Shown here: one piece after another, positions 1-64,000 of the stretch
Layout: each line of letters starts with the position of its first letter
Numbering within the stretch: position 1 is the first letter of the stretch
Source of the DNA: Mesorhizobium sp.
Lineage (GTDB): Bacteria; Pseudomonadota; Alphaproteobacteria; Rhizobiales; Rhizobiaceae
Reading direction: 5' to 3'
Assembly (NCBI RefSeq): GCF_004962925.1
Contig: NZ_SUEO01000001.1
Span: 1-64,000, forward strand
DNA length: 64,000 nt
Translations under genes and position numbers: made by a program
The notes under the pieces: generated by a model
Database searches by the model: none
The model's input: only the letters and a program-made list of their open reading frames with translations
Told to the model about the DNA's origin: nothing

Positions 1-8
1 TTGTTCGC

Positions 9-1055
9 ATGGTGCTGAAACTCTCGGTTGATGAACGCCTGGCACCGGCCAGGTTGTTCCCGCTGCTGGAGCAAAACGGCACGCATCTCGGCCTGCTGGA
101 CAAACTGGTGTGGCGCGTTGGCGTGCTGCCGAGTTTCCGGGAGGGCCTCATCAGCACACGCGAACGCTTGCTACCACTGATGTCGTCGCAGCCGGCCTGG
201 GGGCCTGGACGGGTCGACACGTTCAACCCCTACAAGCTGATCCAGTTCGGCGTGCGCGCTGCGGATCTGACCCCCGAAGAGAGGATCGGCGTCGCCGACC
301 TTCCGGCGGTCTTCGAACAGGGCCCGCGCGCGGGCATGAACCTGCATTGGGACGGAAACAACGCCAGCCTAGACGAGCGCAACCTCTCCGCCGCCATCGG
401 CGCGGGGGTCACGCCCTATACCGTCGACCACCAGGCGATCCATCGGGTGGCAGACTGGCTGAAGACGTTGACCCCTCCGCCGAGCCCCAATCGCCCGAAC
501 GGTGAAAGCGTCGAGCGCGGGCGCGCCATCTACCGCAACGCTTGCGCGGACTGCCACGGCTTTCAGGAACCCCATCATTATGTCTTTGAAGGCAAGTATC
601 TCGGCCAAGTCGAACCGATCACTAGGCTAAGAACCGATCGGGCCCGGCTTGACTCCTACGCCGACTGGTTCCGTCAGCGGCAGATCGACGAACTGTTCGC
701 CGGCACGCGATACCACTTCCGACATTTCCGCAAGACCGACGGCTATGCTAATCTGCCTCTCGACGGGCTCTGGCTGCGCGGTCCCTATCTGCACAACGGC
801 TCGGTTCCGACGCTGGCCGATCTGCTCAAGCCCCCGGCCGAGCGGCCGAGGACCTTCCTGCGCGGGCTCGACCTAGTGGATGGGGTCAATGGCGGCTTCG
901 TCTCGCCCTCCTGTGATCCGGCCACGGCAGCCGACGCAAAGCCGTTCTGTTTCGATACCACGCTTCCCGGAAACGGCTCGGGCGGCCATCTCTACGGCGT
1001 CGAGTTGGCGCCCGCCAATAAGGCGGCACTGCTCGCCTATCTGCTGACTTTCTGA
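9..1055 (+). CDS. c-type cytochrome domain protein (RoxA-like heme region); 5' end probably outside the window
   Basis: ORF 348 aa with CADCH heme-binding motif and LRGPYLHNGSVPTLADLL, typical of di-heme cytochrome/RoxA-like proteins; no signal peptide at the called start. Confidence 0.75.
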   Translation: MVLKLSVDERLAPARLFPLLEQNGTHLGLLDKLVWRVGVLPSFREGLISTRERLLPLMSSQPAWGPGRVDTFNPYKLIQFGVRAADLTPEERIGVADLPAVFEQGPRAGMNLHWDGNNASLDERNLSAAIGAGVTPYTVDHQAIHRVADWLKTLTPPPSPNRPNGESVERGRAIYRNACADCHGFQEPHHYVFEGKYLGQVEPITRLRTDRARLDSYADWFRQRQIDELFAGTRYHFRHFRKTDGYANLPLDGLWLRGPYLHNGSVPTLADLLKPPAERPRTFLRGLDLVDGVNGGFVSPSCDPATAADAKPFCFDTTLPGNGSGGHLYGVELAPANKAALLAYLLTF

Positions 1056-1067
1056 CAGACGCGAGGC

Positions 1068-1496
1068 ATGATCATGACGGAAGCACTCACAATCGGCTGG
1101 TCGAACGCCCGGGCCGAGGCCAGCCGCGGGCTCTATCGGCGTACCCTCGGCCTCAACTTGTTCCTCCACCTGTTGATCGGGCTGGCGTGCATCTTACTTC
1201 CGCACTGGATCTCGGCGACTTTCGGCCTCCCCGGTCCGATCCCCGCGGGCTGGGTGCGCGGCTGGGGCGCGATGCTGATCCTCGTGTCAGCGCTTTACAC
1301 GCCCGGACTGATCGATCCGTTCCGGGTCCGTCTCCCTAACCTGATTGGGCTAGGCGGCCGGCTATGGCTGACAATCATCTGGCTGTTCTGCGGCGGCGGT
1401 TTCTTGTGGTTCGCACTCTTTGACTTCTTGTTCTTTGTAATACTCGCGCGTCTATACCTTCGATTTCTGACGAATACTCTGATGACCAGGCCTTAG
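1068..1496 (+). CDS. hypothetical multi-pass membrane protein
   Basis: 142 aa ORF with several hydrophobic segments, directly downstream of the cytochrome gene. Confidence 0.6.
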   Translation: MIMTEALTIGWSNARAEASRGLYRRTLGLNLFLHLLIGLACILLPHWISATFGLPGPIPAGWVRGWGAMLILVSALYTPGLIDPFRVRLPNLIGLGGRLWLTIIWLFCGGGFLWFALFDFLFFVILARLYLRFLTNTLMTRP

Positions 1497-2011
1497 GCCG
1501 GTACGAAGGCCCACGTCCGTGCGCAGCACAGACTAAGTCCCCCAGCGGGCGACGCCGGCGTGGAGGGCCGTCCAGCGGTGTGGAGCTTCGGCGCGTGCGG
1601 AACAGGCGGTGCGCGACATGCGACCTCGCGCGTGCCGGTCCTGCTGGTTGCAAAGCTGGTCTCTCCGGTCCTGGTAAGCACTACTTCAGGCCAGAGCGCC
1701 CGATACCATTCGGACAGCATCAGGTCGCGGCACTTGCGCGTGTCGCACTTGACCGGCCCATCGTTGAACGATGTCGTCAGCTAGCGCATCGAGGCGAGAC
1801 CGCACGGCCCCATTCCCCTGCCTGCCACATGACCGAAACGAGCATCGACTTGGACGAGGCGACGAGCCAGGGGCAGGTTGGCTAAGAGCCGAGTAATTCG
1901 GCCGTCGGTCACCGCCTCGAGGTGTTGGCAGATCGCGTCGAGATGCCGGTTCCAGACCAGCTTGGTGGTCGGCTCCAGCACATGCGAGGCTTGACGAACG
2001 AAGCCGGCCAT
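1493..2011 (-). pseudogene. phage terminase large subunit remnant, frameshifted
   Basis: Minus-strand fragments in different frames: HLDAICQHLEAVTDGRITRLLANLP (1781-2011) and MLSEWYRALWPEVVLT..TSFATSRTGTREVA (1493-1720) resemble terminase N-terminal/ATPase segments. Confidence 0.5.
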
Positions 2012-2071
2012 TGTTTGGCAACGTGCCCTTATTCTTTCCGCATCATGTGCAACGCGCTGGCGCGTTCAGCC

Positions 2072-2323
2072 TCAGCTTCCCGCCTCGCCTTCTCCGCCCT
2101 GATCAGGCGCACCATGGTCGCTGGGTCCGGCAAGCGGACCGAAGATGTCTTCGAGACGTGCGGGGTCATCACCGCTCAGCTTTGTCAGGTCGACGGTCGG
2201 GATCGGTCCGCCACCGCGGCCGGTGTGCTGCATGGTAGCCAGGATGGACATAGGGAGCCGCCGCTTTCGCCATGTCATCGCGCCTGCCTGGTCCGCCTTC
2301 GCATAACACATGACCTTCAGCAT
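2072..2323 (-). CDS. small hypothetical protein just upstream of the terminase remnant (possibly phage-derived)
   Basis: 83 aa minus-strand ORF, Asp/Gly-rich, preceding the terminase fragments. Confidence 0.3.
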   Translation of the reverse strand: MLKVMCYAKADQAGAMTWRKRRLPMSILATMQHTGRGGGPIPTVDLTKLSGDDPARLEDIFGPLAGPSDHGAPDQGGEGEAGS

Positions 2324-2820
2324 GTAGTCGAGGGGGTCGCGCCCGATGTTGCTACCTTCGCCTGCCGCGCCGCTTATGCTTTATTCGGTGCACCACGTTT
2401 GCGACCAGCTCCTGGTCTATGGCAAACCCCTCGCCGCTCCCGCCGCCCTCATCTCGCGTCGTGCTTCTCGCGCTCTGCCTCGATCTTGCTCTGCGCAAGC
2501 AGCAGCAGGCCATCAAGCAAACGAGCCAGCCTACCGTTAGTCAGCGGGCTCTTGCCATAATTCGGCGTGATTAGATCCAGCGGTCCCGGCGTCGGTCGCT
2601 GGCCACAACAACGAGGCCCACCAGCAAGCCTACAGCCGCACCCAGTATGAAGGCGGCCGACACCGTGCCAGGATTACTCTGGCTGGGTGCACTATTGGCG
2701 CCATCTTTGGCGCAATTACTGGCTTGTTTCGCACATGGCTAATCGCTTCCGTCTCGGTGTGCGCCGCGGGTCGGCTCCTGGTAGTCCGCCGGCCACCTTG
2801 GCGACTGTCAGAGGAAGCAA

Positions 2821-3054
2821 TTAGGCAGAGGTGTAGGCGTCGACATTGCCCCAAGGATGCTCCGGGACACGCTCGCGCATCCGATCCGATGAGATACCAG
2901 GAGCCCCAATGCAAATTACGGCATCTCTCATCACATCGAGAAGACTGCCGGTATCTCCGGTCCTGTCCATCTTCATCACCTGTGATCCAGTCGACTCGCG
3001 GTAGATCAGGGTCGCATCAGTATCTTGGTTGAAGAAAATCATAGCGCTTTCCAC
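2821..3054 (-). CDS. small hypothetical protein overlapping the end of the SDH-type protease gene
   Basis: 77 aa ORF, 16-nt overlap with the upstream 3039-4076 gene, same strand. Confidence 0.45.
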   Translation of the reverse strand: MESAMIFFNQDTDATLIYRESTGSQVMKMDRTGDTGSLLDVMRDAVICIGAPGISSDRMRERVPEHPWGNVDAYTSA

Positions 3055-4076
3055 CCCTCAAAAACCCGGTGATCGTTCAATTGTTCCGCCTGCGGCCCGT
3101 TAGGTACCTGCATAATGGATCGCGTCAAGGTACCTTCTGACACGAATCCGTACGATCCGCCATTCACGCTTTCTATCAAACCCCGAACCAATTGGTAGTT
3201 AACGGCTTGGTTCGGCCCGACCATAACCATCGGGTTAAACGGTTCCAGCAATTTCATTTCACTTGAGTAGCCTTTGTGAAGCTTCTTTAATTGACCGTAG
3301 AATTGTTCACTAGGTGTAGCAATAGGAAGGCCAAGAGCCCTCGCCTCTCGGCGGTTCATCGTATAATCATGGCTTCCAGAGTCGGCGCACAAGAAGTCGA
3401 TTATCGCCTGAACCTTGTCCGAATCTTTCACGTGCTCCTTTAGAAGCTTGAGAGCTAGGAACCGGATCTGTGCTCGAGAACGAAATATCTCGCCCAAAAC
3501 GAGCGGATGTACCTTGCTGGCCAAATCCATCAGTATGGACCCAAGCACGGCAACGTTGTCAATTTTTAGATCGGTGGCCGCCGCGTCCAAATAGCCCCGC
3601 ACCGCCTCTACGCTCACAGGGATTCGGGCCAATTGATTGCCGTTGGGTACATGTGGACCAAGCGGGTGGACGAGGCTAGGATCAATTGGGCCTAATGCCG
3701 CTTGTTTGGTCATAACAATTTTCTGAGCACCAAGCGAAATCAGGGTGCCTGCGCTCATCGCCTTGTAGGGGATGAATACTTCGAACTCGTCACAAAATGT
3801 CTTTATGAGGTTAACTAACCGCCAAGCAGCAGCAGTGTTTCCGCCGTTGGTGTGAAGAAGGAGTGAAATACGCTTAGTGGGGCCTATTTTGTCGAGTATA
3901 TCAACAAAAATATCTATACAATCAGCGCCGATTTGAGTTTCAGCATTTGGTCGGTCGCCGGTGACATAAGCGATAACTTTTGTGTCATGCTCTCGCTCGA
4001 TCTTTTTATAGATCGATTTACGATTCAAAAACGGCATTGTCGTCCCCAAAACCCAGCCAGTGCGTCTCATACTCAA
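3039..4076 (-). CDS. SDH proteinase / SppA-ClpP-fold serine protease family protein
   Basis: 345 aa; ISLLLHTNGGNTAAAWRLVNLIK, YKAMSAGTLISLGAQKIVMTKQAALGPIDPSL typical of the serine dehydrogenase proteinase (PF01972-type) fold. Confidence 0.8.
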   Translation of the reverse strand: MSMRRTGWVLGTTMPFLNRKSIYKKIEREHDTKVIAYVTGDRPNAETQIGADCIDIFVDILDKIGPTKRISLLLHTNGGNTAAAWRLVNLIKTFCDEFEVFIPYKAMSAGTLISLGAQKIVMTKQAALGPIDPSLVHPLGPHVPNGNQLARIPVSVEAVRGYLDAAATDLKIDNVAVLGSILMDLASKVHPLVLGEIFRSRAQIRFLALKLLKEHVKDSDKVQAIIDFLCADSGSHDYTMNRREARALGLPIATPSEQFYGQLKKLHKGYSSEMKLLEPFNPMVMVGPNQAVNYQLVRGLIESVNGGSYGFVSEGTLTRSIMQVPNGPQAEQLNDHRVFEGWKAL

Positions 4077-4527
4077 CCAGCAAAGTCAAATAGTTCTTAC
4101 GTCCCACCATCGACAGTGACAAGGTCACCGAGGCGCCCCTGTTTCACGAGCCAAGCTGAATATGCCCCAGCGAATTGGCAATGCGAACAAATGTCGAACA
4201 TTGCGCGATTTGGCAGTCGAAGGGAAGCCCTCACGACTTAACGGGAGGCGCTTGGCACCGATCGAAAATCACGGTTTGTCCGAACTCCGGACATCCGCTT
4301 TCGGGGATCATCGACTTCTCGCAGCAATGAACGGCATGAGGCGCAAAGCGGCCATCCTTCCCTTAAGCCTTTGTTGGTCAGAGGCCGTCCAGGGGCGGAT
4401 GTTTCGCATCCGAGCAACGCTCGCCTGCCCCTCGCGTCTCCATTGGGTCACCTTCTGACCCCGGCCCCCAGGATACACACGCGGGTGTCTACAATAACTC
4501 AAGACGGAGAGCTTGGAGCGATTGTAT

Positions 4528-4712
4528 CGGCCAGAACCAGAGCACCTAGAGGGCCGAACATCTAGGGGCTCCTAACGCCTATTGCTCCACCTTGCCATTT
4601 CTCCGACGCCTACCAGCCGTTGGCTTCCTTCGCGAGATCGGGCGAAGACATCAGCGACCACCCGAGTTTCTGTTGCGGCGGGAAGCACACGTCAAAACCG
4701 AGTGGTCGTCTC
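4528..4712 (+). repeat. dispersed intergenic repeat, copy 1
   Basis: ttgtatcggccagaaccagagcacctagagggccgaacatctaggggctcctaacgcctatt...; shared with 14.4 and 19.3 kb. Confidence 0.75.
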
Positions 4713-5009
4713 ATCCGAGCTCGCGTTCCGTGGCGGACACCAGCCCTCACGCCCAAACTGACTCGGTTGGATGGGGAACCGCTGTCGCCGGGAAGGCGTA
4801 CCCCATTGAGCATTTCTGCACGACAACAAGCAACACGGCCGGCTTTGGCGTCGCCGTTAGCTCCGGCGAATCCGAACTCTATACCAGCGTCGATGTTTCG
4901 AGGACGCTGTGAATCGTTCAGGCGGGACTCGAAAGAGCGCACGAAGACGCGGGATAATGATCCTGGCCGACGAGGCTACGTTCATCTGGCCCACGATGGC
5001 AAATCTATC

Positions 5010-5291
5010 CTAGTGGAAGTCAATCTTTTTTGGCGGTTGCGCGGTGTGGCTTTTCAGCCTGATCAGCGCAGGCGTGTCGATTTTCGACGCTATGCGCCGG
5101 GCGAGTTCCCGCAATTCGAAAAAGCCGTCAATACTCATCAGGCTCAACGGTGTGCCCGACGAAGTGTCCCACCGCAAAGGTTCTTTGTCTTGCCTGTACG
5201 AAGATCCGTTCATCTCGCAAATGGCGTCATAAATCGCCTGTGCGATCGACATTTCGGCACGGATACGCTCTGCGTCTTTTTGGCTATTCAC
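5010..5291 (-). CDS. hypothetical protein
   Basis: 93 aa ORF of plausible composition (MNSQKDAERIRAEMSIAQAIYDAICEMNG...). Confidence 0.5.
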   Translation of the reverse strand: MNSQKDAERIRAEMSIAQAIYDAICEMNGSSYRQDKEPLRWDTSSGTPLSLMSIDGFFELRELARRIASKIDTPALIRLKSHTAQPPKKIDFH

Positions 5292-5667
5292 GAGAATTTT
5301 CCCCCAAACCCGCGATCCCCCTTAGCCGGTTTCATTGGGCACCGCCAGATCACGCGGATGTGACACGTCGGATAAAATCGATTGTATGGCGGAGGGAGCC
5401 ACGCCAGACTCGCGGCGTTGAATGGGCACTATTGCCACCACGCGCCGTGATTGATTTCTGATTGATTATTTTCAAAGGAATCTGTGGGGCAAGAATGAAA
5501 CAAACACCCAAGGTCCTCTTATCCGCAGACGGCAAGCGACGCGTAGTCTTCTATGAAACGATAATGGTCTTTTTCAATGGAGAGAACAGGGGATCATTCC
5601 TCCAGACCCAGACCTCGGTCACCCGGACCCCGAATGGGGACCCACCAACCATATCCCATCTGGATAT

Positions 5668-6018
5668 TTGGCGCGGCTCGACGTGGCTGAGGGAGAAGCA
5701 TGCAAGATCGTCGGTGGCTCCGTGATTCCAATAGCGTCGTCCGTCCGCCGTTCTATATCCGCGCAAACTCCGCAGGCCTTGACGATCGCCAGCCCAGCGC
5801 CAGTATGCTGGCCATGGATGAGAAATTACATCTATGGGGAAAGAACCGGCCTGCAGCTCGTGCGCATCGCGATCGAGCTCACCTGTCCGGCCGGGGTGCT
5901 GCCGAGCGAAGAGGCGGTGAACGTGCTCTATGGCCCGTTACCCGTGAACGAGGGCGAGGCGCTGGCCAAGGCGATCATCGAAACGGTCGAGCGACTGACC
6001 CGCGACCACGACATTTAG
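5668..6018 (+). CDS. hypothetical protein (C-terminal half looks coding)
   Basis: ORF with GLQLVRIAIELTCPAGVLPSEEAVNVLYGPLPVNEGEALAKAIIETVERL. Confidence 0.35.
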   Translation: MARLDVAEGEACKIVGGSVIPIASSVRRSISAQTPQALTIASPAPVCWPWMRNYIYGERTGLQLVRIAIELTCPAGVLPSEEAVNVLYGPLPVNEGEALAKAIIETVERLTRDHDI

Positions 6019-6146
6019 GCGAGTATGCCACTTTGCGGGTCTCCAAGGCTTCAAGGACTTCGAACACGCGGCCGACCGGCGCGGCGATTTTGCTAGCAGG
6101 CAAGTGCTTCACGCGGCCAATTAGCCCCAGCTTGACAGGTCGTGAC

Positions 6147-6443
6147 CTAGGAGAATCCGCTAACTAACTTCTTTGTCCAGCTTGCAATCGCGAGCCCGCA
6201 CGCGATGCCGACACAATCGGCAAACCAGTCGAATATGTCCATGTCGCGACTTATTATTTGCGTGCCCTGCAGGATCTCGATCCCGGCGCCGGTAAGGGCG
6301 AGGAAAATTATCAGTCTTGCCCTGCGCTCAACCGAGCCGATGGCCGTCAACACGACGAACGCTGCGGCGTGAAGCGACCCGCGACCCAGTGGGTGCAGCC
6401 GGTGGAGGTCAAGCTGCGCGTCAAGCACCTCCGTGGCGAGCAC
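6147..6443 (-). CDS. VanZ-like small membrane protein
   Basis: 98 aa; IIFLALTGAGIEILQGTQIISRDMDIFDWFADCVGIACGLAIA matches the VanZ-like pattern. Confidence 0.6.
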   Translation of the reverse strand: MLATEVLDAQLDLHRLHPLGRGSLHAAAFVVLTAIGSVERRARLIIFLALTGAGIEILQGTQIISRDMDIFDWFADCVGIACGLAIASWTKKLVSGFS

Positions 6444-6945
6444 AATATATACGCGAGAATCGTGTCGCTTGTCGACACGCGACTCAATGCTTACAGACGA
6501 CTATTGGCAGACGGCCTCTTTACAGAAGTTGCTTGAGGCCGAACTGAGCCACTACGAGATCCATGGCGAGCCGCGAATTTCACTGCATGGTCCGAATGTG
6601 GCCCTCGTCGCCGATATTGCGATACCTGTCGGCATGGCGTTTCATGAACTTGCCTCCAACTCAGCAAAAATCGGCGCCCTGTCGCGCCCGCAAGGCCGCC
6701 TTGAAGTGCAATGGTGGATACCGGATTCCGCAGGTGAGCAGGTCCTGCATCTTCATTGGCAGGAGCGGGACGGCCCCATTGTGCAGCCGCCGAGTCGACG
6801 AGGCTTTGGAACGACATTGCTGGAAAGAGTGGTTACAGTGCAATGCAATGCGAAGATCAACTGCATTACAATCCCGGCGGCCTGCGTTTCACTATGGCGT
6901 TGCCATTGCGCGAAACGAGGCTCGTTCCAGCGTACTCCTGAGTGA
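6433..6945 (+). pseudogene. HWE-family sensor histidine kinase C-terminal remnant
   Basis: VALVADIAIPVGMAFHELASNSAKIGALSRPQGRLEVQWWI...GFGTTLLERVV (HWE N-box/G-box region); N-terminal sensor and HWE H-box not found in frame. Confidence 0.6.
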
Positions 6946-7152
6946 CCTGCCGAACGCGACGAACTAGCCTGCAGCCTGTGGCAGCAGCCGAAGCCACCAA
7001 TTAAAGAGCTCGCTGCGCGACTTTCTTCAGCGATTCTACGGTGCCAGGATGCACGTTGCGTGCTGGGATCGCCATTCGGGCCGCTGAGGCCGCCCGGCCC
7101 CTGGCAGCACCAGGTCGGAGCCCGCATGAACGATTGGGACAAAACCCCGCTG

Positions 7153-7461
7153 CTAAGCCGACCTTTTGAGCTCCGCCACCTGAACGCCCAGCCGGAAGGC
7201 CTGACCGTCTGCAAACAAGCGCGCGTAGCTCTCAGCTGTGAAAGGGACCGTGGTAGTGGTACCATTGACCGTCACGCGAACCGACCACCCTTTGCCCTTC
7301 ATTATTTCAACGGCATGTTGCACATGCGCAGCGATGCATTCCTCCCAGAATGGTACGTTGAGAAGGGGAGGAGGCCGCTGCCGGCCCGTCCGTTCGCGGC
7401 AGTCAAGGCCGACGACGAGGCACAGAAGCCACGCGTGATGGCGCGCCAGAAGGCCTTGCTG
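7153..7461 (-). CDS. small hypothetical protein
   Basis: Minus-strand ORF; VPFWEECIAAHVQHAVEIMKGKGWSVRVTVNGTTTTVPFTAESYARLFADGQAFRLGVQVAELKRSA looks like a real protein. Confidence 0.4.
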   Translation of the reverse strand, partial: QQGLLARHHAWLLCLVVGLDCRERTGRQRPPPLLNVPFWEECIAAHVQHAVEIMKGKGWSVRVTVNGTTTTVPFTAESYARLFADGQAFRLGVQVAELKRSA

Positions 7462-7492
7462 GGAGGCGCGATACGACCTTTGGGATCGTCCC

Positions 7493-8671
7493 ATGCCGGG
7501 CGTGAAAATGTCCGGCGGCACCAAGCCGGTCCAGGAGGGCGTCCGCGTGAAGCTGGCAAACGACCAGACCTGGCAGGGCCTGGCGGAGATGAGCCCTGGC
7601 GAGATCCGCGACCGCGATCTGCTGCCTGACGGCTTCCTGCCGCTGCCGCATGTCAAACAGGCGGCCGGAGGCCAGGTCTTTCCGGAAGAGGAGATCCGCG
7701 AGGTCGGCCGGCAGGAAGGACGCGACCTGAGGCGCTTCGACGTCGACTTCGATCTTCCCGATTACCTCACCCCGGAATTCCCGTCACCGATATTCCTGAC
7801 CACTCATCCGGAACTCGGCGATCTGTCGCGCGGCGAGCTGCTGACGATCCGCAACTACTACGAAACCATGAACGGCATCATCACACCGGTGCAGATGGAG
7901 GGTCTGCGGCTTCTGTTGACGCCGTTCCCACAGGAGGAATTCAATCAGACCGAGGACCGCAAGGTCGCCGCGCAAATCATGGGCGTCGCCTGCCTCGATT
8001 GCCACGCCAATTTCAACACCAATGCCGCCTTTCATCTAACGCCCGATATCAGGCCGCAGGCAGCGCGCTTCCGCCTCGATTCGACCAGCCTGCGCGGCCT
8101 GTTCAACCAACAAATCCACGGGTCGAAACGGTCGCTGCGTTCAGTCGAGGATTTCACCGAATTCGAGCAACGCACCGCCTATTTCAACGGCGACCATATC
8201 AGTGCTACCAGGAAAGGCGTCAACCTACCAGACCGCACCAATCAGGTGGCGATGATGGCGCAGATGCAGAACATCATCGACTTTCCGCCGGCGCCGAAGC
8301 TCGATGCGTTCGGAAAGCTCGATCCCGCCATGGCCAGCGAAAAGGAGCTGGCGGGCGAGCGGGTGTTCATGGGAAAGGGCCGCTGCTCGGCATGCCATGA
8401 CCCGCAAACATCGTTCATGGACAACAACATGCACGATTTGAAACTGGAGCGCTTCTACAAACCCGGGCGGACCGTCAACGACATGGTGGAACTGCCGGAC
8501 GGGCCGATCAAGACGTTTACGCTGCGCGGCATCAAGGACACGCCACCCTATCTGCATGACGGCCGTCTGATGACGCTGGCCGATACGGTGGAGTTCTTCA
8601 ACCTGGTGCTCGGCGTCAAGCTCACCCAGGACGAGAAGGATGATCTCGTCGCCTATATGCTCGCACTTTGA
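7493..8671 (+). CDS. di-heme cytochrome c peroxidase (MauG/YhjA-like), possibly 5'-truncated
   Basis: 392 aa with two heme motifs CLDCH and CSACH, and TFTLRGIKDTPPYLHDGRLMTLADTVEFFN; no signal peptide at the called start. Confidence 0.8.
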   Translation: MPGVKMSGGTKPVQEGVRVKLANDQTWQGLAEMSPGEIRDRDLLPDGFLPLPHVKQAAGGQVFPEEEIREVGRQEGRDLRRFDVDFDLPDYLTPEFPSPIFLTTHPELGDLSRGELLTIRNYYETMNGIITPVQMEGLRLLLTPFPQEEFNQTEDRKVAAQIMGVACLDCHANFNTNAAFHLTPDIRPQAARFRLDSTSLRGLFNQQIHGSKRSLRSVEDFTEFEQRTAYFNGDHISATRKGVNLPDRTNQVAMMAQMQNIIDFPPAPKLDAFGKLDPAMASEKELAGERVFMGKGRCSACHDPQTSFMDNNMHDLKLERFYKPGRTVNDMVELPDGPIKTFTLRGIKDTPPYLHDGRLMTLADTVEFFNLVLGVKLTQDEKDDLVAYMLAL

Positions 8672-8716
8672 CACGCGGCAGGCCGACCGGTCGGCACATC
8701 TTCGGTGGAGGTTTTC

Positions 8717-9320
8717 ATGCGTGTTCTTGCAACGACCTTGGGCCTTACGGCACTCTGCGCATCGCCTCTCTTTGCGCAGATCGGAAACCCGGCCCGGCAA
8801 TGCTCCGGATACGTTGATGGCCTCGCCGGGTCAGCCCATGCCCCACCAGACCAATTAGCAGGAGCGGCTGTTCGCGCAATTCGCCACGGCCGGCGGCACG
8901 GCAGAAGTCGATTTCGGTAATCTTGCGAAAAAATCCGGCCATTCCGCCATCAAGGAATTTGCCAGCCGCATGGTCGACGACCACTCAGCGGCAAACGAAA
9001 CTGAAATCGCTTGCCGAAGCCGACAAGATCCCACTACCGCAGGGGCTCGACGACGAGCACAAGCAGCTGCGCGCCAAGCTTGAAAAGCTCGAAGGGGCTG
9101 CGTTCGACCTCGCCTATATCAGCGGCCAGATCACCGATCACCAGAGACTGTGCAACTGCTCGAATGGGAGATTGGTTCGGGCCAGGATACCGACCTCCAG
9201 CATTTCGGCTCAGATACTTTGCCGACTGTGCTCGAGCATCTGCGGATGGCGCGCGACATCAAAGCAAAACTCGCAAGCCAGGCGCTCGCCGACGCCGCTT
9301 CGGGGCCGCCAAGAAAGTGA
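8717..9320 (+). pseudogene. DUF4142-family protein, multiply frameshifted
   Basis: Signal peptide MRVLATTLGLTALCASPLFAQ, then in other frames LFAQFATAGGTAEVDFGNLAKKSGHSAIKEFASRMVDDHSAANE, KLKSLAEADKIPLPQGLDDEHKQLRAKLEKLEGAAFDLAYISGQITDHQ and LEWEIGSGQDTDLQHFGSDTLPTVLEHLRMARDIKAKLA. Confidence 0.7.
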
Positions 9321-9924
9321 ATGGGTTAGCGCGCGCCACGTAAAACGGCGGACCCAGTGCTTAAATTGCCCACGGCCGGCCATGCAGTTTTGTCGCCTTG
9401 ATGATGGAAACCTTCGCTCGCTCGCAGCTCATTCCCCGCGAATTCCGGCTCAATGTCCCCGAATATCCCTTCAGGTCACGCCGCTGGAAGCTGCGCTTGC
9501 TTTGCAGAACCCAGCACTGAATATCAGAAGCTGCCCAGCCCCGTGGCATTGCTGAGCTTCCATTCGGTGCCGAGCCAACGTCTTCCACCCAACACGTGCC
9601 GCTGGACAGCCCAGAGAGACCAACAGGCACGGGACAACAAAGCGGAGATCGCAGGAACAGCAACTTGATGCTGCCGACTGGAAGCTCGCGACCAACGAGG
9701 CCATAGGTTCCCATCGTGGGGCCAGAGAAGTAGTCAAGGCGCTTCTCGTCGCCAACGCTGCCCTGGAGCGTGGGCTGGCTCTAGCGGCCGCTACTTTGAG
9801 TCATGAGTTTAGCAGGGATGGCACCGCCGAAGATGGTCCCAGCGACACCGAACAGGTTCGCGGCAGAGGAAGGCAGTCAGCATGCTAGACAGCTCCTGCC
9901 GCAGCAGAAGGCTCCCAATTCATT

Positions 9925-10140
9925 GTGGTCACCGCCTTCGACGCCGACGAGACCGGGCACCTTCAGGCTGTCTTCGGTCCAGCAGAGCAGCAGTCGGAAG
10001 ATCGGGCAGTAAGGACCGCGAACGCTCTTGCGAGCAAACATGCCGCGGCTATTGCGTGGTCCCATGATGCTAACTCGGCGGGGCGAATGGGGCGAGCCGA
10101 CGACCCTCTTTGTTCGAGGCGACGTGACCGACTGGAGTGA
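9925..10140 (+). CDS. hypothetical protein fragment
   Basis: VTAFDADETGHLQAVFGPAEQQSEDRAVRTANALASKHAAAIAWSHDAN looks coding; both ends uncertain. Confidence 0.3.
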   Translation: MVTAFDADETGHLQAVFGPAEQQSEDRAVRTANALASKHAAAIAWSHDANSAGRMGRADDPLCSRRRDRLE

Positions 10141-10187
10141 CGGGCTGCGCGTCCGACGCCAGGCACCGCTCAGCCAGGTGCAGCAGA

Positions 10188-10718
10188 TCAGCGCTTGGCA
10201 GAGTCGCTGTCCGTTTCGGCCCTCGCGAGGAACTCCTCGGTTGTCGACGGAAGATGGTCTTTCAACCATTCCGCCATGGCGACCTCCTCTCGCAGGTTCT
10301 CTTCGCAAGCCCGCACGACCTCGGTTTCGCCCAGCGATTCAGCGGCGGCAATGAGGATCGTGTAGGAGGCGATTTCCATGTGTTCGAACGTGTAGCTCGC
10401 AAGGGAGCCCTTCATCACCTCGTCGCCTGCGAAGACGCCACTCAAGGATTGCGCCAGGGCAGTCAACTTTCCGCCAGCATCCTCCATAGTGGATGAACCC
10501 TCATCCATCCGGTCGAGACAGGCTTTCAGCCGAGCAGCCTGTTCCCTCGTTTCATCAAGGTGCAGACGGATTCGGTCGCTGAGTTCCGGATAGTTCTCAA
10601 TACGGCTTAGCTGCCCGTTCAACATTGTTTCGGCCTGCTCTTCCATGGCATGAGCGTCCCGAAGCCATTGCACCAGCCATTCTCGCGCCTCTGACATTTG
10701 AAATCTCCTTTTTGACAA
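10188..10718 (-). CDS. DUF892 / YciE-YciF ferritin-like protein
   Basis: 176 aa, helical; EAREWLVQWLRDAHAMEEQAETML...LDETREQAARLKACLDR...FEHMEIASYTILIAAAESLGE. Confidence 0.85.
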   Translation of the reverse strand: MSKRRFQMSEAREWLVQWLRDAHAMEEQAETMLNGQLSRIENYPELSDRIRLHLDETREQAARLKACLDRMDEGSSTMEDAGGKLTALAQSLSGVFAGDEVMKGSLASYTFEHMEIASYTILIAAAESLGETEVVRACEENLREEVAMAEWLKDHLPSTTEEFLARAETDSDSAKR

Positions 10719-10914
10719 AAGAGAACTGCCGAACAGTGAGATTGTTCCTAGTGAAGCGGGCCCTAGGTCTCCTCGCCCTTGAAATGCTTCACACGGCTTT
10801 GATGCACTCCCGAACGGCCTGCGTCGCTACGGGTTTTGGTGTCTTCAGACACCCGTCCGGCATGCTTCTGACTCGCTCCGGTGATTGGGCCGGCAGTAGA
10901 CAACAAACCCGGAG

Positions 10915-11149
10915 CGCTACTCACGGGACCGTAGCACCCCCTCCTCCTTGGCAGCAGCCTCGAAGGCCTGACGGACATCCATCGGGATCGCCCGGTTCTC
11001 AAACGCGTCAACGCAGGCCTGGACCGCCTTCCTCCACAGGTCCACGCTTGGACCACTTCATGAGTTCCTCGGCTGCACCCTCTAGGTGGTTTACTCCCAG
11101 GCCGGTCGGTCTTGACGTACACCGGAGGGGAGAACCAATAGGTAACCAT
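10915..11149 (-). pseudogene. DUF982-family protein, frameshifted
   Basis: Minus-strand pieces FSPPVYVKTDRPG, VNHLEGAAEELMKWSKRGPV and KAVQACVDAFENRAIPMDVRQAFEAAAKEEGVL in different frames form one DUF982-like protein. Confidence 0.6.
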
Positions 11150-12252
11150 TAGGGGAATGTAGGGCGGCTATAGAGCTTCGTCGTCTCTGGTCTTACCAAT
11201 CGCCTCAAGTAATGAAGCTAGGGTTGGGCTTAGCTCTGTGTCGACTGGCCCAAACAGCTTCTGTACATGACAACGATTGTCTTCGGTTCCGATCGACTCC
11301 CGAACGGCGGGACTTATGCCCAGCTATGTCGCGCTTTATCATGTCAGCCGAGGTCCCCGGCCTTTTGCGTAACCCGCAGATGGGAATGGTTGCATTAGGG
11401 GAACAAATGCAGGTCCACGTCGGTTAAAGACGTGCAGATCCGTCTCGGTGCAGCCACTGTCGAGGTCCGTCGCCAATTCCTCTCGGTGGGCGGACCTCCA
11501 ACGATAGTTACAGCGGGACTAAAAAGTAGGCCCAATCTCGCGCTCCAGGGCGACGCGGGCCTTCCGTAAGAGACGAGCAGCCGCTCCAGTAGGCCTTCAT
11601 CCAATTCATGCTAGGCCGAAACGCCGGTCGTGCTCAACGATCCGGTCCTGTATCGACACTACGGCTTCATAACGAGCTACAAGGCTCGTGAGGACTTCCT
11701 GATGATCGGAGGTCATACGCTGCCCGTTCTGGGCAGGGAGCGGGCATCAAGCTTAAGGCGTTCATAAAGAACGGCCTCGTCGAACTCGCCGTCCGAGAAC
11801 AGTGCCATTACGCTCACGCTCAGGCGCTTCGCCTGCATGCTACTAAACGGAGATACCTGTCTCGGCGCAGACACGATCAAAGACCTGCTTCAACAAAGCC
11901 AGGTCGCTGGGATAGGCAATGCCACTCATTGAGCTGGTGTTACTGACCATAGCTGTTCCTCCCATTAGGGCGGAAGCGTGGCCGTCGCTCAACGGCGATG
12001 CCCATGATGTAAATCGCCGATGGAAGCAGGCTACTCCGATTCATGCGGAGAGTCTGGGAAAGGGCTGCTAGAGTTCTGCTCACCGAAGTCGCGCCTCCCG
12101 AGACAGAACCCAAGCAGCGATCCTTGGGTCATTCCTAAAGAAATCAAGAGTTGGAAACGTACCAAACAGAGGATGGGGATGTTTGGTATTCAGTGAGGCG
12201 CTTTCTATGGACACGCTCAAGTGGCTTCTCAGCTGCTGAACTGCGGCATGCA

Positions 12253-14181
12253 CTAAATCGCCACCTGTGTCCCGATCTCGACGACGCGTCCGGTCGGGAT
12301 CTGGAAATATTCCGTTGCGTCGGCCGCCGTGCGCGCCAGCCCGATGAACAGCTTGTCCTGCCAGACCGGCATGCCGGAATTGGGCGAGGCCTTGAGCGAG
12401 CGCCGCGACAGGAAGAAAGAGGTCGTCATGATGTCGAATTTCCAGCCCTGCTTGCGGCAGATCGCCAGCGCACGCGGAATGTTTGGCTGCTCCATGTAGC
12501 CGAAGGTCAGCGTCACCCGCATGAACAGCTCGTTCACGGTCTCCATCTTGACCCGGTCACTGTCGGGCACGACGGGTTGTTGCGCCGTCACCACCGAGAG
12601 GATGACATTCTGTTCGTGCAGCACCTTGTAGTGCTTCAGGCTGTGCATCAACGCGGTCGGCGCGCTGGCGGGATCGCTGGTCAGGAACACGGCCGTACCG
12701 GACATCAGCTGCGGTTTCCTCTTCAACAGATTGCCTGCAAGGGACTCGAGCGGAATCTCGTTCCTGCGCGTCTTGTCGAATAGATACCTGGTGCCTCTTA
12801 TCCAAGTCCACATGGTCATCACGATCACTGCGGCAATGGCAAGCGAGGCCCAGCCGCCTTCGAGTACCTTGACGATGTTGGCTGCAAAGAAGCCGGTATC
12901 GATGAAGACGAACACCGCCATTAAGGCTATCGCGACGCCGAGCGGCCATTTCCAGATGCGCGTCATGACGACATAAAGCAGTATGTTCGTCACCAGCATG
13001 TTGCCTGTCACCGAAATGCCGTAGGCCGAGGCAAGCTTGCTGGATTCGCCAAAGCCGACCACCAGCAGCATCACCACGAGCGCCAGTAGCATGTTGACGC
13101 GCGGCATGTAGATCTGGCCGGATTGTCTTTCCGACGTATGCAGGATTTCCAGGCGCGGCAGCATGTTGAGCTGCACTGCTTGCCTGGTCAGCGAGAAAGC
13201 GCCGGAGATCACCGCCTGGCTGGCGACCACGGTCGCCGCCGTCGCCAGCACCACCATCGGGATAAGCATCCAGCCTTCGTTCATCTCGAAGAAGGGATGA
13301 CCGACGACACCGCCATTCGCCAGCACGAAGGCGCCTTGCCCGACATAGTTGAGCAACAGGCAAGGAAACACGATGGCCAGCCAGGCAAGCACAATCGGCT
13401 TGCGCCCGAAATGGCCGAGGTCGGCATAGAGCGCCTCAGCGCCGGTGACGGCGAGAAAAACCGCACCAACCGTGACGAAGGTGACTTCGGGCGAGTTGAT
13501 CAGGAATGACACGATGTAATGCGGGCTGATTGCCAGCAGGATTTCCGGGTCGTCCATGATGTGGTTGAGGCCGGAAAGGCCGATGGCCAGGAACCACAGC
13601 GCGGTAACGGGCCCGAACACCAATCCTACGCCGCCGGTGCCAAACCGCTGTACCGCGAACACGACCGCCAGAATGGCCAGTGTCAGCGGCACCACATAGG
13701 GCTGGAATGTCGGCGTGACGACATTCATACCTTCGACCGCCGACAGCACCGAGATCGCCGGCGTAATGACTGCGTCGCCGAAAAAAAGCGCCGCGCCGAC
13801 AATGCCGATGCCGAGGATCACCGCCGAGCGCGTCGGGAAACTGTTGCGCGCCAGCGCCATAAGCGACAGCACCCCGCCCTCGCCGCGATTGTCGGCACGG
13901 AGCACGAACATGATGTATTTGATGGTGACGGTGATCGTCAGCGACCAGATGATCAGCGAGAGTACGCCGAGGATGTCGCCACGGTTGGCGACGTTGCCAC
14001 CGGCCGATGCGTGCAACGCCTCTCGGAATGCATAGATCGGGCTGGTGCCGATATCGCCGTAAACCACGCCGAGCGCGCCCAACATCAGCACCTTGGTGCT
14101 GTGCTGCTCGACCTCAGAATGGCTCGATTGTTCGACAGATTCTGCCTCGTTACCAGCATTGGTAAGGGCCATGGACGACAC
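12253..14181 (-). CDS. kup: Kup-family low-affinity potassium transporter
   Basis: 642 aa; LGALGVVYGDIGTSPIYAFREALH, ADNRGEGGVLSLMALA, TGAEALYADLGHFGRKPI. Confidence 0.97.
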   Translation of the reverse strand: MSSMALTNAGNEAESVEQSSHSEVEQHSTKVLMLGALGVVYGDIGTSPIYAFREALHASAGGNVANRGDILGVLSLIIWSLTITVTIKYIMFVLRADNRGEGGVLSLMALARNSFPTRSAVILGIGIVGAALFFGDAVITPAISVLSAVEGMNVVTPTFQPYVVPLTLAILAVVFAVQRFGTGGVGLVFGPVTALWFLAIGLSGLNHIMDDPEILLAISPHYIVSFLINSPEVTFVTVGAVFLAVTGAEALYADLGHFGRKPIVLAWLAIVFPCLLLNYVGQGAFVLANGGVVGHPFFEMNEGWMLIPMVVLATAATVVASQAVISGAFSLTRQAVQLNMLPRLEILHTSERQSGQIYMPRVNMLLALVVMLLVVGFGESSKLASAYGISVTGNMLVTNILLYVVMTRIWKWPLGVAIALMAVFVFIDTGFFAANIVKVLEGGWASLAIAAVIVMTMWTWIRGTRYLFDKTRRNEIPLESLAGNLLKRKPQLMSGTAVFLTSDPASAPTALMHSLKHYKVLHEQNVILSVVTAQQPVVPDSDRVKMETVNELFMRVTLTFGYMEQPNIPRALAICRKQGWKFDIMTTSFFLSRRSLKASPNSGMPVWQDKLFIGLARTAADATEYFQIPTGRVVEIGTQVAI

Positions 14182-14336
14182 TCCGATAAGCGGGCGGTGC
14201 TCTACGCTTGCTGCACTGCAATATCAAGTGCCGTCACGTAATGTCTGCGTCTCGGTATTGCCTATCGCTCGTCGGCTTCGCAGACTCGTCAGCCCCGAAG
14301 CGGCTTGGGAATTTTTGCGAGACTATGCTGAAGCTC

Positions 14337-14527
14337 CGTCCGCCAAACCATTCCGGATGTATCACCGGCCGGAACCAGAGGACCTAGAGGCTCGAGCATC
14401 TAGGGGCTAACAACGCCTATTTCTCCAGCGTGCCATGATTCTCCAAGCCCTGCCAGCCCAAGACATCAGCGACCGGTCACGGTTTCTGTCCGCCGGAAGC
14501 GCGCGTCAAGATCCGAGTGATCGTCGT
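14337..14527 (+). repeat. dispersed intergenic repeat, copy 2 (best palindromic core CCTAGAgGCTCGAGCaTCTAGG)
   Basis: gtccgccaaaccattccggatgtatcaccggccggaaccagaggacctagaggctcgagcatctaggggctaacaacgcctatttctcc...; aligned by eye to copies 1 and 3. Confidence 0.8.
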
Positions 14528-15096
14528 GCAGAAGATCGCATATTTGCATGGCGACTGCGCTGCGAAAAATGAGCGAAGCCATGAACGAACTCGAAGACAC
14601 CCCATTAAAAACCTGGGCGCCGTTCGCCCTCCAGATTTGATGGGGATCGCGCCAATTGCAGAGCTTAGTGACCAGCAGCCAATGCTGGAGTCAGGCCGAA
14701 ATGCTGACTGCTGCTTTGAGGCTCGGATTATAAGAAGCAGACCTTCGGGCCCCCAGGGGCACCGACGTGATCTGACCCAGAGCAGCCATTCCCGAGGTGG
14801 AATCGGATTTCGGGATGCCGAAGTTCACCCACTGACAGTCATGACCCGCCGGCCGGTATTCACCTCCCAGTGAGCTCATGGCCAACCGGAGCATGAATCT
14901 CTCTGACTCGCCAACGATCAATAACGGGGCCCGAATCACAGGGACCGGCAATTAACAAGTTATCTTGGACCAATCCATCCATTAATGGCCCGAGCTGATG
15001 GTTTCAGATAGACGGCGCGTTCGAAGCTCGTGGATGTTCCTTGCAAAATTTCACACGGGAATCCATTCTGCTCTAAATTGAACGACGGGGCTGGAA

Positions 15097-16230
15097 ATGG
15101 GGTTCGTAGATATCCTGGGTAAAGTCGACATCTTTCAATATTGGCCTCACGGCTCATCGGACGTTGACACCTTGAAGTTCGTTCCCGACCTTGCGTCGGC
15201 TCAGTATTTCGTGAACGGCACCACGAGGAATGTTGGGGCGTTTTTTGAAAGAGGCGGCACGTTTCAACCCGATGACAATAATCCAGGCGAAGAGAAATTC
15301 AGGTCGATCCTGCGTAAAGCCGGAGGAGTGTCGCTCTCGGTTCGGCTGCAGGGCATCGATGCGCCTGAGACTCACTACTCGCCCAACTATCGTGAAGGCA
15401 TGTTTGATGGCGACTACGCCAAATGGATCGCCAAGCACATCGCTCGGCAAAATTCTTACCGTCAGCCATACGGAAAGCTCTGCACCGATTTGTTCGCCAA
15501 CGGCCTGAGGGCACTGCTTGGCATCGGCTCGTTCAACTCGGCCACGCCGGAAGTTCTGGTCCCCGCGAAGGTTAGAATCCTGGCCGACGGCATCAATGGC
15601 TCAGTCGATGTCTACGGCCGAGTGATCGGATACGTCACTCTCATCGGCAATGGCCAAGAGATTGTCTTGAACGATTATGCTCTGTCACAGGGTTTCGCCT
15701 TCTGCTCGTTCTACGGCAGCATGGCAATCGACGAAATGAAGCGACTTACCGATCTCTTTGCGTCACACGGTGCAGGCGGCGCTCCCAGATCGCAACTGAG
15801 AAGCAATGTCTCGAGCCAGCTTCGCGATTTCGAGCCCGAGCTCTGGACGACAAAGTCTATGCGCGACACCGATCGCGACGACAATGGGGTGGACTCCTTC
15901 CGTTCAAGATGTTTCGATCCGAAGCTGTTTCGACGATGCGTCGATTGGGTCGGGCGCAAAGAAGCGCTTGGTGAGTCAACCACGCTGCTAGACTACATGC
16001 GATCCAACGATGAGCAGATCGTATTGCTGAGCGACTTCTTGGCAGCAAAAGGCGATTGGAACAAATCACGGAAATTCGCGATGGGCTCTCTAATCACGAA
16101 AGAAGGTGCGTTCGCCTACAAGACGGGCGAAGTCGTTTTTGAGTCGCGCCCTATTGAGATCGTCAACGACCAACGTGAGCCCTTGCCGGAGAGCTTCCTC
16201 ACACCGTATGACGTGGGTGTACTGCCTTGA
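15097..16230 (+). CDS. staphylococcal nuclease (SNase/TNase)-like protein
   Basis: 377 aa with SVRLQGIDAPETHYSP, DVYGRVIGYV, LNDYALSQGFAFCSFYG, typical SNase-fold motifs. Confidence 0.75.
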   Translation: MGFVDILGKVDIFQYWPHGSSDVDTLKFVPDLASAQYFVNGTTRNVGAFFERGGTFQPDDNNPGEEKFRSILRKAGGVSLSVRLQGIDAPETHYSPNYREGMFDGDYAKWIAKHIARQNSYRQPYGKLCTDLFANGLRALLGIGSFNSATPEVLVPAKVRILADGINGSVDVYGRVIGYVTLIGNGQEIVLNDYALSQGFAFCSFYGSMAIDEMKRLTDLFASHGAGGAPRSQLRSNVSSQLRDFEPELWTTKSMRDTDRDDNGVDSFRSRCFDPKLFRRCVDWVGRKEALGESTTLLDYMRSNDEQIVLLSDFLAAKGDWNKSRKFAMGSLITKEGAFAYKTGEVVFESRPIEIVNDQREPLPESFLTPYDVGVLP

Positions 16231-16296
16231 CGGGCCGGAGAGGCGATGAGGCGCACCAATCGCCGAGATGAGCGCGCTGTCCGGCCGTGCAATCCC

Positions 16297-18027
16297 TCAT
16301 GTCTTACCCATTTCGCCCAGGGCCATTAATGTAAGGGCCGCCAAAGTCAGCACAGGATTTGTCGCCGATCCCGTCGGGAAAACGCTGGCTCCTACGACAA
16401 AAAGGTTTTTGTGGTTGTGACACCTTCCGAATTTGTCGACGACAGAGTCGCTGGGATTTTTTCCCATACGACATGTGCCCATGGGATGCGCTGCCGTGTT
16501 CCAATCATCGAGGGGGAATTTCTCCTCCCCGACGTGACTTGCCCCCATGGCGGCAAATAATTCTTTTGATATCCGGTATCCTTGCTGTAGCGCCTCTTGG
16601 GTGTATTTGTGAACAGCGTAGTGGATCTTAGGTCGGCGAATTCCAAGATCGTCCAGTTTGTCTGACAGCTCAACTCGATTGTCAGGCTGAGGAAGCTGTT
16701 CGGCCGAGAACCCGAAACGGACCAACCTCGTCAGCTTGTCGACGGTCTTATGTCTCAGAGTCTTTCCAATACTAAAAGTGGATGGTTCGGCCGGGTTTAG
16801 ATTCTCTTCGACAACCGACGTTGGATTTCCTGCGCGACCCCAGCCGTCATTACCCAACGTGAGGCGGAAAGAAGCGAATTTAGACCGGTAATTCCCGTCC
16901 CGAAGTGAATCAATTCCGCAGAGTGTTTGTGGCCCTCGGAAAGGGAATATGGCTTCAGGGGCTAGGGCTAGGCACTCGCCTTGTATGTGATCCATCAAAT
17001 GCTTGCCCACATACGGATCATCTTCAGCGTAGAGGCCGGAGTTGAACAAAATTTTTGGTGTCTCGATAGGATTGGCCGCCAAAATCACAGTAGTACCGGT
17101 GACAGCCCGCTCCATCTGCGGGCTCTCGGAGTCCCACTGCTTGTAGAGAACTCGAGAGATGTGACCGTCGGGGGAAGCATCTAATTTGGTAACCACGCAG
17201 CCAGTACGGATCTCCACACCATTGCGAGCGGCCCGCTTGAGGTGAACGGTTGCATCGTACTTGGCGCCCGTCGGACACAGGGGAATGCAGTTGTGATTGC
17301 CTTCGCACGCCGGCCTGCCGTCATAGGCCTCCGTATTCCGCGCCTGTGCCATGGTGATAATCTCGACCGGAAGCTCTTCACCATCCAATATTACTGTCTT
17401 CGCTCCCATGCGGGTGATTAGCGTCAGATCGCTGTAGCTTTTCGGCTGCCCAGGCATGGGGTATTTGGCGCCGTCGCGAGGGGTCAGCGCCTCCCATTCC
17501 TCGGCATTGCCGCTAACGCCGAGCTCATGCTCTGCTTTCAGATACCACGGCTTCAGATCATCGTACGACAGTGGCCAGTCAACAACGTTTGCTCCGCCGT
17601 AATCGTCGGGTGAGACCTTCGAGAGATATTTTGACCTTAGTTGAAAATCCCCCGGCATCATTCTAGGAGTGTTGCCCCGCCAGGCCCAGGTTGAGCCCCC
17701 CGCCAACCGCTGGTAGTAGCCCTTGAATGTTAAGAGGGATTTCACGGCGTCGGGCTGATCAAAATAGATCCTCGTGTCAGCCGAGCCGGGGCTTGGATAG
17801 TACCTTATACCGGCAGTGCGGAGGTAAGGAGTATTCCACGACTTGCCAGGAGCCGGATCCCAGACCCGCCGGAACTGCTCACGCTGGGCCACTCCCAAGC
17901 CGTTTTGTGCAGCTTCAAGGACCAGGATCTTCCTGCCTGTCTCTGAAAGGCCCGCCGCGCACAATGCTCCGGCAACTCCGGAGCCGATGATGACCATATC
18001 ATATTCAGCCATCTGGTAGCTCCACAA
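16297..18027 (-). CDS. GMC-family FAD oxidoreductase (sugar/polyol dehydrogenase large subunit type)
   Basis: 576 aa; MVIIGSGVAGALCAAGLSETGRKILVLEA, CEGNHNCIPLCPTGAKYD, AAHPMGTCRMG, NLFVVGASVFPTGSATNPVLTLAALTLM. Confidence 0.9.
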   Translation of the reverse strand: MWSYQMAEYDMVIIGSGVAGALCAAGLSETGRKILVLEAAQNGLGVAQREQFRRVWDPAPGKSWNTPYLRTAGIRYYPSPGSADTRIYFDQPDAVKSLLTFKGYYQRLAGGSTWAWRGNTPRMMPGDFQLRSKYLSKVSPDDYGGANVVDWPLSYDDLKPWYLKAEHELGVSGNAEEWEALTPRDGAKYPMPGQPKSYSDLTLITRMGAKTVILDGEELPVEIITMAQARNTEAYDGRPACEGNHNCIPLCPTGAKYDATVHLKRAARNGVEIRTGCVVTKLDASPDGHISRVLYKQWDSESPQMERAVTGTTVILAANPIETPKILFNSGLYAEDDPYVGKHLMDHIQGECLALAPEAIFPFRGPQTLCGIDSLRDGNYRSKFASFRLTLGNDGWGRAGNPTSVVEENLNPAEPSTFSIGKTLRHKTVDKLTRLVRFGFSAEQLPQPDNRVELSDKLDDLGIRRPKIHYAVHKYTQEALQQGYRISKELFAAMGASHVGEEKFPLDDWNTAAHPMGTCRMGKNPSDSVVDKFGRCHNHKNLFVVGASVFPTGSATNPVLTLAALTLMALGEMGKT

Positions 18028-18676
18028 TTGTACCGATATCCGGAAGCAAAAGGTCAGTCGAAATAGGCAGAAGCGAATACGCAGCGCCCGCGTCCAATTT
18101 AATACCTGGCTTATTTACCCAATATCCATGAGAAAAGCTTGAGTATCCCGGAACAGGGGCGCCAATCAGCTTCCAAATTGCGGAATATTGATACTGCCCA
18201 AGGTCGCCGCCAAGTTGCCCGTTGTTTCTTCCAGTCTTGACGTCTGGCTTGGTTCTTGGGTCGTCGATAGTTGATAAGAGCCAAATCTTAACAACCTGAC
18301 GGGCGGCTACACGTAGCCGCTCCGCTGCCGGATCCATTGCTGCAAGCTTTTCCGACAGTACTAGCTCATGATCTGGCTTATCTTCAACCTCTCGCCACGC
18401 TACGAGCAGTTCACGGAATTCTGCTGGATAGCTGGAGCGCAACCGCTCAAAATAAATCTCGTAGAGCTTAAGCCGCACGCCTAAGGCGTCATTTTGTTCG
18501 ACCATTGCGGGCAGTTCGGCTGCGGTCAAACCCGTCAGCGTGACGGACAGGGCAATAAATGCCTCATGATCGGTGGCGTTTGCTCCTTGCGCGGCAGTGC
18601 CGACTAAAGCAGTCGCGCCGCCTAGCGCTATGGCAGTCGCGCCCTTCATGAATACTCGGCGATTGGTTTCTACCAT
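18005..18676 (-). CDS. TAT-exported small subunit of an FAD dehydrogenase (sorbitol/gluconate dehydrogenase subunit type)
   Basis: 223 aa; N-terminal NRRVFMKGATAIALGGATALVGTAAQGANA; 23-nt overlap with the GMC gene. Confidence 0.75.
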   Translation of the reverse strand: MVETNRRVFMKGATAIALGGATALVGTAAQGANATDHEAFIALSVTLTGLTAAELPAMVEQNDALGVRLKLYEIYFERLRSSYPAEFRELLVAWREVEDKPDHELVLSEKLAAMDPAAERLRVAARQVVKIWLLSTIDDPRTKPDVKTGRNNGQLGGDLGQYQYSAIWKLIGAPVPGYSSFSHGYWVNKPGIKLDAGAAYSLLPISTDLLLPDIGTIVELPDG

Positions 18677-18859
18677 TTGCCCCCCACGCGACTAATCGCG
18701 CGCCTTAGGTTTTATTGCGCAAATTACCAATTCCCCGCGCAACATGGATAATAAAACTCCCAAGATCCCAAGTTATACCTACCGACGTCTAACGTAAAGG
18801 GGATCGACGTCAGGATGGATCACTTGGCTATCCGGGCCGTATTCACCTTCTTCGGTTCC

Positions 18860-19100
18860 CTAGCCCAGTTCGAAATCGGATGGGGCCATTTGCAATGTCG
18901 AGTGTCGGCTCTTCCAGGATTTCGCGGCATCAAAATTCGAAACGGGGGCTAGGTTCGCAAAAGTCCCTCCCGAAACCGGTGTAAGGCGCTGCGGGATCCG
19001 TGCGTAGAAGAGGCCGCCGAGCAGGCCGAGCAACGCGTAGAGCACGAACATGGCCTTGATGCCGGTGAGTTGGTCGAGGCTGGATGGAGCAACAAGATCA
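18860..19100 (-). pseudogene. MFS transporter fragment
   Basis: LTGIKAMFVLYALLGLLGGLFYARIPQRL-like TM segment split over two frames; no full ORF. Confidence 0.35.
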
Positions 19101-19292
19101 GGGATTGCCGAAGCGAGGGCGCCTCGTTATGTCGGCCACGACTACGCGACGCCACCGACAGCCGCGGATAACGAAAGTCCCTCCGATTCAGCTTAGCTGA
19201 AAAGCAGTTTTGTCTTGTGTAACAAACTGCGTAACAGCTGACGCGAAAAGCTCAATCTTTTCAGCAGCCTAGATATGAAAACGAAAGACGCT

Positions 19293-19434
19293 TGGTCCGC
19301 CAACCAGTTGTAGGCCTGTTGCACGGGCTAGAACCAGAGGACCAAGAGGGTCAAGCATCTAGTGGCTAACAACGCCCTATTTCTTTCAGCGTGGCATGAT
19401 TCTCCAAGGCCTACCAGCCCCCTGACGCCCGGTC
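19293..19434 (+). repeat. dispersed intergenic repeat, copy 3 (most degenerate)
   Basis: gggctagaaccagaggaccaagagggtcaagcatctagtggctaacaacgccctatttctttcagcgtggcatgattctccaaggcctaccagccc. Confidence 0.7.
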
Positions 19435-19553
19435 CACCGCTCCCGCGTCGCCGCCACGTAGCGCGCATCGACCTGGGACCTCTCCGCCGGACGCGCGGTT
19501 GCCCGCCACAGGATTGGGCCGCGGTTCGCCGCAGCTGACAGGCTCGTTCCGTG

Positions 19554-20918
19554 CTATTGAACTCGAGCCGACCCTCTTGCTTTCTCCATGCTCGGCACCG
19601 CTAACTTCCTCAACCGAGCGAGCTCGAAAGGTTCTAAAGGCACGATCGGCTTTTGGGCCGTGACCATATCGGCGACTAAATGGGCTGCCCCCGGCCCGAT
19701 CCCAAATCCATGGCCCGAGAAACCGCTGGCGATTACTAAGCCCGAAATCTCGTCGACCTTATCGATCACGGGCACCGCATCTGGCGTAACATCGATGGCG
19801 CATCCCCAGCTTTCTTTGACCTTGGCATTGGCAAACTCGGGGAAAACTTTCCTTAGGTTGCTCAGCCCCTCGCTAAGGATTTTTTCCGAAGGCTTTGGGT
19901 TGAGAACCCGGGTTGTTTCAAAGGGGGTGACCTGATCCGATTGCCACCTTTTCGGGGTGTTCATTTCCCTAAAGAACTGACTGCTGAAGCGAAGCCGTAT
20001 TTCATTCCCTTCCGACCGAAAGGCGGGAAGAAACTGGAAGAACAAACGGAAGCTATCCGGAACGATTTGCGCGATGTTCGCGTTTTTCTGCGCAATTGTA
20101 TAGCCACCGTCAAGGCGCTTGCGAAAAGCGAAATCCCGACCTGCGACCGCACACTCAGGAGGTCCGTCGAGCCGCTGCGTGCGCATGACCGATCCGATAA
20201 CTTTCAATTGCGGGAAATCGATTCCCAAGTTGCCGCAGAATAGTCTAGTCCAGGCGCCGGTCGCCAGGACGACGGATTTGCAGCGAATCTCGCCATGCTC
20301 CGTTACGACGGAATGGACTGAGCCCGCCCCTGTTTCAATGCACCGCACGGCACAATCTTCAATGATCTGCCCGCCACGTGTGCGTAATGAAGCCGCCATG
20401 GCTTGCGTCGCCATGGAAGGTTCGGCGCGTCCATCGCTTTTGGTAAACAGCGCACCTTCCCAATGACCCTTGAGCGTCGGGAAACGCTCTTTCAAACCAC
20501 TTTGCCTAAGTAGGGAGGAATCGAGATCATGCTCCTTGGCGAATGCTAGCCATTCTTCATACTTTTGGATGTCCTTCTGGTCTTTGCACAAATAGTAGAT
20601 GCCGGTTTCGCGGAATCCTGTCTCGATACCTGTAAGCGCGTTCATTCCAGCCCATAGCTTTGTGCTGGCGATAGCCAAAGGTATCTCCGCCGGATCGCGC
20701 CCCATCTTGCGCACCCATCCCCAATTGCGGCTGGATTGCTCGCATGCAACATGGCCTTTTTCACAAACGACGACCGACAACCCTCGTTGTGCAAGGAATA
20801 GGGCGGTGGCGGTTCCGATGATGCCAGCGCCTACAACAACGACGTCCGTTCTCGCGGGTATCGGCGTGGGCGTCTGAGTTCTGAGGCGAGACATGGTGGA
20901 AACGCTCGGATCGGTCAT
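19554..20918 (-). CDS. DAO-family FAD oxidoreductase (glycine/D-amino-acid/secondary-amine oxidase type)
   Basis: 454 aa; DVVVVGAGIIGTATALFLAQRGLSVVVCEKGHVACEQSSRNWGWVRKMGRDPAEIPLA, GLVIASGFSGHGFGIGPGAAHLVADMV. Confidence 0.9.
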   Translation of the reverse strand: MTDPSVSTMSRLRTQTPTPIPARTDVVVVGAGIIGTATALFLAQRGLSVVVCEKGHVACEQSSRNWGWVRKMGRDPAEIPLAIASTKLWAGMNALTGIETGFRETGIYYLCKDQKDIQKYEEWLAFAKEHDLDSSLLRQSGLKERFPTLKGHWEGALFTKSDGRAEPSMATQAMAASLRTRGGQIIEDCAVRCIETGAGSVHSVVTEHGEIRCKSVVLATGAWTRLFCGNLGIDFPQLKVIGSVMRTQRLDGPPECAVAGRDFAFRKRLDGGYTIAQKNANIAQIVPDSFRLFFQFLPAFRSEGNEIRLRFSSQFFREMNTPKRWQSDQVTPFETTRVLNPKPSEKILSEGLSNLRKVFPEFANAKVKESWGCAIDVTPDAVPVIDKVDEISGLVIASGFSGHGFGIGPGAAHLVADMVTAQKPIVPLEPFELARLRKLAVPSMEKARGSARVQ

Positions 20919-21583
20919 TTGTAGGATCCATCCACAGCTCGACGAGACAGCGACCCCGTCATGGCCAATACCGTAACATAAAATGCAACCATGCCCGGAT
21001 CGTCGGTTCCGACCCCTTTTGATGGCTCAAGCCGCAGCCTCCCTACGATTGCAGGGCAACGGCGAAACTCAGCTAGCGCGTCGGCGGCCGCTTGTTGCGC
21101 CGTGACACTCATTTTTTCTGCAGTTGAAATCCCCTCGATGTTCCTTGCGACTCGAGCTATTCCGTCCAGCACCGTCTTGTCGCCAAGTCTGGCCTTAGAC
21201 CGGGCCTGCATAGTCTCAAGGGCATTTGATAATGCGGGGGCCATCTCGATCCAGGCAACTTCGTGTTTCGCCGCCCAAGTCTTTCCTAGTGTGATCAGTC
21301 CTGTCATTACTACGGCACTCAGGCTCGAGCCCGAGGTCCGTGCAATTGTCTTTGCAATCCGCATTAGACTCTCGCCGACGTCATCCGAATAAAGTGAATT
21401 ATCGGCAAGCAACGCCTGTGAAACTGTCGCCAAGGTAGTGCCCATGTCACCGTCACCACCCGCAGCATCAAGCTTGTTGAACCGGTCTTTGCTCTCGACG
21501 AGCGCTAATGCGACGCGCCACATTGCTGCGCCCACATCTGTTCCGGTGAAGACGGTCGCCATCACGCCCTCCACAGGGGACAT
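20915..21583 (-). CDS. dhaL: dihydroxyacetone kinase L subunit (DhaL-type)
   Basis: 222 aa; DAAGGDGDMGTTLATV, SGSSLSAVVMTGL, ATRNIEGISTAEKM-like layout; adjacent to dhaK. Confidence 0.85.
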   Translation of the reverse strand: MSPVEGVMATVFTGTDVGAAMWRVALALVESKDRFNKLDAAGGDGDMGTTLATVSQALLADNSLYSDDVGESLMRIAKTIARTSGSSLSAVVMTGLITLGKTWAAKHEVAWIEMAPALSNALETMQARSKARLGDKTVLDGIARVARNIEGISTAEKMSVTAQQAAADALAEFRRCPAIVGRLRLEPSKGVGTDDPGMVAFYVTVLAMTGSLSRRAVDGSYK

Positions 21584-22560
21584 TGGGCAGGGGCATTCAA
21601 CAAACCGAGCAGTTCATCATCGACCCGCATAACGCTCACCGAGGCGCCCGCCATTTCCATTGACGTTGCGTATTCACCAGCAAGTGAATACGCAATTTTC
21701 AGGCCCTCTGCCTCGAGCAGGTGGGCCACTTTGCGGTACAGGATATAGAGCTCTTCCAGGGGTGTGGCGCCAAGACTGTTGACCAGTACCGCTACCTTGG
21801 TTCCCCCTACGGGCTTGAGATCGTCTAACAGTCGCTCGACCATCTCTGAGGCAATTTCGTCAGCGGGTTTAAGCGCCCCGCGCCACAGTCCTTTCTCGCC
21901 ATGAATACCCATGCCCATTTCAATGGCATCGTCTTCAAGCTCAAATGTCGGTTGGCCGGCCTGCGGCACTGTGCAGGCCGATAGCGCCACCCCTATGGAC
22001 CGGCAACCAGCCATGGCCTTTTCAGTCACGGCTTTCACCTCTGATAGGCTAAGTCCCTTTTCCGCCGCGGCTCCAGCAACCTTGAACGCGAAGATGATCC
22101 CAGCCACACCGCGACGGGTCTCGGCTCGATGCGTGTCTGCGCTGGCGATGTCATCGGCCACAATCACGGTGGCGCAGTCCTTGCCCTCAGCGGTCAACAT
22201 GTCATTGACCATGCCAAACACCATGGTGTCGCCGCCATAGTTGGCAATGACCGACAACACACCGCCGCCTTGGTCGCCCGCCTTCAGGCTTTCCGATATA
22301 TCGTCATAGGATGGGCCGGCGAATACATGCCCGACAGCGCAGGCGTCCAGCAGTCCTTCTCCGACATATCCGGCAAACAGCGGCAAGTGCCCAAAGCCAC
22401 CGCCGGAAACCACTCCAACTTTGCCCCTGGGCTTTTTCTTGGCCCGTTCCACGACACGGCCGTTGCTGCCGGAAATCTTGTAGGCACCCTGGTGCGCCAA
22501 GCTCATCCCCGCCAGCGCTTCATCCACATATTTCTCAGGACTGTTAATCAGCTTCTTCAT
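21562..22560 (-). CDS. dhaK: dihydroxyacetone kinase K subunit (DhaK-type); ORF track starts at 22641 but the family start is probably MKKLINSPEKYV at 22560
   Basis: MKKLINSPEKYVDEALAGMSLAH, VVSGGGFGHLPLFAGYVGEGLLDACAVGHVFAGPS, GMGIHGEKGLWR (conserved substrate-binding His). Confidence 0.92.
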   Translation of the reverse strand: MKKLINSPEKYVDEALAGMSLAHQGAYKISGSNGRVVERAKKKPRGKVGVVSGGGFGHLPLFAGYVGEGLLDACAVGHVFAGPSYDDISESLKAGDQGGGVLSVIANYGGDTMVFGMVNDMLTAEGKDCATVIVADDIASADTHRAETRRGVAGIIFAFKVAGAAAEKGLSLSEVKAVTEKAMAGCRSIGVALSACTVPQAGQPTFELEDDAIEMGMGIHGEKGLWRGALKPADEIASEMVERLLDDLKPVGGTKVAVLVNSLGATPLEELYILYRKVAHLLEAEGLKIAYSLAGEYATSMEMAGASVSVMRVDDELLGLLNAPAQCPLWRA

Positions 22561-22710
22561 GTCCTCGCTCTGCCATTCGATCGTTTCAGTGCGTATCCAG
22601 CGGACTAAAGCGACCGCGGTGTTTTCAAAACCCCTCGCCAACAGGTGGGCTCGTCATTGGCATAGGTAAATGGGGGAGGTTCGCCAGGTTGTGGAATTCA
22701 GCCGTAGCCT

Positions 22711-24111
22711 TCATTGGAGCTGCAACCCCGGTGGTGGCACAAACAGGCCGCCACGCTCACGTTCCAGCGTCCGTCCGATACGAAGTGCTAAGGCATCGTC
22801 GAATTTTCTGACAACAATCTGCAGGCCAGCTGGGAGGCCATTTGATGTCAATCCGACCGGGACCACAAGGCTAGCGAGATCGAGATAGTTCACCAGTCTT
22901 CCAAAATGATTGGGAGGCTGACTTTCGTCTACTTCGGCAAGCGGTAAGGGGCTTCGATGGGAGCCAGGCGCGACGAACGCGTCAAATTCTGCCGCCGCTT
23001 CCTGAAAGCCGATCTGCGCCAGACGGCGGGTTTCGAGAAGACGGTAGTAAGCCGGTCCGCTGATGTCGCGGCCGCGGCGGATGCGTTCTGCAATGATCGG
23101 ATCCACCGGGCTGTCCGGATGGTCGACATAAGCGCTGAGAAGGGCATAGCTCTCGACACTCATGATTTCGCCGCCACGGCCGAGATAATCGCTGATGGAC
23201 AATGGTAGAGCGATTTTGTGGAATTGGCCGCCAAGAGCCGTCAGATCGGCGATGGCGCGATCATACAGCATCCGGATGTCGGGCTCGACGCCAGCCAAAT
23301 CCCGTTCGGGGAGCATTGCTATCCGCAGGCCCTTCACGCCGTCCTCGATCGTGGCAAGGGAACGCACGGAGGGGACGTGCCATGTGGCGACATCGCGGCG
23401 GTCGAGCCCCAACATAGCTTCCAACAGAAGTGCGGCGTCACGGACGGTGCGGGCCATCGGCCCGACGCTGTCATGTGTCGGGCATAACGGCACGACGCCG
23501 CCGCGCCCGACTAGCCCGACAGACGTCTTGAGGCCAACGATTCCGCACCAGGCCGAAGGGGTGCGGATGGAGCCGCCGGTATCGGTACCCAAAGCGGCGG
23601 GTGCTAGTCCAGAAGCGACCGCTACTGCCGAGCCGCTGCTTGATCCCCCAGCAACGACGTGAGTGTCCAAACCCCAAGGATTGCAGGGTGCGCCCTGAAC
23701 CGGATTTGTTCCCCATCCGCCATAAGCGAACTCAACCATGTTGGTGCGGCCGATGGCGACCATGCCTGCGGATTCGAGCTTTTCGACGGCATTTGCCGAT
23801 CGAGTTGGTAGCCTGTTATTGAGAGCATTGGAGCCAGCGTGCGTGCCATGACCAGCCTGATCAAAGATGTCCTTTACGGCGAGCGGCACGCCAAGCAGGG
23901 GGGACGTGGAAGTTCCTCTCGCTCGTGCTTCGTCTGCAGCCCGCGCGCGTGCCAGCGCGCCGTCCTCATCGATCTTGCAAAAGGCGTGCAGCCGGCCATC
24001 TAAGGTCGCGATGCGCCTGGTGAGTTCAGTTACGGCTTCCACGGACGATAGTTCGCGCCGAGCGAAGCGATCCGACAGTTGCTCGATTGACCAGAACGGG
24101 TCAAATATCAT
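22711..24111 (-). CDS. amidase (amidase-signature family)
   Basis: 466 aa; LGVPLAVKDIFD, HVVAGGSSSGSAVAVASGLAPAALGTDTGGSIRTPSAWCGIVGLK (Lys/Ser/Ser triad). Confidence 0.95.
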   Translation of the reverse strand: MIFDPFWSIEQLSDRFARRELSSVEAVTELTRRIATLDGRLHAFCKIDEDGALARARAADEARARGTSTSPLLGVPLAVKDIFDQAGHGTHAGSNALNNRLPTRSANAVEKLESAGMVAIGRTNMVEFAYGGWGTNPVQGAPCNPWGLDTHVVAGGSSSGSAVAVASGLAPAALGTDTGGSIRTPSAWCGIVGLKTSVGLVGRGGVVPLCPTHDSVGPMARTVRDAALLLEAMLGLDRRDVATWHVPSVRSLATIEDGVKGLRIAMLPERDLAGVEPDIRMLYDRAIADLTALGGQFHKIALPLSISDYLGRGGEIMSVESYALLSAYVDHPDSPVDPIIAERIRRGRDISGPAYYRLLETRRLAQIGFQEAAAEFDAFVAPGSHRSPLPLAEVDESQPPNHFGRLVNYLDLASLVVPVGLTSNGLPAGLQIVVRKFDDALALRIGRTLERERGGLFVPPPGLQLQ

Positions 24112-24134
24112 TGAACAAATCCTATGGTGTGCTG

Positions 24135-24971
24135 CTAGGCAGCCGATCCGCGACTTCCGATCACCGCGTCAACGACCAAGACTGCCGCCACGTTGACGAC
24201 GACAATGAGGGACGACACAGCAAACACCGCCGGGCTAAAGGATGTGTTCGCCTGTTGGAAAAGCCAGATGGAGAGCGGGAAGACATCGACGGAGTAGAGA
24301 AAATAGCTCAGCGTGAATTCGTTGAAAGACAAGATGAAGACGAGGATGGCGCCGGAGCCGATACCCCCGCTGGCAAGCGGCAAGACGATCTCCCGAAAGA
24401 CCTTGGGCGCGGAAGCACCAAGCGTCATCGCAGCCTCCTCCAACATGGGATCAATGCCGCGCATCGCCGCCATGCAGTTGCGCATGAGGAATGGCAGCCC
24501 GATAATCGAATGGGCGGCTACGATCTGAAAAATACCAAAATTGAGATCGGAGGCGCTTACCAGCACCAGCAAGGCAATTCCAAGAACAACGGCTGGAAAT
24601 ACCACCGGCAGGCCGATCAACTCTTCGATAACTGTCTTGCCCGCGAAACGATATCGCACCAGTGCATAGGAAGTCGGGACACCAGCAAGCACACACACAA
24701 GCGAAGTTAGGGCCGCGATTTCCAAGCTGACAAGCAGTGACTCCCGCAATCTCCCGATCCCGGCGTCCGGACCGACGAGCATTGTCCAGACCTCCTGATA
24801 CCAGCGCAGTGAAAGCGCGGGTGGCGGAAACTGCAGCGTCTCGCCACTGGTAAACGAAATCACCAGGACCATGCAGATTGGTGCAAGCATCAGCGCCAGC
24901 AGCATGCAAGTGATGCCTTTGACAAGCTGCCACTCGATTCCGAAGCGCCCGGTTGCGGTCGGCATGCTCAT
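24135..24971 (-). CDS. ABC transporter permease (PotC-like)
   Basis: 278 aa; EEAAMTLGASAPKVFREIVLPLASGGIGSGAILVFILSFNEF (EAA motif). Confidence 0.93.
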   Translation of the reverse strand: MSMPTATGRFGIEWQLVKGITCMLLALMLAPICMVLVISFTSGETLQFPPPALSLRWYQEVWTMLVGPDAGIGRLRESLLVSLEIAALTSLVCVLAGVPTSYALVRYRFAGKTVIEELIGLPVVFPAVVLGIALLVLVSASDLNFGIFQIVAAHSIIGLPFLMRNCMAAMRGIDPMLEEAAMTLGASAPKVFREIVLPLASGGIGSGAILVFILSFNEFTLSYFLYSVDVFPLSIWLFQQANTSFSPAVFAVSSLIVVVNVAAVLVVDAVIGSRGSAA

Positions 24972-25861
24972 TCCTTGATCTCCGCGTTGGTCCGGACGAT
25001 GAGGCGGTTGAGCGACTGCACGGCCAGGGCCAGCAGGATCAGCAAGACCGATAGCGCTGCACCGAGCGGCCAGTTGGAAAGCGAGCCCATCTGATCGCGG
25101 ATTACGACTGCAATGGTTGTCACCTTCAACCCGCCAAGCAGCAACGGCACGGCAAACGCACCCGTATTGAACCCGAAGACAAGAATGGCGCCCGCAGCCA
25201 TGCCCGGCCAGGCCAACGGGAGAATTATGTGGCGATAGGTTCTGATCCGGTTTGCTCCAAGAACATTTGCTGCCTCTTCAAGCGATATAGGAATCGAGCG
25301 CAGCGCGGCGGCGGCGGGCAAGACGGCAAGCGGGATGCTCGTCTGAACGAGGCCGAGCAAGACCCCCGTGCGATTGAAGAGCAGCGAGAGGGGCCGTTCG
25401 ATTCCAGTTGCGGCCGAAATTGCCTGGTTCAGGAGCCCATTCGGCCCGAGAATAGCCATCCAGCCGAAGCTTTGCACGAGCAGGCTAATGATCATCGGCA
25501 ACAGAATTGCAATCAGCACGACCCGCCGGGCCAATGTCGATGTCGTCCGTGTCAGGAAAAGAGCGATCGGGAAGGCTACAAGCGTTGTTATCAGAGCGCT
25601 CAGCAGCGCCATCCAGATAGTGTCTATTATGATGCCAATGTTTCTGGCGCTGGCCAACTGCACATAGGCCTTGAGACTCCACCCTGTCCATTCGGCGTCC
25701 CGTTCTCCGACACTCATGCGCAGGACCACAAGGGCGCAGACCAACAGGAGACCGATCAGCATGCCAGATGGAATAAGAAGAAGCCCGATCTGAGGCTTGC
25801 GGATCGGCGCGTCGTTTTCCATCGATTGAAGCGGAGTGATGGAGCTCTCGATCGCGGTCAT
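24968..25861 (-). CDS. ABC transporter permease (PotB-like)
   Basis: 297 aa; EEAANVLGANRIRTYRHIILPLAWPGMAAGAILVFGFNTGAF; 4-nt overlap with neighbours. Confidence 0.93.
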   Translation of the reverse strand: MTAIESSITPLQSMENDAPIRKPQIGLLLIPSGMLIGLLLVCALVVLRMSVGERDAEWTGWSLKAYVQLASARNIGIIIDTIWMALLSALITTLVAFPIALFLTRTTSTLARRVVLIAILLPMIISLLVQSFGWMAILGPNGLLNQAISAATGIERPLSLLFNRTGVLLGLVQTSIPLAVLPAAAALRSIPISLEEAANVLGANRIRTYRHIILPLAWPGMAAGAILVFGFNTGAFAVPLLLGGLKVTTIAVVIRDQMGSLSNWPLGAALSVLLILLALAVQSLNRLIVRTNAEIKE

Positions 25862-26937
25862 TGTCTAACGATTCTCGCTTTGCCGGGGTCGATTGTAACC
25901 CAGACGGTGTCGCCGGCGGATGAGGCAAGTCTGTTTTCGGTCGACTGCGCGATAAGTTTGTTGCCACCGCGGAGCACGATCTGCCAACGGTGGAGACCGC
26001 TGCGAAACTGCGACGAGACCACCTCGCCCTCAAAAGCACCTCCCGGATCGGCGGGATAAACGATTGTCTGCTCGGGTCGAAAGATGACAAAAGCTCCCTC
26101 ACCTATATCGCCACTATTTGCGACACGAATTGTGACTCCGGCGTTGGTCTGCACGAGCGATTTCCCATCCTTCTGTTCGAGCACGCGCTCAATCCGAAGG
26201 GTGTTGGTGTCGCCGAGAAAATCGGATACGAACTTGGAATTCGGGGTTTCGTAGATTTCCTCCGGGGTCCCGGCTTGTAGGATCTTGCCAGCATTCATGA
26301 TGATGACGCGGTCCGACATCATAGAAGCCGTTTCCTGATCGTGCGTGACGTAGACGGCTGCAAGGCCGAGCTGCTTTTGAATACTCCTGAGTTCGACCGC
26401 CATGTAATCGCGAAGGCGCCGGTCGAGCGCCGCCATCGGCTCATCGAAAAGGACCAGCGCCGGTTCAGTCACCAATGTCCGTGCCAAAGCTACCCGCTGA
26501 AGCTGCCCGCCGCTCAGCTCACTTGGTCGTCGTCCCGCGAATTTCTCCGGGGAGAGCTGGACGAGTTCCAAGGCTTTAGCGACCTTGGCTTCGATCAGGT
26601 TCCTGGCGAGACCCTGCATGCGTAAGCCAAAAGCCACATTTTGCTTGACGCTCATGTGGGGGAAAATTGCAAGCGACTGAAAAACCAGGCCGACGTTGCG
26701 CTGGTGCGGCGGCTTTCCCGCGACGTTTTTGCCGAGGATGCGAACCTCTCCGGCAGTTGGCAAATCCAATCCCGCAATGATGCGCATAGTCGTCGTCTTG
26801 CCGCAGCCGGAGGGACCGAGGATCGACACGATCTCCCCCGGTTGCACGTCCAGATCAATTTGGTCGACAGCTCTCACTGCACCATGAGCGAAGGTGCGTG
26901 AAAGGTTGCGAATCTCAAGGACAGGATTCTGTTCCAT
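25858..26937 (-). CDS. ABC transporter ATP-binding protein (PotA-like)
   Basis: 359 aa; LGPSGCGKTTTMRIIAG, LSGGQLQRVALARTL, DEPMAALDRRLRDYM. Confidence 0.96.
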   Translation of the reverse strand: MEQNPVLEIRNLSRTFAHGAVRAVDQIDLDVQPGEIVSILGPSGCGKTTTMRIIAGLDLPTAGEVRILGKNVAGKPPHQRNVGLVFQSLAIFPHMSVKQNVAFGLRMQGLARNLIEAKVAKALELVQLSPEKFAGRRPSELSGGQLQRVALARTLVTEPALVLFDEPMAALDRRLRDYMAVELRSIQKQLGLAAVYVTHDQETASMMSDRVIIMNAGKILQAGTPEEIYETPNSKFVSDFLGDTNTLRIERVLEQKDGKSLVQTNAGVTIRVANSGDIGEGAFVIFRPEQTIVYPADPGGAFEGEVVSSQFRSGLHRWQIVLRGGNKLIAQSTENRLASSAGDTVWVTIDPGKARIVRQ

Positions 26938-27018
26938 GTCACCTCGGAGGTCGGGCTTGTTAAAAAATGATGCGCGCTGGTGTTGGGCCGAATGGCCGGC
27001 CCAACACCGAACGTGATC

Positions 27019-28143
27019 TTACATCACTGCGTCGGTGTAGCGCTGGATCCAGTCGTCCCGCACACTTGCCAAATAGGCGGGATCGATCTTGTTGACGTGC
27101 TCTTTGATGACCTCGGGAGAGGGAATGAAGGGACTCTTTTTTGCACCTTCCGACAGCACCGCATCCTGATTGATCGGGCCGTACCAAACGTCTTCTGCCA
27201 TCTTGCCTTGAACCTCGCCATCAAGTGCGTGATTCATGAGGGCGGCAACTACCGCGGAATCGCCCGGATGTCCCTTCGGCACGACCATGTACTGCAAGTC
27301 GACAAAAAATCCCTCGGCAAGACTGTAGGTACCGCTGACATTGAACTCGGGTTTGGAGATGAATGGCGAGAGTTCAAGGGGTGAATAAACCCCGCCCGCG
27401 TTTAGGGACTGGGAGCGGAACAGATCACCGATTTGGTTCGCGTTCGATGTGATGGTAAGGCTCTTGCCTTTGAGCTTTTTCAAAATCTCGAACCCACCAT
27501 CCGGGTTGTGGATGTCGCCGCCCGCCGCCTTTGCCGCGACGATTATCAGTTCAAGCGCGTAGAGATTGTCCGGAGGCGGCAGAAAGATTTTGCCTTCATT
27601 TGCTGCGTCCCACAGGACGTCATAGGATTTGGGCGCCGACGGATAAGTCTTGGTGTTGTAGACGAGACCGTCACTCCACAAAAAGTACCCAATCCCATGA
27701 CCCTTGGCACCGGTCTGATAATCAGGCAGCACGCGTGCCAGGTTGGGAACTGCGCTGGTATCCGGCTTCTCAAGCAGGCCGGCATCCGCGAGCGAATTGG
27801 CACCGAAGCCGGAAAGGATCACTACGTCATATTGCGGCTTGGATGCTGACGCCTTAATCTTTGCAATCATATCGGAGGTTGTGCCGGTGAGATCGGCAAT
27901 AACCTTCGCACCAGTCTTCGCCTCGAAGGTCTTAAGGATGTTCTTGACAGCTGCCTGACCGGTAGCGTCTGACCAAGTAAGTACGCGGATCTCTTTGCCG
28001 GCAAACTGCTGGGCCGACGCCTTGCGGACCCATGGTGCTGGCAGAATCGTGGCGACTGCCGCGATCGCCGATCCGGTGAGAAATGTGCGCCGGCGAAGAG
28101 GCCGGTCGAAGATGTTGTTGTTCGACATGTTGAAGTCTCCCAT
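27019..28143 (-). CDS. ABC transporter extracellular substrate-binding protein (PotD/AfuA-like), TAT-type signal
   Basis: 374 aa; RRRTFLTGSAIAAVATILPAPWVRKASAQ, then KEIRVLTWSDATGQAAVKNILKTFEAKTGAKVIAD. Confidence 0.93.
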   Translation of the reverse strand: MGDFNMSNNNIFDRPLRRRTFLTGSAIAAVATILPAPWVRKASAQQFAGKEIRVLTWSDATGQAAVKNILKTFEAKTGAKVIADLTGTTSDMIAKIKASASKPQYDVVILSGFGANSLADAGLLEKPDTSAVPNLARVLPDYQTGAKGHGIGYFLWSDGLVYNTKTYPSAPKSYDVLWDAANEGKIFLPPPDNLYALELIIVAAKAAGGDIHNPDGGFEILKKLKGKSLTITSNANQIGDLFRSQSLNAGGVYSPLELSPFISKPEFNVSGTYSLAEGFFVDLQYMVVPKGHPGDSAVVAALMNHALDGEVQGKMAEDVWYGPINQDAVLSEGAKKSPFIPSPEVIKEHVNKIDPAYLASVRDDWIQRYTDAVM

Positions 28144-28168
28144 TGCTGTGGCTCGCCCTGTTTCCTGA

Positions 28169-29305
28169 TCACTTGATCAGGAGTTCGCGCCTGTTCGAGC
28201 CTGTGAGGCGCTCAACTCCCTTGCTGGTCACGACCACCGTCTCGCTGATGCCGAACCCGCAGGCCAGCGCGAGCATGTGAAAGGCCATCCCCTCCTTCAG
28301 TTCCCAATCTTCTTGTTCGTTGAAGTCGAGTGCTTCCCATTCGGCGGTCTTTGGCGGGAAGCCGATGCCGGTCGAGTAGCCGCTACGGTTATAATATTCC
28401 GGCCGGATCTTGCGGATCGGCTTTCGCACCAGCGCATCGACTTCGCGGGCTGAAGCACCAGGCTTCATAGCAGCAATGCCGGCATCCTGAGCGGCTACAA
28501 CGATGTCAGCAGCCCGCCTTACCTCATCCGACGCGTGACCGATGGCCACTGTGCGCATCTGGGTTGCGTGATAGCGTTCGAGACATCCGTACAGCTCGAA
28601 AAGCACCAATTCGCCACGCTGAATGATCTTCGGGCTCCAGTTCGCGTGGCACACGTTATAGCGGTATCCGGACATGATGTGGTGTGGCAGGCCGGTATAC
28701 TCGCAGCCGGCGTTGACGCCGGCCGCGAAAACCGCCGCAGCCACCTGCGCCTCCGTGGCTCCGTCGCAAATCGTCGCAAACGCGACCTGCTGCTCGATCT
28801 CGGCGATCTGTGCTGCACGTCGGATGTAACCGATCTCGGCAGCTGATTTGATCACTCGCACGCGATCGACAAGCAAGCTCGCATCCACGATGGTGGCGTC
28901 GCTAAGTCCATTGGTCAGTGCATCAGCGATTGCCGATGTCAAAAACCAGCATTTCTTCTCCAGTCCGACGCGTTTGCCGGCAATGCCGAAACGGCGCACC
29001 AAGTCGAGCGTTTTTTCCACGAGGTCGTCGCCCTCTTTCCAGGTGAAGGCGTCCGGCAGCCACGAATATTCGTCGACATTGCCCTTTTCCAGGAGTCGCA
29101 ACAGCAGCTGCGGGTCACCACTCTGGGCGAGCACAAGGGTCTGGTAGGCAAAATAACCCGACGTCTGGTGTCCGGTGAGGTAGTAGATATTTTCGGGTGC
29201 GTGCAGCAAAAGAATATCGATGCCCCGCACCGACATTTCTGACTGCACCCGCGCCACGCGCGTCTTGAATTCTTCGGTCGCAAACGCTTGCCGGTTCCCG
29301 GTCAT
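28169..29305 (-). CDS. M24-family (creatinase / ectoine hydrolase / Xaa-Pro peptidase-like) hydrolase, cluster A
   Basis: 378 aa; IDILLLHAPENIYYLTGHQTSGYFAYQ, GYSTGIGFPP; paralogous to 39626-40780. Confidence 0.9.
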   Translation of the reverse strand: MTGNRQAFATEEFKTRVARVQSEMSVRGIDILLLHAPENIYYLTGHQTSGYFAYQTLVLAQSGDPQLLLRLLEKGNVDEYSWLPDAFTWKEGDDLVEKTLDLVRRFGIAGKRVGLEKKCWFLTSAIADALTNGLSDATIVDASLLVDRVRVIKSAAEIGYIRRAAQIAEIEQQVAFATICDGATEAQVAAAVFAAGVNAGCEYTGLPHHIMSGYRYNVCHANWSPKIIQRGELVLFELYGCLERYHATQMRTVAIGHASDEVRRAADIVVAAQDAGIAAMKPGASAREVDALVRKPIRKIRPEYYNRSGYSTGIGFPPKTAEWEALDFNEQEDWELKEGMAFHMLALACGFGISETVVVTSKGVERLTGSNRRELLIK

Positions 29306-29728
29306 TTGCTCATCCCATGTATGTGCATTTAAAGTGCCGAAATAGAGAGCCGAAAGTGGCGGCCTTCCCGGAACGAGGTGCAGGCGGCGGGAGGGTGCTG
29401 TCTTTACCTTGCGATCCGTGAAAGCCGCCTAAGCCGCCGCTCGCCGCCGACGAGCACCCGGCCGGATCCCGGTTCCGCGACTTGGGGTGAACTTGTCGCC
29501 CGGATGTCTCAATTTCACCAATGACGACCGGGCGCTGTCCAGACGCAGCAACGGCCGCCCGCAACGATTCCAACTGCTCTAAATTGCGATCTGCCATGGG
29601 TCCCAGCCAGTCAACTCGACATCCCACTTAATCCATACTTCCATATTATGGGATTTACAACATATTTCTTTCATATAATGATAACATTTTAGACGACCTT
29701 CAATCCCATTCGAGGTGGCAGCAGCTAC

Positions 29729-31108
29729 ATGACCATTGCCCGACAGTTTGCAGATTTCCTTTTTGAGTTTCGTGCCCTCAACGGCCCTGCTGTTGAACAA
29801 GCGAAAACGGCGATGATGGACCTGACGACAGCTGCGCTCGCTGGCGCCAATGAAGATGCTACGGTCGCAACGCGAAAGGCGGCCCTGTCCGTGTGGCAGC
29901 ATGGAAACTCGCCGATTTGGTTCACGCCGCATCGCACCAGCGCGGCCGGCGCAGCTCTCGTCAATTCTACAAGTGCGTCGAGCTTGGATCTGGACGATGG
30001 TCATCGCGCGGCGGCCGGACATCCCGGGGCATCGATCATCCCCGCTGTTATGGCCACGGCAGCGGAATGCAAATGTTCGACCAACCGAATACTACCCGCG
30101 ATCGCGCTCGGCTATGAGATCGCCGTCCGCGTGGCTGCCTCGCGGGATTTCGGAACTCTGACGACGCTCGTTTCAGGCCCATGGGTTGGCTACGGCGCTG
30201 CCGCGGCCGCCGCTTGGTTGCGCGGCTTAGAGCCCCACGCAATCGAGCAGGCCATTGCCATAGCCGGCTCGACTGCGCCAAACCTTTCCGCGATCGCATA
30301 CTCGAAGGTAATGGGCAATCACGTGAAAGAAGGCATCCCCTGGGCTACCGCTACAGCTCTGGTCGCCGTCGAACTGGCGGCCCAGGGCTTTACCGGGCCG
30401 GTCGACCTGCTTGACAACGAAAGCGTGTTCAACCGTAGTCGCCTGCTCGATGGGCTTGGAGCCGAGTGGACGATCAACGGCATTTACTTCAAGCCTTACG
30501 GCTGTTGCCGTTGGGCGCATTCCGCGATTGATGCCGTCTTGGCCCTTAAGGCGGAGCACGGGACAAATACCGCGGATATAGACGCGATAGAGATTGACAC
30601 GTTCTCATGGGCACTTCGTCTGAACAATGAAGTGGCGCCACGCACGACGGAATCCGCCCAATATAGTGTCCCGTTCTGCGTGGCCATGGCACTGACAAAA
30701 GGAGCAGAGGCGATGGTGCAGATCACGGACAAGGACTTAACTCATTCCGGTACGATCGCGCTTGCGCGCCGAATTCAGTTGCGGATCGATCCTGGCTTTG
30801 ACGCGACATTCCCGCAGTCCGTTCCAGCACGCGTGGTAATAAGGACGAAGAACGAGCGGCTGTTTAAGGAGGTTCTCGCCCCAATGGGTGAGCCCACAAA
30901 CCCGATGGGCTGGGCCAAGTTAGAGAACAAGTTTCGAAACGTGGCACAGCCCAGACTGGAAGAGCAGCATCTGGAAATGTTTCTGGCGGCATTCCGGGAT
31001 CTTCGAGATGGCGAGCTAGGTAGCCTGATGGAGACTTTGCAGCGACCAATTCCGCGCCTTCTGTCGACAGACGCCTGCGGTCGAGACAACGACCACTACC
31101 GCCTGTAG
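29729..31108 (+). CDS. MmgE/PrpD family protein, cluster A
   Basis: 459 aa; LDLDDGHRAAAGHPGASIIPAVMATAAE, VKEGIPWATATALVAVELAAQGFTGP, YFKPYGCCRWAHSAIDA. Confidence 0.93.
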   Translation: MTIARQFADFLFEFRALNGPAVEQAKTAMMDLTTAALAGANEDATVATRKAALSVWQHGNSPIWFTPHRTSAAGAALVNSTSASSLDLDDGHRAAAGHPGASIIPAVMATAAECKCSTNRILPAIALGYEIAVRVAASRDFGTLTTLVSGPWVGYGAAAAAAWLRGLEPHAIEQAIAIAGSTAPNLSAIAYSKVMGNHVKEGIPWATATALVAVELAAQGFTGPVDLLDNESVFNRSRLLDGLGAEWTINGIYFKPYGCCRWAHSAIDAVLALKAEHGTNTADIDAIEIDTFSWALRLNNEVAPRTTESAQYSVPFCVAMALTKGAEAMVQITDKDLTHSGTIALARRIQLRIDPGFDATFPQSVPARVVIRTKNERLFKEVLAPMGEPTNPMGWAKLENKFRNVAQPRLEEQHLEMFLAAFRDLRDGELGSLMETLQRPIPRLLSTDACGRDNDHYRL

Positions 31109-31173
31109 CTAGCCTCGTTGAAGACTGTCGTGATAATTGGGCGACGACCTTGTGGATCGTTTTGATCCGCTGA

Positions 31174-31995
31174 TTGATTGAGGTGCACGTGAAGACGATG
31201 GCTGAAGGCGAGGAGAAGGCCACAGGGACCCAATTGCTCGATCGTTCCATCGCCATCTTGAATCATCTTGGAGAGCTAGGCCGTGGCGGCGCGCGCGTTT
31301 CCGATATTGCCGAAGCCTTCGGGCTAAATATGTCGACGGCACATCGCATCATCAGCGGGCTGGAGCGGCATCGCTTCATCGAGCGCGACGAGACAACAAA
31401 GCGGTACAGGCTGGGGCTAGCCCTTTTTGCGCTTGGAGCGAAGGCCGCAGACACGACGGGAATGCGACGGGTTTGTCAGCCTGCCTTGCTGCGAATTGCG
31501 GCCGAGACAGGCGATACTGTCTTTCTTATGGCTCGCAACGGCTTCAACACTGTCTGCGTCGACCGTCAAGACGGCGGCTACCGGATCGACAGCCTCACCG
31601 GACAGGTGGGTGGCCAGATACCCCTTGGTGTTGGACCCGCGAGCCAGGCGATCTTGGCAATGCTGCCACCAAAGCAAGCCGAAGTCATTCTAGAAGCCAA
31701 CGCACCACAATTCGAGCGCTACCATGGATTGACGGCGAACGTGATCCGGCAGGGACTTCCAGAGATTCGCAAGCGCGGCTATGCCGTCGATGACGGGCAC
31801 CTTGTGGAAGGAATTTCAGCGATAGCCGTACCAATCATCTTAGAGAGCGGAGATGTGGCCGGTGCGATCGCCATTAACATGACGAGCGCAAGGCTCCTGA
31901 GGAGCACCGCAAGAGACTTCGTTCAAATCCTTCGACGCGAGATCGCTGAAATCGAACGCACGATGAATCCACATGATGTTTCGATTGCCAGCTAG
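31174..31995 (+). CDS. IclR-family transcriptional regulator
   Basis: 273 aa; N-terminal wHTH (SDIAEAFGLNMSTAHRIISGLERHRFIERDETTKRYRLGLALFALG) and C-terminal effector domain. Confidence 0.95.
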   Translation: MIEVHVKTMAEGEEKATGTQLLDRSIAILNHLGELGRGGARVSDIAEAFGLNMSTAHRIISGLERHRFIERDETTKRYRLGLALFALGAKAADTTGMRRVCQPALLRIAAETGDTVFLMARNGFNTVCVDRQDGGYRIDSLTGQVGGQIPLGVGPASQAILAMLPPKQAEVILEANAPQFERYHGLTANVIRQGLPEIRKRGYAVDDGHLVEGISAIAVPIILESGDVAGAIAINMTSARLLRSTARDFVQILRREIAEIERTMNPHDVSIAS

Positions 31996-32015
31996 GCGGC
32001 AGCCCTACACGAGAG

Positions 32016-32837
32016 CTATTGGGACTTAAGCCCGTGGCTCTTGAAATATGATCGGAGGCAGAGGACGGCGAGCCCCTGCAGTAAGAGGCCGGTTGATGTG
32101 ACCATGCTCGCTACAGCAGCGACGGCTGGTGTCAGCTCAACGTTGAGCGAGCGCCATATCAGGCTCGGCAATGTCAGCGTTGAGCCTTGTCCGATAAAGA
32201 TCGCCACGACGGCCTCGTCGAACGAAGCCATGAAAGACAACGTGGCGCCCATGACCACAGCGGGGAGTATGAAGGGTAGGAGAATCGTACGCCACGCATA
32301 AAGCCGCGTTGCACCGAGTGTTTCCGCCGCTTCGATCAAGCCGTCATCAAAATATTCGAGAGCCGTCGAGACTGTCATATAAGTAAACGGCATGATCAAG
32401 ATGGCGTGGCCCAGCGCGATTCCCAGCTTGGTGCCGATCAAACCCAGTTTCGCGAAAACGAAAAACAGGGCAATAGAAAATACGATGACTGGGATGATCA
32501 GCGGCCCCAGCGCAAGAAAGCTGATGATACGCTTGACCTTGTCGGGTAACGGATAGGTCGCCACCGCCAGGCTAACTGCACAGGGCAGCGCCAAGACAAC
32601 AGCCATGAGAGCCACTTCCAGCGAGTTGATTGCCGCCCCGATCCAGATTGGGTCGCCGAGCGTCTCTCGGTACCAGTAAAACGACATGCTCGGAGGCGGG
32701 AAGGAAAGGAACTTTCCCGAAGACAGGGACATGACACCAACCACCGGAAGCGGCAGGACGAGGAAAAGCAGGACGACGCACATCCACACGCCCAAGATCA
32801 CCCCGCCTTTGCCACTTTTTTCTGGAGCATCCATCAT
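32016..32837 (-). CDS. ABC transporter permease (PotC-like), cluster B
   Basis: 273 aa; EAAETLGATRLYAWRTILLPFILPAVVMGATLSFMASFDEAV. Confidence 0.93.
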   Translation of the reverse strand: MMDAPEKSGKGGVILGVWMCVVLLFLVLPLPVVGVMSLSSGKFLSFPPPSMSFYWYRETLGDPIWIGAAINSLEVALMAVVLALPCAVSLAVATYPLPDKVKRIISFLALGPLIIPVIVFSIALFFVFAKLGLIGTKLGIALGHAILIMPFTYMTVSTALEYFDDGLIEAAETLGATRLYAWRTILLPFILPAVVMGATLSFMASFDEAVVAIFIGQGSTLTLPSLIWRSLNVELTPAVAAVASMVTSTGLLLQGLAVLCLRSYFKSHGLKSQ

Positions 32838-34174
32838 ACCGCTTTCCTGTACCCGATCGCGTCCAAGATATTCGCCATCTTGCTAGAGCCTGTCGCCTCC
32901 GCAGCGACGATGGTTCGCTCTGCTCTGGCCGGTTCAAGCCCATACCTAACCAATGTCCTGAATTTCTGCTCGAGCTCATCAAGGGTCATCGGGTTTCTCG
33001 CGTCGCCTTTGGGAAAATCGACACGGCCTTCAAAGGATCCTAGCTGGCTTATGAGACGAACTCTCGACCCCGTCTGTGCCGGGAAACTTGCGTCCAAATC
33101 GCGGTCGGCCCGGACCGTCACCTTTCTGGCCAAATCGATCCGAGCAGCATCAGTGAGGTCGCCCATATCGGGGGTTAGCATGGCTTGTGCACCCTCAATC
33201 GCTGCAACAGCCAGACAATACGGTACGCTGAACTGGGCTTCGAAATTGGAAGTGGGAGACGTCTTGTTGTTTAGCCGTGCGGCGGGGCCGATAGTGTCGA
33301 CAACGATCGCCTCGATTGCTTCGGCACCGACGCCATGGTTCTGCATGAGCATCAAAAGCGCGTCGATCGATGAATGGATCCATCGGCAGCAGCAATATGG
33401 CTTCGTATAGGTCGCATCGATCTTTAACGTGTTGCCGAGGCTTCTGGTAATCAGAGCACCTTTGAACAATGATGCAATGTCAAATATGTCAAGAGACGCA
33501 GTTACGCCTTGTTCGGCCAAACGCACGGCGAAATACCCGCCTAGTGTGCTCCAAGGAATGCCTTCCTTTATCTGGCCTAGCTTTGTGCTGGTACCACTGG
33601 GAATCTGGCAAGCACGATGCGTTGCTGCGATCGCTAACGCTTGTGAAAGAGCGTCGCACTCAAGGCGCCTTAAATGGCCCACACTTGCAGCGACCGCGAT
33701 TGACGACCAGCGGCCGGTTGCGTAATCCCGCCGTTCGATCCGATCTGTTTGCGCTGCCGCGATACGGATACCCACTTCATACCCAACTGCGATTGCACTG
33801 AGCAGGTCGCTCTCGCTCGCACCCATGATTTCTCCCTCGGCGAGAACCGCGGGGATCACGGCAGCACCTGGGTGGCCGATGGCCTCCCGATGACCGTCAT
33901 CCACGTCCAAGGCACTGGCAGCGGCGCTGTTGCAAAACGCCGCTGCACACGATGACAATCGATCTGTGGAAAACCAGACCCCTGCCCCTCCGCTCTGGAA
34001 GAGATTGGCGGCGACTGCCCGCGCAGCCTTCGCTGGATCGGTTGCGAACCCGGCGGCGGCTGCCGCGACAAGATCCGTAACGAGTTCCGCAATTTTGGCT
34101 CGTGTAAATTCGGAAGTATCGGAAATTGAGAAGCGATTGACGTAGTCCGCAACGGTTTCGACAACAAAAGTCAT
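32834..34174 (-). CDS. MmgE/PrpD family protein, cluster B
   Basis: 446 aa; ALDVDDGHREAIGHPGAAVIPAVLAEGE, IKEGIPWSTLGGYFAVRLAEQGVTA, YTKPYCCCRWIHSSIDA; paralogue of 29729-31108. Confidence 0.92.
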   Translation of the reverse strand: MTFVVETVADYVNRFSISDTSEFTRAKIAELVTDLVAAAAAGFATDPAKAARAVAANLFQSGGAGVWFSTDRLSSCAAAFCNSAAASALDVDDGHREAIGHPGAAVIPAVLAEGEIMGASESDLLSAIAVGYEVGIRIAAAQTDRIERRDYATGRWSSIAVAASVGHLRRLECDALSQALAIAATHRACQIPSGTSTKLGQIKEGIPWSTLGGYFAVRLAEQGVTASLDIFDIASLFKGALITRSLGNTLKIDATYTKPYCCCRWIHSSIDALLMLMQNHGVGAEAIEAIVVDTIGPAARLNNKTSPTSNFEAQFSVPYCLAVAAIEGAQAMLTPDMGDLTDAARIDLARKVTVRADRDLDASFPAQTGSRVRLISQLGSFEGRVDFPKGDARNPMTLDELEQKFRTLVRYGLEPARAERTIVAAEATGSSKMANILDAIGYRKAV

Positions 34175-34177
34175 GAC

Positions 34178-35296
34178 TCAACGACGCTCTACCGACATCC
34201 AACAACGCTCGTTCAGTGAACGGCTGATCGCCTCGAGGGCGAACTGGTTTGCCAATCCGTCTGCAAAGTCCGGACCTTCGGGTATCCTGGCACCGGCTAT
34301 TTCGTCCCGAAAATGGCGCGCCTGACCAGTAGCGAAACAGTCTCTCCAGGTTGCAGCTTTGTCGGTACCCTCCGTAAAGGGTTTATCTATACTGATCGGT
34401 CGAAACTCTTCGTCGGGACCGCGGCAGCCAAGCACCTCGGCGAACGGCCAGGATTTGGTCATTCGCCAGCCGAGAGTGCCCTTTTCACCGCTGATGGCAA
34501 CCTGGAAACCGAAGCCGGGCAATGAACTCCAACTGACGTGGAATTGTCCCTCCGCGCCATTTTCGAAGCGGCCGAGCCATGAGCAAACATCGTCGACAGT
34601 GACGTTACGCATGGTTCCGCTCATGCGGTCAGCTCGCTCATGGACCAGCGTGGCGGCGTTGGCGCATATCTCATCGATCTCTCCGACGAGCCATCTGGCA
34701 AGGTCCAAAGCATGGCATCCGTACTCCATGAAGGCGCCGCCGCCGGATCGTGCGGCGTCCATCACCCAATGGAACGGCTCATCAGGAAAAAAGAACTGAG
34801 GGAAGTTATTGGAGAACATGAAGCTGTGGATTTTTCCAGTGTAGCCGTTGTCCACGAGTTGCTTGAGCTGCCTCATAGCCGGGCTATACCTTAAGACGAA
34901 GCCTATTTTTGTGATCACGTTTGATCTGGCTGCCAAGTCGGCGAGCTCACGCGCCTCATCAACAGTCCTGGCCAAAGGTTTCTCGCACAGAACATGCACG
35001 CCGCCTTCGATGGCGGCCTTTGCAACCGCGTAATGCGTGTCCTCCGGCGTCGCGATGATGATCGCGTCTAGTCCGGCTGATAGCATTGTACGAGCGTCTC
35101 GATACACCTTGCAGCCTGACACCCTGTCGGCTAGCGATGCCGCACGATCCTGATCGGGGTCCGCCACAGCCACAATGTCTATCCCCGGCAGATGGGAGAA
35201 CGACGGTACGTGCGCCCGTTCGGCCCAAAGTCCTGCGCCGGCAATTCCGATGCGGATACGATGTGAGCGAGGTTGGGAGGTCGCTGGGAGTATCAT
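34178..35296 (-). CDS. Gfo/Idh/MocA-family oxidoreductase (ORF track start 35335; likely start 35296)
   Basis: IRIGIAGAGLWAERAHVPSFSHLPGIDIVAVADPDQDRA, VLCEKPLARTVDEARELADLA. Confidence 0.95.
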   Translation of the reverse strand: MILPATSQPRSHRIRIGIAGAGLWAERAHVPSFSHLPGIDIVAVADPDQDRAASLADRVSGCKVYRDARTMLSAGLDAIIIATPEDTHYAVAKAAIEGGVHVLCEKPLARTVDEARELADLAARSNVITKIGFVLRYSPAMRQLKQLVDNGYTGKIHSFMFSNNFPQFFFPDEPFHWVMDAARSGGGAFMEYGCHALDLARWLVGEIDEICANAATLVHERADRMSGTMRNVTVDDVCSWLGRFENGAEGQFHVSWSSLPGFGFQVAISGEKGTLGWRMTKSWPFAEVLGCRGPDEEFRPISIDKPFTEGTDKAATWRDCFATGQARHFRDEIAGARIPEGPDFADGLANQFALEAISRSLNERCWMSVERR

Positions 35297-36162
35297 TTTG
35301 GTGCGCCACCTCGAGCCAGTATCCTGACGATCCACAAGCAGCCCAATGTGATCGCCAGAAGAATGACGCCGCCGGCGGCGGCAAACCCAAAATCGCCGAA
35401 CTGCGTTACACTACGCGCTATCAATTGTGCCAGCATGGTCTGCCTCGGTCCCCCTAGCAGTGCGGGAGTGATAAAAAACCCGACACCGATGATGAAGACC
35501 ACGCAACCGGCGTTGACGATCGAGGGCATCGCCAGCGGAAGATAAACAGTCGCTAGAGCGAAAACACGACTTGCGCCGAGGCCCTCCGCTGCGGCGACAA
35601 GATGGTAGGGAACCTTCCTGAGGCCAGAAAACGCCGTGAGGATGAAAACCGGCAACAAAAAATGGACCATCCCGACAATTACGGCTGTTGATGAACCTAA
35701 AAGACTAGACGGCCCCCAGCCGACAACATCGAGTAGTCTCGATAGTGGGCCTTGGGCGCCAAAGATCACCATCCAGGAGAAGGTTCGTATCAGCGAGCTG
35801 GTTAGAAAGGACAAAACCAGGACGGCCAGCATCAGCTTATTGAGCGCTCTTCGATCCGAGTGCGCAAGGCTGTATGCGACAGGGGTTCCAGCGATAGCGC
35901 AAATCGTGGCTGCTGCGACGGAGATCCAAATTGTGCGCCATGCCACCCGAAGATACGTCGGTGACGTTATCAAAGTGTCGTAGTTTGCGAATCCTAGATG
36001 AGGATCAGTCACGCTGCGCAGAGCCAGTACACCGAGCGGCACAGCGAACAAGCAAAGCACAAACAAGAGGCCGGGTCCGATAGCCACGAAATTTGCTAGC
36101 CGAGAAGATGAGGATGGCTGAGCAATCATGGCGAGACCACCGCGACCCTCTCCAGCGGCCAC
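35293..36162 (-). CDS. ABC transporter permease (PotB-like), cluster B
   Basis: 289 aa; VAAAEGLGASRVFALATVYLPLAMPSIVNAGCVVFIIGVGFF. Confidence 0.93.
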   Translation of the reverse strand: MAAGEGRGGLAMIAQPSSSSRLANFVAIGPGLLFVLCLFAVPLGVLALRSVTDPHLGFANYDTLITSPTYLRVAWRTIWISVAAATICAIAGTPVAYSLAHSDRRALNKLMLAVLVLSFLTSSLIRTFSWMVIFGAQGPLSRLLDVVGWGPSSLLGSSTAVIVGMVHFLLPVFILTAFSGLRKVPYHLVAAAEGLGASRVFALATVYLPLAMPSIVNAGCVVFIIGVGFFITPALLGGPRQTMLAQLIARSVTQFGDFGFAAAGGVILLAITLGCLWIVRILARGGAPK

Positions 36163-37208
36163 ATTGCAGTGGCTTGTCCGCCGGCTGGAAAATCCGCCCT
36201 TGAATAGGCGGTCAGCTTGCCGAGATTGGTCTGCATTACAACTTCATGATGAGTGCCCATAAAAGTCGTCTTGATGACCACTCCATTCGTCATGACAGAA
36301 GGTGTCGCGGGCTCCTGACCGAAAACAGCGTCCTCAGGGCGGAGTACGACTTGGACGTTATGACATTCGACTGGCATAACCAGTCCACGTTTTGGCAATA
36401 AGCATTGTTGGCCGTCCGAAAGCTCCACCAGGTTAGAGTGGGCGTTTGCATCTCGAATTCGTGCGAAAACGAGATTGCTGTCCCCGATGAAGCCGGCGAC
36501 GAAACTGGTTTTAGGATTGAGGTAAAGTTCCTCTGGCCTGCCGACCTGCTCTAACTGGCCGTCTTTCATGATCACGACCATCGTTGAAAGCGCGAGCGCT
36601 TCGCTCTGGTCGTGGGTGACGTGGATAAACGTTATTCCGACGTCCCGCTGCAATTGCCTTAGAAACTCTCGCATGTCGCTTCTAAGGTGCTTGTCCAGCG
36701 CGCTTAGCGGCTCATCCAGGAGGAGGACTTTTGGCCGACACACAAGCCCCCGAGCAAGCGCAACGCGCTGCTGCTGACCTCCTGACAGTGTGCCCGGATA
36801 GTTGTCTGCGCATCCAGTCAGCTGGACACGCTCTAAATATTGGTCAGCCAGCTCGCGACGTTCCCTCTTGCCTAGCTTTCGGACACGCAACGGATACTCG
36901 ATGTTTTCTCGAGCGGTCAGATGGGGAAACAACGCATAGTTCTGAAAAACCATGCCGAGTTCCCGTTCCCGGGCCGGACGTCGAGTCACATCCGCCCCGG
37001 AAATCTTGATCGTGCCGGCGTCGGCGACGCTGAAGCCGGCGACGATCCGTAGTAACGTGGTCTTGCCGGACCCGCTCGGACCAAGAAGCGTGACATAAGC
37101 ACCGTTTGGAATCTCCAAGTCGATCCCGCGAAGGACCTCCTTCTCTCCAAAACGCTTAGCAATGCCTCTGATAGAGATTGCGGCATCGACGGGAACGTTG
37201 TCCATCAT
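36126..37208 (-). CDS. ABC transporter ATP-binding protein (PotA-like), cluster B (ORF track start 37286; likely start near 37208)
   Basis: LLGPSGSGKTTLLRIVAG, LSGGQQQRVALARGLVCRPKVLLLDEPLSALD. Confidence 0.96.
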   Translation of the reverse strand: MMDNVPVDAAISIRGIAKRFGEKEVLRGIDLEIPNGAYVTLLGPSGSGKTTLLRIVAGFSVADAGTIKISGADVTRRPARERELGMVFQNYALFPHLTARENIEYPLRVRKLGKRERRELADQYLERVQLTGCADNYPGTLSGGQQQRVALARGLVCRPKVLLLDEPLSALDKHLRSDMREFLRQLQRDVGITFIHVTHDQSEALALSTMVVIMKDGQLEQVGRPEELYLNPKTSFVAGFIGDSNLVFARIRDANAHSNLVELSDGQQCLLPKRGLVMPVECHNVQVVLRPEDAVFGQEPATPSVMTNGVVIKTTFMGTHHEVVMQTNLGKLTAYSRADFPAGGQATAMWPLERVAVVSP

Positions 37209-37239
37209 GAATGGTCCAGGAGCCACACTGCGCTCACCC

Positions 37240-38289
37240 TTATTGGGTGAGCCATTCGTTGAAACGAGTCGTGACGTCACGCGCATTTTCGGCCCAATAA
37301 TTGGCGCCCCATGGTACGACCTTGGTCAGATCCTGAGGGTCGATCGTGAACTTCTGACCGTTTCCCAGCAACGAGTAGGCACCTTTCAGCGCTGGCGCAT
37401 ATCCAATACATTTGGCGAAGTCCGCCTGGCGTTGGGGATCATGGATATGGGCGAGAAAGCGCGCTCCAACCTCGGCGTTCCCGCCTTTTGGCAGCACCCA
37501 GAGATCCGGCTTGACGATCGCCTGATCGGGTGAGAAGTCGACGTGGACCCCTTCTTTCTGCAGCGCCTTTACGCGTCCATCCCAGCCTGCGCCGATAACT
37601 GCCTCCTTTTGCTGGAGCAATGCGATCTGCTGTGTGCCGAAATCGTACCAGGCAATGTCGCTCTTGATTGTATCGAGTTTCTTCAAGGCGCGTTCGACGT
37701 CGAGTGGATAGAGTTTTGAAGGTTCAACGCCATCGGCCAGCAGCGCGATCTCGAGCACGCCGAAATCGACGACGGAATTGGAAAACAGGCGCTTGCCGGG
37801 AAACTTCTTGAGGTCGAACACGTCTGACCATGTGCGAGGTTTCTCGCCGGGGAAGGCATCGGAATTGTAAGTTACGACGATACCGAAGATTTCGGATGGA
37901 AGCGCATAAACTGTGTTATCTTTCGTGGTGACCATGCCAGGAAAGTCGACGAGCCCTCCCTTGCTCTGTAACAGTTTTAGATCAAGCGGAAGCACCCAGC
38001 CGTTCGCGACCAACTGTTGCAATTGGCCCGGATCCGATGTCGCCACGTCCCATTCGACTTTTGCCGATTCCTGCTGAGCCCGCCAAACTCCCGTATCATA
38101 GGCGGGACTACCGACGACGACCTTGATGCCGGTCTCCTTCTCGAAGGAATCGGAATAGACTTGTTTCACGCAGGCATCATAGGAGCCGCCAGAGGCTGAA
38201 ATGGTCAACTTCTGTTGAGCATACGCGGGAGCCAACGACAATGCTGCGACGGCCATTCGAATAGCCAATTTCGATGCGATGGACTTCAT
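37240..38289 (-). CDS. ABC transporter extracellular substrate-binding protein (PotD-like), cluster B
   Basis: 349 aa; Sec signal then KLTISASGGSYDACVKQVYSDSFEKETGIKVVVGSPAYDTG. Confidence 0.93.
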   Translation of the reverse strand: MKSIASKLAIRMAVAALSLAPAYAQQKLTISASGGSYDACVKQVYSDSFEKETGIKVVVGSPAYDTGVWRAQQESAKVEWDVATSDPGQLQQLVANGWVLPLDLKLLQSKGGLVDFPGMVTTKDNTVYALPSEIFGIVVTYNSDAFPGEKPRTWSDVFDLKKFPGKRLFSNSVVDFGVLEIALLADGVEPSKLYPLDVERALKKLDTIKSDIAWYDFGTQQIALLQQKEAVIGAGWDGRVKALQKEGVHVDFSPDQAIVKPDLWVLPKGGNAEVGARFLAHIHDPQRQADFAKCIGYAPALKGAYSLLGNGQKFTIDPQDLTKVVPWGANYWAENARDVTTRFNEWLTQ

Positions 38290-38316
38290 GACTATGTTCC
38301 CCTTTTGTTGAACTTG

Positions 38317-39636
38317 TTAAGTTATATGCTGGCCAAATACCGCGCCGTTCTTAAGCGTGTATCGGACCAAGTTTTGGTCAATCAGATAGGGCAAATCGCG
38401 ATAGGTTGGCGCATCTAGGACAACTAGGTCGGCTGGCCGGCCAACCGCTATCTTGCCGGCGATTGACGCGCCTGCGACCGCGCAAGCAGCGTTCCAAGTT
38501 GCCGCGACCAACGCCTCGGCCGGGTCCATTCGCAACCAGGAACATGCTAGGCCCATGACGAAGGGCATCGAAAGCGTCGGACTGCCCGGCCCATGATCGG
38601 TGCCAAGGGCAATCGGTACTCCGCTCTCGATGAGTTGGCGGCCGTCCGCGAACCTGGGGGCAAGCAGATAGTGACGCGTCGCCGGAAGTAAGACGGCGAC
38701 CGTCTGTGCCTGGGCCAATGTTTGCGCGGTGTCTTTTCCAAGGAAGCACACATGGTCGGCTGAAACGGCGCCAAGCTCAGCTGCGAGCTCGGCGCCGCCC
38801 GCGGCGGAAAATTCGTCGGCGTGTATCTTGAATTTGAGACCGCGCCGGCCTGCTGCCTGCAATATTTGCCGTGCTTTTCCGTCGGCGAAGGCACCTAGAT
38901 CACAAACAACATCGCAGAACCGTGCATAGGGAGCCACGGCTGGTAGAACCTGGTCGATGACGTATTTGGCATATTCCGCACCTCCTCCAAATCGTGCCGG
39001 CGTGCCCAAGGCGACATGGAAAGTTGAAACCAGATCGACAGGCTGGGAAGCTGAAACCTCGGCGATGATGTCCAGCGCCGCGCGCTCGCCTTCTGGGACA
39101 ACCCAGTAACCGGTTTTGATTTCCGCAGTGGTTGTCCCATTCAGCAATGCCTTCGCCAGCCTTGCCACCAACGCCTGCTTCAGGTCGCTTGAGGTTGCTT
39201 CGGTGCTTTCGCGAATTGTGCGGGCGACGCCGCCGCCCTTGGAACTGATCTCACCGTAACCAGCGCCTGCGATCCGCATTGGATACTCGTCTGCCCGCGA
39301 TCCGCTATAGAGCAGGTGGGTATGGCAGTCGACAAAACCAGGTACCACCGTGCCTCCGTATGCATCAAGAACCCTAGGCACTGCCCCTTTCGGCAAGCCA
39401 GCTGCCACTCGTTCGGCGGGCCCAAAATCTCTTATCCGTCCGTCAACGACATGAATTGCAGCATGCCTGATCGACTTTAGACTTCTCAGTGCACCCTTCT
39501 GAGGCCCCGGACCGAATTCATCGAGGGGTGTTAGTTCCGCGATGTTCGTGATTAGCAGCCCGCCAGAATCGCCGTTCCCGAGATCGGAATTCGGGCCGGA
39601 AGTGGCGCTGATCGACGTGGTCGGGTTATTGAACAA
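38317..39636 (-). CDS. hutI: imidazolonepropionase (HutI)-like amidohydrolase
   Basis: 439 aa; VVPGFVDCHTHLLYSGSRADEYPMRIAGAGYGEISSKGGGV, EIKTGYWV, FKIHADEFSAAGGAELAAELGAVSADH, LGTDHGPGSPTLSMP; no hutU/hutH/hutG nearby, so histidine pathway role doubtful. Confidence 0.8.
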   Translation of the reverse strand: MFNNPTTSISATSGPNSDLGNGDSGGLLITNIAELTPLDEFGPGPQKGALRSLKSIRHAAIHVVDGRIRDFGPAERVAAGLPKGAVPRVLDAYGGTVVPGFVDCHTHLLYSGSRADEYPMRIAGAGYGEISSKGGGVARTIRESTEATSSDLKQALVARLAKALLNGTTTAEIKTGYWVVPEGERAALDIIAEVSASQPVDLVSTFHVALGTPARFGGGAEYAKYVIDQVLPAVAPYARFCDVVCDLGAFADGKARQILQAAGRRGLKFKIHADEFSAAGGAELAAELGAVSADHVCFLGKDTAQTLAQAQTVAVLLPATRHYLLAPRFADGRQLIESGVPIALGTDHGPGSPTLSMPFVMGLACSWLRMDPAEALVAATWNAACAVAGASIAGKIAVGRPADLVVLDAPTYRDLPYLIDQNLVRYTLKNGAVFGQHIT

Positions 39637-40780
39637 TATAGAGCTCCCGCGGTAGTGATGTCAGGCGTTCCGAACCCGTCTCCGTCACCAGAATAGTCTC
39701 GCTGAAGGAGATGCCGTTGGCATTGACGAGCATGTGAAATATCATCCCCACCTCTAGCAACCAGGTATCGCCTGCCATAAAGTCACACACCTCCCACTCA
39801 CCAGAAACCGGCGGAAAGCCGATGCCCAAGGAATAGCCAACACGCGGATAATAGGTTTTCCGAAGTCCTGCCTCTAAGACCGGTTGGCGTACAGCCGCGT
39901 CGACTTCGCCAGCAATTGCGCCTGGCTTCATGATGCTGAAGGCACGGTCTTGGCACTTTATGAGTAGATCAGCGGCCTGAGCGACTTCGGCAGTCGGCGC
40001 ACCCATCACGGCAGTACGCATCATCGCTGCACTGTAACGCTTCACGCAACTCGTGATCTCGAATTTGAGGACGTCGCCGGTCTCGATCACCTTCTCGGTC
40101 GGCGTGGCATGACCGATCTTCATTCTATAACCCGATGAAAGGTAATTCGGCAGGCTTGTGTACTCGGAACCGCCTAGGACTTGTTGTTCCTGCATCGTCG
40201 CCGCGATTTCGAGTTCTTTTTTTCCGACGGCGAGGGCCTCAAGTCCTGCCCGCATCGCAATGTCGGTTATTTCGGCAGCTCGACGCGCATAAGCGATCTC
40301 CTGCGACGATTTGATGAGTCGCACGCGACCGACGATACCTGACCCATCGACTACTTTATTCGGCCTCGCAACATGGCAAAGAGCCTCGTAGTCTCTTACT
40401 GCCAAGTTGAAGCAGGTTTTTTCGACCCCGATTGGGTCGCCGGCTGCCGTCCATCCAAGTTCAGCCAGCCACCGACCGGTCACGGAGGCCGGATCTTCGT
40501 TGTCGAGATAAACGGCCTGCCGGTCGAGAGCCAGCCATGAATACTCGTCAGCATTGGTCCTTTCCAATTCACGGACCAATAACAGCGGCTCACCTTCGGC
40601 AGGGACGAACAGGACCTGGTAAGCGAAAAAGCCAGAAGTGTGATAGCCGGTGAGATAGCAGATGTTGTGTGGCGAATGCACGAGCAGGCCAACCATACCA
40701 CGCTGCTGAATGGCGCCTTGGGCCTTCGCTAGCCTCTCGCGATATTCTTGAAGCGAAAACGCCATGTTCCGTCCAGTCAC
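39626..40780 (-). CDS. M24-family hydrolase, cluster B (first gene of the operon)
   Basis: 384 aa; MVGLLVHSPHNICYLTGYHTSGFFAYQVLFVPAEGEPLLLVRELERTNADEYSW; paralogous to 28169-29305. Confidence 0.9.
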   Translation of the reverse strand: MTGRNMAFSLQEYRERLAKAQGAIQQRGMVGLLVHSPHNICYLTGYHTSGFFAYQVLFVPAEGEPLLLVRELERTNADEYSWLALDRQAVYLDNEDPASVTGRWLAELGWTAAGDPIGVEKTCFNLAVRDYEALCHVARPNKVVDGSGIVGRVRLIKSSQEIAYARRAAEITDIAMRAGLEALAVGKKELEIAATMQEQQVLGGSEYTSLPNYLSSGYRMKIGHATPTEKVIETGDVLKFEITSCVKRYSAAMMRTAVMGAPTAEVAQAADLLIKCQDRAFSIMKPGAIAGEVDAAVRQPVLEAGLRKTYYPRVGYSLGIGFPPVSGEWEVCDFMAGDTWLLEVGMIFHMLVNANGISFSETILVTETGSERLTSLPRELYIVQ

Positions 40781-40853
40781 AGCTTACTTCCCTCCGTAAT
40801 TTCTAGACTTCGTCAAGCGCAGTGGCCTGAATGGTCTCTATGACACACGATTG

Positions 40854-40874
40854 ATTTTTCTTGTCAAGAAAATT
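40854..40874. promoter_or_regulatory. 21-bp palindrome, candidate operator (site 1)
   Basis: ATTTTTCTTGTCAAGAAAATT, perfect TTTTCTTG/CAAGAAAA dyad around a central T; between the divergent M24 gene and the XRE-DctP regulator. Confidence 0.7.
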
Positions 40875-40950
40875 TTCGAGCCAAGGCTGTCATCTTTTTT
40901 TTCTCCTACGTGCATGATAGTGATGCTCAACGGAGCTAGTTTCATCAGAG

Positions 40951-42177
40951 GTGAGGAGGCTGTCGCGACCGGAGGCTAGCGGGCAAGGAGTGATGATGGA
41001 CGCACGATCCGATGTGGAGAAGCAGATCAACGGCTTGGTTGGAAAACGGCTTCGGGAAGCCCGGAAGGCCAAACGTTTCAGCCTTGAGGCGCTCGCGGGA
41101 AAGGTGGGCATGTCTGTGTCGCAGCTATCAAAGCTCGAAACGGGAAAGGCCCCAGCGTCGATCGCAGCTCTGGTGCGTTTCGGCCTAGAACTGGATCGGC
41201 CGGCGCAATATTTCCTTCAGTCGGATTCCGAAATGCCGCGCTGTTTGGGCACTTTGGTTCCATCCTGGGATCCTGAGGGCAGAGCCATCGAGATGTTCTC
41301 GAGCCTAGTCAACCAAAAGACAGGCCACGATCTTGCGATATCGGTATTTCCGGCAGGGCAACTTGGTCCCGCCGAAACTCAAGTACGGGCTCTCGTCAAT
41401 GGAATCATCGATATCTTTGTCGAAAGCCTCGGGTTTTTTCAGAGCTACTCGGATCCGATCAAACTAGCATCACTCCCGTTTTGCTTCGACGATGAAATCC
41501 ATCTGGAGCGATTTTCCGAGAGCTCCATGTTTGATAGAGAAGTCAGGCAGGTCCTCCGGAGCAATTCGGTCGAACTTCTAAATCCGAGTTTGAAGTGGAA
41601 GCGCGGTCCTTCCCTAGTTTTGTTATCTCAGACGCCTATTTTGTCTCCAGATGATCTTAAGGACCTGCGGATAAGATGCCCTGAAAACGATACTATGTTT
41701 CGCTATCTCGAGGTGATGGGATGTCGACCTATCGTTGTTCCGTGGAATGAAGTGGTGGACGCCTTCCAGGATCGCAAATTCGCGGCGATGATTACCAACC
41801 TCAGCCATGTCGTGAGCATGCGCTTTACGCGATTTGCTCGGTTTATGACAGCCTTGGACTATAGGCCGCTAGATCTGACATTTGCAATGAACTTAAAACG
41901 TTATCAAATTCTCGCCCCCCACATTCAAAGCGGGCTGGAGCAAGCTGCTGTCGAGGCTGCTGAATATTGTTCAAATTTGCTGGGTCACACGCGCGATCTT
42001 TTGCCCGCACTATTAGAGGAGGACGGAGCGGTTTTGTGCAATGTCGGGGTAAAAGCATGGCGCGCGAAGTCCCGCCAAGCCTTCGAAGAGATGGAAAATG
42101 AAGGCGTGTGGCGCCGGGGCTTAGTCGAACAGATGAGCGCACTGGCCCAAGCCGGAGACCCACTCGAATTTTCTTGA
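40951..42177 (+). CDS. XRE-family HTH regulator fused to a TRAP/DctP-like solute-binding domain
   Basis: 408 aa; HTH VGKRLREARKAKRFSLEALAGKVGMSVSQLSKLETGKAPASIAALVRFGLELD then DctP-like ISVFPAGQLGPAETQVRALVNGIIDIF..LASLPFCFDDEIHLERF..SPDDLKDLRIRCPENDTMFRYLEVMGCRPIVVPWNEVVDAFQ; no signal peptide. Confidence 0.88.
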   Translation: MRRLSRPEASGQGVMMDARSDVEKQINGLVGKRLREARKAKRFSLEALAGKVGMSVSQLSKLETGKAPASIAALVRFGLELDRPAQYFLQSDSEMPRCLGTLVPSWDPEGRAIEMFSSLVNQKTGHDLAISVFPAGQLGPAETQVRALVNGIIDIFVESLGFFQSYSDPIKLASLPFCFDDEIHLERFSESSMFDREVRQVLRSNSVELLNPSLKWKRGPSLVLLSQTPILSPDDLKDLRIRCPENDTMFRYLEVMGCRPIVVPWNEVVDAFQDRKFAAMITNLSHVVSMRFTRFARFMTALDYRPLDLTFAMNLKRYQILAPHIQSGLEQAAVEAAEYCSNLLGHTRDLLPALLEEDGAVLCNVGVKAWRAKSRQAFEEMENEGVWRRGLVEQMSALAQAGDPLEFS

Positions 42178-42187
42178 CACGAAAATT
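42167..42187. promoter_or_regulatory. 21-bp palindrome, candidate operator (site 2), overlapping the regulator stop codon
   Basis: AATTTTCTTGACACGAAAATT, 18/21 identical to site 1; upstream of the C45 gene at 42246. Confidence 0.7.
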
Positions 42188-42245
42188 ATCGGGTATATGA
42201 GGGTTTACAAATTTTCCTCGTGTACCGCGGAGGGGTCGCGTTGCA

Positions 42246-43277
42246 ATGACTCCGGTGTCTCTCATGCCAATTGTCGTGCTTTCGGGCTCTCCATACGAGC
42301 GTGGTTTTCAGCACGGCAATCGCTTCGCCGGCGCAATCGGTCAGGCGCTTGGCGCTCGTTTAGCGTCCTTGTCAACCGCAGAATTGTCGGAGGTGTATCA
42401 GCGCGCCAGCACAGTTCTAGCGAAGATTGACATGATGGCTCCCGAGGTTGGCGCGGAGATACACGGAATCGCAGATGGCGGCGGGCGCGACGTGTTGGAC
42501 ATTGTGTTGCGTAGTTCATTCGAACTTCTTACGCCGTGCGCTTTGACCGGCTGCAGCGGTCTGGCAGTGCAGACTGGCGACGGCGCCTTGATTGCGCAGA
42601 ACTGGGATGGACCGCCGGGGAGCGATGCGGAACAGGCACTTTTCATTCATGTCAGCGCAGGCGGCTTCGAATTCGCGACCGTGGCATCAGCCGGGGGCCT
42701 CGGTTGGGTGGGGCTCAACCGAGCAGGCTTTGGGCTCGTCAATAATGACCTTATCTTGACGTCGCGTTCAGACGGAATTCCGAGCCAGATTGTCCGTCGG
42801 GTTTTTCTTGGCTGCCAAGACGTGGACGCAGCAATTGAGAGAGCTAAATCGCTGCCACATATGGCGGGACGGGCATATCTTTTCGGCGATGCGTCCAACC
42901 AAATCGCTTCTGTCGAGGTTTCAGCCCGACATGGTGTGTCGGTGTTCAGATCGGCGTCATTCTTTGCTCACACCAATCATGCGTTGGATGCCCAAATTCG
43001 CGATGACGAGGATTCTGAGCTGTTGGCCAGGCAATACCCTTCTAGCCAGAAGCGGCTCGAGATTCTGAAGGCACGGGGTGCGCATTGCACAAACGCCGAC
43101 GAGGTAATGGTTACTTTGCGGGATCAAACCGATGCACCAGACGCGGTCTGCAAGCAGACCTCAGTGCGTGAGCCAACGCAAACTGCCTTTTCGGTCGCTA
43201 TGCAGTGCTGGGACAGAACCTTGTTCCTCGCCCGAGGAATGCCCTCGGTTACCGGATATCAGCGGATTAGCCTGTAA
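42246..43277 (+). CDS. C45-family Ntn hydrolase / acyl-CoA:6-APA acyltransferase-like protein
   Basis: 343 aa; SPYERGFQHGNRFAGAI, ALTGCSGLAVQTGDGALIAQNWDG, GWVGLNRAGFGLVNNDLI. Confidence 0.85.
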   Translation: MTPVSLMPIVVLSGSPYERGFQHGNRFAGAIGQALGARLASLSTAELSEVYQRASTVLAKIDMMAPEVGAEIHGIADGGGRDVLDIVLRSSFELLTPCALTGCSGLAVQTGDGALIAQNWDGPPGSDAEQALFIHVSAGGFEFATVASAGGLGWVGLNRAGFGLVNNDLILTSRSDGIPSQIVRRVFLGCQDVDAAIERAKSLPHMAGRAYLFGDASNQIASVEVSARHGVSVFRSASFFAHTNHALDAQIRDDEDSELLARQYPSSQKRLEILKARGAHCTNADEVMVTLRDQTDAPDAVCKQTSVREPTQTAFSVAMQCWDRTLFLARGMPSVTGYQRISL

Positions 43278-43305
43278 ACTAGCGTAAACGGATTGTAGGG
43301 AAGCC

Positions 43306-44454
43306 ATGAAAATCACCGACGTAAATATCTATTTGCTGAAATCCGGTCGTCTGCATCCTGTCTTGGTTGAAGTCTCGACGGACGAAGGCATAACTGGGGT
43401 CGGCGAGGCGGGAATAGCCTATGGTGTTGGCGGGACCGCGGCGGCAGGGATGATCAAGGATCTCTCGGAACGATTCTTACTCGGCAAAGATCCCGGCCGG
43501 ATCGAAGAGCTGTGGTCTGCAATGTATGATCATTCGTTCTGGGCAAAGAATGGTGGCGCAATCATCTTTGCCGGCATCAGCGCGATAGAGCAGGCTCTCT
43601 GGGACATCAAAGGCAAATGTCTCGACGTCCCCGTTTATGAGCTTTTCGGCGGAAAAATCCGGGACCGTGTGCGAGCCTACGCAAATGGCTGGTACGGTGC
43701 CTCTGATACGCCGGATGAATTTGCCCGTTCGGCAGAACGTCCTCTGAAGGACGGATATCGGGCGCTAAAACTTTACCCGTTGGCTCAGCGGGTTGGTTCG
43801 GCTTTGCAACACGTGACACGGCGATCAATATCAGCCGACGCACTTGAACTTGCTTACCGCAGAGTCAAGGCTGTCCGTGATGCGGCCGGGCCCGACGTCG
43901 AACTTATGGTCGATCTCAGTGGAGGCTTGACTACCGATGAGACAATTCGGTTTTGCCGGAAACTCGATGACCTTAATATATGCTTTGTCGAAGAGCCTTG
44001 CGATCCATTTGACAATGGTGCGCTGAAGGTAATCTCAGAACAAGTTCCGATTCCGATTGCTGTTGGCGAACGCGTCTATTCGAAGTTCGGGTTCAGGAAG
44101 GTTTTCGAGTTGCAAGCCTGCGGAATTATTCAGCCGGATGTCGGAACGGCGGGAGGCTTGATGGAGACAAAGAAAATCTGCGCGATGGCCGAAGCCTATA
44201 ATATGCGCGTGGCGCCCCATGTGTGTGGAAGCAGTCTAATCGAAGCTGCAACCCTTCAGATTGAGGCAAATATCACCAATTTTATGATCCATGAACACTA
44301 TCCTGCCTTCAGGGACGACGACGGCTACGTCGAGGTGCTTGAGAATCCGCCGTCGAGCAGATCTGGATATTTCGAAATATCCGACGCGCCCGGACTGGGA
44401 GCAGTTCTTGTCAAACGAAACATCGAACCGTACCTCTGGGCCTCGTGCACATAG
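43306..44454 (+). CDS. enolase-superfamily mandelate racemase/muconate lactonizing enzyme-type protein
   Basis: 382 aa; GISAIEQALWDIKGKCLDVPVYELFGGKIRDRVRAYANGWY, VEEPCDPFDN, IPIAVGERVYSKFGFR, IIQPDVGTAGGLMETKKICAMAEAYNMRVAPH. Confidence 0.92.
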   Translation: MKITDVNIYLLKSGRLHPVLVEVSTDEGITGVGEAGIAYGVGGTAAAGMIKDLSERFLLGKDPGRIEELWSAMYDHSFWAKNGGAIIFAGISAIEQALWDIKGKCLDVPVYELFGGKIRDRVRAYANGWYGASDTPDEFARSAERPLKDGYRALKLYPLAQRVGSALQHVTRRSISADALELAYRRVKAVRDAAGPDVELMVDLSGGLTTDETIRFCRKLDDLNICFVEEPCDPFDNGALKVISEQVPIPIAVGERVYSKFGFRKVFELQACGIIQPDVGTAGGLMETKKICAMAEAYNMRVAPHVCGSSLIEAATLQIEANITNFMIHEHYPAFRDDDGYVEVLENPPSSRSGYFEISDAPGLGAVLVKRNIEPYLWASCT

Positions 44455-44485
44455 GCATTCACCATGATAGGGATGCGCCCGTGGC

Positions 44486-44510
44486 CTCCTCGATGAGGAC
44501 TGTCGAGGAG
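44486..44510. terminator. hairpin between convergent genes, candidate terminator
   Basis: CTCCTCGA-N9-TCGAGGAG, after the 44454 stop and before the convergent 44622 stop; no strong T tract. Confidence 0.4.
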
Positions 44511-44621
44511 CCCTCGATCTACTTAAACAGTTGCGCAGACGCTTGAAGACCGTGGCCAGGTGTCAGCCGCCGGGAACTGATCCAGGGCGCGCACCCTCGG
44601 CTCAGATTCGCCTTTCCTCTC

Positions 44622-45482
44622 CTACCACCTAAAGAGGGAAGCAGCGAACGTGGGAACGACTGGCTCTCCCGCAAAGAACTGTTGGAGCTGTGCACTGGGG
44701 AATTTGCCTGATTTGAACTCACCAACAGCGTATCTATGTATGCCGCTGCCGATGAAGAGCACGTCCATGCCCTCGATTCGAGCACCCGCAACGTCGGTCC
44801 GTAGCGAATCACCAACTGCGAGCACTTCATGTCTTTCGTAGCCGAGAAGGTCGAGCACGCGTTGGTAAGCCGATGAATACGGCTTTCCATGGTAGAAAAC
44901 GTCCCCTCCCAACGCTTCGTATTGCTCGGCGAGCGCCCCCGCACAAACCACAAGTTGATCGCCAACTAAAACGACCAGATCGGGATTCGCGCAGACCATT
45001 GGAAGTTTGCGCAAAGCACATTCCTTCAACAGTGTCGCAACTTCATCTGGCGGCTGAGTGCTCCCGCCAGTGGTTAGAATAAAGTCGGCATCTCGAGGTG
45101 AAAAGACCTCGGACCGATCTAATCCCCGGAGCAAGCCCGCCAGCTCAGGTGGTCCAATGTGGAAATAGCGAGCTGCTAATGCTCTATGCCAATTGTCTGA
45201 TGGATTTTCTAGCGCCTTGTAAACCAGCTCTCCGGATGTAACAATATAGTTATATTGAGATGGCTCTATTCCCATCGATGCTAAGTGTTTAGAAACTTGG
45301 TAGGCACGACGGGGGCAAATATCAAGCCGGTTGTTTCGCAAAGCATTCATGGCAGTGATCGCGTGAGGAAAGGCAACTTTCCCGTCGTGCAAGACGCCCC
45401 ATAAATCGAGAACGACGGCACGGTACGTTTTTATAACAGCCGCGATGCCTTCAATTATGATTGGCGCTTGCAAATTATTCAT
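44622..45482 (-). CDS. HAD-superfamily class IIA hydrolase (TIGR01459/NagD-like)
   Basis: 286 aa; RAVVLDLWGVLHDGKVAFPHA, YIVTSGELVYKAL, YHGKPYSSAYQRVLDLLG, VLAVGDSLRTDVAGARIEGMDVLFIGSGIH. Confidence 0.88.
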   Translation of the reverse strand: MNNLQAPIIIEGIAAVIKTYRAVVLDLWGVLHDGKVAFPHAITAMNALRNNRLDICPRRAYQVSKHLASMGIEPSQYNYIVTSGELVYKALENPSDNWHRALAARYFHIGPPELAGLLRGLDRSEVFSPRDADFILTTGGSTQPPDEVATLLKECALRKLPMVCANPDLVVLVGDQLVVCAGALAEQYEALGGDVFYHGKPYSSAYQRVLDLLGYERHEVLAVGDSLRTDVAGARIEGMDVLFIGSGIHRYAVGEFKSGKFPSAQLQQFFAGEPVVPTFAASLFRW

Positions 45483-45534
45483 TGAGATTAGCTCCTTTTT
45501 TCACGCATTCGTCAATTCCGAGGACAGCCAATCG

Positions 45535-46395
45535 TCAGCGTTGCGGGCGTGCCGCGAGTCCGGCCATCGCTAGAAGGTATCCAACTGTTGATGCGGTAAT
45601 GATCCCACCACCAACCAGGGTCGACAGGGGGGGTGTTTCGCCGAATGCGAGCCACACCCAAAATGGAGCGAGCGGCGTCTCTAGCGCTCCAATCAAGGAG
45701 GCTTGCGAAGCTGGGACGCGACGAGCGCCAGCCGAATAGAACGCAAAAGCCAATCCCACTTGCACTAGGCCAAAAAGCGCAAGATATACCAGATGTCTCA
45801 AACTTGGTGATAATGGCGCAGCGAAGCACAAGCTGACCATCGAGACGAAAACGTTGGCCGCGCAGACCGAAGCCAGAAGCGATTCTTCGCGGTATCGGCG
45901 CATACACACAGCAACAAACGAGGTCATGAAGGTCATGACGAAGGCGAGAGCGTTGCCAATCAAGTCTGACTCCAGATCTGTTCCCCAGACGAGCACGGAG
46001 GTACCTGCAGCCATCGTTACTATTGCTAACAGGGTCGCAGGACGAATTTTCTCCCCCAGCCAAAGCCATCCCAGGATAGCCGTGAAGACAGGTGTCGTCC
46101 CGTAGAGGGCAGCTACGTTGGCGATCGAGGTTTGCTGACACGCGGGGATGAACGCCAATAGGGCCATTGCCAACGAGGCTGCAACAATAATCCCTCGGCC
46201 TGTTGGGCGAAGGCTATGTCTTGGCCCGTCTACAACGAAATAAATTGCCAGGAAAACCGCTGCAAACAGACTGCGCCAAAACAAAATTGTCCAAGCGTCA
46301 AGCGGCAGAACCCTAATGAAAAGCCCAGCGGTGCTCCACGCGATTGCAGAGATCGCGACAAAAAGAAGGCCCTTCCTATAACTTTTTTGAAGCAA
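45535..46395 (-). CDS. EamA-family (DMT superfamily) transporter
   Basis: 286 aa, ~10 hydrophobic segments; AISAIAWSTAGLFIRVLPLDAWTILFWRSLFAAVFL, ASQASLIGALETPLAPFWVWLAFGE. Confidence 0.9.
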   Translation of the reverse strand: MLQKSYRKGLLFVAISAIAWSTAGLFIRVLPLDAWTILFWRSLFAAVFLAIYFVVDGPRHSLRPTGRGIIVAASLAMALLAFIPACQQTSIANVAALYGTTPVFTAILGWLWLGEKIRPATLLAIVTMAAGTSVLVWGTDLESDLIGNALAFVMTFMTSFVAVCMRRYREESLLASVCAANVFVSMVSLCFAAPLSPSLRHLVYLALFGLVQVGLAFAFYSAGARRVPASQASLIGALETPLAPFWVWLAFGETPPLSTLVGGGIITASTVGYLLAMAGLAARPQR

Positions 46396-46416
46396 AGCAG
46401 TCGGGCCTCTTCGCTC

Positions 46417-47724
46417 TTAGCCAGGGATGGCGCGCGGATCGTGTTCATGGCCCGCATTAGTCAAGTTGCCCGGGAACCCCGCAGATGCAGGAGAACCATC
46501 CAGATACCGCCTTGCGCAACCGACGCCGAGCCGTGTGAGCACTTCTTGTGGATGGACGCCAGCGGTCGCGGCAAGGTCATCGACGGTGAAAACGTCGCCC
46601 AGCAGTTCCACATCCCTGCCCGGACCACAAAGCGTCTCAGGAACATCCGTGATATCAATCGTAATGTATTCCATGGACACTCTTCCGATCAGAGGAGCAG
46701 AATATCCAGCAAACCGGACGGATATCTTGTTGGCGCATGCCCATGGAAGGCCATGCTTATAGCCGATCGCGACGATCGCGATGCGGCTGGCTCGGGCCGT
46801 GCGAAAAGTCGCACCGTATCCAACTGCCTCACCCCTTGCTACTTTGCGCACGTCGAGTGTTTTTGCTTTGAGGCTCGCAACGGTCTTTAAAGGATTCGGC
46901 CGGATGCCGGCATTGTTAAGTCCGTAAAGTGCCGAGCCCACCCGTACCATATCGAAGTGATAGCGTTCCCCTAGCCACACACCGGCGGAGGCCGCGAGAC
47001 TGCGAAGTGCCGGTTTAAGTAGATCTGACGTCGCCTGAAAGCGGTCCCTTTGTAGCAAATTCATTGCGTCCCCAGCCCGTTCGCTGCATGCGAGGTGGCT
47101 GAGTACGACCGAAGGCGGACGCCGCTTAAAGATACCACAAAGATACTCGCGCCGTACGTCGCCGAAAGCGAGGCCAAGGCGAGAGAACCCAGTCTCCACG
47201 TTGAGGAAATATGTTTGCGGCTCGCGTGCGCCGCTAATGGCATCCAGTTCGACACAATTGTTCACAACTGGTATAAGGCGGTTCGATCGATAGTGGCCGC
47301 GATATCTCGCAAACTCATCGCAAAAAACCGCAACTGCCGCGCCGATGTGGGATGACCTCAGAAGCAGCGCTTCGTGCAGATTGCCGACGAGGAGCAGATT
47401 ACATCCGGCGTCAATGAGCGCGCCTGCAATCTTAACCAAGCCAAGCCCGTAGGCGTCGCTTTTGACGACAGCAGCTACTTTTACCTTTGGGCCAACCAGG
47501 GCCGATATGGTCTGAAAGTTCGCCTGAATCGCGCTGAGATCGATTTCGAGTACAACATCGGCAGGTCGTACCGAGGTCAACATGTCTTGCTCTCCGTCGT
47601 CCCCGGCCCGCCTTCGAAGCACCGCCAATTCGCCGGGCGACAATGTACACAGTTCATGGAAAAGCTCACTCCATAGCTCCTGCCACGCGTCAGAGAGTAT
47701 CAGCTCCAGGCTTGGCATAGGCAT
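46417..47724 (-). CDS. alr: alanine racemase family protein with a ~47-aa N-terminal extension in the called ORF
   Basis: LEIDLSAIQANFQTI, VAAVVKSDAYGLG (PLP Lys), FLNVETGFSRLGL, AVGYGATFRT (catalytic Tyr), IGRVSMEYITIDITDV. Confidence 0.92.
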   Translation of the reverse strand: MPMPSLELILSDAWQELWSELFHELCTLSPGELAVLRRRAGDDGEQDMLTSVRPADVVLEIDLSAIQANFQTISALVGPKVKVAAVVKSDAYGLGLVKIAGALIDAGCNLLLVGNLHEALLLRSSHIGAAVAVFCDEFARYRGHYRSNRLIPVVNNCVELDAISGAREPQTYFLNVETGFSRLGLAFGDVRREYLCGIFKRRPPSVVLSHLACSERAGDAMNLLQRDRFQATSDLLKPALRSLAASAGVWLGERYHFDMVRVGSALYGLNNAGIRPNPLKTVASLKAKTLDVRKVARGEAVGYGATFRTARASRIAIVAIGYKHGLPWACANKISVRFAGYSAPLIGRVSMEYITIDITDVPETLCGPGRDVELLGDVFTVDDLAATAGVHPQEVLTRLGVGCARRYLDGSPASAGFPGNLTNAGHEHDPRAIPG

Positions 47725-47764
47725 AGAAAACAGAGAGCGAGGTCGTTGTACAGGGGAGGTATTG

Positions 47765-47788
47765 CAATATAATGTAAAGGTTATATTG
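47765..47788. promoter_or_regulatory. perfect 8-bp inverted repeat in AT-rich divergent promoter region
   Basis: CAATATAA-TGTAAAGG-TTATATTG, between alr (minus) and the 47877 gene (plus). Confidence 0.5.
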
Positions 47789-47876
47789 AGAATATATTCA
47801 AACGCTTAACATAATATTTACAAAAGCTACCTTCCATTCTTCGAATTCTACGTTACAAACCCTCTTCGGCAACGAT

Positions 47877-49043
47877 TTGGAGAGTGCAGTGAATGGTCGC
47901 GTAAAGATCCTGATTGTCGGGCACGGCGTACTTGGCGGGGCCGTTCTTGATTTTCTTAGCCAAAGCGGCAGACCCTACGATCTGCACGTTGGAGCGCGAG
48001 ATCTGCAGCGCGCCTCCTTGAGGGTCAACCTCGCAAAGTACACCGCTGTAAACCTCGGGCTCTCTCCGGCTATCGAGGCAGTTCCGTTGGATTTGATGAA
48101 TACAGAGGCTACAGCAGAGCGCCTAGCGGCCCTCCGTCCTGATCTAATTTTTAATGCCACGACCTTGCATTCCTGGTGGCGGATAACGCAATTGCCCACT
48201 GATGCCTATCAGCAGATCGATCGAGCACGCGGCGGCGTATGGACGCCTATGCATCTAGTGCTCGTACGACGCCTTATGAAGGCTGTGCGCGAAGCTGGTG
48301 TGGAGAGCATTGTCGTAAACGCATCTTACCCAGATGTGACGAATGCCGCGCTTGCGGCCGAGGGTCTCTCTCCGACTATTGGGATCGGGAACATAGCAAA
48401 TGCCGTGCCAGGCATCAGGTTGGCAGCAGCACACCTTCTGGGTTGCGAACTGAAAGCGGTGGAAGTGCAGTTTTTTGCGCAACATTATGTCAGTTATCGC
48501 ATGCCGAGCACCGGTTCCACGGGCGGAGCGCCCTATCACTTGACCATATATCGGAACGGGCGGGAAGTTAAACCACAGGATCTGCGGCACGATGAGATCT
48601 TCACGAACGTCGCCGGACGTTTTCGCCGAGTGAAAGGGCTTGCGGGGCAATCCGTCACCGCTTCATCAGCGACGGCGATTATACGTGCGTTTGCCGATCA
48701 CTTGGAACGCGTTGTTCACGCGCCAGGACCACTAGGTCTCGTGGGAGGCTATCCCGTCAGGATTGCTCCAACTGGTATTTCGATCGAATTGCCGCAAGGC
48801 TTGTCGTTGGACGACGCGGTAGAGATCAATTCGCAATGCCAGAAGTACGACGGGATCGAGGCGGTCGAAAGCGACGGTACCGTGCGCTTCACGGGAGAAT
48901 CGGCAGGAATTCTGCGTGAGCTGCTCGGATATGATTGCGAAGCAATGGCGCTGGATGAGTGCGAAAAACGCGCAGAGGAGTTGGCAGCTAAATACGCCGA
49001 ATATTGCGGTCGCCTTCAATTGGGCGCCACTCCCGCGACCTGA
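47877..49043 (+). CDS. Rossmann-fold NAD(P)-binding protein, saccharopine dehydrogenase-like
   Basis: 388 aa; VKILIVGHGVLGGAVLDFLSQSG, LRPDLIFNATTLHSWWRI, VVNASYPDVTNAALAAEGLSPTIGIGNIANAVPGIRLAAAHLLG. Confidence 0.75.
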   Translation: MESAVNGRVKILIVGHGVLGGAVLDFLSQSGRPYDLHVGARDLQRASLRVNLAKYTAVNLGLSPAIEAVPLDLMNTEATAERLAALRPDLIFNATTLHSWWRITQLPTDAYQQIDRARGGVWTPMHLVLVRRLMKAVREAGVESIVVNASYPDVTNAALAAEGLSPTIGIGNIANAVPGIRLAAAHLLGCELKAVEVQFFAQHYVSYRMPSTGSTGGAPYHLTIYRNGREVKPQDLRHDEIFTNVAGRFRRVKGLAGQSVTASSATAIIRAFADHLERVVHAPGPLGLVGGYPVRIAPTGISIELPQGLSLDDAVEINSQCQKYDGIEAVESDGTVRFTGESAGILRELLGYDCEAMALDECEKRAEELAAKYAEYCGRLQLGATPAT

Positions 49044-49252
49044 CGTCGCGCGCCTGCCAATGTACACCTCCCGGGCGCGTAAGGTTGTCTGCCACCGCAT
49101 GCGTCTCGCATGATTGAAAAGCAGATGCAGGCAGCCACCGGGCAGATGCAACTTGAATTTGAGGCCATATTTTGAGCCGGTTCGCCCACCTGGATCCGCC
49201 AGGATTGATCAGTCCTGGAAGATTTCGAGAACGGGTTGATGCGGTGCGTCTG

Positions 49253-50381
49253 TCATGCCGCCTTCATCACGGCCCCGTCGATTACGACGCCGAACCCGAC
49301 GTACTTCCAAAGTGCGACGAGCATTTTTCTGGCGAGCGCGATGATGGTGCTTTTCTTATGGCGTCCGCGATCTGACTGGACGCGCTGAAGAACGATTCGC
49401 TCAGCGCCGAAGACGGCTGATGCGCGGCCACACCTGGCTAGCTGGATCATTGTCGTTCGCAGTCGGGGATCCTGCTTTCGACACGCCTTGCGATCAATCG
49501 GTCCGCTCTGCCAAGGCGTGGGCGCCAATCACGCGTAGGCGGCAACCTGCCAGCGATTGTCAAAATGACGCGATAACCCCTCGGTGCAAAAAACGGCCGC
49601 ATCTCCGCCCCTACTCCCTTGATGGCGCACAACGTCGCGGCCGGTGTTGCTGCGGGATTGCTTTCATCGGCTGCGCTCACCAGTACGTCACGCTCCCGCT
49701 CAACGACGGCAATATGGTCGAGCAGCAGCTCGAGTCGATCGAGTTCGCGGACGATCTGTGCCTTGAGATGAGGAGGCAAGGCCCTGCCGTCGCCGGTTCG
49801 GAGCTCTTCGAGCCGCATGCGTCTGTCCTTTCGTAGCGCTCGGTATCCGCGGGCAAATAGGAGACCCTTGATGCGATTGACGTGCTCAACCCGTTCAGCG
49901 ATGAGGACGCGTCGCTCGTGACATACACGGCGCCGGTCCTTCCTCTTGCGGGCTCGGCGCCCTCACCATCGCACAGACGCGAGGTTCACCCGCTTGAAGG
50001 TAGCAGTGCGCGTACTAGCGTCTCGCCATCGATCTTGTCGGTCTTGGCCCGTCAACCACGACGTGACGCGGCAATTGATGCTGCATCGACGTATGACTTC
50101 GACCCTATGATCCTGCTGAACCCGATGAATCCAGAACCCATCGAGTGGAAAGAGGTGGCCAGTACGGCAGCGCGCCTTCTCCTGAAAAGATGGCGAAGCG
50201 CGAGAGCAATTCGCCGACATCGCCCGCCCTGAACCACATGCTGCCACATTTTCTCACCGTTGCCCGGCGACAGCGACGTGATCAACCATGTGGCTCGGCT
50301 TAACTCAAGGGAGACAAAGATCGCACCCAGATCAGTGCGGATCGCGGTGGAACTGTCGTATTGGCTTTGGGGTGCATGCAT
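49253..50381 (-). pseudogene. IS110-family transposase, multiply frameshifted
   Basis: Minus-strand pieces GAIFVSLELSRATWLITSLSPGNGEKMWQHVV, MRLEELRTGDGRALPPHLKAQIVRELDRLELLLDHIAVVERERD and APTPWQSGPIDR..RLRTTMIQLAR..STIIALARKMLVALWKYV assemble into one transposase. Confidence 0.75.
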
Positions 50382-50749
50382 GGCCGTCTCCTGGAGGTTG
50401 ATTGCGTCTGTGCAACCACACTCTTGCAGAGCGCCGGGCGCGGTTCACGCCTCATGGAATCTAAAGTGAAGGGAGCTCTGAAGTCGCACCCGACCGGGTT
50501 CCGAACCCCGACCAACTGAGGCCCGATCGGGGGCTATCGGCTGGCTGGACGTGCGGTCCAACATATGAATGCTAGCGTAACCATATCGCGTTTTCATCCC
50601 TTGACCGAAGCCAATTCTTTCCCCTCCTCGCATTTAGACGTTGCTTGTCGGCTATTCATAGCAAGCGATGGTTTGTCGCCTCGATTGCCTTGCCAATGCC
50701 GATCATGCAGTCTGCCGGATGAATGGACGAACATCCTCGAGTCGAATAA

Positions 50750-51589
50750 ATGGACCAGACCGACGAGAATTCAGAGTGGGGCGACAGCGACGCCCTGGAG
50801 TTCTTCGGACGTCATCTCTTGGCGATCTGTATCACCTATCGACTGGCGAACACTTCCAAAGAGGACGCACTGTCCTTTGCCGCCTATAATGGAACGCTGA
50901 TCGACATCGCGGGCTCGGTCTGCTTTCTAACCGCGGGCCACGTTCTGGCTGACCTCAAACAAAAGATCGCCGATATCAGAGTAGAGATTGTAGAGGTCGT
51001 TCTGGCCGACACGTTCGCTAAGGGCCGTATTAGCGACAAACCAGTTCCATTTGATATTAGGAGCGAACCATTCCTCTTTGTCGATGACGAAGAACAGGGG
51101 CTTGATTTCGGGGCGATTCCCCTGCGCCCTTACTACGTCAATCTTCTGGCAAAGAACGGAATGGTTGCCCTCGACGAGGAGCGGTGGATACACCAACACC
51201 GAGTCGATTTTGATGGCTATGCGATGCTCGGTCTCCCTCGAGAATTTACGTCGCCCTCCGTCGACACCTTGGGGCACGGAGCGGTTTCGCCGACGATGAT
51301 TTGGGTCTCGCGCCGGGAGACGCCGCCACAAGGCACGCGCCACACGACGTACCCCCGCTTCATTGCAGAAATCGGCGAAAGCCTATCGATCACTGACATC
51401 GTCGGTATGAGCGGCGGACCGATATTTGGCTTCCGGATCGACGGCGAGAAAGCGGTTCGGTATTGGGTCGTCGCATTGCAGAGTGCCTGGCTTCCAAGAC
51501 AGCGTATCATCTTCGGATGCCCTCTACCCACTCTCGCGCCTCTCTTGAAGGGCCTAATGGCCGAAGCCTCCTCGCCCGAGCGACCATAG
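50750..51589 (+). CDS. trypsin-like serine protease domain protein (hypothetical)
   Basis: 279 aa with GSVCFLTAGHVL, GLDFGAIPL and VGMSGGPIFG, spaced like a chymotrypsin-fold His/Asp/Ser triad. Confidence 0.6.
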   Translation: MDQTDENSEWGDSDALEFFGRHLLAICITYRLANTSKEDALSFAAYNGTLIDIAGSVCFLTAGHVLADLKQKIADIRVEIVEVVLADTFAKGRISDKPVPFDIRSEPFLFVDDEEQGLDFGAIPLRPYYVNLLAKNGMVALDEERWIHQHRVDFDGYAMLGLPREFTSPSVDTLGHGAVSPTMIWVSRRETPPQGTRHTTYPRFIAEIGESLSITDIVGMSGGPIFGFRIDGEKAVRYWVVALQSAWLPRQRIIFGCPLPTLAPLLKGLMAEASSPERP

Positions 51590-51938
51590 CACGAGCCTTT
51601 GCTGGCAGCGTCTACACTTCGTCATGCGTTTCGCAGCTGCGCGCTAGGCGCTATTTTTGCCCGTGACCAGCTCGCCTACGGGTCGCGCTTCCGTGTGCTA
51701 AACTTCGTGGACGATGTGACGCACAAACGGCTGGTTTCGGGACACTGAACGGCCGACTTGGGCGATCGCCGTCAGGCAGCATTGGGGCACGTGAGTTGAC
51801 CGGCGGCTTGTGGTGTATAAAAAACGATGGCGGACATTCAGCTCCTTCGGTCCAACGGCTCAGTTCGTCATCTCTGACCTTGCCCCTCTGATCTAATCCG
51901 GTTTGAAGTTCGTTCTGGCCCATCGAGAGGACCAGGAC

Positions 51939-52197
51939 ATGAAACGTAGCCGCTTCTCTGAAGAGCAGATCATCGGTATTTTGAAGGAACATGAGGCCGG
52001 GGTATCGGTTGCCGATCTGTGCCGCAAGCACGGGGTCAGCGACGCCTCGATCTAACCTGGAAGGCCCGCTTCGGCGGGATGGATGTCTCCGAGGCTCGGC
52101 GACTGAAGGGGCTGGAGGACGAGAACACGCGCCTGAAGCGGCTTCTGGCCGACGCCATGCTCGACAATGCCGCGTTGAAGGACCTTGTGGGAAATGT
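51939..52197 (+). pseudogene. IS3-family OrfA (frameshifted, 3' end cut by insertion)
   Basis: MKRSRFSEEQIIGILKEHEAGVSVADLCRKHGVSDASI* then KARFGGMDVSEARRLKGLEDENTRLKRLLADAMLDNAALKDLVG in another frame. Confidence 0.85.
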
Positions 52198-53548
52198 ATG
52201 GTCCGCCCCGTCCGTGCAAGGGTTCGCGACATCGCCGATGACGATTCCAGTTGCATAAATGTATCCGGCCTCTCGCGAGTGGGCTGCTGTTGCAGCCAGG
52301 CCATGATGAGATCCGCGCACGCCGTTCCCAATAAATGGTTCGGGCACGAAGCCCGCTTTTTTTGCACAGGGCTTACGGCATGCTGATCCACTGTTTCGTC
52401 ATCACTATTCCCGAGCCTTGCAATCGAGCCGGAGCGTCAGGCGAAAGCAGGGTCCCTGCGTTCGTAGAGTGCTCCCGGCTTGGTCAGGACAACCCAGACA
52501 ATGCGCGCCATCTTGGCGGCAAGTGCGACAACAGCTTTGTTCGGGTGCATCCGGCTCTGCAACCCATCAAGCCAGCTTCCCAGGCGATCCCGGGTTCGAT
52601 TTAGGTGACGGAAGCATGATCGCGCGCCATGAACGAGCAGCTTGCGAACGTAGCGGTTCCCGCGCTTGCTGATACCGAGTAGCTTTTGCTTGCCTCCGGT
52701 CGAGTATTCTCGAGGGACCAGCCCCAGCCATGCGGCCAGGTCGCGAGCCTTCTGGAACTGGCATCCGGTGCCGACGGCCGCCAGTAGCGCGGTGGCTCCC
52801 AATGCTCCGATTCCGGGAATCGTCATGAGCCGGCGGGCAACATCTTCTCGGTCTGCGATCGCTGCGATCTCCCTCGTCACGTCGTTGATGCGCTGCTCCA
52901 ACTGGCGCAGATCGGCGAACAGGTCCACGAGCAGTTTGCGCATTGCCGGCGAGAGGTCATTCGAAAGGTCATCGAGAACCAGTGGCAAGTCGAGCTTGAA
53001 CAGTCCGGCGCCCTGTCTCAATGCGATGCCGTATTCCAGGCAGAACGCTCGCATCTGGTTGATCAGACGGGTTCGCGTGCCGATCATCTGGTCGCGTACC
53101 CGATGCAGCGCCTGGAGGTTAGCTTGTTCCTCGCTCTTGATTGCTGCGAACCGCATCGTCGGCCGCGTGGCAGCTTCGGCGATGGCCTCGGCATCGATAA
53201 TGTCGCTCTTGTTCGACTTGACGTAGGGCTTCACGAACTGCGCTGGGATCAGGCGAACCTTGTGCCCCAGAGCATGCAGTCTCCTGGCGATCCATTGTGA
53301 TCCTGCGCACGACTCCATCCCCACGACCGCTGGCGCTGCTCGTTCAAAGAATTGCAGCAGCGTGTCGCGTCGGAAGCGAGCTCGCTGGATGGGCTCGCCG
53401 CCGCTATCCAGGCCGACGACGTGGAAGATGTTCTTGCCGATATCGACTCCATAGACTGCCGCAAGGCGCGGCGCATTGCGTGGGGACATTGCAACCTCCT
53501 TTGGTGGGACCGCCCCGAATGATGCTGCGGGAGGACGGGGCGGACCAT
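52198..53548 (-). mobile_element. IS110-family element, IS1111-like architecture, inserted at the orfA/orfB junction of the IS3 element
   Basis: Perfect 16-bp subterminal inverted repeats ATGGTCCGCCCCGTCC (52198-52213) and GGACGGGGCGGACCAT (53533-53548) around an intact transposase; ~240 nt non-coding downstream of the gene. Confidence 0.85.
52437..53489 (-). CDS. IS110-family (IS1111 group) transposase, intact
   Basis: 350 aa; VYGVDIGKNIFHVVGLDSGG, MTIPGIGALGATALLAAVGTGCQFQKARDLAAWLGLVPREYSTGGKQKLLGISKRGNRYVRKLLVHGARS. Confidence 0.95.
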   Translation of the reverse strand: MSPRNAPRLAAVYGVDIGKNIFHVVGLDSGGEPIQRARFRRDTLLQFFERAAPAVVGMESCAGSQWIARRLHALGHKVRLIPAQFVKPYVKSNKSDIIDAEAIAEAATRPTMRFAAIKSEEQANLQALHRVRDQMIGTRTRLINQMRAFCLEYGIALRQGAGLFKLDLPLVLDDLSNDLSPAMRKLLVDLFADLRQLEQRINDVTREIAAIADREDVARRLMTIPGIGALGATALLAAVGTGCQFQKARDLAAWLGLVPREYSTGGKQKLLGISKRGNRYVRKLLVHGARSCFRHLNRTRDRLGSWLDGLQSRMHPNKAVVALAAKMARIVWVVLTKPGALYERRDPAFA

Positions 53549-54188
53549 CCCATTAATGGTGACGCCCGCGGCCAAGCGGAAAGCTGTCGCTCGCCTGAAG
53601 GAAAGCTTCGGGATGAGGAACGGCGGGCATGTAAAGCCATCGGCTGTTGCCGCATGGTTCGCTACGAGACCAGCAGGCCGGACGACCGCGAGGTTCGCGA
53701 GCGGATGAAGGCGATCGCGCAGGAGCGTCGCCGGTTCGGCTAACGGCGTCTTCTCGTGATGCTGAGGCGGGAGGGCCTGGTCGTGAACCACAAGAAGCTG
53801 TTCCGGCTTATCGGGAGGAGAAGCTCGCCGTTCGCCGCCGTGGCGGCCGCAAGCGGGCGATCGGGACCAGGGCGCCGATGCTGATGCCGCTGAGGCCCGA
53901 CGAGCGCTGGTCGCTCGACTTCGTATCGGACCAGCTCACCGACGGGCGCCGCTTCCGCATCCTGGCCGTCGTCGACGACTGCACGAGAGAGTGCCTGGCA
54001 CTCATCGTTGATACGTCTCTCTCGGGCATGCGGGTTGCCCGCGAATTGGACCGGCTCATCACCGAGCGCGGCCGGCCGAGGATGATCGTCAGCGACAATG
54101 GCAGCGAGTTCACCTCGAACGCCATTCTCGCCTGGGCGGATCGGAACCGCGTCGAATGGCATTACATTGCGCCCGGCAAGCCGATGCA
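53549..54188 (+). pseudogene. IS3-family OrfB, N-terminal and catalytic part (frameshifts/stop, cut by insertion)
   Basis: MVTPAAKRKAVARLKESFGM..RPDDREVRERMKAIAQERRRFG*RRLLVMLRREGLVVNHKKLFRL..RPDERWSLDFVSDQLTDGRRFRILAVVDDCTRECLALIVDTSLSGMRVARELDRLI..IVSDNGSEFTSNAILAWADRNRVEWHYIAPGKPM. Confidence 0.9.
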
Positions 54189-55688
54189 CACGGATGTTGT
54201 AGAATAGCCCCCTTCTTCTTATTCGGCATCTTTTTCCACAGCCTTCGGCCTTTCCGGCCTCGTTCGCCATCGGGAAGTCGCTGCTGCATAGGCAGCTTCC
54301 GCCTTCTCGATTCGGGATCGTTCTTCGGCGCGCTTGGCCGGGATGTTGTAGTCGAAGGCGGTGCCGCGCCTGGCATGGCTGGTCGGGAGGCCGGCACGCA
54401 GCTCGACCGATCTGAACTTGCGGGCGAGCAAGGCCGGCCGGGCCCAGATGTAGTCGGCATCCTTGCTCAGCATGTGCCAGATGATCATTGCAAGCCTGCG
54501 CGCGGTGGCGACGGCCGCGATGTGCTTCCCCCGGCGCGAGGCGATCCGCTTGTAGAAGGCGCATAGTGGTCCTGGCGATCGCACTGCCGCCCATGCCGCC
54601 TCGACCATCATCCCCCGCGCATGGCCGCGGCCCTGCTTCGTGATGCGGCCATGATAGGCCGGGCCTTCACCGGACTGCCGCACGCTCGGATTGAGGCCAA
54701 GATAGGCGACAAGCCTCTGTGGATCGCCGAAGCGCCGAATGTCGCCGATTGCCGCGCAACGCTTGCAGCCACCGTTACGTCGAGGCCGGGCAACCTCATC
54801 AGACGGCGGATTGTCGGATCCTGGAGGGCATGCACCGCGATATCTGCCTCGACCACCCTCAACGCCTCGTTGATCTGGCTAATCAAGCCGAGGTGGCGCT
54901 CAATGGCGGTGCGCTCATCGGCAGGCAATATTTGCCTCGTCAGCCATTTGCGCCCGCTGATCCCGACGAGGTTTCCATGCGGACACGGCGGGATCAGGTG
55001 GGCGTGTAGGATTGATTGGATGAGGTTTTTCAGCCGCGAACGCTGGCGAACCAGTTGTGTGCGCCTGATGATCTGTCTTCGGAGCGCAAGGGTCGCCGGA
55101 TCCGGAACCCAGACCTCCGGTAGAAAGCCCGAGGCGTAGAGCTTCGCAAGGACAGTGGCGTCGATCGCGTCAGTCTTCACCTTCGCGTGCGCGATCATGT
55201 GCACCTGCTTGGGATTGGCGATCACGGTCCGATCCACGTAGGGCGACAGCACTTCAGCGACGGCCGCAGCATTGCCGGTCGCCTCGATTACCCACATGAT
55301 CATCGTGGGTGAGTTCCCTTCTGGCGAACTCCTCGAGCTTATTGCGTAGCATTTGAACGCGGCCGAGCTTGACGATTTCGCCATCAAGCAACGACACAAC
55401 CTCGGCGGCTACGCGATGTATGTCCATGCCGATAATACGCACGGTTCCCTCCATCGTTGGTCACGAACAGGGAGCCTGCGGGCAACACGACAAATTCGGA
55501 TCCGCGCTCGCAGCGCATCCGGGCGAGTCGTTGGGGCGGCCAGATAATGTGCTCGAACTCGCAGTTCATCTGCATACGACGGCCTGCCCGCACTTGCGTG
55601 CTCCCGGTGCCCCGTGGCCCGGATCCGCCAAGCTTAGCCAAACCTGACGACCGAACAAACGATGGCACCGAGAACAACCATACCGGAT
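54189..55688 (-). mobile_element. IS110-family element (IS110-like architecture) inserted inside IS3 orfB
   Basis: Interrupts HYIAPGKPM|NGYVESFNGRMRDELL; transposase on minus strand with ~230 nt non-coding upstream of its gene. Confidence 0.8.
54219..55454 (-). pseudogene. IS110-family transposase, frameshifted
   Basis: VRIIGMDIHRVAAEVVSLLDGEIVKLGRV (55254-55454), WVIEATGNAAAVAEVLSPYVDRTVIANPKQVHMIAHAKVKTDAIDATVLAKLYASGFLPEVWVPD (54608-55399) and a C-terminal part (54219-54683) lie in different frames. Confidence 0.85.
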
Positions 55689-55967
55689 AATGGCTACGTC
55701 GAATCCTTCAACGGCCGAATGCGCGACGAGCTGTTGAACGAGAGCCTGTTCTTCGGCCTCGACCACGCCCGCAGTGCCATTGCCGAATGGAGGCAGGACT
55801 TCAACACCGCGAGGCCGCATTCCTCGCTTGGCTACCAGACCCCAGCGGCCTTCGCCGGAACCGGCTCCGACGCTGCGCTCAACGAAGGCTTCGCGTCTCC
55901 GCCGGTTGCTCAAACCGCGCCATACGGCGTAACAGAAACGGCCGAGGCTCTAATCGCCAATGGATGA
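55689..55967 (+). pseudogene. IS3-family OrfB C-terminal fragment
   Basis: NGYVESFNGRMRDELLNESLFFGLDHARSAIAEWRQDFNTARPHSSLGYQTPAAFA. Confidence 0.9.
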
Positions 55968-56169
55968 AAGGTCCGCGGCAGGTCAACTTCTCTAATAGTT
56001 GGAAGGCGGACAAAGTTGTGACAAAGCAGACATGCAGAATCCGACGCGGGCGCCCGACGGATTGGACTGGCACGGCTTTGTTAAGTTGGCATACCTCTTG
56101 CGCTTTGGACTGCGACGTTCACCAGCAACGGATTATGGGCGGGGTGGGATCTATTATCGTGAGCAAACA

Positions 56170-56198
56170 GAGTGCGCGATCACATAATGTGCGCACTC
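56170..56198. promoter_or_regulatory. inverted repeat upstream of the methyltransferase gene
   Basis: GAGTGCGC-N13-GCGCACTC followed by AATTTTAT. Confidence 0.35.
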
Positions 56199-56309
56199 AA
56201 TTTTATGGCGGCCACGCTCTTAGCCGGTTGGCGGGCCAGGCGCACGATCACAAGCGAACGACATCAAGAGTTTACAATAGAATACTAAATAGTATCAGGA
56301 GAATCGAAA

Positions 56310-57083
56310 ATGTCTGATGAATTGAACTATGGGGAGATATATGCTCCAATCTATGAAGAATACACAGCCGTGCAAGGTAAAGTCGCTGAGGTAGACCAGA
56401 CAGTTACCTTTCTCGAGCGATTTTGCAGCGGGGGCAGTGCTCTCGAACTGGGTATAGGCGACGGGCGCGTGGCAGTGCCGTTGAGCGACCGCGAGGTCAA
56501 GGTTGAAGGTATCGACAATTCATGCAGCATGTTGGAACTTCTGGCCAGGCGCACCGAACTGATCAAGGCTTGGCAAGGAGATATTGCCCATTTCAGAACA
56601 GAGCAACGTTACAGTATGGTGTATTGCGTCTATTTCACCTTCACGCTGCTCTCCACGCGCGAAGCGCAAATAAATTGCCTCCGATCTGCCGCGGCGGCAC
56701 TAGACGACGAAGGTAGTTTGGTGATAGAATTAGATGTACCAAGCTTGGATTCTCGCGTCGGCGCGCTTAAATCTACAACGGTGCGGCTAGTGGATCATGA
56801 GAATACGATTCTCAATGTGGCTGTCCACGATCCACTCACCCAGAACTTGATTTCAACCGTGCTCTGGTTTTCTGGTACGTCCGTAAGACGTTTACCGCAA
56901 CGCGTTCGTTACGTTTATCATCAGGAACTCGACACCATGGCCGAATGCGTGGGGCTCGAGCTAGTGGAGCGGTGGGGAGATTGGGCGAAAGGTGCGTTTA
57001 CCCAAGCATCGAAACGTCATATCTCGGTCTACCGCCGAGCAGCCCGTCGTCCGGGGGGATCTTCCGCGACAAAAAACGTCTGA
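56310..57083 (+). CDS. class I SAM-dependent methyltransferase
   Basis: 257 aa; LNYGEIYAPIYEEY, SALELGIGDGRVAVPLSDREVKVEGIDNSCSMLELL, GSLVIELDVPS. Confidence 0.85.
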   Translation: MSDELNYGEIYAPIYEEYTAVQGKVAEVDQTVTFLERFCSGGSALELGIGDGRVAVPLSDREVKVEGIDNSCSMLELLARRTELIKAWQGDIAHFRTEQRYSMVYCVYFTFTLLSTREAQINCLRSAAAALDDEGSLVIELDVPSLDSRVGALKSTTVRLVDHENTILNVAVHDPLTQNLISTVLWFSGTSVRRLPQRVRYVYHQELDTMAECVGLELVERWGDWAKGAFTQASKRHISVYRRAARRPGGSSATKNV

Positions 57084-57567
57084 ATAGGCCTCAAATGCGT
57101 ATCGCTTTGGCATTCTGATATTCGCTCTTCGCAGCTCTGGATTCCCTTAGCTATGAACTTGTCGATCCAGTCCGCACCGGGAAGCTGAGGTTGTCGAAAC
57201 GTCATTGATTGATTGGCTTTCCTTTGAGCGAGGATGACCCCAGCAGATCCGTCCGGTTCTCCCAACGCCCGCGACTTTGTGCGGCGGACCCGGCCGGTTT
57301 CCTCTGCCGGTCGGCAGGGCACCTTGCGGAGAGGGCCCGATCTTCACCGTACTTTGCCCAACAACAGAGGGAAGCATTACAGAGGCCCCGAATGAGTATG
57401 CGGGAGAAGCCTGCCGATATTGAAAGCCGCATGAGAGACTCTCGCTTTTTTGAACCTCGGTTCGAGATGAGCACGATATGCAATCAGCATTTGGCGGAGC
57501 GATCGTGGCATCTCAGATTGAGCGGCGGCTTAAGTTCATTGGTGTGATGCGCGCGCTAAATGGGGGC

Positions 57568-59008
57568 CTTTTTTTGATCGTGTCCCGCGGCGTGGTGTAG
57601 CTGGCGGCATTGGTCGCCGTGCTGTCCGGCATGGGCCGGTCTGATCAGCGCGCCACGGCTGGCAGGCTGATCAGGGGATCATCCCTCATCTGGCTGATCG
57701 TTTCCAGGGTCATATATCTGGCGCGCTGCACGGCCCATTCATCGTTCTGTTCGAGCAGGATTGCGCCAACCAGGCGCACGATGGCATCGTCGTTCGGGAA
57801 GATTCCGACGACCTCGGTGCGCCGCTTGATCTCGCCGTTGAGACGCTCGATCGGATTCGTCGAATGGAGCTTGGCGCGATGTTCCTTCGGGAAGGTCGTG
57901 TAGGCCAGCACGTCGGGCTCGGCATCGTCCATGATTGTCGCCAGCTTCGGCACCTTCGGCCGGATCTGGTCGGCGACGGCGCGCCATTGTACGGACGCGG
58001 CCTGGGGCGTCTCCTGGGCGAAAGCGGTGGCGATGAAGGCTGACACGACCCTGCGGCCGCTCTTGCCGGCATGGGCCAGCACGTTCCTCATGAAGTGGAC
58101 GCGGCACCTCTGCCATGTCGCGCACAGCACCTTGGTGACGGTGGCCTTGATGCCTTCGTGGGCATCGGAGACGACGAGCTTGACGCCGCGCAGGCCGCGA
58201 CGTGTCAGCTTGCGCAGGAACTCCGTCCAGATCGGCTCGGCCTCCGACGTGCCAATCTCCATGCCCAGGACCTCGCGCCGGCCGTCCGCGTTGACGCCGA
58301 CGGCGATGATGACGGCGACCGAGACGATCCGGCCACCGCGACGGACCTTCAGGTAGGTGGCGTCGATCCACAGGTATGGCCAATCGCCCTCGATCGGCCG
58401 CTCGAGGAAGGCCTTGACCTTGCCGTCGATCTCCTCGCACAGCCGAGAGACCTGGCTCTTGGAGATGCCGCTCATCCCCATGGCTTTGACCAGGTCGTCA
58501 ACCGACCGGGTCGAGATGCCTTGTACATAAGCTTCCTGGATGACGGCGGTCAGCGCGTTCTCGGCCATGCGGCGCGGCTCGAGGAAACCCGGGAAATAGC
58601 TTCCCTTCCTGAGCTTGGGGATGCGCAGCTCGACTGTGCCGGCCCGCGTCTCCCAGTCCCGCTCGCGGTAGCCATTGCGCTGGGCGAACCGCAGCGGGTT
58701 CTTCTCGCCATAGGCGGCGCCGGTGGCCGCGCCCACCTCTATTTCCATCAGCCGCTCGGCGGCAAAGCCGATCATCTCGCGCAGGAGATCGGCATCCGGG
58801 GTCTTCTCCACGAGCGTGCGCAGGTTCATCATGTCGTCGGTCATCGGTGGTCCTTCCGAAACAGGTTGGCGTCAACAACCAAACCCTACCGGAAGGCGCC
58901 GATGACCACCGACACGCCGCTCACTCGCTACAGCGCTACTAACGGCGCGCTCGCGAGCGGCTTCGTAACCGCCGAGCTACACCACCTGATGGGACACGAC
59001 CCTTTTTT
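57568..59008 (-). mobile_element. IS256-family element with terminal inverted repeats
   Basis: Ends GATCGTGTCCCGCGGCGTGGTGTAGCTGGCGG (57576-57607) and, inverted, GGGTCGTGTCCCATCAGGTGGTGTAGCTCGGCGG (58969-59002); T-rich flanks CCTTTTTTT and CCTTTTTT. Confidence 0.85.
57645..58844 (-). CDS. IS256-family (Mutator-type) transposase, intact
   Basis: 399 aa; [82 protein letters not shown]. Confidence 0.97.
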
Positions 59009-59493
59009 AGATTTTCAGTTCGTACAGGGCATCGGTGCTTTGAATTTCGAAGGAGGGTCCTCTACCCACGCAGCGGATGTGCCGCCCCATTTCCCCATTC
59101 GCAACAGCGGTGAGGGCGTCAACTGCACATCTTCTGGAACGCAAATTCGCACGTGTGTGACGCGTGTGTGCGTCCTGAGTGCATAGAGGTCAAGGGCGCG
59201 GGACGATGAGGGGAACGCGGGGGGCGCTCTAAACAGGCTTCCCTCCGTTTTGAAAATATCAGCGACTGGTCACAGATCTCTATCTCGACGTTGAACTCGC
59301 CAGCGGCATTATCCTAACAGCAGTGGAGAAGTTTAAGGGGGCAACGCCGTCTCGAGCGAGGAACGCAGTCAGAACGCGTTACCAACCTGAGGACTGCATT
59401 CTAATCCTCGCCAGCCGGGACAACACGGAGCTCTCGCGTCTCGTGAACCGCTTTACAAGTCGTTCAATCGATTTAACCGCCGGGCGGCGGCAT

Positions 59494-60302
59494 TATTTGG
59501 AGAAACCTTTCGTGGACGAAGCACTTGGTGCTAACGCCTGGCAATGGGACGAGGCGGGTTGGCGGAGTACCGTCGAGCATGTGCGCGCCGGGCGTTCGCT
59601 GAAGCCAGACGTTTGGCCGGGAGGCGCGCGCGTTGCAGTGGCGCTCTCGTTTGACAGCGATCACGAGACCATCGAATTGCACAATGGGGGCAGTTCACCC
59701 GGCAGACTGTCAAAAGGGCAATACGGTAGCGCGTCGGTCTGCCTCGCATTCTCAATCTGCTTGCGGCGCACGACATCAAGGCGAGCTTTTTTGTTCCGGC
59801 TGTATCAGCGCTCCTGTATGCCGAGGAGCAACACGAGGTTGGCCATCCATGGATGGGTTCACGAGCGAAACGGCGGAACAAGACGAGCGCGAGTTGATGA
59901 TGCGCTCTGCAGAGTGCTAGAGCGCGTCTGTGGCAAAAGGCCGATTGCTACCCGTACCCCATCATGGGATTTCAGCCATAACACCCTAACGATCATTCGT
60001 GAAATGGGACTCCTCTTGACAGCTCGTGAGCTGATCCAAGCAGGGGTGCCAACCGGTATCGTCGAACTGCCCGTCGAAACGATGCTGTCCGATTCTGCCT
60101 GTTTCGATATGGTTGCTACATGCCTTCCTCCTCTCCGCTTGAGATATTCAAGGCAGAGTTTGAGGGCGCTTACGCAGATCGCGGTCTGTTTCTCCTAACT
60201 ATGCATCGTCATGTAATCGGACGCCGCTCGCGCCTGATGATGCTCAATGCACTGATCACCCACATGAGGAGTAGGGTAGGGCGTCTGATTCGCTACACAT
60301 GA
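59494..60302 (+). pseudogene. polysaccharide deacetylase family protein, frameshifted
   Basis: VWPGGARVAVALSFDSDHETIELHNGG..SPGRLSKGQYGS, HDIKASFFVPAVSALLYAEEQHEVGHPWMG (other frame), RVCGKRPIATRTPSWDFSHNTLTIIREMGLL, EFEGAYADRGLFLLTMHRHVIGRRSRLMMLNALITHM. Confidence 0.75.
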
Positions 60303-60321
60303 GGAGACTGCCCGCCATCTC

Positions 60322-60370
60322 AAAAAAAGTCGCCGCGTTGGAACAAGTAACAGTAAGTCCAACGGCGACC
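60322..60370 (-). terminator. intrinsic terminator-like hairpin with T7 tract on the minus strand
   Basis: Minus strand reads GGTCGCCGTTGGA-loop-TCCAACGCGGCGAC-TTTTTTT. Confidence 0.5.
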
Positions 60371-60508
60371 TTTAGCCCAGCGCGGTAGATCGAGCGAGCT
60401 AGGCTCCTGATGTCAAAGGGCATCCAATCAGACTCCCGATTGTGCTGTCGTATCGACAACCTTCGACATGCTCATAAAAATCGGGTGCCTCAGCGTCAGG
60501 CCTCTCGC

Positions 60509-60785
60509 ACCCCATTGTCGATATCCTCGCCACGGCGCGCGAGCGTGGCTGCGAGAGCGAGCTGGCAAATTACCTGGACACCGTCGCTGCAAGCACGCCG
60601 GTCGCCAGACATGGCCTCTTCCGGGAACGATGTTCGCCGGATTCCTCCCGATTGCCGAACTCGTCGTGCGCCTGCCCCCGCTCATGGCCAGCCCGGCCGG
60701 AGATACGGCATGAAGCCGAACAACGGGCCGTCGATGCCGCTAGGCTGTATCCCCACGGTGACGGCCGCCTTGCTGAGGTAGGCTG
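60509..60785 (+). pseudogene. IS21-family IstA C-terminal fragment
   Basis: HPIVDILATARERGCESELANYLDTVAAST..CSPDSSRLPN resembles the IstA C-terminus; no istB. Confidence 0.4.
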
Positions 60786-60824
60786 AAGGCTGCAAGTCCT
60801 AGTGCAAGCGCTAGGAGTAGCCCT

Positions 60825-61196
60825 GTGACGAAGCATCAGATCGAAGTGATCACGTCGGTTGAGCGGCGCCGGCGCTGGTCTCGGGAGGAGAAGGAGCGGC
60901 CGGTCGCTGCGACGTTCGAGCCTGGGGCCAGTGTTTCGGAGATCGCGCGATCGGCGATCCTTCATGTGAGCCAGCTTTTCCGGTGGCGCAAGGAGCTCTG
61001 CCAGATCTCCGCGCCGTCCGTGCCGCAGCTTGTTCCGGTGGAGGTCGTCGAGGCGCAGCCAGCGCCGATCTCCCGACCGCGCAAGAAGAGCAGCATGGTG
61101 ACGATCGAGCTTGGCGGTGCTCGTCGCCTGCGGATTGAGAGTGATATCGATACCGAGGCGCTCGGCCGGATTCTTGATGTGCTGGAGCGGCGATGA
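60825..61196 (+). CDS. IS66-family TnpA (OrfA)
   Basis: 123 aa; IEVITSVERRRRWSREEKERPVAATFEPGASVSEIARSAILHVSQLFRWRKEL. Confidence 0.88.
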   Translation: MTKHQIEVITSVERRRRWSREEKERPVAATFEPGASVSEIARSAILHVSQLFRWRKELCQISAPSVPQLVPVEVVEAQPAPISRPRKKSSMVTIELGGARRLRIESDIDTEALGRILDVLERR

Positions 61197-61399
61197 TCCC
61201 GGTCCCGAGCGGCGTGAAGGTGTGGCTCCCCACTGGTTATACGGATATGCGCAAGGGCTTCCCTGGCCTAGCATTGATGGTGCAGGAGACCTTGAAGCGC
61301 GATCCGCACAGCGGCCACTTGTTCTGCTTTTGCGGGCGTCGAGGAGGGCTGATCAAGGTGATCTGGCATGACGGTCACCCGCGACCATCCCATCGCTGA
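61193..61399 (+). pseudogene. IS66-family TnpB (OrfB), 3'-truncated
   Basis: MIPVPSGVKVWLPTGYTDMRKGFPGLALMVQETLKRDPHSGHLFCFCGRRGGLIKVIWHDG, then homology ends; no TnpC follows. Confidence 0.85.
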
Positions 61400-61581
61400 A
61401 AACAAACCCTTGATCAGCGGGCGCCGTCCAGACATGACTATGCTGTATCGCTCGACGGACCGGCCTCTGTCGGCGTGGCGCCCCCATGAAGAACCTGGCC
61501 CATAGTGCATCCTTTATTCGGAGGATAAGGATGCCCCATCAAAACCTGAGATCAAACATCTAAAAACCGGGACCCAATTGT

Positions 61582-62988
61582 TCACGCACCAGCGACAGCG
61601 ACGGGCAGCAGAATCCCGCTTCTCCCAACGTTCATCACGGCATCAAAGCTTGCGCGCGACTGAAAGCCTGCTAGGCGGCCACCGAATACATAACAATCAA
61701 TTCCATACGCCATTTTTTTTAACGACCGGCTTGGCTGGTGCAAAGCCGTAACCTCTCCGGGCCTAACGTATTCTTGAACTACGTACGGGGTGCGGGTGGC
61801 CCTCCCGATGTGTTTCTCCCACACCTCTGAGGTTGTGAGACGCCCAACCAGGACATGCTCGCCACGCGTCGCGTTCGAAGGCTTCAGAACAAGATTGGCC
61901 TTGTTTTCCCGGATGTAGGTGATGAGCTCAATACGACGCCGTTCGGGGTCAGTGGTTGCTCCCTCTCTGACAAGACGGGTCCATGGAAAATGGCGTGCAA
62001 TAAACTCGATCTGCTCCTCGTTAAAGTTCGATCTGAATCGATCATCACTGAATATGGCAAGGGTAGCCTTGTCAGATAGTACCCACTGGGCGATCCACGG
62101 GTTTATGGAAACCACCTCTCGAGCCGCACAGGCATCCAAGTAATTTGTACACACCTCCGATTCAATCATATCTCTTACATCAAGTTTATTGTAAACAAGT
62201 TGTATTACTTCTCCGTCTGGCCCGACAAAACCATTAGACGTTCGCTTCATTTCTGTAATGTCCAGCAATTCTGCTTTCACCCCTGCGTCCCTTAGTCCGT
62301 TCACCATCCAATCTACTTCGTTCGTGTAACGGCCGCGAAAGTTGGCTACGACGGCGGTTCTGAGTTCGCGACCAGTAGCAGCATGATAAGCAGAAACCAG
62401 TTCCCGGACAAAGCAGTTGGGATCCCTCGCAAAAGGCTGCTTGCCCACGTCCAGTGACAGGCCATCTATCAATGGGTTGGGTATCTGGCTCCACACTTTC
62501 GCGGCGAGGCCGTTCTGAATAACACCGCCAGGCCCCTCGGTATTGGTTTCAAGTATCTTATAATATCCGTCGCTCCCGAACAAGCCATCAAGTCGGCATA
62601 TTCTTGTGATGGGCCGATTCTCTGGAAGACGAGTGGTCCAACGCGCCAAACGTTTATAGGCTGGAAACAGCTCTTGTACCTCGTCATTACAACAATACAG
62701 CTCAGCGGCGACATCAAGGAGCTTGACCACACCCTCAGCAGTAGCGCTCAGTTGATTTGCCAGATCACCGTCTATCGCAAGGGGCCGGAGACATACGGGA
62801 TATGCCCGACCCTCAAAGTGCATGCCGGCCTTTGCAATGGCGCTGGAGAGTTCGTCTTGGGCCCCCCAGATTGCGGCCGAATCGCAAGCTCCGAGCTCAC
62901 ACAGTCGGCGCTCAATTCGTGCATCCGCCTCGCTTATTGCGGGTGCTATTGCGATTTCCGCAGAGCTCGACCCTGTCTGAGTTGTCAT
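61582..62988 (-). CDS. ATP-grasp-like ligase / glutathionylspermidine synthase-like protein
   Basis: 468 aa; RICRLDGLFGSDGYYKILETNTEGPGGVIQNG, NKLDVRDMIESEVCTNYLDACAAREVVSINPWIAQWVLSDKATLAIFSD, NKANLVLKPSNATRGEHVLVG, PYVVQEYVRPGEV. Confidence 0.7.
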   Translation of the reverse strand: MTTQTGSSSAEIAIAPAISEADARIERRLCELGACDSAAIWGAQDELSSAIAKAGMHFEGRAYPVCLRPLAIDGDLANQLSATAEGVVKLLDVAAELYCCNDEVQELFPAYKRLARWTTRLPENRPITRICRLDGLFGSDGYYKILETNTEGPGGVIQNGLAAKVWSQIPNPLIDGLSLDVGKQPFARDPNCFVRELVSAYHAATGRELRTAVVANFRGRYTNEVDWMVNGLRDAGVKAELLDITEMKRTSNGFVGPDGEVIQLVYNKLDVRDMIESEVCTNYLDACAAREVVSINPWIAQWVLSDKATLAIFSDDRFRSNFNEEQIEFIARHFPWTRLVREGATTDPERRRIELITYIRENKANLVLKPSNATRGEHVLVGRLTTSEVWEKHIGRATRTPYVVQEYVRPGEVTALHQPSRSLKKMAYGIDCYVFGGRLAGFQSRASFDAVMNVGRSGILLPVAVAGA

Positions 62989-64000
62989 GAGCAGCTCCTA
63001 TCTATTTTGCTCTGTTGCTATTCCGATTGCGACGCCCTGATCCATTCTTGGGAAAGTGCGAGTTTAGTGTGGTATGAATCCGGTACGGCAGTCGGATACC
63101 CGCCGGAGCGCGAACCTCAGACCCTGTGGCGTCCCGTGGCGCGCGACTCGGTTGGCCGCTAACAGGGAAAATAGTGTGTTGCCGTTTTTTAGGAACTGCC
63201 AGCTCTGGTGGCTTGACGGTTCTAAAGCACGGTGCCGTGCCTCACCCTTCCCATCATGCGACCGTATGCTCGAGGCCGAGTATGACGCCATCTGCACCGC
63301 GCCTATGAGCCTTCTGCACGAACGGGGGACGGTGGGCGGAGACAGAAGCTAGAATCCTCTGGACCGATGTCCAGTCGCCTAGAGATCTCCTACTGTCGAT
63401 TTGAGCGGCAATCGCCTCGGCGGCCAGCTTGGGCTGCCCAGCCCGCAGTAGCGATGGTTCACGAAACAACAACCACTTCGTTCAGTCGCCTGCAGTCTAA
63501 AGGGTCACCTTAAGTTCATCCATCGCCTTCTCAGTAGAAATTTGCACAAACCCCTTTGGTAACTCGTCCGGAATCCGTTTCTTGTCGGCCGGCAGCTCGA
63601 TCGACCCATTTCCGACCGTCTCGCCACGTTAACCCGCAGCGCCATCCATTTTCCGAACCAGGATGATAACACGGCTTCATCCCCTCGAGACGGGACCCTA
63701 TCGGCAAATATCAACATGAGGCAGTGCAGGGCAGGGCCAAGCACTCGATTCACCCGACAGGACGCGAGGAGGACATCTCTAATCTGCACTTACTTCCCGT
63801 CGCTAACCGGCGGGTCAGTTCCAAGTTCCTGCAACTATGCGTCGCATGCCATGGATATTTGCCATTGTTGTCGCGGACGATCGCTTCAGACGGCAGTCAC
63901 CTGCGCTCAGGAAGCCGCTGTCGCGCTAACGTGTTACGATGGCCCAAGCCCAAGTCTCTGGTCCACGGTCGCTCCACGTGCAGCACCTTTGTATTTCGTG

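Follow-up and report, generated by a model that had tools for sequence, protein, structure and literature searches.

A putative one-component regulator of rhizobia combining an XRE DNA-binding domain with a TRAP receptor (DctP) domain, and its candidate operator

A protein of 393 residues encoded in Mesorhizobium sp. (40996–42177, plus strand) joins an N-terminal XRE helix-turn-helix (HTH) to a C-terminal domain of the DctP family of TRAP receptors, and is probably a cytoplasmic one-component regulator in which the XRE domain reads a palindrome, the DctP domain senses a carboxylate, and the ligand releases repression. The stretch of DNA analysed, referred to as the window, comprises 64,000 nucleotides (positions 1–64,000, forward strand) of contig NZ_SUEO01000001.1 (assembly GCF_004962925.1). 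A sensor based on a retooled TRAP receptor domain had been proposed in a first-pass annotation of this DNA, and it is the best-supported reading of the protein, given a palindrome confined to the neighbourhood of the regulator and the retention of arginine R227 in the sensor domain.

Both domains lie in a single open reading frame (40951–42177, plus strand). An upstream GTG (40951) offers an alternative start, but ATG 40996 is the likely one because homologs begin at the equivalent MDARS, and residues are numbered here from this ATG in the 393-residue form. The HTH occupies approximately residues 16–75 and is followed by a linker (about 76–84) and the DctP domain (about 85–366). In Pfam profile searches, the N-terminal part matches HTH_31 (E-value 7.6e-10, 39.4 bits against a cut-off of 27, residues 31–77) and HTH_3 (6.5e-9, 36.1 bits against a cut-off of 23), and it is weakly similar to the model PRK08154. 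The C-terminal part, for which a profile search had been advised, matches DctP (PF03480) at 6.7e-42 and 144 bits against a cut-off of 23.4, covering profile positions 2–282 of 286 and thus nearly the full length. The protein also matches NCBIfam TRAP_S1 (1.9e-28), and a PDB search with it retrieves TRAP receptors, including SiaP (best E-value 1.2e-18). Judged by these matches, the protein can be assigned both to the XRE (Cro/CI-type) regulators and to PF03480, as the first-pass annotation had recognised. AlphaFold modelling of three family sequences gave a mean pLDDT of 39 and a poor model outside the HTH; the DctP fold of the regulator therefore rests on sequence homology.

Public annotation places the family among transport proteins: the homolog on plasmid pMLa of M. 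japonicum (WP_044552287; L031, 15010–16182) is recorded as a TRAP transporter substrate-binding protein DctP. Taken at face value, this would make the fusion a TRAP transport receptor with a spurious N-terminal extension, a reading that is contradicted by several features and is very improbable. The HTH scores above the Pfam cut-off in three divergent members, the protein from the window included. The N-terminus, MDARSDVEKQINGLVGKRLREARK, runs straight into the HTH, with no hydrophobic signal sequence discernible by eye, and a whole-genome search for the permease DctM (PF06808) returned 11 matches, none on the contig of the window and hence none in the window itself, so that both absences claimed in the first-pass annotation, of a signal peptide and of a DctM gene, hold. 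No DctQ or DctM gene was found among the annotated neighbours of the M. japonicum homolog either. Relaxed permease-docking positions and a dedicated candidate operator, both described below, likewise argue against transport. The annotation of WP_044552287 overlooks the HTH, and this misannotation has likely propagated to other records.

XRE-DctP fusions occur in 5 of 147 Mesorhizobium genomes (that of the window included) and in 2 of 272 Bradyrhizobium genomes. Fusions 91% similar to that of the window are present in M. norvegicum (L001), on pMLa of M. japonicum MAFF 303099 (L031), and in Mesorhizobium sp. 131-2-5, while Bradyrhizobium sp. SRL28 encodes two copies (83% identity, L002; 52–55%, L052) and a further Bradyrhizobium genome a single member (57%); the lowest identity among family members is 52%. 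Misassembly of two genes, named in the first-pass annotation as the artefact to be feared, is ruled out, since several independent assemblies agree on the same single open frame, and the fusion is therefore real. In the diverged SRL28 paralog (L052, 8093–9625), similarity ends near residue 360 and the frame continues to 510 residues, which suggests a frameshift at the C-terminus. Outside the family, no further HTH-DctP fusion emerged from plasmids or from 398 genomes of the order, 399 of the phylum and 342 of the class in a search that scored the best few candidates per genome and can miss remote fusions; a search of viral contigs for XRE-DctP relatives found none, and an alignment widened to ordinary DctP proteins proved too divergent for scanning. 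Long matches in Ruegeria and Croceicoccus proved to be ordinary DctP proteins, in TRAP operons by annotation, as did one in genome G183 (L014), after which comes a DctM-like ORF. In contrast to the fusion, the nearest ordinary DctP relative (31%; L012, 844–2412) has a signal-peptide-like N-terminus and belongs to a DctM-DctQ-DctP operon. A hydantoinase/oxoprolinase-like gene comes next after this operon and hints weakly at a cyclic-amide-derived acid as the ancestral ligand.

R227 of the sensor domain aligns with Arg147 of SiaP, the carboxylate-filter arginine, which 96.8% of DctP proteins possess (PMC4646407). Six fusions were compared with 25 ordinary DctP proteins, and none deviates at this position; the carboxylate-binding arginine that the first-pass annotation had singled out for checking is thus kept in all family members. 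The second arginine of the SiaP pocket, Arg127 (PMC9352664), has given way to Leu or Val in all fusions, so that, judged by alignment, their pocket is not the same as in ordinary DctP proteins, and the position of SiaP Asn187 is Thr or Ser. The Lys two residues before the filter arginine, which corresponds to K143 of SiaP, where the K143E substitution cuts transport (PMC9971032), is variable among fusions; the conserved Glu of helix alpha-5 (E172/E170) is E, D or K, and another conserved DctP Glu is replaced by Arg at position 279. Overall, the pattern in the alignment fits a domain that would have lost permease docking and retained carboxylate binding. The substitutions at the Arg127 and Asn187 positions, together with changes at other conserved positions, could instead mean that small-molecule binding has been lost from the DctP part, which would then serve only for dimerisation or for contact with other proteins, leaving the regulator constitutive or otherwise controlled. 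Such a loss of binding is improbable in view of the invariant carboxylate filter and of the stretches LSHVVSMRFTR and YRPLDL, which are unchanged down to 52% identity, a degree of conservation that indicates continuing selection on this region. Sensing of a small carboxylated compound by the DctP domain accordingly is the preferred reading of the pocket.

The regulator gene is flanked on both sides by a 17-bp palindrome of the general form TTTTCTTGWCAAGAAAA. Candidate operator 1 (40856–40872; TTTTCTTGTCAAGAAAA) lies between the regulator and the divergent M24 gene, whose operon is on the minus strand, and candidate operator 2 (42169–42185; TTTTCTTGACACGAAAA, one mismatch relative to TTTTCTTGTCAAGAAAA) overlaps the last codons of the regulator upstream of the C45 gene. 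Across the 6.7-Mb genome, no other site comes within one mismatch; a looser pattern allowing two mismatches adds one further site elsewhere. In L001, L031, L032 and G824, the palindrome is found at the same two positions as in the window; in Bradyrhizobium, it stands upstream of all three regulators, and G904 has two more sites. At one mismatch or less, the palindrome is present in 5 of 5 Mesorhizobium genomes with the regulator versus 1 of 142 without, and in 2 of 2 Bradyrhizobium genomes with the regulator versus 2 of 270 without. Pooled over both genera, this amounts to 7 of 7 regulator genomes against 3 of 412 others (Fisher p ~3e-13), counts that are not independent, because few genomes carry the family and horizontal transfer links some of them. 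In all regulator-bearing genomes of both genera, the palindrome adjoins the regulator genes. Among the Bradyrhizobium members, whose regulators are 52–83% identical, 16–17 of the 17 positions of the palindrome core are kept, and the identity of the 90-bp flanks is about 0.4, the chance level of shuffled sequence. This footprint is strong evidence that the palindrome is what the XRE domain would read.

It is proposed that the XRE domain binds the palindrome as a dimer at two places, one in the gap separating the regulator from the M24-HutI-PotD-ABC operon, the other in front of the C45-enolase pair. In the most likely logic, the target operons would be repressed when ligand is lacking, and the grip on DNA would weaken once the DctP domain closes around its ligand. 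The compound sensed would probably be the solute that the PotD-type ABC system takes up, or a compound formed early in its breakdown. Repression is favoured because both strands of the palindrome include a −35-like hexamer (TTGACA/TTGTCA). Any overlap with a −35 element is no more than suggestive, as scanning for promoters revealed no sigma-70 consensus (−35/−10) at the palindromes. That same absence would suit an activated promoter, and some regulators with periplasmic-binding-protein folds, such as those of the LysR family, are activators. The architecture and operator could therefore belong to an activator that, when ligand-bound, sits beside the promoters and recruits RNA polymerase. This alternative is considered unlikely, as a protein bound over −35-like hexamers on both strands would be expected to block the polymerase, and XRE regulators of simple type commonly repress the catabolic genes they control. 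Ligand-released repression is thus retained as the working mechanism.

The genes facing the two sites form a putative regulon for uptake and breakdown. Site 1 faces a minus-strand operon that begins with an M24 family hydrolase (39626–40780; profile and PDB searches) and continues with a HutI-like amidohydrolase (38317–39636; TIGR01224, above cut-off), a PotD-type ABC solute-binding protein (37240–38289; profile and PDB searches), an ABC transporter ATP-binding protein (36126–37286) and permease (35293–36162), a Gfo/Idh/MocA family oxidoreductase (34178–35335), an MmgE/PrpD family protein (32834–34174), and a second ABC transporter permease (32016–32837), with the ATPase, both permeases, and the MmgE/PrpD protein identified by synteny with pMLa. 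Site 2 precedes, on the plus strand, a C45 (penicillin acyltransferase-like) autoproteolytic hydrolase (42246–43277) and an enolase-superfamily protein (galactonate dehydratase-like; 43306–44454), both assigned by profile searches and likely co-transcribed. The closest solved relative of the M24 protein is the ectoine hydrolase DoeA, although its score falls below the DoeA cut-offs, and the nearest solved relatives of the PotD-type protein are polyamine/GABA and opine receptors. The sites of G904 stand at the start of a PotD-ABC-C45 unit, of a further PotD gene and of an M24-FAD oxidoreductase pair; that of SRL28 (L052) leads a unit of FAD oxidoreductase, permeases, M24, PotD and ATPase genes. 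Across the loci whose neighbours were covered, the palindrome-headed units carry a PotD-type binding protein and M24, with C45 in two lineages; the 10-kb contig of the 83% identical SRL28 copy (L002) contains a PotD-type gene and lacks M24 and C45 genes. The C45 proteins of the window and G904 are 46% identical, and the M24 proteins of G904 and SRL28 share 81% and 39% identity with that of the window. From this gene content, we infer that the substrate of the regulated pathway would be a carboxylated, nitrogen-containing compound.

Two other features of the window deserve mention. A second, diverged cluster with the same kind of gene content (19554–31995) encodes an M24 hydrolase (28169–29305; 43% identical to that at 39626–40780), a PotD-type binding protein, an ABC ATPase, permeases, an amidase, Dak1/Dak2 proteins, an FAD oxidoreductase, and an MmgE/PrpD protein; here, an IclR-type regulator (31174–31995) takes the place of XRE-DctP, and the palindrome is absent. 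Furthermore, a TIGR01459 HAD-type gene (44622–45482) is 5 residues shorter than its M. norvegicum ortholog; a short stretch close to the N-terminus has been deleted in frame, where LAICLLSNSPRR reads LDICPRR.

Regulators of the LacI/GalR, LysR, and Btr-type AraC families use periplasmic-binding-protein folds as cytoplasmic ligand sensors, in combination with DNA-binding families and binding-protein classes other than those of the fusion; to our knowledge, none uses the TRAP DctP family. The fusion resembles DctP-type TRAP receptors (PF03480) such as SiaP, which ordinarily serve nutrient importers on the outer side of the cell membrane, in its homology over nearly the whole domain and its Arg147 equivalent, and differs from them in being cytoplasmic, in its N-terminal XRE domain, in lacking a signal peptide and any detected cognate DctM, and in the loss of the Arg127 equivalent. 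BzdR, in which an XRE HTH is fused to a shikimate-kinase-like sensor (mentioned in PMC6079105), follows the same plan of an XRE DNA-binding part and, C-terminal to it, a ligand sensor borrowed from a different protein family; this sensor is unrelated to the DctP fold. The same design of binding protein plus DNA-binding domain underlies engineered chimeras for benzoate (PMC6079105), whereas XRE-DctP is natural and has its own conserved candidate operator. No description of an XRE-DctP regulator was found in the literature searched, most subscription journals lying outside it, and an apparent DctP match in a paper on ChiS referred to the nucleotide dCTP. The sensor principle is thus already known, and the natural XRE-DctP family is previously undescribed within that literature.

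Taken as a whole, the evidence leans, with less assurance than for the mechanism itself, towards a natural regulator family in which a TRAP receptor domain has been captured as a cytoplasmic sensor that works without a TRAP permease, has an operator and a regulon of its own, and takes a carboxylated nitrogen compound of the M24/C45 pathway as ligand. The TRAP receptor family would thereby join the few binding-protein folds converted into transcription regulators in nature. The predicted operator and regulon make this reading directly testable, and it corrects the misannotation of the fusion as a transport receptor. The family would also represent a natural counterpart of hand-built biosensors, drawing on a DctP family with many known ligand specificities, and may open the way into a so far uncharacterised pathway of uptake and breakdown borne on rhizobial plasmids and chromosomes.
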